In this document: piece by piece, positions 1 to 64,000 of the stretch
Numbering within the stretch: the stretch's first letter is position 1
How the letters are laid out: each line of letters begins with the position of its first letter
NCBI GenBank assembly: GCA_034620365.1
Contig: JAQGEQ010000299.1
Coordinates: 558,001 to 622,000, forward strand
DNA from: Pegea sp. RAD2-039
Taxonomy: Eukaryota > Chordata > Thaliacea > Salpida > Salpidae
Direction of reading: 5' to 3'
DNA length: 64,000 nt
The notes under the pieces: model-generated
What the model saw: only the letters and a program-made list of their open reading frames with translations
Told to the model about the DNA's origin: nothing
The model's database searches: none
Program-made: the position numbers and the translations under genes

Positions 1-3000
1 ATTTTTATTAAGCTTAAAGGAGTTAAGAGCTCATGGAATTATTAAACATTTTACTACAATGCTAAAATTCAAAGCAACGGTAGCTGACAAACACACTTGT
101 GAGGTACTAACTGCTGATAGTAGTACTCAACTAATTGAAAGAAATATCAAAATGGAAACTCTCTTTGTGCCGAAAGTAGTGAAGCCAGGCTTGAGTTCTA
201 CTGCATTTGTAAGTCAAACCTATGAGAGTTTCTATCTAAATTTATTGCTGATATCATTCTTTGTTTTATTATTTATCAGATAAAAATTACAAAACATAAT
301 GGAGAACTACTGGCTGATGACGAAAGAGAAAGTCTGTCACTGGAAGTAAGCACAAGGTGAGCTTTCATAATATAAATCTTTACAAAAATCGTACCTTATA
401 TTAAATATATTACATAATTTCTTATAAGAAAATTGTAATTGTTTTTCTTACAACTTGAATTAAATGCTAAAAATACTTTATTTTTATTTTGAATAATTTT
501 ATTTAAGCTCAGTGATTGTGGAAGCTCCACGGTTAAATGTCCCAGCAAACGGGATCGTTCCTATAAGAATGGAAACTCCACTGAAAAGTAAATATTCTGG
601 GATTTCTGTTTCGGTAAAACAAGCTTTATCAGGCTTACATATTTGTTTTATTAAAAGTTATTTATTTAATCTAAAATTCATTTTTTAAAAAGTTTTCTTA
701 AACTATAACTTCAGATCTAACGATTATGAAGTGTTATAGAAATGGGATATTATAAATTGATGATTAAAATTTGTATTGTAAACCATTTTTCTTTCAAAAA
801 TGATTCAAGAATCTCTGTAGATAGCTAAGCTTGTTTTCTTTTCAGTACGAACTCAAAAACCTTCAAAATGAATCAATAGCAGATGATTCATTTTTCTCGG
901 ATATAGCCCTTTCATCTTCTGATTCTTTTTTGCAAATTTTCATAAATGAAACGCAAAAAGAACTAGGATCTGTAGCTAAGATGATAATTCGAACAACACA
1001 ACTTGTGAATCAGATTCAAGTTATGGTCAGTGAGTTGTACAGGATTCAATCATTTGATGATTTTTTTTATATTTATTTGGTTTGATTAAAACTCTTATGT
1101 TTAGAGTTTGGTTCATTGAAACAACAAAAGTTTTTATATTTTACTTCCATCATTTTCAGATTATGAACCGAGCTACGATAATTTCTACTAAAACACTCAA
1201 ATCCGAAGATGCTACAAACACTTTTGACTATTATCTCGACATCACTCTTGAAATGCAACCTTCTATCATTGTGTTGGCTTCCTATGTTCGAAATGATGGG
1301 GAGATTGTTGCTGACTATTCAACTATTACTGTGTCATTGCAACTTCAAAATAAAGTCAGTTTTATTGTTGTTATATTTGTTAGTTTAAAGTAATTGATTT
1401 ATTCTAAAATCCTTCTCAACTAAACTTTTAAACTTTACGTTTTGCTAGGTGGAAATTTTAACTTCGTCTACTTTGTTGGATGCTGGTGATCATATAACAA
1501 TCAGTATCGAAACTAATGCCCCAGGGTCATTTGTAGGTTTGAAAGCAGTTGATGAAAGTGTTCTTTTACTAAAAAGTGGAAATGATATTACAGAAAATAA
1601 GGTTTGTTTACTAATAGCTAAAAAGTTTTGATTTTTTCAGATTTCAAATTAATTAAATTAAATGCTAATAAAAACGATTTACATTTAAACATCATTTTAA
1701 ACTCTCACTTTTACAAACATCTCGATTTAAATTAAATTATATAAAATGATTCAATAATTTTCATACAAATTGATCCAAGTAAAATGTTTTTGTTCCATAA
1801 TTGCTTTACTACTGCCTACCAGGTATAAACATTTTTTATAGTTTAATTTAATAAAAGGCAACTGTGAAATTTTTTTACATAAACGTAATTTGATTAAGAA
1901 CGTTATAAGAATTATTATTAAGAAAGTAAACTAAAATAATTTTAAAATGGAAGCTTTATACCAAAAATATAATATATAATAATAATAATATAAGAAGTCC
2001 ACTGTTAAAGTATAAAAACTATAAATTCTTATAGAGCGTCTGCTCATAAAAATGAAATATTCTGACTTTGTGATTAGTTATTTCTAACAGTTCATTCTAA
2101 AACAGTTTTTGATAGTTTAATGAACAAATGTTAGATGATTTAATGTGTAGAAAAATAAATTCTTCGCATCTTACTCCAAAAATCAATTTTTAAAGCAATA
2201 TTAATAAGTAATTATAAATGTGTAAGAAATTTATGAGAAAAATTATTATTTAGATCAGGACAGAAATTGAAGAATACTCAAAAAATAAAGATTCATTCAG
2301 TTGGTGGTGGTGGTGGCCTATCCCATCAAGAGCTATGTTTTCAAGAGAGGTGGTTGATAATTTGAATGTAATTTTACTATCTGATGCTTGGCTGTATAGA
2401 CCAGAAGGTATTTGAAATTTTATTTTATTTTTAAAACCTGAGAAACTACTTACTGAAACAAAATAAAATTTTGATTCTTAAACTTACTTTAAAGGTTATT
2501 CGAGCGCAAACGCAAATGGCCCACCTAGTAGGTACTTCCTAGAAAATTCAGGAAAGACTCGAACCAATTTCCCGGAGACTTGGATTTGGATGGATGAAAC
2601 TACCAAGTAAACTATCAAATCTGTTTTACTCACAAATTCTTCAAGCTTTTTTCACAAACTAAATTATAACAAAATGCTGATATTGAAAGCTTAGCTTCAG
2701 GTTTTTTCTTGAGTTGAAAGGTACAGTTCTCAGAAAATTAATTTAACGAAATATTATAGAAATTTTTTAAATAATTTATATAAAAAGGCTAGTAAGAATG
2801 ATTTAATAAGAAAGTTTCTTATCTTAATTAGTGCAGACGGAAATGTTCAATACACAACTGTAGTACCAGACACTATTACTTCTTGGATTTTAAACGCTTT
2901 TTCTACCTCTGATGATCTCGGTATTGGGATAGCAGAAACCAAAAAAGTACAGTTTTCAGATTTTGTATGAATCTTACTTTAAAATTATTTACATTTTGCA

Positions 3001-6000
3001 ATAAGCCAATCAATACTATATATACTCATTATTGTATTAAATAATCAAAAAGTAAAAACAATAAATTGTCAAAAAGCATCAAGATAATGAGCAGAAGTAA
3101 TTTAATTGTAGAAGAAAAATGAAAATTTGTTGATATATAAACAAACTAATCGTGTATTTCAGCAAACTTTTAAAAGTTAATGTAAAGTATACTGTTATTT
3201 CTTCTTGAATTTTTTAAGAAATAAACTTCAATTTGTAAATCCAATTTTTACAGGTGACAGTTTTTAGGAACTTTTTTATAAGTTTTAACTTGCCATTAAA
3301 GATCACAAAAGGAGAAACTATCATTGTGCAAGCAGTTGTACATAATTATTTCAATTATTCAATAGAGGTAACAATAAGGATGAATATTATTACTAATTTT
3401 ACATATATCTAAATTCTCCCGGACAAAAAAATTTGCATTTTTATATTTTTTAAACTCTATATAATTAAAATCCTTGAAAAGGTATTAAGCAATTACTTAT
3501 TGAGATTGAATGTTTGACTTTTAGGCTTCGTTAAAGATATACCAAAGCGAACATTATAAACTTATCATTACTGGAAATGATACGGATCTTGGTGGAGATG
3601 AACAGCAGTTTCATATAAGAGCTGGTGACTCCTTTTCGGTTTCTTATCCTGTTCAGATAACATCACTAGGCGATGTAGATATTAAAGTAGAAGCACAAAC
3701 TGAAACAGCTTATGATGCAATGATTCGCACAGTACATGTAAAGGTTAATCTAAACATTTTTGTATTGTTTTAAGAAACTCTTAAAACTTTTAAATACTTC
3801 ATAATACAGTTTAACAGTGTGCAAGAAACGTTCTTATCAATGAATAATTGTTAAAGACTGTTTAGTTTATTAAATAATTTCGAACTTTTACACTAGCCTG
3901 AAGGAATTCAACAATGCTTTTCGGATTCTTTGTTAATCTATCGATCTGAAGAAGAAGAACCTACTACTAGAGGACAATTACAAATCAAAGTTCCTAATAA
4001 TCTAGTAGAAGGATCAGCTTCAGTGAAAGCATTTGTTTACGGTTTGTTTTTCAAGCTATAAAAAAGATATTTATTTATTTGATGAAATAGATGTTTGTAA
4101 AAAAAAACTCAGTGACTTCAAGCTAAACTGAAGATCTTATCTAGATTAAAGTATAAAATTAATATTACCCTAATAACTTTACTAATAAAACCACTTTTCT
4201 TGAAAAGTTTATAAATGAATTAAATCATAGAGTTGTAGGTGAGCTCAATTATAAAGTCATCATCTCTAAAAATAAACGTTTATCTAGCGATATGTTTGAT
4301 TGTTAAATTATTTAAGATCAATTAAATTTGCAAAGTTGCACATGTATAGGAGAAATTTTAGGGAACGCAGCTGAAAATCTTGGAAAATTATTAAGAGAGC
4401 CTACAGGTTGCGGTGAACAAAATATGGTCAGCTTTGCCCCGGATATCTTCATAACCTTATATCTGGAAAAATCGGGAAGTTTAACTTTACAAACACAGGA
4501 AAAAGCATATCGGCATTTTCTTAAAGGATATCAAAACCAATTAAGGTCGCTGAATGAAATGTTACTAAATTTAAATGCTTTTGTTATTTTGACTGAAATA
4601 TTTCTATGCATCAATATAAACTCTAATAGTTTTTTAGTTGAAAAGTGTATTTATATCTGATATCAATTCAGGTTTCAACATTACGATGGTTCTTTTAGTG
4701 CTTTTGGTTTATCTGATAGTTATGGAAGCTTATGGTTGAGTGCTTTTGTGCTCAAATGCTTCAAACATGCAACTTTACTTGAAGATGGAGTTGTTGATCA
4801 GCTAAATGATAAAATAGAACGAATAGAAAGATTCATATTAGAAAGTTATAATGTGACAGAAAATACATTCAAAGATTTAGGAAAAGTTTATGATAGATAT
4901 TTACAAGTAAGCTGACTGGTTATTCTCTATTCTTTTATTAGACTTCACTTCTAATGTTAAAAATCTGATATAAAAATGCTTTAATGATATGTTAAAATAA
5001 CTTGAGCTTCAATTGTCACCAGGGTGGAGTAAGCAGCCAGCTAACAATGTCTGCTTATGTTGCAATTGCTATTTTTGAATTACAACTACCTAATGAAAAT
5101 TCTGTGAGTAGAGTGGAAGCTTTCACAATGTAAGAGTTACCCTAAATATTTTCAGCATCTTCAATCAGTAGTGATGGAAGGCACTAAACTTTATTTAGAA
5201 GAACATTTAGAAGATATCATTGACAAACCATACGAAATAGCTCTTATTACGTATGCATTACATTTACTTAAAAGTGAAAGATCAGATGAAGCATTTCAAT
5301 ATTTGATGGAATTATCTACAAATGATGGTAAAGAAATATTACAAAATAATTTGAAGTGATTTATTGCTTTTTAAACTATTAGATAACACTTACCATCAAT
5401 AAGCTTAACAAAATAATTCTATTTAGTATTTAATAATATGATCTGTTGTATATGGTCATCGAATTAATTGATGTTTATTTAAAAATTAGGTTCAAATATT
5501 TATTGGCATGAAGAACAAGCTTCCTCTTCAACATTTAAACCAGAATTTGAATCTTGTTATATGATGCCAGCTTCAAAAGATGTTGAAATAACATCTTATG
5601 CTCTTCTTACAATAACATTAAGAAATGAAATTAATTTAGTTCCTCCTATACTTAAGTGGTTGATATCTAAACAAAATAGCTATGGAGGCTACAGTAACAC
5701 TCAAGTGAGTTCTAAAGATGCTTTTTTCAATGTATTACAAACTTTCAACTCTTAATTATGTTTTAATCCCTAAACTGGATATTTCATTTAGTTTTTTCTG
5801 TTTTTTACAAATTTAATCTCAGAGAATATGTCTAAATAACTTTGAATCTTTTGACTTGAATGCAATTTTTATGTCCAGGATACTGTCATAGCTGTTCAAG
5901 CAATTAGCTCAGCAGAATTATTCTCTAACAACAATTATTGAAAACCTTGCAATAAATTTTGATCAAAATGGAAATCAACAAGAAATAAACTTGAATCTTG

Positions 6001-8897
6001 AAAATATGGAAATTTTTCATCGTTTTGATGTAAGATATATGTGGTGTCAATATAACTTAAAATATAAATAAACCTATTAACTTGCTTTTTATTTAACTAT
6101 TTTACTGATTTGTATTTGTGTAACAGTTGCAAGCTACAAGTGGTTTTGTTGATATTGAAGCAAACGGTGTAGGGTTGGGAATTGTTCAACTTTCTGTTTG
6201 TTACAACATCAAAGAGTCTCCATATAAAGATTCTCCCTTTAATTGCACGAGAAATGTTACCGAAACTGGATTCGAAGACTTAGAGATTTTTTTTTGCTGC
6301 AGGTTTTACTATAAGACTGAAATTAATATCAAACTTCATAAACTTTCATTAAAAAACTTTTCCAATAATAGAATTTGTGGGTTTTGTATTGATTAAAAAG
6401 TCACATTTAAATTATTGTTGTTATGAAAATAATGTAATCAACCTTCGTTTTAGATGTCGAAATGGTTTATTCTTCTGTAAAAATCAAAGGTAATCCTTAC
6501 AACTCTGATATAATTAATTTCTTTTGTAGTCTGAAAAATAATGAAACAAATCCTACTGGTATGTTGTTATATGAACTTGAAATACCAAATGGGTTTGAGC
6601 TATCAGAGTTTGATGAAGGAATTTCATGGAATGGTCTCTCTAAGAAATCAGAAGTTTCAGAAGGAAGTTTCAACATATATTATGATGATGTTAGAGAAGT
6701 TTACTTTTATACAAACTCTAAACATTTTAATTTTTGATATTTCCTTAAAAATACAATCGAAACTTTGTTAAAATTGTTTTAATGAAATCTAGTATGAACA
6801 AAGATTATCTAAAAACATATCACTGATAGTACAAGTAGCTGATGGAGATTTCTTATGTGTTTTTAGTTGTTCCCAGACCAGGAAATTTGTAGCTTAGTGA
6901 AGTTTAAAAGAAAGGAACAAGTAGCAGCATCTAAACCTGTTTCAATCAAAGTTATCGATTACTATCAACCTGGTAATTAACTTCAACTTTATTAAAAGTC
7001 GCGTTTCTTTTACTGTAAGTATATTTTAGATCGTGTGTTTATCGAAGAATTTGCATTGAAAAATATGGAAAAGTCGACAGCATGTTCGGTATGCGAAGGA
7101 CTTTGTTTTGGATGTCCACGTAAGTTTAAATATTAACTTTTGAAAATTTATAATAGTGATACTTATGACATTGCATCTTTAATTATTCAACTCATTTACA
7201 GGAAGAATTGAATGGAGAAGTGATGAAAGTTGTTTGTCTTCATGTAAAGAACAAGTAATACAAATGGAAAAGTTTTGCATTGATTCAACAACTGAACAAA
7301 TTCTTGACATTTCACTTTGTGGAAGTGAGCCTGAAATAGTTAATTATACTTGTAACCATACTTTATTACCTGTTTGTCCAAGTAAGTCTAACAGTTTCAA
7401 TTTTGTTTTAAGATTTTTAGATATTTGTATTTCTAGCTAGGAACTTTGGAATGATTGAAGACTTTGAAAACATAAATGCTTTTCATATTTATCAAAGTTG
7501 TAAAAAACTGTATAGCGGCGAGCTTACATACAAAACATACGTTTCACCCAGTCTGCCAGGTATGTTGCTATTTCAATTTGCTGACATTTTGAAGTTGAAT
7601 TTTATTCATAGCACTTCGTGAAAGTTATCTTGATGATGCATCAATACTTTGTCATCTTGATGATAATCTTATCTCCCATGGAGGCTTCACTGTTTCGATA
7701 TTAGTCCATTTATCTTCAATTCCATCAAGCAGTCACACAAGAATATTTTCAATTGGGAAAACAGAGGCGAAACCATTTGTTGATTTCAAGATACAACGAT
7801 GGTTAGTCAGTTTTAGTATCCAGTCTTAAATGAAACTAATTTCATATAAACAGGGGGCGTAAAGATGCTAGGTTTTCTGTGAGTGCACGAGGAAAGAAAT
7901 ATATTACAAGAATTACAACCAAGAAAGTATTTTTTCCATATAGGTTTGCAAATCATGCCTTTATAAAAAATAATAAAAGTTAATTCTCTTTCCTTATCCA
8001 TTTGCTTTTTTAATTATTGTTTCAGCAATTTTCCAAAGTTTTCATTTTCTAAACTAAAATCTGCATGTTGGCTATTCAACATTTGAGCGAATATTATCAA
8101 TAACTTAAAAATGATTAAGATAATTTACTCATACTTATAAATATTTTGTTGATTTCTAATTATTGATGATGAAAACTTGTATGTTTTTAAAGGAGTTTCT
8201 TACAGTTATTTTAACGTATACACCATATAACTATTTTTTTAATTAAGAAGTTGTTTTATCATATTTGTACATCTTCGGAAATACAAGTGTATTTTATTTA
8301 ACTTGATTTACAAGCAGATTGAAAATATTACACAAACATCTTTTTTACAGAGATTGGATTGGTAGATGGGTTCATATAATAGCAACTTGGCATCCTTTAG
8401 TTGGAAACTCTGTTTTTGTTGATGGAATAAAACAAGGATGGTCATATATATCGAGATTTCCTTCTGCTCGAAGAGTTCCCTTCACTACACGAAATATTGC
8501 TGTTTTTGTTGGATCATCTTTAAGATCAAAAAATATTCCAAAAACAGGTAAGCTAAAATCTTTCATTATTTTTATTTATCAAAACTTTGAATATGATTTC
8601 TGGTTTCATCACAAAATTATTGTTATTTTAGTGTTTGATGGATATTTGACATCTCTGGTAATGTGGAATCAATCTTTAAGTGACCGACAATCTAGAGAAA
8701 CTTATAGATTTTATGAAAACCATTTAACAAAATCAAATGAAGAAGAAGCTCCTCTTTTGATAGCTCCCTATATGATGAAGTTTTTGACTGGATTAGATCA
8801 ACCGAAGTTTGATCATTGCTTCAAAAGAGAAATGAATGTGAAAGAGTTTTCTAAACTAAGTTGTGAAGCTAGGTTTCCGATTATAGAAGATTATTAA
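1..8897 (+). CDS. TEP1: thioester-containing (complement/alpha-2-macroglobulin-like) protein, 5'-truncated by the window and frameshifted
   Basis: Secreted thioester proteins trap proteases or tag surfaces covalently. Exons seen: <1-208, 280-356, 508-613, 846-1025, 1160-1354, 1449-1601, 2254-2407, 2495-2606, 2832-2946, 3254-3367, 3525-3743, 3897-4041, 4350-4545, 4672-4906, 5023-5103, 5156-5327, 5490-5704, 5879-6029, 6127-6302, 6454-6689, 6867-6972, 7030-7119, 7202-7381, 7437-7559, 7612-7801, 7854-7926, about 8319-8547, 8632-8897. In order they encode macroglobulin domains (AVDESV at about 1540), a bait segment, the FPETW motif (about 2570), a thioester domain with PTGCGEQN (about 4410), the receptor-binding-like domain, a Cys-rich/TSP1-like module and a LamG-like tail. 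TEP2 is a close tandem paralog. One extra base near 5936 puts TGA at 5939-5941 inside the thioester domain, and the C-terminus stops 13 residues before that of TEP2. This is either a recent pseudogene or a sequencing error. The junctions 6302/6454 and 7926/8319 are not resolved. Confidence 0.87.
1967..1995. repeat. Short imperfect TAA/TA-rich simple repeat
   Basis: A short run of AAT/TAA units lies in the long TEP1 intron at 1602-2253. The matching TEP2 intron (13923-14550) has only a remnant of it. This intron is also one of the less conserved stretches between the two paralogs. Confidence 0.6.
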
Positions 8898-9579
8898 TGA
8901 TATATCGATAAACCATTGCGTCGTTTATTTTTTGAATATCAGCTGTTTTAATTGTTTGTAAAATGTTTAGAGTGATTGATTTTTGTAAGTAAAATAGTTT
9001 TTGTCACTCTTGATTACACCTGAAATGATTTCACTTTAAACTAATTTGAGTTCATCTAATTGTAGATCATTTTTTTCTAGATTTTAAGAATGTTTATAAT
9101 AAAAGTCAGTTAATTTACATTTTCCGATAAAAATATTTTTTTTTAATCTAGGTTTCTTTTTTTATGATTTTCAAGCTGATTCAAATATTATTTTAGAAGT
9201 TTTTTAAGGAAATAAAACGACATCCGACTCAGAACAAACTTTTAATTTTCTAAATAAGCTTCGTTTGCAATTTCACTTTTACATCTGTTTAGTTGAAAAT
9301 TTTCAAAGTTTTTTGCTTTTGAAACTTGGGTAATTCAATTTATAATAATAATATACTTTTGTTCAAGTCATTCTTCATTCAACAAATCATTTTTTCAAGT
9401 TGAATATCATTCTACTTGAATCAGTTGTCAGTATCAAGGATTTTATTTAAAAAATATTTCTGCTTATAATTTGAGCATTATTATTTATAACTTTAAGAAT
9501 TTGTTTTTAGAAGGGCCTTATTAGTCTGTTTTATGATAACAATTATAGAAGACAAATATAAGGCTACAGCAAGAGAATC

Positions 9580-9765
9580 AAACCCAATTCGTCGTTGTAC
9601 TTAATGTCGTTCTGGAAGCTCCTGCGATGCTAGTTAAACTGTTTTGCTACTCGCTTTGTTGGCGAAGAGAGAAGCTTCTCGATGTTTTGTCAACAACTAA
9701 GTTATCTATGATTTCTGCTCTGGCTTATAACATGACCGTTTTCGACAAAAGCAGACAACTATTTA
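9580..9765 (+). mobile_element. Diverged SINE-like repeat relic
   Basis: This segment is richer in G+C than its surroundings and aligns by eye, with small gaps, to 32370-32545 of the SINE-like element at 32173-32562. Shared landmarks in the same order are ttcgtc near 9589, a tcctg/tctgg-aagctc block near 9610, ttggcg with gagag near 9660 and tctatga near 9706. It appears to be an older, incomplete copy without a recognisable tRNA-like head. Confidence 0.62.
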
Positions 9766-9824
9766 TCTCAAATATAGAATTATCGTTAAACTGATCAATC
9801 CACTTTGTATAATTATCTACTTTG

Positions 9825-10130
9825 CAATTTTTTTGAAACTTTAATCAAAGATAAATTTGTAGAAAAATTGAAACAAAAGTTTTCAAATTCAAACAAATTA
9901 TTTGGACCTCATTATATACGTCAAGAAGCAAGTCAGCAAGATGTTTTTTGGAAATTTATACATAGTGGCAGGCATTACAGTAAATATTCCACTTTAAAAA
10001 CAAACCTGTTTATACTAATTTGTGAAATCATTAATCAAAATTATGTTTATTTTACTAACACTCAGTTCATTTCACATTTTGTTTTGAGATTCATCAAATT
10101 TTTGATAATTTAAAACTTACTTAAATGAAA
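9825..10130. repeat. Ancestral TEP 3'-flank segment shared with 21690-21960 and 26935-27235
   Basis: Blocks such as tagtggcaggcatt, acgtcaagaa and tttgtagaaaaatt recur in the same order after TEP1 (here), after TEP2 and after the duplicated LamG exon. A 102-codon open frame crosses the segment, but the two other copies do not keep that frame open. I read it as noncoding flank carried along in the older TEP duplication. Confidence 0.65.
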
Positions 10131-10523
10131 CATTTTTATTTAAAAGCTAACATACCACACCAAATCTTTAAAACAAAAATCTTTAAAGTTTTATTCGAAA
10201 AAACAACTTTATTTAGATTTCAATACATCATTTAAGACTTGTTAGAGATAAATTTCGTCTTAAAATTGCAAAACTTATATTTCTTATAATTGTTTAACTA
10301 GTCCTTCATAAACAAATCCATTATTAGTTCAAAGAATTAAAAAAAGTTGATAATTTATTAAAGCTTTTTGTTTCAGAATGTTTATTAGTGTTTAATAAAT
10401 CTTGAATCAATAAATATCTACAAATTATTAACATGTAACCAAACATCAGGTTTATCTAATGAAGCTATAAACCTACAAAAGGTAGTTGTTTCTGCTTTAC
10501 TTTATCGAACCAAGCTGCATTAG

Positions 10524-13500
10524 ATGATGAAACTACTTCTCTTTTCTTTTGGACTGCTTTTTCTAACTTCAGTAGAATCCTTTCCGTAAGTAGTTAATTT
10601 CTTTTGAAAGGTTATTGTACCTCTAAAATATTTTCTAATTACTAAATAAAACTTTTGTAGCCAATATGCTGCTTATCTGCCACAGTATGTTCGTCAAGGC
10701 ATGGATGTTAAGTTCACCATCCAACTAATAGACGTTCCAAACTCAATCGTGCTTACAAGCAACTTCACTTCTAAAAAAAACAGTTTCACTCTTATTAATC
10801 AACAAGAAATAGCGCCAGGTATATCAAAGATTTGAACAAATTTAGTGTGCTGTTATAAAAGTAACATAAGATTATCAAAATAGCTTTAGAAATCTATTTA
10901 GTCTTTATATCAATCTCTTTATAATGAATTTTGAATTAGTTACTTTAAGTTGATTTTATTGTTATTATTTTTATAAAGTAAATAATTATTGTTTTAAAAA
11001 TAAAAATTCTAAATACTGTAATAGTAATTTTCAAAAAAAGGATTTTATAATCTGCTTTTTTTGATTAAATAAATAAACTTGAATTGATAAGCATAACATT
11101 AGTTGTTATTTGTTGTTGGGGTTAATGAATGTTTTGAATTGTAAATAAAACTAATGCAAATATTTACAAAATTAGAAATAGGCTAAATAAAAACAATTAA
11201 AGCTAAGTCTGGAGTTGGTCACTTTATAGGTTCAATAAAAAATTTATACTTTTATTTATTTATTTATCGATTATTTATATTTATGTTTCCAGGAAAAGAG
11301 GCCCTGATCAACTTAGGACAGGTGAAAATCATTTCAAACGATTTATTGCTATTGTAGAAGATGATAGAAGCAATATAAGTTAATTAAAATATCTTAATAC
11401 CCTTTAACCATTTCAAGATTCCTCATAACTTTACTAAAAGAGGTTACAAGGATATAAGCTTGAGCTTTGAAGCAAGAGACAACATCAACGGAAGTCTAAT
11501 CTTTCAAAACTCAACATCAGACATTAATTTAGATTATAAAGCTACTAGTATATTCATTCAAACAGATAAGGCAATTTATCAAGCAGGACAGACTGGTAGG
11601 ATTTGTTTGTACAAAAATGTCTGTTTTACTTAACTTGATTGAACTTAACTTTTTCTAAACAGTCAAGTTTCGAATCATTACTTTATCGCCTTTCATGAAA
11701 CCTTCAAATCTTCCCATCACATACAAGGTGGTTGACGGAATTGGAAATGTTCTTTTATTGAGAAAACATCAAGTTCCTAGTAAAGGTGTAATCACTGATC
11801 AATATGAGATACACAGTGATATAAAAAAAAGTCTATGGCGTATTGAAGTCAAAGATGAGATTACTGTGAGTTAGAGATAAATAAAAACAAAATTGTTTGT
11901 GAAAAACTATTTATAGAATTAAATTTATATTATTTTTGAAATTAAGGGTGAAACAGAAACTTATGGCTTCGAAATCGATGTTTATAAACTTCCAAAGTTC
12001 AAAGTACAAGTTGTTTGTGAACCTTACGTTTTATCGAGTGCTGATGGATTTCAAGTCAAAGTAAAAGCCATGTAAGAACTGATAAAATTCAAAAAGTTTT
12101 ACATCAAAGAAATTTTTAACAATTCTTAATCCTCTAAATGTAGGTACACCTATGGAAAGCCTGTTAACGGGAAAGCAACTCTGTATGTTAGTCCACCATA
12201 CTCGCGTATTACAAGTTTCTCTAAAACTGATCAGGTAAGTGTTGAAAACAATAAATAAAAGAATTTTTTAATGTGATTTTAATCAACATCTTATAAATAG
12301 CAATTCAATGGATCAACAACATTCTTTATAAGTTTGGAGGAGTTAAGAGCTGATGGAATTATTGAATATGATACTACAAAGCTAAATTTCAAAGCAACAG
12401 TAGCTGACAAACACACTCGTGAGTTGCTAACTGCTGATAGTAGTACTCAACTAATTGAAAGAAATATCAAAATGGAAGCTCTCTTTGTGCCGAAAGTAGT
12501 GAAGCCAGGCTTGAGTTCTACTGCATTTGTAAGTCAAACCTATGAAAGTTTCTATTTAATTTTATTGCTGATATCTTACTTTGTTTTATTATTTATCAGA
12601 TAAAAATTACAAAACATAATGGAGAACTACTGGCTGATGACGAAAGAGAAAGTCTGTCACTGGAAGTAAGCACAAGGTGAGCCTTTATAATATAATTCTT
12701 TACAAAAAATCCTACCTTATATTAAATATATTACATAATTTCTTATATGAAAAGTGTAATTGTTTTTCTTACAACTTGAATTAAATAATAAAAATACTTT
12801 ATTTTTATTTTTAATAATTTATTTAAGCTCAGTGATTGTGGAAGCTCCACGGTTAAATGTCCCAGCAAACGGGATCGTTCCTATAAGAATGGAAACTCCA
12901 CTGAAATATAACTATTCTAGGATTTCTGTTTCGGTAAAACAGGTTTTATCAGGCTTACATATTTGTTGGATTAAAAATTATTTGTTTAATCGAAAATTCA
13001 TTTTAAAATAAGTTTTCTTAAACTATAACTTCAGATCTAACGATTATGAAGTGTTATAGAAATAGAAATAATAGAAATTGATGATTAAATCTTGTATTGT
13101 AAACCATTTTTCTTTTAGAAATGATTCAAGAATCTCTGTAGATAGCTAAGTATGTTTTCTTTTCAGTACGAACTCAAAAACCTTCAAAATGAAACTATAG
13201 CACATCGTTGGCTTTCGTCCGATATAGCTCTTTCACCTTCTGATTCTTTTATGCAAATTTTCATAAATGAAACGCAAAAAGAACCAGGAACTGTAGCTAA
13301 GATGATAATTCGAACAACACAACTTGTGAATCAGATTCAAATTATGGTCAGTGAGTTGTAAAGGATTCAATCATTTGATCGTTCTTTTTATAGTTATTTG
13401 GTTTGATTAAGTCTCTTATGTTTAGAGTTTGGTTCATTGAAACAACAAAAGTTTTTATATTTTACTTCTATCATTTTTAGATTATGAACCGAGCTACGAT

Positions 13501-16500
13501 AATTTCTACTAAAACACTTAAATCCGAAGATGCTACAAACACTTTTGACTATTATCTCGACATCACTCATGAAATGCAACCTTCTATCATTGTTTTGGCT
13601 TCCTATGTTCGAAATGATGGGGAGATTGTTGCTGACTATTCAACTATTATTGTGTCTTTGCAACTTCAAAATAAAGTCAGTTTTATTGTTGTTATTTTTG
13701 TTAGTTTAGAGTAATTGATTTATTCTAAAATCCTTATAAACTAAACTTATAAACTTTACGTTTTGCTAGGTGGAAATTTTGACTTCGTCTACTTTGTTGG
13801 ATGCTGGTGATCATATAACTATCAGTATCGAAACTAATGCCCCAGGAGCATTTGTAGGTTTGAAAGCAGTTGATGAAAGTGTTCTTTTACTAAAAAGTGG
13901 AAATGATATTACAAAAAATAAGGTTTGTTTGCTAATAACTAAAAGGTTTAGTAGATTTCAAATTTATTAGATTAGCTGCTGATCAAAACGCTTAACAATC
14001 AAATAACAATTTACCAGCTCACTTTTACAAACATCTTTATTTAGATTAATTTATTGAAAATGCTTTTTAGAAACCTTTTAATACAGTTTAACCCAAATAA
14101 CATGTTCTTGTTCCATAATTGCTTTACTACTTCCAACTAATTATAAAGATTTTTGAAATTTTAATTTAATAAGAAGCTTAGAGCTATGATTTTACCACAT
14201 AAAAGTGAGTAGCTAAGCTTTTCAAGAAAATTAACTAAAATAATTATAAAATTGGAGCTATGCAGCAAAATATGTAGTAATAATGATATAAAAAGTCGAC
14301 TTTTAAAGTATTTAAACTATAACTTCTTATAAAGTGTCTGCTCATAAAAATGAAATATTGACTTTTAGACTAGTTATTTCAAACAGTTCACTCTAAAACA
14401 GTTTTTTATAGTTTAGTGAACAAATGTTAAATGATTTAATGTGGTAGAAAAATAAATTCTTAGCATCTTACTCCAAAAATCAATTTTTAAAGCAATTTAA
14501 ATAAGTAATTATAAACGTGTAAAAAAAGTAAGAGAACAATTATTCTTTAGATCAGGACAGAAATTGAAGAATACTCAAAAAAAAAATATTCATTCAGTTG
14601 GAGGTGGTGGAGGCATATACCATCAGGAGCTATGTTTTCAAGAGAGGTGGTTGATAATTTGAATGTAATTTTACTATCTGATGCCTGGCTGTATGTACCA
14701 GAAGGTATTTGACGTTTTATCTTCTTTATTTTTAAAACAAGATTAACTACTTAATTAACGACTTCTGGAAACAAAATATATTTTTGATTCTAAACTTTAT
14801 TTAGACTTAAACTTACATTAAAGATTATTGGAGGCCAGAAATACATGATATTGTGTTTGGATATGACTTGATGGAATACATAGATCCTGGAAGATCAAGG
14901 ATTCGAACCAATTTCCCGGAGACTTGGATTTGGATGGATGAAACGACCAAGTAAACTATCAAAATTGTTTTACTCACAAATTCTTCAAGCTTTTTTTGAA
15001 CTAAATTATAACAAAATGCTGATATTGAAAGCTTAGCTTCAGGTTTCTTCTTGAGTTGAAAGGCAAACTTCATAAAAAATTAATTTAAAGAAATATTATA
15101 GAAATTGTTTAAATAATTTTTTATAAAAAGGCTAGTAAGAGTGATTTAATAAGAAAGTTTCTTATCTTAATTAGTGCAGAAGGAAATGTTCAATACACAA
15201 CTGTAGTACCAGACACTATTACTTCTTGGATTTTAACTGCTTTTTCTACTTCTGATGACCTCGGTATTGGGATAGCAGAAACGAAAAAAGTAAAATTTTC
15301 AGATTTTGTATAAATCTTACTTGAAAATGATTTACATTTTGCAATTAGCCAATCAATAGTATATATAATCAATTTTGAACTAAACAATTCAATGTAAAAA
15401 CAATTATTTGTCAAAAATTATGAGTAAAAGTAATTTAATTGTAGAGGAAAATTGAAAATTTGTTGAAATTTTAACAAACTAATCGTGTATTTCAGCAAAC
15501 TTTTAAAAGTTAATGTAAACTATACTGTTATTTCTTCTTGAATTATTTAAGAAGTAAACTTCAATTTGTAAATCCAATTTTTACAGGTGACAGTTTTTCG
15601 GAACTTTTTTATCAGTCTTAACTTGCCATTAAAGATCACAAAAGGAGAAACTATCATTGTGCAAGCAGTTGTACATAATTATTTCAATTATTCAATAGAG
15701 GTAACAATAAGGATGAATATTATTACTAATTTTACAAACATCTAAATTCTCCCTCTGCTGCTTTTTTATATTTTTTAAACTCTATAAAATTAAAATCCTT
15801 GAAAAGGTTTTAATCAAAAATATTTATTGAGATTGAATGTTTAACTTTTAGGCTTCGTTAAGGTTATACGAAAGCGAACATTATAAACTTATCATTATCG
15901 GTAATGATACTGATCTTGCTGGAGATGAACGGCGGTTTCATATAAGAGCTGGTGACTCCTTTTCGGTTTCTTATCCTGTTCAGATAACATCACTAGGCGA
16001 TGTAGATATTAAAGTAGAAGCACAAACTGAAACAGCTTATGATGCAATGATGCGCACAGTACATGTAAAGGTTAATCTAAACATTTTTGTATTGTTGTAA
16101 GAAACTCTTAAAACTTTTAAATACTTCATAATACAGTTTAACAGTGTGCAAGAAACGTTCTTATCAATGAATAATTGCTAAAGACTGTTTAGTTTAATAA
16201 ATAATTTCAAACTTGTACACTAGCCTGAAGGAATTCAACAATGCTTTTCGGATTCTTTGTTAATTCATCGATCTGAAGAAGAAGAACCTACTACAAGAGG
16301 ACAATTGCAAATCAAAGTTCCTAATAATGTAGTAGAAGGATCAGCTTCAGTGAAAGCATTTGTCTACGGTTTGTCTTTCAAGCTATAAACAGCTATTTAC
16401 TTATTTGATGCAATAGATGTTTGTAAAAAAAAACTCAGTGACTTCAAGCTAAACTGAAGATCTTATTTAGATTAAAGTATAATATTAATATTACCCTAAT

Positions 16501-19500
16501 AACTTTACTAATAAAACCACTTTTCTTGAAAAGTTTATAAATGAATTAAATCATAGAGTTGTAGGTGATCTCAATTATAATGTCATCATCTCTAAAAATA
16601 AACGTTTATCTAGCGATATCTTAAATTGTTAAATTATCCAACGTTTTATATATAAACTACATTGGGAAAAATTAAATTTGCAAAGTTATACATGTATAGG
16701 AGAAGTCTTAGGGAACGCAGCTGAAAATCTTGGAAAATTATTAAGAGAGCCCACGGGTTGCGGTGAACAAAATATGGTCAGCTTTGCCCCGGATATCTTC
16801 ATAACCTTATATCTGGAAAAATCGGGAAGTTTAACTTTACAAACACAAGAAAAAGCATATCGGCATTTTCTTAAAGGATATCAAAACCAATTAAGGTCGC
16901 TGAATGAATTTGTTACTAAACTTAAGTGCTTTTCTTATTTTGACTGAAATATTTTGCTGCATCAATATAAACTCTAATAGTTTTTTAGTTGAAAAATGTA
17001 TTTACATCTGATATCAATACAGGTTTCAACATTACGATGGTTCTTTTAGTGCTTTTGGTTTATCTGATAGTTATGGAAGCTTATGGTTGAGTGCTTTTGT
17101 GCTCAAATGCTTCAAACATGCAACTTTACTTGAAGATGGAGTTGTTGATCAGCTAAATGATAAAATAGAACGAATAGAAAGATTCATATTAGACAGTTAT
17201 AATGTGACAGAAAATACATTCAAAGATTTAGGAAAAGTTTATGATAGATATTTACAAGTAAGCTGATTGGTTAGTCTCTATTCTTTTATTAAACTTCACT
17301 TCTAATGTTAAAAATCTGATATAAAAATGGTTTAATGATATGTTAAAATAACTTGAGCTTCAATTGTCACCAGGGTGGAGTAAGCAGCCAGCTAACAATG
17401 TCTGCTTATGTTGCAATTGCTATTTTTGAATTACAACTACCTAATGAAAACTCTGTGAGTAGAGTGGAAGCTTTCACAAAGTAAGAGTTACCCTAGATAT
17501 TTACAGCATCTTCAATCAGTAGTGATGGAAGGCACTAAACTTTATTTAGAAGAACATTTAGAAGATATCATTGACAAACCATACGAAATAGCTCTTATTA
17601 CGTATGCATTACATTTACTTAAAAGTAAAAGATCAGATGAAGCATTTCAATATTTGATGGAATTATCTACAAATGATGGTAAAGAAATATCACAAAATAA
17701 TTTGAAGTGATTTATTGCTTTTTAAACTATTAGATAACACTTACCATCAATAAGCTTAACAAAATAAATCTATTTAGTATTTAATAATATGATCTGTTGT
17801 ATATAGTCATCGAATTAATTGACGTTTATTTAAAAATTAGGTTCAAATATTTATTGGCATGAAGAACAAGCTTCCTCTTCAACATTTAAACCAGAATTCG
17901 AATCGTGTTATATGATGCCAGCTTCAAAAGATGTTGAAATAACATCTTATGCTCTTCTTACAATAACATTAAGAAATGAAATTAATTTAGTTCCTCCTAT
18001 ACTTAAATGGTTGATATCTAAACAAAATAGCTATGGAGGCTATAGTAACACTCAAGTGAGTTCTAAAGATGCTTTTTTCAATATATTTACAAACTTTCAA
18101 CTCTTAATTAAGTCTTAATCTCTAAACTGGATAAATTAATATAGTTTTTCTGTTTTCTACAACTTTATATCTCAGAGAATATGTCTAATTAACTTTGAAT
18201 CTTTTGACCTGAATGCCATTTTTATGTCCAGGATACTGTCATAGCTGTTCAAGCAATTAGCTCAGCAGGATTATTCTCTAACAACAATATTGAAAACCTT
18301 GCAATAAGTTTTGATCAAAATGGAAATCAACAAGAAATAAACTTGAATCTTGAAAATATGGAAATTTTTCATCGTTTTGATGTAAGATATATGTGATGTC
18401 AATACAACTAAAATATAAATAAACCTATTAACTTGCTTTTTATTTAACTATTTTACTGATTTGTATTTGTGTAACAGTTGCAAGCTACAAGTGGTTTTGT
18501 TGATATTGAAGCAAACGGTGTTGGGATAGGAATTGTTCAACTTTCTGTTTGTTACAACATCAAAGAGTCTCCATATAAAGATTCTCCCTTTAATTGCACA
18601 AGAAATGTTACCGAAACTGGATTCGAAGACTTAGAGATTTTTTTTTGCTGCAGGTTTCACTATAAGACTGAAATTAATTTCAAACTTCATAAACTTTCAT
18701 TAAAAAACTTTTCCAATAATAGAATTTGTGGGTTTTGTATTGATTAAAAAGTCACATTTAAATTATTGTTGTTATGAAAATAATGTAAACAACCTTCGTT
18801 TTAGATGTCAAAATGGTTTATTCTTCTGTAAAAATCAAAGGTAATCCTTACAACTCTGATATAATTAATTTCTTTTGTAGTCTGAAAAATAATGAAACAA
18901 ATCCTACTGGTATGTTGTTATATGAACTTGAAATACCAAATGGGTTTGAGCTATCAGAATTTGATAAAAGAATTTCATGGAATGGTCTCTCTAAGAAATC
19001 AGAAGTTTCAGAAGGAAGTTTCAACATATATTATGATGATGTTAGAGAAGTTTGCTTTTATACAAACTCTAAACATATTTTTGATATTTCCTTAAAAATA
19101 CATTTGAAACTTTGTTAAAATTGTTTTAATGAAATCTAGTATTAACAAAGATTATCTAAAAACATATCACTGAGAGTACAAGTAGCTGATGGAGATTTCT
19201 TATGTGTTTTTAGTTGTTCCCAGACCAGGAAATTTGTAGCTTAGTGAAGTTTAAAAGAAAGGAACAAGTAGCAGCATCTAAACCTGTTTCAATCAAAGTT
19301 ATCGATTACTATCAACCTGGTAATTAACTTCAACTTTATTAAAAGTCGCGTTTCTTTTACAGTAAATATGTTTTAGATCGTGTGTTTATCGAAGAATTTG
19401 CATTGAAAAATATGGAAAAGTCGACAGCATGTTCGGTATGCGAAGGACGTTGTGTTGGATGTCCACGTAAGTTTAATTATTAACTTTTGAAAATTTATAA

Positions 19501-21248
19501 TAGTGATACTTATGACATTACATCTTTAATTATTCAACTCATTTACAGGAAGAATTGAATGGAGAAGTGATGAAAGTTGTTTGTCTTCATGTAAAGAACA
19601 AGTAATACAAATGGAAAAGTTTTGCATTGATTCAACAACTGAACAAATTCTTGATATTTCACTTTGTGGAAGTGAGCCTGAAATAGTTAATCATACTTGT
19701 AACCATACTTTATTACCTGTTTGTCCAAGTAAGTCTAACAGTTTCAATTTTGTTTTATGATCTTCAAACTTTTCCATTTCCAGGTAGAAACTTTGGAATG
19801 ATTGAAGACTTTGAAAACATAAATACTTTTCCTTTTTTCCGAGAATGTAAGAAACTGTATAGCGGCGAGCTTACATACAAAACATACGTTTCACCCAGTC
19901 TGCCAGGTATGTTGCTATTTCAATTTGCTGACATTTTGAAGTTGAATTTTATTCATAGCACTTCGTGAAAGTTATCTTGATGATGCATCAATACTTTGTC
20001 ATCTTGATGATAATCTTATTTCCCATGGAGGCTTCACTGTTTCGATATTAGTCCATTTATCTTCAATTCCATCAAGCAGTCACACAAGAATATTTTCAAT
20101 TGGGAAAACAGAGGCGAAACCATTTGTTGATTTCAAAATACAACGATGGTTAGCTGGTTTTAATATCCAGTCATAAATGAAACTAATTTCTTATAAACAG
20201 GGGGCGTAAAGATGCTAGCTTTTCTGTGAGTACACGAAGAACGAAATATTTTACAAAACTTAAATCAAAGAAAGTATTTTTTAAAATATGTTTGCAAATC
20301 AAGCCTTTATAAAAAACAATAAATGTTATTTCTCTTTCCTTATCTATTTGCTTTTTTTAATAATTGTTTCAGTAACTTTCCAAAACTTTCATTTTCTAAA
20401 CTAAAATCTGCATGTTGGCTATTCAACATTTGAGCGAATATTATCAATAACTTAAAAATGGTTAAGTTAATTTACTCATACTTATAAATATTTTGTTGAT
20501 TTCAAACTATTGATGAGAAAGACATTTATGTTTTAAAAGAAGTTTTTACAATTTTTTCATATTATCGTACTTTTACATCTTCGGAAATATAATTGTATTT
20601 TGTTTAACTTGATTTACAAGTAGATTGAAAATATTACACAAACATCTTTCTTACAGAGATTGGATTGGTAGATGGGTTCATATAATAGCAACTTGGCATC
20701 CTTTAGTTGGAAACTCTGTTTTTGTTGATGGAGTAAAACAAGGATGGTCATATATATCGAGATCTCCTTCTGTTCGAAGAGTTCCCTTCACTACACGAGA
20801 TATTGCTGTTTTTGTTGGATCATCTTTAAAATCAAAAAAGAGTAAAAAAACAGGCAAGCTAAAATCTTTCATTATTTTTATTTATTAAAACTTTGAATAT
20901 GATTTCTGGTTTCATCACAAAATTATTGTTATTTTAGTGTTTGATGGGTATTTGACATCTCTGGTATTGTGGAATCAATCTTTAAATGTCCAACAATGTA
21001 GAGAAACTTATAGATTTTACGAAAACCATTTAACAAAATCAAATGAAAAAGAAGCTCCTCTTGTGATAGCTCCCTATATGATGAAGTTTTTGACTGGATT
21101 AGATCAGCCGGAGTTTGATCATTGCTTCAAAAAAGAAATGAATGTGAAAGAGTTTTCTGAACTAAGTTGTGAAGCTAGGTTTCCGATTATAAAAGATTAT
21201 TATTTTTATTTTGATGAACCAGTGCGTCAAACATTTTATGAATATTAA
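10524..21248 (+). CDS. TEP2: thioester-containing protein with TSP1-like and LamG-like C-terminal extension
   Basis: Predicted secreted complement/A2M/CD109-family protein of about 1,790 residues. It begins with a signal peptide (MMKLLLFSFGLLFLTSVES). Exons: 10524-10585, 10661-10818, 11293-11321, 11418-11595, 11663-11865, 11947-12071, 12144-12234, 12301-12528, 12600-12676, 12838-12933, 13167-13346, 13481-13675, 13770-13922, 14551-14704, 14824-14950, 15175-15289, 15587-15700, 15852-16070, 16224-16368, 16700-16895, 17023-17257, 17374-17454, 17507-17678, 17841-18055, 18232-18381, 18478-18653, 18805-19040, 19214-19319, 19377-19466, 19549-19728, 19784-19906, 19959-20148, 20201-20273, about 20625-20853, 20938-21248. 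Family marks are FIQTDKAIYQAGQT (MG2), AVDESV, FPETW, PTGCGEQN, DGSFSAFG and the receptor-binding-like domain. The residue that is His in C3 is Asp here. A Cys-rich/TSP1-like module and a LamG-like domain follow. Two junctions (18653/18805, 20273/20625) are uncertain, and exon 34 uses a GC donor. Confidence 0.92.
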
Positions 21249-23341
21249 CTGTTTAATTGTTTGTAAAATGTTTAGAGTGGTAGAATTTTGTAAATAAATC
21301 GTTCTTATTCACTTTGGAATAGAAATTGATAATCATTTATAATAACTCAAAGTTTGTTAAGATTTGTTGATATTTTAGAAATATATATTGACAAGCAAAT
21401 ACAGTGAATTAAATTAAGTTGGCAAGGATGTTTTTTTTAACAACAATGATGATTTCTATATTATTAAGGCTATTCACTGAAAATTGTCTAAGATGTTAAA
21501 GCATCTTAAGATTTAGGACAAAGTTGTATTTTGAAAGAAAATAGAAAAATCATTTTTACATTAATTGAATTAAACATTAAAAATAAAGTATCATTTTTTT
21601 AGCTAATACTTTTATATTTTTTATCAAATTAGAATGATTTTTAAAAATCATAAATATTAAATTTAAATATAAAATCTCAAATATTTTTTTTTACAAATCT
21701 TTTAATCAAAATCAAATTTGTAGAAAAATTCAAAGAAATATTTTATATCTCAATGCATTACTTACGTCAAGAAACTAACAGTTTCAAGTTTATTAAGAAT
21801 TATATATAGTGGCAGGCATTGCAGTAAATGTTTAGCTTTATATTTAAATCTATTAAAGCTACTTGTTTGTAAATTATAAATGAACTATTTTCAGGTAGGC
21901 TTTAGTAAACTTTATATTTTGTTTTAAATTTCATTAGATTTTGATTTACAGAAACCTTGCTTAAATATGGAGATTTCTGTTTGGAAGTTTTAGTAAAGTT
22001 TGCTTTGATGCATATGAAACAAAATAAAAATCTAAATATTCAAATTTTTCAAGGAATAAAATCTTTCTATGAACTCTTCTTAAATTTAGTTTATGGTTGT
22101 AGGTGTAAGACTTGAACTCCCTTTTTTGTATAAATTTAGAATTCAAAACAAAATAGATTTGCAAAATACTAACTCAACGATCAGTTTGTTGCATATTTAC
22201 AAAATTCTAAAAACAATTATTTTCGAACTGATCACTTACAACAAATATCACTTAACCAATTATCAAACCCATAGCTTTCACTTTTATTGATTGATTGCTG
22301 CTTAATGTCGTTTACTGTTAAGAGTTTCCGTTCTTTCTGATCACGGACCTATGATGTAGAGAATATGACCCCAAATGAATATGAATTAACAATTTCACAA
22401 AGTATTATGTGTTTGGTAATCTTATGTGATCAGTAACAGGAAATCTTATCTTGTTTTTTCTCAGACTGAATGTTTATTTGTTTAGTTAGCTGTAGGTGAA
22501 TATTTTCTTTATAAAGTTGTATTATTCAAACATCAAATTAGTAATAAATGTATTTAAATTTTTGATTTAAGTAATTATAACTTTGTATAAATGTCCTTCG
22601 TGGTAGGAAACAATATTTTCAGAGTTTGTTAGAAAAAAACTTTTTCTATAAATTTTTATTAATAGCTTAAAATGATGTTTTTTTCTCTTTGACAATGTAC
22701 TCTGAAAACTATTTAAATGAAAAAAGGGGTGGCAGCTTTTTAGAAAAGTTCAAGTTACTTTAAAAATTTCATTTAGAACATAGTTAGATATTTAAGGAGT
22801 AGAACTTCTTATTTTTTATATTTTCATTTATTACTGTTTTAGTTATCCTTTTATTTCAACAACTATGAGTCATAAGTTTTTAGTATTGAATGCTACTTAT
22901 GATAGCAAATCTGTGAACTGCTTTATTAGTTGCTCAACGAAAATTTGTCTAAGCTACTAACTAGGTAATTTTTAACTATAAGCATGAATGAAAAAGTGCA
23001 AAAATGTTTCGCGCTGCCGGTTTTGAAACAATAGTAGTAAACATTTATAAGCAAATAACTGTTTTTAGAAAGTAATTGCTTGTAATTAGAATTATATGGT
23101 ATAATTTTTATTGAAATTAAGTATATAAGGCGCTTATCTAAATTTCAATTATAGAAAGAAGTATTAGTTGCTTTGTATAAAGTTGGAGCTTATTATGTAA
23201 TATTCAGTTTTAAATTTGTTTTTTAAAGTTGTTAAAGCATACTAATTCAATCATTAAAAAATTATTATTTTATATTAGTCTAAGTGTTTTTATGATATTT
23301 AAAAATTTTATTTACAAAACATTTTCGTGAATCATATTTCG
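21249..23341. other. Noncoding flank between TEP2 and stefin 1
   Basis: No gene seen. The stretch is almost the same as 26440-28610. It includes the older TEP-flank segment (21690-21960), and the sequence just before stefin 1 presumably holds that gene's promoter. The small open frames here are not supported as genes. Confidence 0.6.
21293..21298 (+). promoter_or_regulatory. Candidate poly(A) signal of TEP2
   Basis: AATAAA lies 45 bases after the TEP2 stop codon. The same context recurs after the duplicated terminal exon near 26484. Confidence 0.6.
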
Positions 23342-24919
23342 ATGGCTTCAGTGGGTGGATACACAGATTGGAAACCAGCTAATTCAGAAATCCAAGAAAT
23401 AGCTAAACAGGTGAAGTTTTGATTTGTTTTACTTAAAACGTTTTTTTAACTTTTACTATTATATTAAAATAAACAAATTTTAATATGTTACACCAACTAA
23501 ATATAGTATATCTGCATACTTTTATAGTATTAAGAACAAATTTTAATATTAAACTTTATAATTTATTGTAGATGAAAGAAGATGTTGAAAAATCATCAAA
23601 GAAGACCTTTACAAAATTTGAAGCCATTAGTTATCAGTCTCAAATTGTAGCTGGTACAAATTACAAAATTAAGGTTGGTTGTCTAAATATGGAAGTTTTT
23701 TTAAATATTTACTGTAAATACTAAATTATATAAAAATAAGAAGTAATTTAAGATATCTATAATACCTGGTCGATTATTAACAACTTTTCAAATCGAAAAC
23801 TCTTTTGCAATCTCAAGATTTCACATTTGTTTTTATTACTGAAACTTGTTTGAAACCATTGTAAGCTGATTCATTTCTGGTTGATGGTATTTTTTTTAAG
23901 TTTTTGTTGTGATAGACTACATGACAGAGGCGATGATGTTTTTGAATTTTATAAAACATCACTTGAACCCAAGATTTCCAGAATTCTCAAAGATAGTAAA
24001 AGTTCTCCAGAATTTAAGATTTTCGTTTTCAATTTCCATTACTCAAATTTCAAATTTTCTCGGTTTTTTTGTACCTACCTACCACCCTTTAAAATTAATG
24101 ACGTGATTACTATTAAGGTCTTGTTGAAGGTTCTGAAGAGTGTTGTGTGTTCTAAGTTGTTTGTTTTGAGGTAGTTTAATCTTAGTAAAATTGATTGGAA
24201 TAGCCAGATTCAGCATTTATGGGAAAAATGTTTAACTTGGATAGTGGCAATCCTATTTCAACCATTTTAAGCCATGTCTTTGTAAGCTTCCTTAATACCA
24301 ATAACTTATCTAAAATAGTTAGGTTTTAAAACCAAGTTACTGCTTTGAATCTTTTCATCACATCAAAACCTGAGAACATTATCTATGTTGATCAAAACGA
24401 ACCTTTCACTCTAACAGGGGATCACAATATGATTGTATTCATGCTTCATCTAACTTTTTTTATTAATTTTAAAATCTTCAAGCAAATGGAATTTTTAATG
24501 TGGAAATTATGATAGTTTCTATTAGGTGTTGATTGAATTTCTGTCTTAAAGAAGGCAACAATACCTTTTACTCATGTTTTACAAACATTAATTATATTAA
24601 TAATTAATTAAAACAATGTGATAACTAATTAGATTGTAGATTATATACGAATTGATATAAGTCTAATAACATTAGAGATATCATTCAATATTGTAATTTG
24701 ATATTTAATAAACATAAATCTGTTATAATACAACAAAATGGTCATATGAGTGATTATATTTTAATTAAGAATATTCTTTATTTTAAAATTATATCTGATT
24801 CTAATAATCATTGTGTTTATTAGGTGGACACTGAACATGGTGTCATCGAAATTCTGGTGTTTCAGGCACTTCCATGTAATGGTGGAAAATTATCTTTAAC
24901 TAGTTATAAAGAATTATAA
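23342..24919 (+). CDS. Stefin (type 1 cystatin)-like cysteine protease inhibitor, copy 1
   Basis: Predicted intracellular inhibitor of papain-like cathepsins. Three exons with phase-0 junctions (23342-23410, 23572-23673, 24824-24919) give 88 residues with no signal peptide, as in stefins (usually about 98). The three parts of the inhibitory wedge are visible: an N-terminal Gly-Gly (residues 5-6), the QxVxG loop as QIVAG within [12 protein letters not shown] (residues about 42-46), and a second hairpin Leu-Pro in [10 protein letters not shown]. The C-terminus is shorter than in human stefin B. Intron 2 (1,150 bp) hosts a LINE endonuclease relic. A near-identical copy lies 5.27 kb downstream. 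The Met chosen gives the best match to the stefin N-terminus. Confidence 0.93.
23755..24445 (+). mobile_element. LINE (non-LTR) endonuclease-domain relic in stefin 1 intron 2
   Basis: Read across several frameshifts, this intron segment encodes pieces of an APE-type retrotransposon endonuclease. Seen in order: [12 protein letters not shown] (about 23825, the ET-W/C-L motif), a [10 protein letters not shown] segment near 23912, [10 protein letters not shown] (about 24180), SNPISNIL-type text, [12 protein letters not shown] (about 24360) and LTGDHN (about 24410), the catalytic Asp-His of the family. No intact frame remains. A CR1/jockey-type LINE is likely. Confidence 0.75.
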
Positions 24920-26130
24920 AATGTTTTATAATCTTGAAAAAGAATTGGAATATTATTAACATTTTATATCTTTCTTATATATTCATCCTATGCACATACA
25001 TTTTAATACTTCATATATATGCAGTTCAATTCATTCCTTATATAGTTGCTTCTAAAGTGTTTATTTTCTCAATTATCACTTGTTAATTATTAAGAGAAAA
25101 ATTTCTCAGATGTTATATAAGTAATTAGTAAAGTGATTTTGATGAAATTATTATTTCAAATATCCAAAAGTAACAAGTATTAAATTTTATACATATAACA
25201 TTCTACCAATTGTTCAAACATAAACGCTTTTAATGACACTTTAAACTAATCATTTTTCGAATTATCTATATTCATTTTCTTAAACACTTTTGTCTATTTG
25301 TATTTCATTTTTGTCATATATCTCGTTTCTTTATGATTATCAGTTTATGATACTAAGAAATCATTTATTAGACTTTACAATGCTTAATCACTATACTTAA
25401 TCAAATAAACGATTTAATAATGTAGAGCTAATTTTTTTACTGAAGCAGAACAAAATTTCAAGTGAAAAATATTTCACATTTTTTTCATTTACTTCCTCTT
25501 TTCATATTTTTTATTAATTATTCTAGTTGTCTAAGGGCTCATAAATTCATGTGACTTGATTTAAAGGATGTTATATGATATCATCACTTCCTATAGGTTT
25601 GCAAGTTTGATTTGCTGTAAATAGAATTAAAAAACATTTTATAAATTGCCAGAAAAACTTTTTGTTAGCAAAACGAATATATTTCAACTGATTTACTAAA
25701 TATTTAGATTTCAAAACTCAAACTGTGAATAAAATACTTGTTTATAATTCTGTAATTTCCTAATATCGATGGAAAAATTAGATAAAAATTATCTTTAAAA
25801 CTATTTAGACTAAAATATATAAACTAAGAAACATTCAAAACTGTTCAGTAATAACTTTTCCTGATCATAATTTTGGACAAACAAACTGAAGGTCTTTTAT
25901 GGTTAACTAATACGATAAAAGCATGTCAGTTTGTATCGATTTGTACAGGAGAAACTTCTATCTTTCAAAAAATCAGAAAACCTTTTCTTGAGACAGCTTT
26001 TTCTAGAAAATAGAAATGTTTTAGTAAAAATTTCACATGTTTTCATTAGTGTTACAATTCTTTCATTATTTTTATTTATTAAAATTTTGAATATGATTTC
26101 TGTTTCATCACAAAATTATTGTTATTTTAG
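24920..26130. other. Noncoding DNA after stefin 1, with the duplication junction
   Basis: No gene seen. The sequence matches 30201-31337 closely. The junction between the two 5.2-kb units falls at about 26057-26059. Confidence 0.6.
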
Positions 26131-26439
26131 TGTTTGATGGGTATTTGACATCTCTGGTATTGTGGAATCAATCTTTAAATGTCCAACAATGTAGAGAAAC
26201 TTATAGACTTTACGAAAACCATTTAAGAAAATCAAAAAAAGAAGAAGCTCAGTTTGTGATAGCTCCCTTTTATGATGAAGTTTTTGACTGGATTAGATCA
26301 GCTGAAGTTTGATCATTGCTTCAAATAAGAAATGAATGTGAAAGAGTTTTCTGAACTAAGTTGTGAAGCTAGGTTTCCGATTATACAAGATTATTTTTAT
26401 TTTGATAAACCCGTGCGTCAAACATTTTATGAATATTAA
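26131..26439 (+). pseudogene. Duplicated terminal LamG exon of TEP2 (orphan, frameshifted)
   Basis: The exon keeps its acceptor (attttag before 26131) and starts with VFDGYLTSLVLWNQSL, as in TEP2. One extra T in the tract near 26268 (gctccctttta against gctccctata) shifts the frame, and it ends at a TGA at 26310-26312. The original stop position is recognisable at 26437-26439. No other TEP exon precedes it in this unit, so it is a by-product of the 5.2-kb duplication. It might still serve as an alternative 3' terminal exon of TEP2, but this is not supported here. Confidence 0.88.
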
Positions 26440-28610
26440 CTGTTTAATTGTTTGTAAAATTTTTAAAATGGTTGAATTTTGTAAATAAATCGTTCTTATT
26501 CTCTTTGGAATAGAAATTGATATTCATTTATAATAACTCAAATTTTGTGAAAGATTTGTTGATATTTGAGAAATATAAATTGAAAAGCAAATATAGTGAA
26601 ATATATTAAGTCGGTCAGGAAGTTTTTTTTAACAACAATGATGATTTCTATATTATTAAGGCTATTCACTGAAAATTGTCTAAGATGTTAAAGCATCTTA
26701 AGATTTAGGACAAAGTTGTAGCTTGAAAGAAAATAGAAAAATCATTTTTACGTTAATTGATTTAAACATTAAAAATAAAGTATCATTTTTTGCAGCAAAC
26801 ACTTTTATATTTTTTATCAAATTAGAATGATTTCTTTTAAAGTGTTTAATAGTAATTGCTTTATAATAGTTACTTCAATGATTATATTAGAAAAAGATTA
26901 ATCTTTTAGAATTTTGTACTATACAAATATTTCATTTTTTACAAAGCTTTTAATCAAAATAAATTTGTAGAAAAATTCAAACAAAAAGTTCTTAAATATA
27001 AATGAAATATTTTATGTCTCAGTGCATTACTTACGTCAAGAAACTAACAGTTTCATGTTTATTGAAAATTATATATAGTGGCAGGCATTGCAGTAAATGT
27101 TCAGCTTTATATTCAAATCTATTAAAACTATTTGTTTGTAAATTATAAATGAAATATTTTCAAGTAGGCTTTAGTAAACTTTATATTTTATTTTAAATTT
27201 TATTTGATTTTTATTTACTGAAACCTTGCTTAAACATGGAGATTTTTGTTTGATAGTTTTAGTAAAGCTTGCTTTGATGTATATGAAACAAAATAAAAAT
27301 CTAAATATTCAAATTTTTCAAGGAACAAAATCTTTCTGTGAACTCTTCTTGAATTTAGTTTATGGTTGTAGGTGTAAGACTTGAAATCCCTTTTTTGTAT
27401 AAATTTAGAATTCAAAATAAAATTGATTTGCAAAATACTAACTCAACGATCAGTTTGTTGCATATTTACAAAATTCTAAAAACAATTATTTTCGAACTGA
27501 TCACTTACAACAAATATCATTTAAACAATTATCAAACCCATAGCTTTGACTTTTATTGGTTGATTGCTGCTTAATGTCGTTTACTGTTAAGAGTTTCCGT
27601 TCTTTCTGATCACGGACCTATGATGTAGAGAATATGACCCCAAATGAATATGAATTAACAATTTCACAAAGTATTATGTGTTTGGTAGTCTTATGTGATC
27701 AGTAACAGGAAATCTTATATTGTTTTTTCTCAGACTGAATGTTTATTTGTTTAGTTAGCTGTAGGTGAATATTTTCTTTATAAAGTTGTATTATTCAAAC
27801 ATCAAATTAGTAATAAATGTATTTAAATTTTTGATTTAAGTAATTATAACTTTGTATAAATGTCCTTCGTGGTAGGAAACAATATTTTCAGAGTTTGTTA
27901 GAAAAAAACTTTTTCTATAAATTTTCATTAATAGCTTAAAATGATGTTTTTTCTCTTTGACAATGTACTCTGAAAACTATTTAAATGAAAAAAGGGGTGG
28001 CAGCTTTTTAGAAAAGTTCAAGTTACTTTAAAAATTTCATTTAGAACATAGTTAGATATTTAAGGAGTAGAAATTCTTATTTTTCATATTTTCATTTATT
28101 ACTGTTTTAGTTATCTTTTTATTTCAACATCTATGAATCATAAGTTTTTAGTATTGAATGCTACTTATGATAGCAAATCTGTGAACTGCTTTATTAGTTG
28201 CTCAACGAAATTTTGTCTAAGCTACTAACTAGGTAATTTTTAACTATAAGCATGAATGAAAAAGTGCAAAAATGTTTCGCGCTGCCGGTTTTGAAACAAT
28301 AGTAGTAAACATTTATAAGCAAATAACTGTTTTTAGAAAGTAATTGCTTGTAATTGGGATTATATGATATAATTTTTATTGAAATTAAGTATATAAAGCA
28401 CTTATCTAAATTTCAATTATAGAAAGAAGTATTAGTTGCTTTGTATAAGGTTGGAGCTTATTCTATAATATTCAATTTTAAATTTGTTTTTTAAAGTTGT
28501 TAAAGCATACTAATTCAATCATTTAAAAAGTTATTATTTTATATTAGTCTAAGTGTTTTTATGATATTTAAAAATTTTATTTACAAAACATTTTTGTGAA
28601 TCATATTTCG
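26440..28610. other. Noncoding flank before stefin 2
   Basis: Near-copy of 21249-23341. No gene seen. The open frames on both strands at about 27230-27570 recur in copy 1 at 21961-22290, but only because the DNA is duplicated. Confidence 0.6.
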
Positions 28611-30200
28611 ATGGCTTCAGTGGGTGGATACACAGATTGGAAACCAGCTAATTCAGAAATCCAAGAAATAGCTAAACAGGTGAAGTTTTGATTTGTTTTA
28701 CTTAAAACGTTTTTTTAACTTTTACTATTATACTAAAATAAACAAATTTTAATATGTTACACCAACTAAATATAGTATATCTGCATACTTTTATAGTATT
28801 AAGAACAAATTTTAATATTAAACTTTATAATTTATTGTAGATGAAAGAAGATGTTGAAAAATCATCAAAGAAGACCTTTACAAAATTTGAAGCCATTAGT
28901 TATCAGTCTCAAATTGTAGCTGGTACAAATTACAAAATTAAGGTTGGTTGTCTAAATATGGAAGTTTTTTTAAATATTTACTGTAAATACTAAATTATAT
29001 AAAAATAAGAAGTAATTTAAGGTATCTATAATACCTGGTCGATTATTAACAACTTTTCAAATTGAAAACTCTTTTGCAATCTCAAGATTTCACATTTGTT
29101 TTTATTACTGAAACTTGTTTGAAACCATTGTAAGCTGATTCATTTCTGGTTGATGGTATTTTTTTTTTAAGTTTTTGTTGTGATAGACTACATGACAGAG
29201 GCGATGATGTTTTTGAATTTTATAAAACATCACTTGAACCCAAGGTTTCTAAAATTCCCATAAATACCATTAATTGTCCAGAATATATGATTATGAATTT
29301 TTATTTTCATTACTCAAAGTCCAAATTTTATCATTTTTTATGTACCTACCTACCACCCTCTAAAATTAATGACAGGGTTACTATTAAGGTCTTGTTGAAG
29401 GTTCTGAAGAGTGTTGTGGGTTCTAATTTGTTTGTTTTAAGGTAGTTTAATTTTAGTAAAATTGATTGAAATAGCCAGATTCAGCATTTATGGGTAAAAT
29501 GTTTAACTTGGATAGTGGCAATCCTATTTCAAACATTTTAGGCCATGTCTTTGTAAGCTTCCTTGATGCCAATAACCTGTCTAAAATGGTTAGGTTTCCA
29601 GCCAAAGTTAGTACCTTAAATCTTCTCATCACATCAAAACCTGAGAACATTATCTATGTTGATCAAAAATAACAATTTGTTCTCACATACTATCAGAATA
29701 TGGTAAAATTGAAGCTTCATCAAACTTTTTTTATTAATTTTAAAATCTTCAAGCAAATGGAATTTTTACTGTGGAAATTATGATAGTTTCAATGAGTTTG
29801 TATTAGGTGTTGACTGAATTTATGTCTTAAAGAAGGCAACAATACCATTTCCTCATGTTTTACTAACATTAATTTTATTAATAATTAATAAACACATATT
29901 GATAACTAATTAGATTGTAGATTACATACAAATTGATATAAGTCTAATAACACTTAATATAACATTTAATATTGTAATTTGATATTTTATAAACATAAAT
30001 CTGTTATAATACAACAAAATGATCATATGAGTGATTATATTTTAATTAAGAATATTCTTTATTTTATAATTATATCTGATTCTAATAATCATTGTGTTTA
30101 TTAGGTGGATACTGAGCATGGTGTCATCCAAATTCTGGTGTTTCAGGCACTTCCATGTAATGGAGGAAAATTATCTTTAACTAGTTATAAAGAATTATAA
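28611..30200 (+). CDS. Stefin (type 1 cystatin)-like cysteine protease inhibitor, copy 2
   Basis: Exons 28611-28679, 28841-28942 and 30105-30200, all phase 0, encode 88 residues. The protein is identical to stefin 1 except for Gln instead of Glu at residue 66 (VIQIL against VIEIL). The Gly-Gly, QIVAG and Leu-Pro inhibitory elements are intact. The sequence shortly upstream is also duplicated, so both copies probably keep the same promoter. Both splice-site sets are intact and neither copy shows disabling changes. Confidence 0.93.
29025..29685 (+). mobile_element. LINE endonuclease-domain relic in stefin 2 intron 2
   Basis: Counterpart of 23755-24445. It shows the same order of motif remnants (ITETCLKP, a DRLHDRGDD-like segment, [20 protein letters not shown]). 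The GDHN end present in copy 1 is disrupted after about 29670. The insertion predates the duplication, yet this stretch is more diverged than the DNA on either side. Confidence 0.72.
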
Positions 30201-31337
30201 AATGTTTTATAGTCTTGAAAAAGAATTGGAATATTATTAACATTTTATATCTTTTTTATATATTCATCCTATGCACATACATTTTAATACTTCATATATA
30301 TGCAGTTCAATTCATTCCTTATATAGTTGCTTCTAAAGTGTTTATTTTCTCAATTATCACTTGTTAATTATTAAAAAACAAATTTCTCAGATGTTATATA
30401 AGAAATTAGTAAAGTGATTTTGATGAAAGTATTATTTCAAATATCCAAAAGCAACAAGTATTAAATTTTATACATATAACATTCTACCAATTGTTCAAAC
30501 ATAAACGCTTTTAATGAAACTTTAAATTAATCTTTTTTCGAATTATCTATATTCATTTTCTTAAAAACTTTTGTCTATTTGTATTTCATTTTTGTCATAT
30601 ATCTCGTTTCTTTATGATTATCAGTTTATGATACTAAGAAATCATTTATCAGACTTTACAATGCTTAATCACTATACTTAATCAAATAAAAGATTTAATA
30701 ATGTAGAGCTAATTTTTACTGAAGCAGAACAAAATTTCAAGTGAAAAATATTTCACATTTTTTTATTTACTTCCTCTTTTCATATTTTCTATTAATTATT
30801 TTAATTGTCTAAGGGCTCATAAATTCATGTGACTTGATTTAAAGGATGTTATATGATATCATCACTTCCTATAGGTTTGCAAGTTTGATTTGCTGTAAAT
30901 AGAATTAAAAAACATTTTATAAATTGCCAGAAAAACTTTTCGTTAGCAAAACGAATATATTTTAACTGATTTACTAAATATTTAGATTTCAAAACTCAAA
31001 CTGTGAATAAAATACTTGTTTATAATTCTGTATTTTTCTAATATCGATGGAAAAATTAGATAAAAATTATCTTTAAAACTATTTAGATTAAAATATATAA
31101 ACTAAGAAACATTTAAAACTGTTCAGTTATAACTTTTCTTGATCCTAGTTTCGGAGAAACAAGCTAAAGGCTTATTATGGTAAACTAAAACGATAAAAGC
31201 ATCTCAGTTTGTATCGATTTGTACATGAGAAACTTCTATCTTTCAGAAAATCAGAAAACCTTGGTCTTGAGACAGCTTTTTCTAGAAAATAGAAATGTTT
31301 TAGTAAAAAGTTTCGCATATCTTCGTTAGTGTTACAA

Positions 31338-31690
31338 CTAATAATTACTAATTTCTTTATTTATAAATTTAAGTGGGTGAAGGAAAATATTAGATTTCAA
31401 AACTTTTAGGTTTTACCGAAAGAAATTGGAAGTTAATGTAGTAACACTTACAAAAATCGAACCAATATTTTTGGATTTTGATAAACTTTCAGAAGATTAT
31501 AGAAGTTAATTATTAGATGAACTTGTTTTTATAAAACAGCTTTGCAAATGTATTCTTATTTATTGTATTGATAATGCTACAAACTTATATACTAGTAACT
31601 TCATATATAAATACCTTTTTATATTTTACATTCATATATATACATATTTGACTTATTAGATTTTAAGAACTATTCAGTGATGCGGAACAG
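31338..31690. other. Unassigned A+T-rich DNA
   Basis: Lies between the end of the tandem duplication and the LINE relic. No feature is recognised. Confidence 0.5.
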
Positions 31691-32160
31691 TCTGTGACGT
31701 CATTCAGTATTCATATAAAAAATTTATGCTTTTTGCCGACGATGTTAAACTTTATGGTACTAAATCAGTTGTTGTTCAACCTTCTTTGGGTTTCACTAAC
31801 ATCTGGCTTCAATCCAGACAACTCGAGCTCGCTACCAATAAAAGTTTCCACCTGTCAATAAATAAACTTTCAAACTCTAACCCAGCATCAACGGACTTCA
31901 AAACCTAAATTCACAAAATTTATACTTCAAATGTTCTAAGACATGAAATATTTGAACATTATTAAAGCATCTCTTTTCATACATCCTTCCTAAATTAGAA
32001 TTTAACTCTTCTATATAGAGTCGTCACCTTGAAATATATTCTATAAATCTGTTCAATAATCATTAAGCTAGAAGGTTTTTTTTCCTCATACGAAGATTGT
32101 CTCTAAAGGCTCAATACTAAATCCTTGCAATATCGACGACTCTTTTCTGACCTTTTGCCA

Positions 32161-32172
32161 CTATTTGCTTAT
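32161..32172. repeat. Left target-site duplication of the SINE-like element
   Basis: ctatttgcttat here corresponds to ctatttaaacttat at 32563-32576. The match is imperfect (small indel and substitutions), consistent with an old insertion. Confidence 0.5.
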
Positions 32173-32562
32173 CTGTGTGGCGATGCGGTCACCATACCTG
32201 CCTACCTGGCGGGGCATCCGGTTTCGATCTCAGGTGGACACATAATAGTGATAAGGAAAAGTTCTTGCAATAAAACCCAGGTAGAAGGACCTTGTTAGCC
32301 TGAGTATTGACAATACTTCTAGGAGATGCAGAACTCCAAATTTAAAGCTGGAGTTGGAGCCCCGTAGGCATTTCGTCACTGCACTCAGTATCGTCCTGAA
32401 AGCTCTTACGAAGCCAGCTGGGCGCATAGTTCTACTGTATAGCCTGGTTGGCGTGGAGAGTAGAATCCTGCTGCATGGGCAACAACCGGATATCTATGAC
32501 TTTTACCCCAGCACATATATACTCATGGTCGTTTGCGGGTGAGGCGAGCCACTTTCTCACTA
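32173..32562 (+). mobile_element. SINE-like element with tRNA-like A and B boxes
   Basis: A roughly 390-bp block, much richer in G+C than its surroundings, splits the LINE relic. Near its left end an A-box-like tggcgatgcgg (32178-32188) and a B-box-like ggtttcgatctc (32220-32231, one extra T against the consensus) are 31 bases apart, as in tRNA-derived SINE heads. Short similar direct repeats flank it (32161-32172 and 32563-32576). Its 3' half is related to the diverged segment at 9580-9765, so it is a repeat family. The family name is unknown to me. Confidence 0.72.
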
Positions 32563-32576
32563 CTATTTAAACTTAT
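32563..32576. repeat. Right target-site duplication of the SINE-like element
   Basis: ctatttaaacttat pairs with 32161-32172. LINE-like sequence resumes directly after it. Confidence 0.5.
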
Positions 32577-32790
32577 TAATTGTTTTTGACATCTTAGCTT
32601 CATAGAATACCTTAAAGATTGGAACTTTTCAAACGTTTTCATGTCTTTCAAAATTGAACTGCTGAACAACTTTAATAACACTCAGTGGAGTGACAGCTTT
32701 TTCAATAGGCTTATCAAAGTTTAGATTTACTTTCCCGATTTCGTCCATACGTTAAAGTCTACCATATCTTTTACAATTTCTTCAACAAGT

Positions 32791-35700
32791 TATACGCTAA
32801 TTTCCTGACTTTCATTTCTTATTTGGTTATGTAAAATATTTGTATATAATTTGTGTTTTACTTTTACCTCTATAGTGTTCTTATTCTTCCTATGTTTTTT
32901 TTAAATTGCGATGCTTATGATTTTTCCTTTATCTCTCTGTTCATTACACTTGGTTTTTGTTCGTTATTACAGCTGTTGAATTTGTCACCCGCACCACCGT
33001 TTGAATAGATAAATATCAGGATTATATTGTTGACCCAAATAATCAATATTCAGTGATTAAGAGAAAAACTTAAAAAAAGTTAAACAAATAAACATGTGTT
33101 ACAACTATCACTTCTTAATAACAAATGACTCAACTATTTTAAAGCTTTAAAAACCTGGTAATGTTTTTGTAGCCAGCATCAACCTGATTAAGCTTTTATC
33201 TTTTTCTATAGAAAGATAAATTGCTATTCAACAATTTTGTAATTCATATATTTAAAAAGTTAAGATTATAGGTAAACCAAGTATCTTGACTCTTCATTAA
33301 ATGTAATTTTTCTATATGTATATTTGTGTAAACAGTAGGTTTTCTTTGTTTGAATCCATTTTCATTTTGTTTGAACATTTTTGCAGTTTCTATTTGTTTG
33401 TTTACATTATCTAAACACAAACAACAAGACTCATCTCGAAGTTAATTGCCCAATTTGTCAATAGCTTAACAAATTAAGCAAGTGTATTACATAAATGTTT
33501 TTATTACCATTCAATTGTTAATATATTCAAACTTCTATGCAGCTTAAAGTTAATTACTTTAAAGCAATACAACAATGAATTTGAATTAAATTGCTCAATT
33601 AGATTCAACGAAGAAAAATATTTTATAGCCAACAGTTTCTTAAAAAATCTTATTAAATAACTTAGTTAGCACTAGCAAGTAAGAACTCAAAGTTATAGAA
33701 CTCTAAGTTGAGATCATAATCGAAAACTTTGTTGTTATTCAGTTAGAAATTAGATTATTAATAATTGATTATAAAAAGCATAGTTGGTAGTCGATAGGTT
33801 TTAACAATTTTAGTAATTACTTTTTTTAATAGTGATAATAAGCAGTGGTTGATTATATAAATTTCTATAAACTTATTTGTTAAACGCGTTTAATGTTACA
33901 CAATGTATATAAACTTACAATTAACTTCAAAATACTCATTTGATATTGATGATTGTCGTAAAGTTGTTTACATAATGATGCTTGCAACAAACCGATATGT
34001 TTGAACCTTGAACCAGGGATACCTGTTTACGGTTCAGAGTTTAAAACACCAGTGTAGTAATCAAGGTGACTTAAAACTCCTTGTTTATAGAAAACCTATT
34101 TATCAGCAGCCAATATCAACAGATGACAATTGTGTGTTAAACCTTAATGAAATCCCAAACATAGTAAAAATGAGGTTCTGATAAAAATAATTCATGTATT
34201 AGCACACAGCATATGGGTGAAAATGTGCTTCTACTAATAAACCTTATTATAAATTGGTGCAAAGTTTTTAAGGCTTTAATTTTTTCTTTAAAGTTTTAGT
34301 TTAAAAATAAACTAATCCAAAGTTCTTATAACGGCTCAATGTGTAGAACAACTATCGATTTTTTGGATTTAGTTTTGTGAGAGCACTGAATATGGACAAA
34401 CTTTTTTTATGTTCAACTAAACTTTTAATGTTAAAAACTTTTTCTCCATGTTAACTTTTTGTCAACTTTAGACGTTTTATTAATCTTGTTGAACAGCACT
34501 ACATCAGGCATATTTCAGAAGCTTACGCCAGAGATAGATTGTTTTGAGTGTCAGAGAAATCAATACTGATGTCTTATTCAGGTTAAATAGCTAAATCATG
34601 ATTAGTACCAAATATTTTGTGAAACTTCAAAAATAAACATAATTTTTATTGAGGTATTTTGGTGTATAAATAATTTTGACCCTGAATATAAAAGTGCTAA
34701 AAACAAGATTAAGTCATTTTACTTTAACTACAAGCATGATATCTAAAGTTGTATTCGTATTAAAGATATTTGCTTTTGTTTTCGAGTCACTGATATTTTA
34801 CTAAGTTTGGTAATTAAGAAAACAGCTAAGCTGAATCTATTTTGAGCTTAATTTTTTATATTCAATTTGACAAATAATGACTTTATAACCCTGCGTGATA
34901 AACTAAGTTATTTTAGAATGAAATGATTAATGAGATAGACGAATGTAAGTACGAAAAATGCAATTATCCTTTAGAACATTTACTAAGACGTTGAAGATTA
35001 ACGATTCAAGCCAAAGTTACTTAGTGAAAGTAAAGTTAAATGCTACCACAAAAAGTTTTGAGCAAAGAGTTTTAAAAAGTTTTCTGTTTTAAAAGTTTCT
35101 AATTTTTGTTATATTTCAATATAGATTTAATAAATTCTTATGAAGATTATATTTTTTAAATCAATTTTTGATAGAAACATCTCTCACTGCAATTTCTCAG
35201 TAAATCTCTTAGTTTAATGAAAAATAAGTTTCTAATTTTTGTTAGTAAGTCTTTATTACAATGTAAGGAACAACTTGATCTTTTATGTTCTTTTTCTAAA
35301 CCCCCAACACTTACTTTGTTTAAAGTAATTCCAGTTTTGTTTTATTTCATAATATTTTATGGGTGTCTAAATTTATTTAACAATTTAAAAAGACATTGAT
35401 TTAATTGGACTGCAATTAAACATATGGATTTAGCATATGGTAGTGGTCGCGGAAATCAGTTTACAATAATATATTTATCTTAAATGGCATGCTGCTGACC
35501 TAAGTATTAGTTATCTTAAGATATTGTATAATACTTAAATTACATATGTTCTTACGTTTATGTATTTTTGCAAGTAATTGTACCCATATTATTAATTAGT
35601 TTAATGAATACTATTTGACTCATCCAATAAGCTAGGGATTAAACAAGATAATTTACTAAAGTTGTTCTTTTACTTCGTCTGAAAGTAATACTATTTACCT

Positions 35701-36925
35701 TTGATGTTTCACTTACTTGTTAGCTAAATAACAAGATAGAATTTAACCGGTAAAATATTAAAACCTTCCAAGTTTTTGATTAAGATAATAAAGACAATTA
35801 AGATTTAAATGCAATATCAAAACACAATTTTGTTCTGATTTTTTTAACAAAGTAAGCAAAAAATAATGTTTGTAAAATTATTTAGCATGTTTTTCATTAT
35901 TTTTAGTAAAGAGTTATTGTGTTATTTTGTAAAAGACTTACTTAAAGGTCGTACAAAACGCTTTATTCAAAAATGACATTAAGCTGACTATAATTTACAA
36001 ACATTACTTGAATTTCAAAATGATGTTTTTTTGAAAAATACATTTTTTTCTTTTAAAAGTAAGGTTTGTTAACAACTACTTTTGAAAAAATTGTTTTCCA
36101 AAATTTCTTTCTTCTATGAAATGTTTCAATCATTTTAAGCTCGAAAGTAAAATTGTAAACTCTTATTTACCATTTATTTACTTTTTATAGCACATTAAAT
36201 GTTGATAAAAATTAGTTGTAATAAAATTTGTTTTGTATGATACATACAAATTCCATTTTTTTAATTATTTTTTATAACTGGGAAATGTTTCTATCTAATA
36301 TTCTCTTTTAAGAGAAGATTAATTTCAAGTTCTTTCAAAGTCTTTAAATTATTTGAAATAATTGATCAAAAATGTTTACATTTTTGTAAATTTCATGAAG
36401 TCATAAACCAAAAATTTGTTTTCATATCATTTTTCACTTGTTTGTAAATGTTAATTCAAACCGATTTATTTAATAATAGCCTAATACCTTTACTATCAAA
36501 AAAAAACTTTTTTAACAAATGATGCTTCATACCAACGTAGAAATCGATTATAGCGCTATTTGAAATGCTTCCACTGTTGTTATAGAAACTGGATAAAAAC
36601 GCTATTGGATAAAAAGTGATAATTTAAAATCCGTCTTTGACAAACATCATATGAAAAATGGCTTCTCGTATTTTGATTTAGAAAATATATAAATGAGTAC
36701 ATTAGCTAGTTGGTAGTTTGTGGAACAGTTAGTCAAGTTGTTTTTCGACATTGTTTATTATCTAATTAAATTGTTTAATGTAATTAGTGTTGTTACAAAC
36801 AACTTTGGTAACTTAACTAAATTATTGTAAGCAAATAGTTCTAAAAGTATTTTTATTAGAATTTTATGATGTATATCTGATCATATTTTGATACAACTCA
36901 AAATATCTTTGCAACAAAATAGATA
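32791..36925. other. Intergenic region before the CNG channel gene
   Basis: About 4.1 kb of A+T-rich DNA. I see no gene, no repeat family and no RNA gene. A 60-codon open frame at 35217-35399 shows no recognisable motif or splice context. The sequence just before 36926 presumably contains the CNG promoter, but no element stands out. Confidence 0.5.
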
Positions 36926-39900
36926 ATGCAGGATTTTAAAAGAAATCATTCTTCTAATGACCAAAAAAATGAAAGGATATCTACAAAAGAGACAATTTTT
37001 AATGAGAACAATAGTAAAGAATATAATGAAAATGAAAAAGCTCAAACCGCAACTAGGAGATGGAAGACAATGACTAATGTCTTAAGGGTGAGTTTATAAG
37101 ATCATAACTTTTTTTAAAAGAATTAATTAGTTTTGCTACTACATTGATTTCGTTTTTCTTTTGGCGCAAAAAAGAAACCTGAATACATCTTTAGAAGTTT
37201 GGAAGGTTGAACAGCTTAAATACATGAACTTTTATAAAAGATGGTTATTTAGATTTTTAAATAGATAATTCTTAACTAATTTGTTACTGCTAAAGTCATC
37301 ATCAATTTTGTTTTAACTTTTTTGGGGGTTTAAAGTTATTATCATAACCGTATAATTCTCGCATATAAATAATTAATCATTAGAATCAATACGACTGACC
37401 AGAACACAGGATTTTTCAATCTTGATTCGATTGACAGGACATATATTTATATTTTTTGATAACATTATTTTCAATATAATATCACAAAGCGAAATCTATT
37501 TAAAGTTTACCGTAAATTTTTTTTATAATTTTATTCATAATAAATTCCTTTAAACTATCAAAGCTTTTATTAACTTACATTAATATCAGCAGAAATGACT
37601 GAATATGATTTGGCATTTAAAATCATAATCCCGACATTCTATTCAATAAATTTTATTTCAAAACAAACCTTCTCGTAAATAAGCTAAGTAGGATTCTGAT
37701 GTTCTACAAAAATTAATTAAAGTAGATAGACAGTAAAATCGACAAGCATCCCCGTTTATGCTCAAATTGCAAATTGATTGATTTTTCGTGTCATTCGTTG
37801 CATATTGATTGAAGCTACATAATGCTCAGACAGCAATAAAGCTTCAACAATATGACAAGCCACTCAAATTTTGTCTAAAACTGTGCTTCCAGTTGAAAGG
37901 AATTTTATTTTTTGTACAGAATATTTATTATCTTACATTTGTTTAACTTTGGAAAAGTAATAGTAAAAAAAAGTCGAAGTCAGATTTGTAAAAAGCCATT
38001 TCCGTTTTTAATGTTAAAACAAAAATTAGTCATTTAACTCGCTTAGATTTTGCAAAGCATTCAGCAGATGTGTTTCAAAACTGTGTTTGACCTTTTCATT
38101 TTTTATTTTATTTTTTTTGTAAGACCTTATCAAAATAAGAGAAGTACTTAACTTAAAAGAAATAATTTTTATGTTTTTTTTTAAGTTTTGATTTCTTTGA
38201 TTTTTTGTTATTTATTTTACTCAAAAATCTTCTAGCAAGCCCAGTGTGACTTGTGTTTACAAGACAAGTATATATATTTGAATATGTAAAACCATATGAA
38301 CCATAAAATTCTGCTTTGGAATATTATTAATAATTTATAGACCTAATTAATTCAAGTTAACAAGGCTCTTCAAAATGTTCTCTGTAAAAGTTTAATGTTA
38401 TTTTTCACTTAATGTTTACTGTTCTATCAAATGACAGACTTCAGAAAAACTCTCATGTGATTGAACAAATCAAATATTTATAGTTTTTGAAACGAGTCTT
38501 TGAAACTAAAATCATTTTTCATTAGATACAACTTCTCGTAAGATAAATCTAACAGCGAAAAAGGTTTTTCATTTTCTAAAACGATTTCTTTTTTCACTTA
38601 CACAAGAAATAAATCTTTCTAGGCAACGAGAAGAATAATTCCATCTTATGGTCCAAACAGTAGCTCATTAGCAAACGGGAAAGTAATATCACCAAAGCTG
38701 ACAAACTTAAGCAATAAATCTGAGAGACGTTATTCAATGGCCCGTAGAGACTCGCTGCTTGAAAAGCTTTCAGTCCCAATGCCTTCATTCACTGATGATG
38801 GTGACCCTTGCAGTAAAAGCCCCCATGGAAAACGACGATTTACTTTTTCTCGTGGAATTCCAATCAATGGAAGTGATGATGCACATTTCACCAGGTAATT
38901 TATCAGACCTTGTTTCAGTCGTTGTTTTATTTTATAGACTTTGTTGTTAGTGTAATGCTTTTTGTAATATATTTTATTGAATACTTTGCTGTTATGTTGT
39001 CAAATTGCAAGTTAAAATCATTGCATGGTACCAAAAAGGTTAAAATTATTTCGAAAAGTTGGTTTAAACAGAAAACTGTATTTGCAAATTGTTTGTTAAT
39101 TTGTTATAAAATTTATTTTGATAAAAAGTTTAATCAATAATACTGAGCCAAAAGTTTTCAAATTAAAAAGTTTTCGTTCATTATAAACTTTTATTCGATG
39201 CTGAGCTTTCTTAAATAATTAATTATTTTAATAATAGTCTTATAGATTATATGCCCTTCAAAACATGCTTTGTTACACAAAAAGTAAATTAACACTGGCA
39301 GTAACATGTCAACATCAAACAAATTTGCTAATAACATTGACATTAGCTGTCTGTTACTAAAAAACAATTGAATGAATTTCAGAAAGTAGAACTCGTTATG
39401 TAATACTCAGTCAGTATTTATACTTTAGATATTACAAAAACGTAACCTCGATGTCTATTTCAATGCAGACATCATTGCTACAAGATAGTGATAAACCCAG
39501 AAAGCAAATTATTGTTTTTGTGGTTGGGGTTGGTTACGTCTGCTTGGTTATACAACATTTGGTCTCTAATTGTTCGTCAGGCTTTTTCTGAACTTCGTGA
39601 AAATGAACCGGTTAGTAAACTTCTCTCTAAGCTCACAAAATCTTATATCTAACAGATGTTGATTATTTTTAGGGAATGTGGTTCGCTTTCGACTGCATCT
39701 GTATCGGTATCTTTCTGATTGATATTGTAGTCCAGCTACGGACTGGTTTCCTTGACAACGGACTTTTAGTGTTTAACACAAGAAAATTACTTAGAAATTA
39801 CATTTTCTCTAAATGTTTTCTTCTCGATATACTTTCACTTATTCCGGGAGACATAGTATACTCAATTTTGAGTGGTAATCCTCGGTCGGAAAAACCTCTG

Positions 39901-42900
39901 TGTTTGGCACCTACGTTTCTGAAGTGCTACAGAGCAAAGCAGTTTTACAGGTTTAGATTTTTATCTAATAATGAACATTGTAGCTTTCTGTAAAATCAAC
40001 TAACTAATTTCTATATGTAAAATGTTGAAAGCTACAGACTACAAAAAAATTATTTATTTCATAAGGTTGATTTTCAAATATTACAAAATTCGAAGCAGTT
40101 TAATAATTTGGTAAAAAACAAACCATTTTTATATTTAAGATTGATTCAGACAGGTTAGATTAATTAATAGTTTAACTCAAAGTGACTATAACTGATGTCA
40201 TTAGGAATATTTTCCTTTATAAAACAACACAAAATAAATTGGATTATTTCAGAGCTATTAAGTGAAAGCAATTCGGTTTTGAGAAATTTCTATGACATCA
40301 AATTACAATTAATTATTTCTCACTTTCACTTGTAGCCTTATCAACATTTATCTCTTTTTGTTGCAGAAAAATGGAAAGTGTGACTTCCTACCCGAATATG
40401 TGGCGAGTATTGACTTTATGCCATGCCATGATGCTGTTGATGCATTGGTTTGCATGCTTCTATTTCATGATTAGTGAAATTGAAGGGTTTCAGAAGTCTG
40501 CTGGTAGGTCAAAATACAACTTAATTTTTATGGTTTACCTAACGTCACAAAAATAACTTAAGTTTCTTTTTAGGCAATAATCAAAATAAAATTGTTTGTA
40601 ATATTTTGATAATAGTTCAGCTAATTCAAAGAATACTTTTTAAAGTATAAAAATTCCACAAGTTATTTAATCGTTCTATAATTGTAAAGATAACTGCTGG
40701 AATAACTTTTGTATAAACGAAAAAATACCAGTAAAATAACCACAAGTTATTTTAATAATGCTTTAAACAGTTTGAATTTGTTATCGTTCTAAACATACCT
40801 TGTGATTTAATTGTCGAAAGTAATTGTCGAAATAGAGTCTTTAAAAGTACGTAAAACTTCACCGCAAAAGACCTTTGAAAACTAAAATTCAGCAATCTTT
40901 CTAGTAGTTAATCTCTAAGTGATAGAATAAGATATCTTATCAGCTTTGTTATTAGTTGTTGTATCAACTATACCATTTCCTTTGTTAACTAACTTGTTTG
41001 TACTGTCTTTGTTCATTATATGAGTGCCTTGTCTAGGTATTATGTATTTACTTTTAAAACACATTTTGTACTTCTTATTCTTTTAAAAAAAAGTTTTGAT
41101 AAAATATTGGCTGTATATTCCTTTAAATACAGTCGTTTTATTGGCAGCGTAGGGTATCACATTTCACTTTTATTTTTACAGTTATATCTTAAAAAATGAA
41201 ATAAATTTCTTTCCCCAATATTTCAACATTAATAAACATTAAAACAGTGCATTTACCGAAAAGCAGACCAAAGTATTGATTTTGTAAAGAGGTAGTAGGC
41301 AAAATGACAAAACGTTATGTTAATTGAACTCATGCAGGTTTAAAATGTTTCATATAATCTAAAAACGATATATTCTAATTAAGCTTTTTAGTTTAAATTA
41401 AAATAAGTTCAATTTTGAAATAATCATCTGAATCAAATTACTTTTATTGGAAGCAATCGCATTCTCATATCCTTATAGTTGTTTTGCTTAATTATTTTAT
41501 GAATTAGTAGTACATAGAACTTTCTATACAATTCGAACAAAACAACAACTTTTTTAATAAAGTTTGTATTTTCAATGACCTCATTTAGCTCGTTCAAGTT
41601 TTGTAAAATTTAAGTATCCTGTTCTAATCTTACTCGTATCTTGGCTTATGTTGTTAAACGTCTTAAGTCTAATAAAACATCTATGTACAGTTAGTCAGCT
41701 GTTTAATTGGCAAACAAAAGAGTTGCTAATCTCAACAATTCACGTTTAACAAAACTAAAGCGTATTTCACCGGTAAAAATGTTATTATAGACGGCTCAAG
41801 AGGCTGGGCATATCCTTTAAACTCTGAAAATAATGAAACATGGCATCGGTTAAGTCGAAAGTATTTACATTCAGTGTATTGGTCGTGTTTAACTCTAACG
41901 ACCATAGGAGAAAAACAATCACCTGATACAAACATACAGTAAGTGAGACAGCTTGTTACGATCTTTTTTTATTTAAGCAGTCCAAAGTTGTTTAGAATAA
42001 TACTTCTTTGATTTTCATCTAAATTTTTTAATTTCTGAAATTACAATTTGTAATTAATTAGTTCATTTCTACATTTTTAGCTCAAAGCTAAATTCAATAA
42101 TTTTCGCTGAAAAATTGTTTTTTAATAATTATAGCTTTAAGCTCACTGAACAAATTGTTTTAGTTTTTATTACTTTTCTTCATTATACAAAGAGAATAAC
42201 GATAATTTTGATTTTAAGGTATGTTTGCACACTTTTAGCATACTTTCTCGGAATATTTGCATTTGCAACTGTTGTAGGTGAGTCTTCTTAAAATAATTAC
42301 TAAACAGTAATATACCGGACTTTATAACACTCTCATTTACAAAATCCATAACTGATATATAAATAAATAACATTTTTTCTTATAAAAGTAAAGTAAAAGC
42401 TTTTTGATTGATGATATCTTTCACATTTAGTAGAAAACTCTTAGATGCAACTAAATGGCTTCGAAGTCTTTTGTTTTTCATTTTGCTTAGTACTAATTTG
42501 TTTTTAAAAAACAGCTTGTAAACACACAAAAATGTTGGTAATTAGTTTGTTTTTCATGATTGACTTATATTTATATTTATAATAAAGACTTAGTGCCAAG
42601 GTATTTTAGTAGTTTTCTTCTTATGAAATTAAGACTTGCTTATTAAACTTGTTTGTATGTGAAATTTTCTTCAAAAATAAATTGTTATTACCCTCTTTAT
42701 AGCAATGACATTTATTTAAAATAATTAGTATCATAAATTTAATACCAAACGTATTTTTGCAGTTAATTTAATGAATGATATTTTTATTGGCATATATTAA
42801 GCTGTCAAAAATCCTAAAAACATTTTTTAACTGTAAATTATATTTTAATCTTGTTAACTTATTGTTAATAAACAATCTTACGTAAATTATAAAGAATTTG

Positions 42901-45900
42901 AATTGGTGTTTTAACAAAGACATTTAGCTAAAAGTTGACTTATGGAAACAATACAAAACATCATTCTAAAGAATATTTAAAGTTTAAAATGTTATAAAAT
43001 CGATTTTTAAATTACAAAAAAACTTTTTACAAATTAATCAACAATCAAATACTTTACTAATCAGTATAAAATATGATCAATGAACAGACTTAAGACTGAC
43101 TTCATTTTTTATGTTATCATAGGTCAAGTAGGAAATGTAATTGCTAACAAAAACACAGAAAGATTAGAGTATGAGAAGATGGTGGTAAGTTGTTTATTGT
43201 ACCAACTTAAGTTTAGCAACTACATTTAAATTGTTGAAATGTAGAATACTGATAATAAAAATTGTTTAGGATAGAGCAAAGACTTTTATGAAGAGTAAAA
43301 ACATTCCGAATGAAATGCAAAACCGAGTTTTACGTTGGTATGATTATTCTTGGAAGTATGGAACTATTAGAGGAATAAATGATGTCAGTAACCTGGGTAT
43401 GATGCCAGAAACATTAAAGGTGGAACTGGCAATTCATATGAATTTGAATACATTAAGAAAGGTAATAAAATGAGTTCTTATCTTAAAATTAGAAAAAATA
43501 CTGCATTTTGTTGTCATATACAAAACATTTGCATAAAAATCGTATTCCTAAATAGTGAAGATGCTTGAATTCGGTTTTACTTTTCTCTAAATTAATATTT
43601 TTAGCTACAAATATTTCAGTTATTGAAATCTTGTAAATAAGCTTTTTTAAGAATTTACTTTTAAGTATTATTTTTTTCTAAAATAATTATTTGGACGACT
43701 TTTTCTTTACAAATCAAACTTATTATTGTTGAAGATTTTATTCATATTACTTTTTAAAATAGATTCAATAGTTTAGGTTTCAAGAAAAACAAATTTTTCT
43801 AGAAAAAATATTTAAAGATAATAGAATAAATACAATATTTCGTTATTTTAAAGATTATACATGTTTATAACAATAATTTTTCTTAAACTAAAGTTAATTT
43901 AACGTGAGTTTAATTTCAGTAGCAACACGTGTTATCATAATTCAATTTCAAAAATCTGCTTTATATCTACGAACATTTCTTAAATAAACCTACATTTAAC
44001 AACAAACACAACATTAAACCTTGCAAGTTAAAAGATATGTAGTTATCAATCATAAAAATCAATACTCAAAATTCACTCTAAAAGTAACATTTTAGTGCTT
44101 TTTTTTCTATTGTAGTCTATGTCAGATTGTATAGATAATGTACATCGATTAAGACTTTCTTCAATTTTATGGGGATTGTAAACCTTATATCAATGTTGTT
44201 GTAATAAAGAAAATGATCAGAAATATTTTGATAGTCATTGTAAAAACTTTTACAATTTCAACAAAATAAATGACTTGTTTTGTAGCTAATGAAACATATA
44301 TAAAGCTTCTTATGAAACAACAAGCTATATTTGTTTATAAAGTTTATTTACAAACGAATATTGAAGCAATTTGTTTTTCTTAAACTTTTTAGAGGTTTAT
44401 TTTTTATTTTTAGTAAACTAGATTTACTGAAAAGAGGATTGTACAACTCAAGTAGATTTTTTCACATCATCTTAAAACATATTTCGAGTTACTAATATCA
44501 ATCTAAAATATGAAACAAAGCTCAAACTGCAGTAAATATATATTGAATATTCTCTATCCTAGTTCATAAGAGGCCAACAATTTTTAAACTTTAAGCCAAT
44601 TAAAAGTGGATGTCATTAGAGTGAAAGGATTAGATCTTGATCCCATGCTAAAAACTATAAATGAGACTTCTAAATCAAGTAAAGTTCTTCTGAAAAATTC
44701 CATTAAACACCAACAGCTCTAATGTCATGTATTGATTTAAGTTTAATATCATACTAAGTAAATCTTCAAAATCGATCAAGACTTTACCTGAGCAAGTTGA
44801 CGCAACAAAACTATCATTTTATTAGTACTGGCATAAATATGCAATCCATTTTGATGGACAGAACAATACGTCCAAAAAGCTGTCCAAAGTATGGACACTT
44901 TAGACGGTCACTAGTAACTATTTTATTTATAGGTTAAAATATTGCCAATATTGTAATTAAGAGAAGTAAATTTTACATTAAAATGCTAATTCATGCCAAA
45001 TTTGCTATCTAAGCTGTGATAATATTATTTTTGATTATTTCATTATCTATTTTGACAGACAAGCATATTAGATATCATATCAATTTAATGTTATTTAGTA
45101 CATGTGTCTTTAATTCTTATATTATTCTGTATTGGCATCAAGGTTAGATTGCAAAATTGAACGTTGGTCTTTCAGACAACTAAAAAATCTTCTAAATTTT
45201 TTAAAAGATTTTTAGATAAAGTGATTAATTGATTATAGCTATTATTTTCATGCTTCCCAATAATAAAAAAGATTATAAAGAAAGCAAATATAGTTTTACT
45301 TAAAACTTAAACCTGATCTTATATTAAAAATAAAGTTTTAAGATTAACAAATAAATTATGTCATACTAAATTTACAAGAAAAACTAACATTTTAATTTTT
45401 TAACATTCTATTTATTTTAATTTAATGAATCAATAATCAATTTGTTTAATACTCTAAAATTATATGATTCATCATAGCCGTTTAACTTTAATTATTTAAT
45501 TATTTTTCTTGGAATTAAAAAGCTAAGCTTATAGTTACATTTAAAGTCATTAAATACTATAAGTTTATAGCAGAAAGTAATGATAAAATTTTGAACTTTC
45601 AGGTATCGATATTCAGACTAGTTCAACCAGAGTTTCTGTATCATCTGGTTTTACACTTAAAGTCTTATATTTTTACTCCTGGTGATTTAGTATGTCGCCA
45701 AGGTGAAGTTGCCAGAGAGATGTACATAATAAACCACGGGGTTTTAGAGGTTGTCAGGTAAGCTCTTTCTACAAAAGTTAAGTATTAAATGTAAACAAAA
45801 TACAGCTTTTATTTGTAGCAAGCTTTTGAAAAAGGTTTCTAACTTAACTAACTTGAGTGTTGGTTATATACTTCAGATTGAAATGAGATCTTAATTGATT

Positions 45901-47519
45901 ATTTTAGTGATTCGGGTGCTGTAATTGCTCAACTAAACTCCGGGGACTTTTTTGGTGAAATTGGAATTCTTAATTACGAAAAAGGATTCAATAAACGAAT
46001 GGCAAATGTTCGAAGCGTGGGTTACTCAGAAGTTTTCTCTCTGTCACGTGAACATGTATTACAAGCCATGGAGTATTATCCCGGTTAGTAGGCGAAAGAC
46101 AGCATTAAAAAAACCTAGTCTGCAATAACAAATTTGCTCTTTATTACAAAGAAGCCAAAGACCTTCTGCTTCTATACGGACGTCAACGTCTACTTAAATC
46201 TTCGCATAAAATGGAGGAGCTGAAGTTGAATCCCTTTTCACGGTTTGAAGATCTTTCATTAAGAGCTAAATCAATCTTAATGCTCTTTTCTTAGAGCTGC
46301 CGCATCGAACATCTATTCTAATGTGCCTCGAAAGAAGACTTTTGCTTCAACCAACATCAACTCTGCTTCAATTGCATCAGTGATGTCACAATGTGGTCTT
46401 GACTTCATTCCCGTCCTGGAGACACTATATGATGTCAACGAAGAAGAACTGAAACATGGTTTGAGTGTTTCAGCAAAAGATTATGAAGTCAGTTACTAAT
46501 GTAAACCTAATCATGTAAGATGATAATTTTCAAGGTAAGGAGGCTCCGAACTTTGAAGAAGTTGACCAGAAACACAGGTCAGCGACTCAGGGACTCAGTG
46601 GCAAGGAATATCTTTCTTTCTCTCACCAAACATTGAGGAACAATTCAACAGTAAGACCTGAGGTTCGTACAAACATATCGGATTTTCAACATTTTTTAAG
46701 GATAGTTTGTTAAAAAGTGTTTTAAGACCTTACAAACATTCTTCACCATAAACATGTGATATGAAATTATTCTATCTATTAATAATCAAAATTTTAAGAA
46801 CGATAAATTAAAGCAAATAACGTCGCTTAAGGTTAACATTATGTCTGATTTTTCTTTGGCTTGCATTTATTACTTTTTACTATCTATGATTTCAAGTGAT
46901 AAATTTATGTTTTCATGTTTTAGTGCAAACCATATGTAAGTGGAAGCATTCAACAACTTTTTATCTTCTAATAACAAAAAGCGTACATTTCATAAAAGCA
47001 AATTTATTATTTTAACTAAAATCATTTATACAAATAACCTTTGAAAGCAGTGGCCAACATTTTGCCAAATCTAATTTTACAAAATGTTACATAACAATAT
47101 TCTATTTTGTTTTCTAAAGCACTTTTTAGCTAAAAGCAAATACATCTCTACAAAATAACACTTCTTTAACTATTCATTACTTGCTTACAGCATGAGTCTG
47201 ATTGCTCCTTAAAGTTTAAAGAGGAAATTGAAGACTTAAGACAACGTTTAAAAGATCGAAATGATACAATAGAAACATTACGAGACGATGTAAAACTCTT
47301 AGTGGTGAGTCTCAGAGAAAATTAAAATTCTTTCAAAAATATTTAAGTTATTTTACAAGAATTTTACATGAAGCTTTTTAGAAAACTATTTATGATTTTG
47401 TTAATGGTTTTTAGGACAAATTACATCAAGCCATGGACCTCGACAGTGATAAAAACAGCTCGAAAACGAATAAAAAAAACAAGCGCAATTCTAACAGAAG
47501 GTTTTCAATGATGTCATAA
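36926..47519 (+). CDS. Cyclic-nucleotide-gated (CNG) cation channel, alpha-type pore
   Basis: Predicted plasma-membrane cation channel opened by cGMP or cAMP. Sixteen exons with matching phases give 794 aa: 36926-37087, 38623-38894, 39469-39610, 39673-39950, 40367-40503, 41791-41938, 42219-42277, 43123-43184, 43270-43461, 45603-45757, 45908-46083, 46152-46242, 46295-46458, 46535-46662, 47191-47304, 47415-47519. It has a hydrophilic N-terminus of about 140 aa, then S1 (FLWLGLVTSAWLYNIW), S2, S3 (FLLDILSLIPGD), a weak S4, S5 and a pore reading TLTTIGE, the filter typical of CNGA subunits. S6, a C-linker and the cyclic-nucleotide domain (FGEIGILN, RMANVRSVGYSEVFSLS) follow. A Ser-rich linker and a short coiled coil (exon 15), like the CLZ trimerisation helix of CNGA, end the protein. 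The binding-site Thr normally found after the Arg is Met here. Confidence 0.95.
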
Positions 47520-47596
47520 AAGCAGTGAAAAGGTTTATCGAATAAATTTCAAAAAAATAGTTGTCGATAAGCTTGGCTGTAGCCATTGAAAATTTG

Positions 47597-47602
47597 AATA
47601 AA
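47597..47602 (+). promoter_or_regulatory. Candidate poly(A) signal of the CNG gene
   Basis: AATAAA lies 78 bases after the CNG stop codon, in A+T-rich sequence. Confidence 0.5.
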
Positions 47603-47972
47603 ATTAAAATGTTATTCAGATTTTGACACAATAGCCTTTTCTCCAACAGAACTTTTACTCAGTAACTTTAAATGTTTTAAAATGTAACTTTAATTATAAT
47701 TTGCATATTAATAAGTTTGTTTTTACATGAAGCATGCTTCGACTTCTATCTTAAATATTTACTTGACGCTATAACTCGTGTGAATTTGTCTATCATACGT
47801 AAATTGTAATTGATTTTTCAAATAAGTATACATACTTTGCATTTTTGCGTTTATTTTTTCATATTTAGACGATTAAGACGATTTTAAACAGTTTGTTTTT
47901 AGTGAAAAAGTTATACATAGAAGAAGCTTTTTTCAGTTAAAGGTTTTATTAACTTATATCTTCTACATATTA

Positions 47973-48014
47973 TTGAAGCTATTACATAAGCCATAAATTT
48001 TGTAATAGCTTCAA
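47973..48014. repeat. Perfect 14-bp inverted repeat, 14-base loop
   Basis: ttgaagctattaca (47973-47986) and its exact reverse complement tgtaatagcttcaa (48001-48014) can form a hairpin about 450 bp after the CNG stop. It could be a remnant of a small inverted-repeat element or a structure in an extended 3' UTR. No target duplication is evident. Confidence 0.7.
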
Positions 48015-51000
48015 AATTCAACATTTTTATGAAAAGTTTTTTATAAAAACATTTTCAAATTTAAAGACCTAATTGTAAGGTTTATAAAACATACATTTTT
48101 ATAATCATTATTAATTTGATAATTGCACAAAGCTTACAAGAAAACTAATTGAATAAAGTTTACAGAAATACGAAGGTGTAAACTGTATTAAGTATCTAAA
48201 TATCTGTTATTAAGATAATATTTGTAAAATAAAATATCTCAATTTGAAAAGAAGTTTCAGATACGATAAAAAGACTCTTTAAAAAATCTAAAAATAATTT
48301 TTTTAGATTAAAGATAAGTATAGTTAGATAAGATTCTACTTTTTTTGCTCAAAGGCAGTTTTATCATTCAACTATTCTTGTACATTTCACTGAAAAGATA
48401 GCATCTAAAGTTGTTTTTATAGACTTTTGTATATCTTTACTTAAAATGGAAAATTTTGTTTAGCGCTCGTAGTTAAAGAAATTTACCGCCCAGCGAAATA
48501 TTTTCAATTTTATTTGAAAATATATGTCTACTACAATTAAAATGTTAAAAGTATTTAAGTTTCAGTTATAACGATCAAATTAAACTTCTTAAAATCTTTA
48601 AATCGATTGTTTTCATCAATTTTAAGGTCGGATTTTATGATGATCTTCTTATATCAAAGTTTGGTTAATAGCTTGACTATTTGTCTAAAAAATATACAAA
48701 ATTAATGTTTAAAAATAAATTTAAAGTTTTTATCTAAGCTTTATAGACTTTGGTATAATTCCACAATATGACAAAAGACTTTACTTATGATGAAAAGGTC
48801 ATTTTATAAAAAAGCGAGGCTTGCTTGGAAGCTGGCCAGACTTTGCTTTAAACTAATACTAATAGATAAGTCTCGATTTACTAAAAGAATAAAATGTTTT
48901 TTTACAATTTAGAATTATGTAATTATTTATTTACAAACTATACCTATTTTGGTACTTCAAAACATTGAAAAATGTTCATTGCTTTAATTTTGGTTCACTT
49001 CACATTCTGTTCAACAAGTTTCTTCTATTATTCTTTATAACAAAACAGCAATACCATATCGTACGGAAATCTTAAAATGACAAAAAAAGATTAGCATCAC
49101 TTCCCTTTACACTGTGGGCGGGACGTATCTTTTTGCAGACAGAGTTAACAACTTTTTGGAGATCTCGAACGACGCTAGTTTCGAGAATTAAGTTAGTTTG
49201 TTCAGGTTAAAGAGCTTTTAAGATGCTGTATAACTTTGAGGAAAAACTTAAAAACTACAAAGCAAATGTGATGAAATATGACTCAATGTTCTGACATACC
49301 ATTAAAATTGTTATTAAATAATTTCAAAGTAAGTTAGAAGTTAGTTTTTGATAAAATTATTTCTTGAGAGGCTTTTGATTCAATCTTACTTTCGATCAGT
49401 TTATCTTAGGATCCAGCTAAAGTGTGGTGTCATGTGCTCATCACATAATACCTTCAATATCATTCTTGACTGATTCTTTTTTCTTAATCTCCCAGAATAA
49501 AATTAACTCTTCCAGGGTGGCTTAAGCAAAATTAAATTTTAAAATGATCATGTTAGCAGAAAGTTTTCAAAAATGGGAAACATTTTATTCACTAATTCTA
49601 TGTAAGTAGATCCGTGTCAATCACCAAAAAAGTTATTTACTAAATCTTTTAAAAGATTTTATATATTTAATCCTTATATATATGACATGCCAATATCTGG
49701 TTACAGCTGGTTCCAAGTAGTAATTCTGCAGTATGAGAAACAATTTGCTTTGACCAACGTAACTGTGGTGATATGGGCTTATTAATATGTAATGTATGTC
49801 GTCTGAGTTGATATAACTTGAGAGAAGGACTAATTTAAGATAATGAAGTTAATATGGAAAAAAGAAAAAAAAATTTTCTGCCTGAGAAATAAAAGCTTAA
49901 GAAATATGAGCACTTACTATTTGCAGGTAAAAATGTAAATTGATCTATTTTTTATCAACACAACTATTCTTTTTTATATTTACCTGAGTATATATTTATT
50001 ATTAAAGCAAATTCATTACAATTGTGTTAATGTCTCACTGTACATCAAGTAAGAATTTATATAAAAAATTACTTCATCTTTGATATATAATTTTGTATCA
50101 AGTATTTTGGTATTCAAAACGAAAATTCTTATTAATTTATAAGACTAAATGCATTTCTTTTAAACTTATTCTTTGCAAAGTCAAGATAATATTTTTGATT
50201 AACAAAATTAGCTTGAAATAATGCTTTATATGCTTTTAGATGAATACGAAATAGTTTTGAAAAGAAATTTTTAAATTTGATTAAAGGGTGAAACTACTTT
50301 TACGTTTATATTATATAAATTTTAGGTTCACTATTGACTTTAAAGTAAGAAATTTATGATTACATTTAAAAAGAAAATATTAAATATACTACTGATAAAT
50401 CCATATCCTATAGTTTATTTAATTAATCTAATGATGAACATAACTTTATACCTTAGTAAGTACTATTTTATGGTACTTTAGTCTCCGCTGTGAATAAAAT
50501 AAATAAGATTGTTTTTCAAGCTGAGAAAAATGGTTGGTACTAAATTTCAATTATTGAATTTTCTACTGGTTTATTTAGAACAAATAAAGAAATAAAATTA
50601 TATATTTTAGGAAGTACACAAGCTACAAAGTTAAATTTAGTTTAGATTGTTTTAAAAATGTATAATCAAACCCAAATTGGTAGAATAGTCTGAATGAAAA
50701 AAATAGGGAAGTTTGTTTAGAGCTGTTTCTTTAATATGTTAAATATTAAATTTTTAATATATTAAAACAAGAATGAAAGGCTACATCACAAAGACCTAGT
50801 TTTATTTCACAGGACAACTTGTTTAAACCCCAAAAAAGTTTCTGATAAAAAGTAATTTTTCTCACGCTTCAAATAAATGTGTATGTCCATACATATGTCA
50901 ATTTTCAACATATATAATCATTTATTTTTTGCTATAAACATGATAACTGTGTTTTATTAATTAAAATATTAGTACTTAAACAAAAAATTGAATAATATTT

Positions 51001-51262
51001 CTAAGATTATCACTCACTATAAACATTTATACTTTATTATTTGTTTATTATTTTATATTTTATTGCGTTCATAAGTTTCTCCAGAAATTTTCATATACCA
51101 TCTTATTGCTTCTATTTCAAATTGTTCTAATTTTTTATTAGCATTTTTAAGTTGCTTAGAATATAAATATCAAATGCAAATAACTTTTTTATATTTAATA
51201 TGTTATCAAATTTTATTTTATTTTTTTAAGATTGAAAATAATATAAAGTTTAAAAAGTGAAA

Positions 51263-52755
51263 ATGAGTGCCGGAAAAATAACAAGAAAAGTTATCAACAC
51301 TTCTCTGGCTCCTGCTGCTATTGGAGCTTATAGGTTTTTATTATTTCTAAACATTTTTATTAATATTTCAAGTAACAAGAAGATGATATTTTTAAGTTTA
51401 GATGTTTAATTTAACTTTTAAATATTTGCTGCTTATTTATATGAAGTTTTGTTGTTAGTCAAGCTGTCCAGGTGGACAGGACATTGTATGTTTCTGGGCA
51501 ACTTGGTCTTGACCCAAAAACAATGAAGTTTGTTGATGATAATGATGTTGAATGCCAAGCTAAGCAAGTAATTACTTTGTGTAGAAACTTGAACCTAAAT
51601 CATTTGTGAAATTAAAGTAATATTTTATATTTATATAAGATAAATACTTATTTTCATAATTTTAATCATATTTCAGTGTTTAATAGTTAAAATATGGTTT
51701 TTCTGTTTTTCAGGCTCTTTTAAATATGTCTGAGATTTTGAAAGAAGCTAATATGAACTTTAATAATGGTTTGTTGATGTTACAGCATTATAAGTATCAA
51801 ATGAAAACATTAGTTTAAATTTTCAATTCTTGTTTATTATATATTTATATTTAAAAATGTACCATATGGTAGATAAAAAACTTTTAACTAATTTTTATAT
51901 ATTTTTTATTATTATTAGGCTTATTAGAATACATTTTAACTTTCAACATTTTGTTTACCATTGTCTATTTTTACTTTTGTTAATTTGATAATTTCATTAA
52001 ATCTCAAAAGTTAGAATTTATAATTAATAGCTTTTGAAGTTCTTTGAAATGTGTACTAGATAGGTGCCAAGTCTATACAGTATTATTATCAGATCCAATT
52101 AAAAAAAATCCTTTTAAGTTTTAATTGTACTTCTTAGTTTTCAATTGAACTTTTCCGTTTTAAATTTTATATAATTATAAAAAATATAAGTAATAAATAC
52201 TTAAACATTAAAATATGTTATATAAATGTTTAATGTCATTAAACATTTTTATAGTTGTCAAAACAACTGTTTTGCTGGCTGATATCGATGATTTTGCAAA
52301 AGTTAACAAAGTTTACCAAAGCTGTAAGTATAATTTTTATCATAATTACCAACTTCTCAATTTCTTCTTCAGCATTTCTTAGTATATTAAGCTGCTAATA
52401 CTATCATTTCTACAGCTTTTAAGAAAACCAATTTTTCAATTACTGCTTTCAGTTTATATTATATTTTTCAGTCATTTTTTATCTGTTTATAAATTTTTAA
52501 TATTTGCTTTTAAATTAGATCAATTTTACTATTTCTAAAATGCCTATATCTAAGATTTATGGAGGTATAAGATTACATCAGTATATCTTAGCTTTTTAGT
52601 TTCATCAGCAGTTTTGTGAGTTATATTTCAACTGATTTTCAGTTTTTCAAGCTCCTTACCCTGCTCGAGCTGCATTTGCTGTAAAAACTTTACCTAAATT
52701 TGCAAAAGTTGAAATTGAAGCAATTGCTGTCCAAGGTCCTTTTGATGAGCAATAA
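51263..52755 (+). CDS. RIDA: RidA (2-iminobutanoate/2-iminopropanoate deaminase)
   Basis: RidA (UK114/HRSP12) hydrolyses reactive enamine/imine intermediates released by PLP-dependent threonine and serine dehydratases, protecting other PLP enzymes. Five exons (51263-51333, 51459-51567, 51714-51768, 52255-52323, 52643-52755) give 138 aa, the normal family length. Visible signatures are the N-terminal APAAIGAYSQAV segment, YVSGQLGLDP, the TTVLLADIDDFAKVN-VY segment and the C-terminal PARAAFAV-LP motif. Its Arg is the substrate-carboxylate-binding residue, followed by VEIEAIA with the conserved Glu. The family forms trimers in cytosol and mitochondria. No targeting peptide is obvious. All exon phases match and the total is an exact multiple of three. 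Confidence 0.97.
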
Positions 52756-53400
52756 TTCTGAAGGTGAAGATTTCATATTTCACTCAACAACATGGTACTC
52801 GAAGTTCTCTTTCAAATCTTATTCTACCAAATTACTATTTTATTAAATATTTTGTCCATGTTTAATTGTGTTGCATTTCAATAAACTTAGAAATGCTTCA
52901 TTAAATAGAAATCTTAAATCATGAAAGAGTTTTTCTTTGAGAAATTATAAAAATTATGACTGACAGTAATATAAAAACTAAAAAAGCTGAACTAATAGTT
53001 TGAAGAAGTTGACTAGATGAGGTTGATGAATTAGTTTAAAACGCTTAGTCGGCAATACATGCTATTGTATAGTTAGTTGGGCTTGCTTAAGGCTATTTAC
53101 TACCTCTGTATAGTATTTTTTTTTAAGTTAAAACTTAATTTTGTATTTGAAATTACTTTAGTAAATTTTCTGGGTATAGTTAGCTTTTATTAAGATTCTT
53201 TCAGCTTAACACATACTGGTATCTATATTAATTCAGTCTTTTTCACAAATTTAAAGAGAAAAAATACTAGGAGCAGGCCAACGGCACCAATTTGCCAATA
53301 AGCTTCCACTTCAGGATAAATAATCGTGAAGAATAATTCTGTAATGAAATATTGGTGAATCAAAATGTGTTCTACTCAACAAATCTTTTATCATAGATGT
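52756..53400. other. Convergent 3' intergenic region
   Basis: Holds the 3' UTRs of RidA (plus strand) and of the ZP-domain gene (minus strand). No further gene is seen. Confidence 0.5.
52880..52885 (+). promoter_or_regulatory. Candidate poly(A) signal of RidA
   Basis: AATAAA lies 125 bases after the RidA stop. The RidA and ZP-protein genes are convergent, with 645 bp between their stop codons. Confidence 0.55.
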
Positions 53401-56400
53401 TTATAAGTTTGATAGTTTTTCAAAGAATTTTATGCTCGAACCTGGACTAGTAGAGATACAAGTTTTAAGATCTGAACTTAATGTAAATCCCTCAAAACAT
53501 TCACATCTATACTCCATTCGATCATTTAAAACACATTTGTGTTCACAGTTATTAAGAACCTGAAATTTATATCACAAATATAAATATTCATGCTTTATTT
53601 AACTTAATCAGGAAAAATATTTATATTAAATATTAATTAGTATTACTCCAAAACAGCTTCAAATTATAAAAAATAACTTAACAAATATTCAATGTATAAT
53701 CAACAAATTTATCTTTCTTATCAAAAATAATTTCTCAGAGATGATAACAAGGCTTAAAAATCAATACAACAGCCTTTGAAACAAACATTTATGTTTACTT
53801 GTCTCTCGTTCAACGGTAGATAAAAAATATGTTTTATAACAGCTAAGAACATGAGATTTTACTGAAGCAAAACATGTTTTTGAGAATAAATTTATAAATC
53901 AAAGTTTTTATAAAGCAAAATATGTTTTTAAGTTACACATTAGATATGAATCTATATTCCAAGGACATTTATTGCTCTACTTTTACAAGCCACGTGACAG
54001 CTTATTATATGTTTGTTACATAATATATAAAAAAGATTTAATAACTTTGCAATCTTGTTTAGGCTGTTTTTCATCAGTGACATGAAAAGGTCCCAAACTG
54101 TAGACTTGTCCTCCCAAATCATTATCTTCTAATGATCGTCTTCTTTTTTTGCTGCAAGTCTTTGTAAATTTTATTTAGATAATTTTTAAACTAGTCTGTT
54201 TGTTTTGACTTTTACATAACTCATCATATTCTAAAACTTATTTGTTATTAGTAAAGTTTATAAATGTGCAGCCTTAGTAACTGAGTAAAAGTTCAAATAA
54301 CTTTTGAACATGTTTCTCCTGCAGCTGTATCACAAATAAAAAGATCGCAGTGAACATAGATGCTTGAGGATTGAAGCTGACTCCAGAAAAAAGGGTGAAA
54401 GTAGAATTGAACTTCTTTATCCTTAGCACAAAAGTATCGTTTGTAAGATAAACTGCTTTAGATAATGACACAGTAACAGCTTAGAATAATTATCATTATT
54501 TAATTGGTAAGTAAAATATAAAACTTGATATTATAAACAAATATTAGCAGATTGAAACAAAACTTACAATTGAATTTTTGACCATTTTGTTGAGGCTTGG
54601 TGATAGTATATCCGCTACTTCACACCTTTAGAAGAAATTATGTCAAAAGCAATCTACACTGAAATTTAGATCGATATAAGTGGTTTTGCGTAAAAGTATT
54701 TTTGCTTTTAAAATCTTTAATTAAATTGAATAGTTTTTAGATGACAAATGTACCACCTAATTTTGCTTACATAACCAAGATGTTAAGTAAGATATTTATG
54801 TAAATTCTTTGAAACATTAATCACTGATCAAGCGTTTGTGTTTGCTTATTATAAAAATTGAATGTCAATAATACATCTTAAAAAAAATTATTTTTCAACT
54901 TACTAAAAACAATCGTTTGAATTATTTAATTTTGTGAAATTAAGTTTACAGATAAATCTAATTTGTGTCATCAAGATTATTTTGATAAAATGATTTAATG
55001 ATGAAATCGTGACTCAGTTCAGTGTTAAAAAAAACAGTTTTATAAAAAAAATTGTTTGTTTAATACCATAAAAAATGGTTTCACTAACCAATTGTCAATT
55101 ACAAAAACTTGTGGTTCTAAAGATGAGTCTCTGTATGGTGATAACCAACAAGATTTCGCCTATAAAAATAGATACAGCCTTTTTAAAAGAGTTTTACTGT
55201 TAACTCTTTCCTTTACGTAATTGAACTGATATCTGAATTGCTTTTAGATTATGTAAACAGAAAGGATCTAGTTTCATTACATCAAATTCTAAATGAATCT
55301 TTGGCATTAGAGGAGGTACTCTAAATAAAGACTTAGGAAAACAATAAATTTTTATTTAATACACTTTTCATTTTTTTGTTATTTGTAGTGACGTATTGCT
55401 ATAAGAATAGAGCAACATAAATGTAGTTAATACCTGCAGTATAAGTGAATTCCAGTAACTGTCATTTAACTTGTATTCAATATAAACACTTGATGAAGTT
55501 TCTACATTATATTGCAATTGGTTGGAGTCAGCGACTTGATCGAAACCATTTGGGTAGTAGTTTGCATCGATATCAAAAGTGCTTGAAATTGGTTGTGCAG
55601 TTTTTGAATCATATCTTTAAATTAAGTAATAATAACTCGATAAATACAAACATAATTTCACAAACTAAAGATTTTTACTAGAAATTATCGTCAAATTTCA
55701 CGATTATTTGTTTTAGTACAAAGAAAAATATTTAAATATAGTTTATATATTTTATGATAGCCAAAAATAGTTCGATGAAATTTTTTAAATGAACCCCTTC
55801 AATGGCTTGATGGTGATGTAGTTGAGGCTGACGGCTGCTGAAAAAGTACATGTGACTTCGAGGTTCACTTTTGGATCTGTTGTTGTAATCATCCAGCTTT
55901 CAGTTTTGGGTTTCACATAAATGATGTAGCTAAAAGTCAAACTTGCTAAATTTGACTAAAATTCAAAAAATAACAATTTGAAAAACATTGTAAAAAATAT
56001 TTTTAAAATAATTATATAATTCATTTATAATGGTTATATAATTAAATAAAACCTAAATTCAATTATTATATTTTTTTAAATATCTTTTGATCGAAATAAT
56101 TGATTTATCTTTGATATATTTTACAAGAGAATTAGTGAAAATTTTAATTTTTCAAACTGGCAACATTATATTTTTAAAATTAAATAGTTTTATTACATTG
56201 TTAGATATGCAGTCCTGGTTAGACGTATCTATTTCGAAATAATAGTCTTGTTCTAAAGTTCTTTTAGTCGCCATACAACCAGAAATTGGTTCCAGTGAAG
56301 ATAATGATTTCGTCATATAAACATCCTCAATGTTTAAAAAGCCAATCTTGTCTGCAGTTAACTCAGTGAAAGGAATTCTATAAAAATATTTAATTAAATT

Positions 56401-57448
56401 TTTACATAATAATTTTGATATAAATGACTTCTAAAATTGTTGAAGATAATTTCATTAAGATTCATTAAAAATAAAAAAAAACTACCTGATCGAGGTCATG
56501 CTATTTGCACAGTTGACATTTGAGCTGTCTAATGGGTCCAAAACCACTGAAAATGCTTTAAAAAACAATGGTTAGTTTGAATACTACCATATATTATCAA
56601 TATATTGATGTATATAAACAATTATATTGCTGATTATTAGCATGAAATTCGATATAAATGAAAATTTAATTAGTTTATTTAATACTTTAATGACATAGTA
56701 TTAGCTCATAAAATGTTTGACATTAAAAAACATAAGCGAAAAGCAGTTAGCAAAAAATTAAGAAAATTTAGTTGATTGATTTTTAAAAAAATTTAATATC
56801 AAGAAACACATTAAGCCAGACTTTATCAACTTTCATGACTTTAGAATTATGAAAACTAGTAAAATAGTTTTAGAGTCAAAAATATATGAATAATTAAAAA
56901 CTATGAGCAAAGGTATTTTTTGTTTGATAAAGACTCAAACTGCAGGTTTTAGTCTTCAGACTTAGCATAATTTTCTTTGGTTTTAAGGAAAAAAGTTGGT
57001 AAAAATAACTTAATTTTTAGTTATAGCTTATTAAAATGCTTAGGTATAAAACTATTTGTTTAAATGAAAGTTTCTAGTCAAAACATTTCGACAGTCTCTT
57101 GCCAAACAAGACAATTTTGAAAAATAATAGTTTGTAATTACATTAAATCAAAATTGAATGATGTTTATCGTTTCTACTAAGCATTTCTTAAAAAGCTAAA
57201 TTAAATTGCTTACATTACTTTTAAAAATAGGCAAGCTTAGAAAATTGCAATGTCTTGATTCGAAATTATCTGAAGATATCTTTGAATTTATTTAAATTTT
57301 GTTTTATCTTAATAATTCATTCAATAAGAAAACTTACTCTAAAAAATCACATAAATTATATGTCTGTTGTATTATTAGTTTTGAAAAAGTATTACTCACC
57401 TAATAAAGCTTGTGTACAGAACAAAACAAGCTGCAAACAGATTTTCAT
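53401..57448 (-). CDS. Secreted ZP-domain protein with furin site and C-terminal EGF module
   Basis: No single long open frame exists, but ten exons join with matching phases into 387 aa: 57448-57400, 56555-56486, 56377-56197, 55955-55795, 55614-55434, 55159-55089, 54625-54568, 54421-54302, 54159-54046, 53559-53401. Exon 1 encodes a signal peptide (MKICLQLVLFCTQALL). Exons 2-5 resemble a ZP-N half with conserved Cys. Exons 6-8 resemble ZP-C (KSCWLSPY, FVIDNWC, IYVHCDLFICD). Exon 9 starts with TCSKKRRRSLED, a consensus furin-cleavage site like that which releases ZP proteins. Exons 9-10 carry six Cys in EGF spacing (NNCEHKC, YRCECFEGF). ZP modules polymerise into extracellular coats. No transmembrane or GPI segment is seen at the C-terminus. 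The exact acceptors of exons 4 and 8 were chosen by phase. Confidence 0.85.
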
Positions 57449-58770
57449 TCTTTATTATTAAATCTTATAAAACTTGAAAAATACTGATATAAGAAATAAA
57501 ACAAAATATTGACAGTTAATTATATACACAAGGTTGGTTATCGATTAAATTTTATTTAGCAAATCTTCATTTCAGTCAAAATCTGTTTTAGCCTATGAAC
57601 ATGAAAAATAAACGAAACTTCTGTGGATTTATAGCACTTAAACAAGTTTGATCAAGCAACTACCTATTCAGCTAACTTTGTCAAGTACTGAACATATTTT
57701 TAGCTTTATTGCTGTAAAATTTTGATGATTTAAACCCGTTTTGAAGCAAGGAAGTTAATTAGTCAGTTTCCTGTATAAATATGGTTTGTTTGAAAATCAG
57801 AGTCTTACACAATAGTTAAAGATTGTCTCTGTAAGGAATCTAGAAGTTTTTCGAGATCAATTTGATGTTGATTTATTAAATTTATCAAAATTGTCGAAAA
57901 AATTTTAGTTTTCAAATACTCAAAGAATATAAAATCTTATAAAAAATCTGTTAGTTGATTATTAATAATCTAAATTAATTAGATTCAAATATTAAACGTT
58001 GTATTTAGAACGCACCACGCCACTATTATTGTAAAAAAGGTAAAACAAATTGAGTAAAAAAAGATAACTAAGAAAAGCCTAGCAGGTTGAATGATTTGAC
58101 CAAATCTGATACTGATCAATGCAACTTATACAATATCACAAAAAGTAAAAAGATAAAATATAATAATTAATTGATGAGAGAAAGTAGAAAGTAGTGTTAT
58201 TAGGCAATTAAGGGCAAAAAATAGTTGAAATCGGATTATGAATGATCTACACAACACAAGAAAGTAAAGAACGATGTCCAAAATTGTGGCAAATATAATT
58301 TGAGCTAAGTGCCATGTGCTGCTGGCTAACTACTTGTAAATAAACACAATTGAGTATCTATGAAAGATATAAAAAACTAAGAAGGGAGCTTCTTGCAAAA
58401 AAAAGTCAAAAAAATATCGATAAAAAGATTTATTTTGTTAATAAATTGTAATAGAAATGATTTGAGCAGCTTCTTAATAAAAGTTAAAAACTTCATCTTG
58501 CTACACAACTATTAAGTCGTATTTCTAAAGCGGCCCAGAAAATAAATACAACTGAATAATTGTGAACTTTACAAGAAGAGTAAATTGAGTGGAAAACGAT
58601 TGTCAGATGGTTGACATTATTACACGATAAAAGCAAACTGAACACACAACAGACACGGAGACAAGAAGAATATAAAAGAGCAAAAATGCTGGAAATGCCA
58701 AATACACAGTAAAGTTGGTGAGGTGGAAAAGTTGGCGACTTGACATCACTGCAACTACTAGATATTTGAT
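57449..58770. other. Intergenic region between the two minus-strand genes
   Basis: Contains the ZP gene's upstream region and the 3' UTR of the XK-related gene. A possible minus-strand AATAAA lies at 58429-58434. No gene recognised. Confidence 0.5.
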
Positions 58771-61700
58771 TTAGACGTTTGTATCACTTCTAAGTGGGTG
58801 AACTTTATCGAGATTCTCAGTATTCTGCTTGAAATCACCACCGGAAGTAAGGACTTCTTTCGTGTTTCGTTTTGTTACTCGTTTGTGATTATTTGAACGA
58901 TCAACAAATGAATTGGAAGCAGCAAGCTTGCGAACAACTGAAACTCGCTCAGCGCGTTGCTTTGAGGTACTAGAACAATTATCTACTTCTTCAGAAGAGC
59001 TTGCTTTGACTTTTTTACGGATTTTATCAGTTGACTGACTGCTATGAGCAACTTTACACTCCTCTTCAACGAGAGGAATACTTTCAAACATTGTGGTTTT
59101 ATCAGAACCAGCACGATTTGAAATGGCAGTTGGTTTGTTGTGTGAAGTTTTCATCTGGTTACTTTTACCATCTGAATTACTTAATGTAGATTTTACTTCG
59201 CAGTTTCGATCTTCTGGTTCTAGAACCATCAAATGTTTGTACTTGTCCAACCAGTTCTGGACTCGATTATGACAATTCATATCCTTCATCACTTTAAATC
59301 CTTCAAGGCGAAGATCAACTCCTTTGTGGTTACTGGAATCATTTCCGTCTCGCTTACCGCTAGTTCGTTTTCTGTTACTTGTATTCTGAGTACGAATGAC
59401 TGCGGTGAGGTTCTTTAAATCTGCAGGAGGTTGAGTTTGGAAGAGAGGAGTCTGAACTTCCTGTTGATGAGATGGAGCTGGTCTATCATACAGAGCTTTG
59501 AGGAAACCAGTAGGTAAATGGTTCACTTTTTCACCACCACTTTCCACGTTTAGTTTATCATGTGAACTAGGGTTTGATTCAGCTGATTTGTTTACTACTT
59601 GGGGGGTATCAACCACCACATTTTCATCAACAACAATCTGTTCTTCATCAGTAGTGTAAAAACAACAACAAATGAAAGACTCTTTAATGAACTCTGGACT
59701 CATAAACTCACTGAGTGAAGGGATACTGTCTACTTTAGGATGAAAATGTAGATAGTAGATGACCAAGCCACAAAGTCCTACAAAAATCAACAATTAATTT
59801 GAACTGAGAATAAAGAGAAATTAATTTAAGTGATGAAAAACAAAACATTTAAGAAAAGAAAAAGACGAAATTAATTGAAGATAATTAATTTTTTTCTAAG
59901 CAATTGAATAAAAAGCTTTCTTTAAAGACAGAGCTTAAATAAAAAGAAGAAATTTATCATTAGATTAAAAAAACAACCTACCAATTGAAAAACCAATCCA
60001 TATAGTTACCAAAGCAGGAACATCAAACCAATTTGTACCATTTCGACGATTCCAGTAAACTATACTCACCACAATATTTTCAGTAAAATTGATCTGAGAT
60101 AAAAAAAGATTGAAAATCAATCTGAGACAAAATATCCTCTAAATTTAATTTCCAAAAACTGATTATAGGAAAGAAAATTTTTAATATAACTGAATCTAAT
60201 TTAAATTGTTCAAATAAATAAATTAGTTTGAAAATCTAAGTTTATGTCCATCAAAATGATTTAAAAAGATTTTCTTTTTTAAAATAACAAATTGTAAGCA
60301 TTTGAACAATGAGAATAATAACTTACCAGATAAAAGATATACATTCGCACGCGAGATTTACCTTCCTTTACATTAAAAAAACTAAACACATAAATAATTG
60401 CTAATACAGCATTAAAAAGTCTCTCTTCTAAATAAGTTTCACAAAAGTCAGTTTTCATGAGAACCAGCCAAACGAACATTATGAACCAATGGCCTCCTGA
60501 TAACAACAAAATGAAAATCTGTTTAATGAAGGAAAATAAAACTTTGGAAAATTATTAGAACAGTTTTATTAAATTATTTATGAAAAGGTAATAGTCGATA
60601 TAAAAAGTGAATTATCAACTATGAGTTGTGCAAAAAAGTAAAACTGAAAAACAAATTTTTGTTTTAGAGTAAGATTAGTGTTGACATGAAGACTAGTTTC
60701 GAGAAAATAGTCAACTACAGCAAGTCTTAGGGTTTCTAGCCAACTTTTTTCTTATTTACAAAATTAGAAGTTATCTTGAAAGCAACAAAACATAACTTGA
60801 CAGTTGATTTTGTTCAAAACAAATAAGCTGAAGTTAGCTGCATGAGAAGCGTCACAAAAATACAAAAGAATTTAAGCCAGAAAATTGATTTTTAAATTTA
60901 TAGCAAGAGAAAGTGAATCTTAACATTGTATCGACAATATACGAACCCAGGCAGATAAACGTATATTCGTGCAGTAAAGTTGCCAGCAGAACAATCGTTA
61001 GTACTCGAGATGTAATCATTCCACATCTCCACAAAGCTTGAAAAAACATCCCTAAATATGAGATTCGTTTGGGGTTTGTGGAAGATTGCCGCAAAGCTTT
61101 AGAGTAAGCTACAATTGCCCAAACCAAAGACAATAAACTGAAGAATGCTGAAACCCCTGAAAACATTGTATAGTTATCAAAGCAAGAGATGAGATTTTGA
61201 AGTAAAAACATCCAACAAACAACAACTGGAAATAAAAGTTGTAAAATCGTTTTATGTTTGAACATTTTATTTTAGTGTAACTGAAAAATATAGATCTAAA
61301 AAGTTTGGACATTTAATTTAAGAATTATTGATTTTGTTTATTGCTTTTTGCCATTGTTTTTATTAGCTCAAATATCGATACAAGTTTGTTGATGACAAGC
61401 AAATTGAAAATTACTAAATTTTGAAGGGATTAAGTTGAAAAAAAAAATTTATATATGTGAAAGTTGATGAATTTTTTTAAAAAAGAAAAAGGTTTTGTAC
61501 AAAGTAAATTGCCAATTAAAATTAGAAATCATTAATAATTAAATAGCAGATTTATGAAACATAGAAACTAAATCTTTAAATACATTTTTACAAGAAACAA
61601 AGTATTAAATTGTTACCGGTGAGAATATAATCATTTTCTTTCATCTCAATTATGATGTACGTTTGAAGGACCAACTGGGCAGCAGATTCAAGAAGACTTT

Positions 61701-63163
61701 CAAACATCCTTAACATGCTAACATCACTCATTTCCGTGTATAGGACCTAAGAAAATACTTGTAATAAGGATATTTGATTAATTGAAGAAGTTTGACAACA
61801 AATCTGTACCCAGTTAACACTGTGACTGATAAATGATGACGTGAAATTTGGTTTTAATAAATGTTAACGAAACTTCAAATGTATTTTTCGAAGTTTTTTG
61901 TTTTCACAAATAAGAATTTCAAAGCAAGCTTTGTGTCCAGTGATTTTGTTAACATAAAAGGTTTTTACTAAAAATAATTAGGAATTAATTCAGCTTTGAA
62001 TTAACACCACATTGAAAATCTGTCCATTTTAGTCAAATTGCTTCAACAGCGTTGGCATCAGTTACAAAGTGTTTAAACTAAATCTTTTCGACTAAGAAAA
62101 AAGAGTAATTAACACTGGCGATAATTGCAAAAGTTCAAGAGGATATGTGAAAGCTGAATATAAAATCATTAAATTCAATTGATATCTCGCCATATATCAG
62201 AAAATTGGTAGAAATCTGAGTTACTGGCGATGAAAATACTACTAAAAGTAATCTAAGAAATACTGAGATAAGATTTATTGAGCAAATATACAAATGCGCG
62301 ATTATTTGAATATTAAATTTCATAATTTAAAAGAAAAAAATTAGAAAAAAAGAAGTTATGAGAGAAGTAGTCCGGTAGTTTTGTAAGTTGAACAACAAAA
62401 TCTACATCTAGCTTATCACCTGATAGTCTTCAATCTTTTTACTCTTTCTAGCGTTGAAACCGATTCGAAAGATTCTGATGTAGCGATGAACAGGAGCAAT
62501 AAGAAAAAGGTGACTGATTAGAAGCCAAAATGATATTCGACGACCATCTAACTGATGCCAGCGGTAGCTGAAAACCTGCGTGACCATTTCTCGAATCAGT
62601 CTTTTGATTTAGAAGATTTGAAAAATAAGATAAAAATTAAAACAAATTGAAAAGAAAATCTTGTAAAGTAAGTTTACTAAAAATACAATTTGAAACATTT
62701 GAATGTTTATTGTTATGACAAAAGTAAGTTTTTAATAAATAAAGTTACAGATATATGTAGAACACAATATCTAATAATTAAAAACTTTCGTGGAGCTCAC
62801 CTGTACAACAATTGCAGGAAATATAAAAAATACCAAAGTTATAGCAGCCCAAGCAAAACGACTGTCTTTCATGTAGAGACAAATTAGTAAAATATCTGAA
62901 AAAAAATGTCATAAGGATTTATTTTACGACAAAACATAATCTTGCAGTGAGCTATTTGTCAGTTAAAAATTTCCAGAAGATTGATTTATGATAAGATGAA
63001 ACAAACTGAAGTACAAACCTGTGCTTATATCAGCCAAATAAGTTACAATGGAAAAAGTTACACAAATCATATCAGTCCAAGTAAAGCGAAAGTCCGGTAG
63101 GTTTTGCAAGCGTTTCTCGGCTCGAGACATATATAGACTGTTTGATTTCCTATTGTCCAACAT
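58771..63163 (-). CDS. XK-related (XKR) family multi-pass membrane protein
   Basis: XKR proteins are plasma-membrane proteins, and several scramble phospholipids during apoptosis after caspase cleavage. Eight exons with consistent phases give 674 aa: 63163-63019, 62895-62801, 62575-62420, 61746-61617, 61156-60947, 60496-60327, 60093-59982, 59777-58771. Family signs are an early helix ending in YLADISTG, SYRWHQLDGRRISFW, LRMFESLLESAAQLVLQTYI, SLLSLVWAIVAYSKALRQ, LWRCGMITSRV, GHWFIMFVW and an INFTENIVV segment. About eight to ten hydrophobic helices end near residue 350. The last exon encodes a hydrophilic Ser/Lys-rich tail of about 320 residues, with a juxtamembrane CCC cluster near residue 376 and an EEVD motif near 602. 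The long tail resembles the XKR4/6/7 group in size. The start codon is the first Met of exon 1. Confidence 0.92.
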
Positions 63164-64000
63164 TTTCAGGTTTGTTTATTGAGAAAAGAGAAAAGAAATA
63201 CAATAATTATGTTAATTAATAAATAAAATCTGCATTATAAATATTTGATTATTAGATATTATCTTTTTTATTGGTGATGATGAATTTAATATCCATATTA
63301 AAAAGAACTAACATTTTGATAAAAAATTACCCTAAACTAAGTTTTTGTTCTTATCTGTATTGTATAACTGATTTAGAGCTACATTTTCTGAATTCTCAAA
63401 TTTAAAAACTCATTTTAAATTGAGACAAGACTTTAGAAATATCAACAGTTTTGTATTATGCTCCAACAACCTCATTCAGCCCATTAAAGTCTTAACAAAC
63501 AAACTAGCATCAAAACTTGACAATTTTTATTGCAGTTGTTAAAAATTTGATTTTAAAGTAAAATAGTTATCCTGATAGAAGGTTATTTAACCCAAATTTG
63601 ATAAATAAGAATAAAAATATTTCAAATAGAAAATCAAAATGTTTCATTTCTGTGAAATATTTATCAACATTTCTCATAGCTATTTTATAACTGGTATATG
63701 GTAGTAAGCAACCACAACAAAAACAAATAAATTTACCAAAACAAAACATTATGAAAAAAAGTATATCAAAAGCAAAGATTAAAAGAAAGCAAGTCATTTT
63801 ACAACTGTTCAGATTTATACAAGTTGCCCAAAAATGGTTGTTTAAAACTCACTTTTTCAAATTTGGACTAAAACATCAATCTAAAAATCAAGTCTAGAAT
63901 TAAATTAGATAAAAAAATCAGTTAAAAGAATATTTAATGTAAAGTTTTATAAAAAATCCACATGATCTTAAGTAGGCAAACTTAAAACATTAAGCTCAAT
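63164..64000. other. Upstream region of the XKR gene
   Basis: No gene is supported. The sequence includes the presumed 5' flank of the minus-strand XKR gene. A minus-strand open frame at 63567-63797 is hydrophobic but has no family match I recognise. Confidence 0.45.

What the first reader, a model, noticed from the sequence alone, without database searches (positions are those of the whole stretch)
7030..8897. Thioester proteins carrying a Cys-rich/TSP1-like module plus a LamG-like domain after the receptor-binding domain
Seen: after the receptor-binding-like domain both TEPs continue with a Cys-rich segment (CSVCEG, FGCP). Next comes a module with TSP1-like spacing (EW..., C-SSC, C, CG, C, CP), then a jelly-roll-like stretch (GGFTVSILVHLSS, RIFSIGK, WVHIIATWHP, VFVDG, VFDGYLTSLVMWNQSL). 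Known: A2M/CD109/TEP proteins normally end at the receptor-binding domain, and C3/C4/C5 end in a netrin-like domain. Inference: the extra modules add surface or glycan binding, giving targeted thioester deposition. I know of no described family with this tail.
Basis: partly seen in the sequence, partly recalled or inferred. Interest (0 to 1): 0.82.

Follow-up and report, generated by a model that had tools for sequence, protein, structure and literature searches.

The report
Tunicate CD109-like proteins with LamG tail
Two neighbouring genes encode complement-related defence proteins that carry, at the end where relatives such as CD109 usually stop or are anchored to the cell surface, a pair of extra binding-type domains also found in sea squirts.

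Summary
After the receptor-binding domain TEP1 reads in one open frame through a four-cysteine segment, a TSP1 module, a linker and a laminin-G-like (LamG) domain to the stop at 8897. LamG is supported by Pfam and fold, TSP1 by a profile search. The genome is very probably a tunicate's: it has the glycosyltransferase-GH6 pair of tunicate cellulose synthase, and the four named proteins found with this architecture are tunicate (Clavelina twice, Ciona, Styela). So the tail is not unique to this genome; it marks one well-supported CD109-like clade. The four-cysteine segment is old (shared by many CD109s); the addition is TSP1-LamG, sitting where many CD109s carry a hydrophobic, GPI-signal-like end. 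Best reading: a soluble CD109 whose membrane anchor was replaced by a docking module of unknown ligand. The window copies look partly decayed: TEP1 has a frameshift in exon 25, TEP2 has no in-frame join found inside LamG, and LamG changes neutrally among the four close copies compared, while diverged paralogues and ascidians keep the tail. Ten full-text searches listed no paper on such a tail; the 2005 Ciona cDNA paper was not available to me.

The parts
2..8897 (+). TEP1, exons 8-36 by the numbering of TEP2 (start lies outside the window); thioester exon 20 at 4350-4545
   Evidence: hand splicing; frame break in exon 25 (5879-6029)
6867..6972 (+). exon 29, end of receptor-binding domain (TEP1)
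   Evidence: A2M_recep 22.5 bits
7030..7119 (+). exon 30: four-cysteine segment CSVCEGLCFGCP
7202..7381 (+). exon 31: TSP1 module (TEP1)
7437..7559 (+). exon 32: linker between TSP1 and LamG (TEP1)
7612..7801 (+). exon 33: first LamG exon (TEP1)
7854..7943 (+). exon 34: LamG (TEP1)
8351..8547 (+). exon 35: LamG (TEP1)
8632..8897 (+). exon 36: end of LamG, C-terminal extension and stop (TEP1)
10524..21246 (+). TEP2, 36 exons from a signal-peptide-like start (read by eye); GCGEQN in exon 20 (16700-16895)
   Evidence: frame lost after exon 34 (20201-20289); GC donor modelled after exon 35
14551..14950 (+). exons 14-15 of TEP2: bait-position segment; exon 15 (14824-14950) is the most diverged exon of the cluster
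19377..19728 (+). exons 30-31 of TEP2: cysteine segment and TSP1 module
19784..19906 (+). exon 32 of TEP2: linker
19959..21246 (+). exons 33-36 of TEP2: LamG exons, no in-frame join found between 34 and 35
26102..26394 (+). remnant of a further tail (exon 36 and flanking intron), frame-broken

Best explanation
TEP1 and TEP2 are tunicate CD109-like thioester proteins whose C-terminus, just after the old cysteine segment, carries TSP1 plus LamG instead of the hydrophobic GPI-type end of many CD109s. Shown here by computation: domain order, single clade, very probable tunicate identity, absence of a strongly hydrophobic end, thioester motif. Inferred: the protein is secreted; a protease cuts the variable bait segment (exons 14-15); the thioester is exposed and couples to a nearby nucleophile; the TSP1-LamG tail docks the molecule on an extracellular surface (self matrix, tunic or blood cell, or a foreign glycan), so that position is set by tail binding rather than by a membrane anchor.
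Against: No binding or localisation data. A paper title calls a Ciona A2M cDNA GPI-anchored (Hammond et al. 2005, seen only in a reference list), against my crude hydropathy reading; Haliotis CD109 also lacks a strongly hydrophobic end (1.03), so the loss is not tied to the tail. In the window's own cluster LamG shows no constraint: 61 N to 16 S unique changes, ratio 1.13, p 0.79 against neutral, versus 0.19 in TED. L040 and L041, like TEP2, have no plain in-frame join from exon 34 to 35; the aligner bridged it with a 5-base exon. The invariant tail residues hold no acidic residue that would point to a calcium site. Three own loci have the cysteine exon but no TSP1-LamG found.
Confidence: 0.6

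Rival explanations
1. The tail is a non-self recognition module, so the protein is a one-chain opsonin: the LamG/pentraxin-like domain binds microbial or foreign-cell glycans and the thioester then marks that surface.
For: PTX3 among fold matches (19 and 23% identity by Foldseek; 20% by VIA-align); Pentaxin 22.5 bits in P0004, below its cut-off of 25; expansion to 11 tailed loci; between C278 copies L034 and L036 linker plus LamG is 34% identical against 74% in A2M-TED.
Against: A shared fold shows no ligand. pN/pS of that C278 tail is 0.75, not above 1, and synonymous change is high there too (pS 0.62); LamG of the C249 cluster is neutral by unique changes.
Confidence: 0.25
2. The tail only tethers or oligomerises a protease trap in extracellular matrix or tunic; no target recognition.
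For: TSP1 and LamG are common matrix modules (recalled); the tail sits where many CD109s have a hydrophobic end.
Against: No test here of oligomers or matrix binding.
Confidence: 0.3
3. In this genome the C249 cluster (window copies included) is decaying, and its tails do nothing.
For: Frame breaks in TEP1 exon 25, TEP2 exon 34 and L041, and the exon 34-35 problem of L040 and L041; tail remnants at three further places on C249; neutral LamG.
Against: TED still constrained (ratio 0.19); TEP1 tail open; single-base breaks may be assembly errors; models of diverged paralogues L032, L034, L036, L039 hold no frameshift or stop (all are partial at the 5' end); P0001 kept the tail in a close relative.
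Confidence: 0.35
4. The fusion is an annotation artefact of two adjacent genes.
For: P0002, a 382-aa protein, has a signal-peptide-like start (by eye), a short Cys module and LamG on its own.
Against: Phase-consistent exons across the junction in TEP1, TEP2 and paralogues; P0001 joins the exons in one contig; same order in Ciona, Clavelina, Styela proteins.
Confidence: 0.03

Closest known systems
Ciona intestinalis 'alpha-2-macroglobulin homologue precursor' (P0008) and Clavelina/Styela 'CD109 antigen-like' (P0006, P0012; P0005 unnamed product of Clavelina)
   Same: MG domains, bait, A2M, TED with GCGEQN (Styela GCGEQT), RBD, cysteine segment, TSP1-type module, LamG; one clade.
   Different: 29-40% identity in the searched region; TSP1 of Ciona and Clavelina reaches weak Pfam TSP1 matches, that of Styela is visibly shortened; TEP1/TEP2 have frame breaks; TEP2 has Asp where Ciona and Clavelina have His.
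CD109 of other animals
   Same: Core domains, four-cysteine segment, CD109 side of the tree.
   Different: End at or soon after the cysteines, many with a strongly hydrophobic end; PF13385 not in the precomputed domains of the non-tunicate named rows listed.
Insect TEPs
   Same: Variable bait-like segment, thioester, cysteine signature tail (PMC5489563, passages).
   Different: No PF13385 in the arthropod rows listed.
CPAMD8
   Same: Alpha-macroglobulin with an extra domain; the genome's own copy is on C10.
   Different: Its extra domain is Kazal-type (PF07648 in listed CPAMD8 rows, the accession's meaning recalled; in L029 recognised by eye).
Complement C3/C4/C5
   Same: Thioester chemistry and core (recalled).
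   Different: No ANATO or NTR/C345C match in the Pfam scan of TEP2 and the TEP1 tail at E up to 1.

Membership tests
Alpha-macroglobulin/CD109-like TEP | MG2, MG3, BRD, A2M, TED, RBD domains over Pfam cut-off | tested here: met
   all six over cut-off in TEP2
Alpha-macroglobulin/CD109-like TEP | thioester motif GCGEQN | tested here: met
   TEP1 and TEP2
CD109 | groups with CD109 rather than A2M/PZP/CPAMD8 | tested here: met
   32-row CD109 side 100/98, rooted on the outgroup I chose; no vertebrate C3 row in the tree
CD109 | hydrophobic GPI-type C-terminus | tested here: not met
   hydropathy only, not a GPI predictor; Haliotis CD109 fails it too
Laminin_G_3 domain | Pfam score over curated cut-off | tested here: met
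   27.8 vs 27.6 bits in TEP1; 41.6-59.7 bits in P0004-P0008, 35.3 in P0012
Laminin_G_3 domain | concanavalin-A-like jelly roll | tested here: met
TSP1 domain | Pfam score over curated cut-off | tested here: not met
   best 17.1 bits vs 23.8 (TSP1_ADAMTS in P0005); no match in the window copy
TSP1 domain | Trp and six Cys in TSP1 order; profile match to solved TSP1 domains | tested here: met
Complement C3/C4/C5 | NTR/C345C and ANATO domains | tested here: not met
Pentraxin | Pfam Pentaxin over cut-off | tested here: inconclusive
   22.5 vs 25 bits in P0004; PTX3 among fold matches
Self-docking TEP (functional class) | tail binds a surface and directs thioester deposition | not testable with these tools
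   needs bench work

The most novel reading that the evidence does not exclude
Early in tunicate evolution CD109 lost its membrane anchor and gained a TSP1-LamG docking module, making a soluble, self-targeting thioester protein that fuses a pentraxin/LamG-like recognition domain to the covalent marking machine; in this species, where no C3-like gene was detected, an expanded set of these proteins may carry complement-like opsonisation.
Probability: 0.25. Interest if true: 0.75.

Novelty: new variant of a known kind. Interest (0 to 1): 0.5.

Why it matters
An activated thioester reacts with whatever is near; how such proteins are aimed is a central question of complement. A CD109 clade seen in three ascidian orders, in which a membrane anchor seems to be replaced by two binding-type domains, gives a testable case in Ciona, a laboratory animal from the sister group of vertebrates. 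If the tail and the missing hydrophobic end hold in the cell, it also changes the picture of the Ciona A2M homologue as GPI-anchored.

Tried and rejected
Rotifer origin (first guess from genome size and GC; one search looked for it): dropped after the tunicate homologues and the GT2-GH6 pair. A separate LamG gene: dropped (P0001 contig, full-length relatives). A pappalysin relation: the PDB hit 8sl1 (E 1.3e-3) is two weak stretches, one on its LamG part; the cysteine-TSP1 part alone found nothing. Positive selection on LamG: pairwise pN/pS was 1.01-2.55 by exon, but unique-change counts fit neutrality. Tails for C21, C177 and C278b: the cysteine exon is present (in C21 one of its cysteines is replaced), but splice alignment downstream adds only scattered pieces; on C177 scores (49-69) are those of one shuffled control each (42-69), on the other two (93-128 against 36-68) they come from the RBD end and cysteine exon. 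Sister relation to vertebrate CD109: support 94 in the quick tree, unresolved in the careful one. Rfam and tRNA scans of the window: 0 matches. Literature: ten full-text searches; no listed title or abstract start, and no passage found in eight papers opened, describes a LamG or TSP1 tail on a tunicate TEP; most subscription papers are not held.

Rows dropped: own_C1 and own_C278e (long branches) were left out of the careful tree and kept; of 123 retrieved proteins I chose 33 for the trees; TEP1, L035, L037 are not in them. One search lists 120 of 325 hits; the other 205 were not seen, and only the 7989 candidates sharing most words were scored.

Full report
WHAT IS THERE. The window is C249:558001-622000 of a 105.7 Mb, 387-contig genome. 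TEP1 occupies 2-8897 (exons 8-36, the start lying outside) and TEP2 10524-21246 (36 exons); both were spliced by hand, a few donors (after exons 10, 11, 28) by judgement, and the TEP1 tail was reproduced by my splice aligner. TEP2 scores over the Pfam cut-off for MG2, MG3, A2M_BRD, A2M, TED (E 4.7e-75) and A2M_recep, and starts with a signal-peptide-like stretch (by eye). Both carry GCGEQN.

RELATIVES. The tail finds P0001 (jgi, 73% identity over 82%) and P0002 (24% over 59%), and as a profile also P0003. P0001 runs through exons 31-36 in one frame; it lacks the 7 residues that TEP1 has at the exon 34/35 junction. A full-length paralogue (L039 model) searched over TED-to-tail returns 325 proteins, 120 listed; PF13385 is in the domain list of 6 (P0004-P0008, P0012): Clavelina lepadiformis twice, Ciona intestinalis, Styela clava, and two unnamed jgi contigs; the three species are Tunicata, of three orders. 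The strict motif C..C.{2,3}C..CP occurs in 7 of 123 retrieved proteins: those six and the truncated Ciona model P0010. A looser four-cysteine pattern near the C-terminus occurs in 67 of 123, among them CD109s of molluscs, coral, amphioxus, acorn worm, fish and frog (many of the 67 are Haliotis isoforms). So the cysteine segment is old and TSP1-LamG is the addition. In amphioxus, acorn worm and fish CD109 a hydrophobic end follows (best 15-residue mean 2.42, 2.69, 2.61); in the six tailed full-length proteins it is -0.41 to 1.17, in TEP1 0.27, in Haliotis, which has no tail, 1.03. 22 of 123 proteins reach 2.0, at least three of them not named CD109.

TREE. Core region without tail, 43 rows: 13 tailed rows plus own C21 and C177 form one clade, 100/100; the CD109 side has 32 rows, 100/98; own C10 joins CPAMD8, 100/100. 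The quick tree with the two long rows has the same clade (17 rows, 100). Two changes of the tail label are needed (shuffled mean 11.4): one gain and one loss in the ancestor of C21 and C177 would do, though the count cannot tell gain from loss.

ORGANISM. No name is given. GH6 (27.5 bits, cut-off 27) lies at C14:74494 and a family-2 glycosyltransferase (61.5 bits) at C14:72156, the two halves of tunicate CesA (PMC7464555, passages; PMC6523144, abstract). With the homologues this makes a tunicate very likely; which one I cannot say.

OWN FAMILY. Models exist for 15 loci: 11 with TSP1-LamG exons (C1, C77, four on C278, C249:231k, 522k, 538k, TEP1, TEP2), 3 with the cysteine exon but no TSP1-LamG found (C278b, C21, C177), and the CPAMD8-like C10. 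Further tail remnants lie at C249 530k, 546k and 584k, the last in the window. These counts are lower bounds. Frameshifts are marked in the models of L030, L031, L037, L038, L041; none in L032, L034, L036, L039, which are partial at the 5' end. L040 and L041 share the exon 34-35 problem of TEP2. The thioester motif is found in 11 of 14 own rows and not in L030, L037, L038. The residue at the C3 catalytic-His position (assignment recalled, read by eye) is Asp in TEP2, L040, L041; His in L031, L033, L039, Ciona and Clavelina; Ser in L034-L036; Gln in L032; Asp also occurs in three of the non-tunicate rows shown.

DIVERGENCE. Among TEP1, TEP2, L040, L041 exon 15 is the most diverged (75-81% plus 8-23 gap columns), exon 34 next (85-86%); introns are about 92%, most other exons 90-100% (lower: exon 32 and 27 in L041, 88.6 and 88.9%; exon 10 in L040 only partly covered). 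Unique changes, N/S and ratio: TED 12/18, 0.19; MG 32/19, 0.51; exons 14-15 34/9, 0.99; cysteine-TSP1 5/1; linker 13/6, 0.58; LamG 61/16, 1.13, p 0.79 against neutral; LamG against TED Fisher p 1.7e-4. So exons 14-15 and LamG look unconstrained in this cluster; positive selection is not shown. On C278, L034 and L035 are 98% identical in A2M-TED but 77% in MG, which suggests exchange between copies.

MECHANISM. See best explanation. Computed: architecture, clade, thioester motif, no strongly hydrophobic end. Inferred: secretion, bait cleavage, coupling, docking. Nothing here measures binding.

C3. The TED search gave 37 matches, all on C1, C10, C21, C77, C177, C249, C278; NTR matches lie only on C6, in netrin-like surroundings, and C11. 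So no C3-like gene was detected, in a six-frame search that ignores introns; C3 itself was not used as a query.

LITERATURE. A Ciona cDNA was published as 'glycosylphosphatidylinositol-anchored alpha-2-macroglobulin' (Hammond, Nakao, Smith 2005, doi 10.1016/j.molimm.2004.09.017; only its title seen, in the reference list of PMC12939704); that P0008 is this protein is inferred from its name. PMC2935394 lists a Ciona alpha-2-macroglobulin, NP_001027688, in a table (passages). PMC5465252 mentions the Ciona alpha2-macroglobulin genes in one passage and has no hit for thioester, laminin, thrombospondin or CD109. PMC8960428 and PMC9363628 have no hit for laminin or thrombospondin. None of this proves absence from print.

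Noticed in passing
window 21725-31057: A 5.27 kb tandem duplication beside the TEP genes (88-99% identical blocks), content unidentified.
   Followed up: partly
window 5879-6029: TEP1 exon 25 has one base more than three near-identical paralogues; frame break or assembly error.
   Followed up: partly
window 39673-39990: Exon of an ion channel (Ion_trans, E 7.5e-7).
   Followed up: no
window 60852-61271, minus strand: XK-related protein exon (E 5.2e-18).
   Followed up: no
L029 (C10:281500-291499): CPAMD8-like alpha-macroglobulin gene with a Kazal-like stretch (by eye).
   Followed up: partly
L030 (C1:5238500-5248499): Tailed paralogue without a recognisable thioester motif.
   Followed up: partly
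C14:130829-131248: Second, weaker GT2 match 58 kb from the CesA-like gene; perhaps a second copy.
   Followed up: no
P0002: Stand-alone protein: signal-peptide-like start, short Cys module, LamG; 26% identical to the tail of P0004.
   Followed up: partly
G000, whole genome: No C3-like gene detected: NTR only on C6 and C11, no TED match on those contigs.
   Followed up: partly
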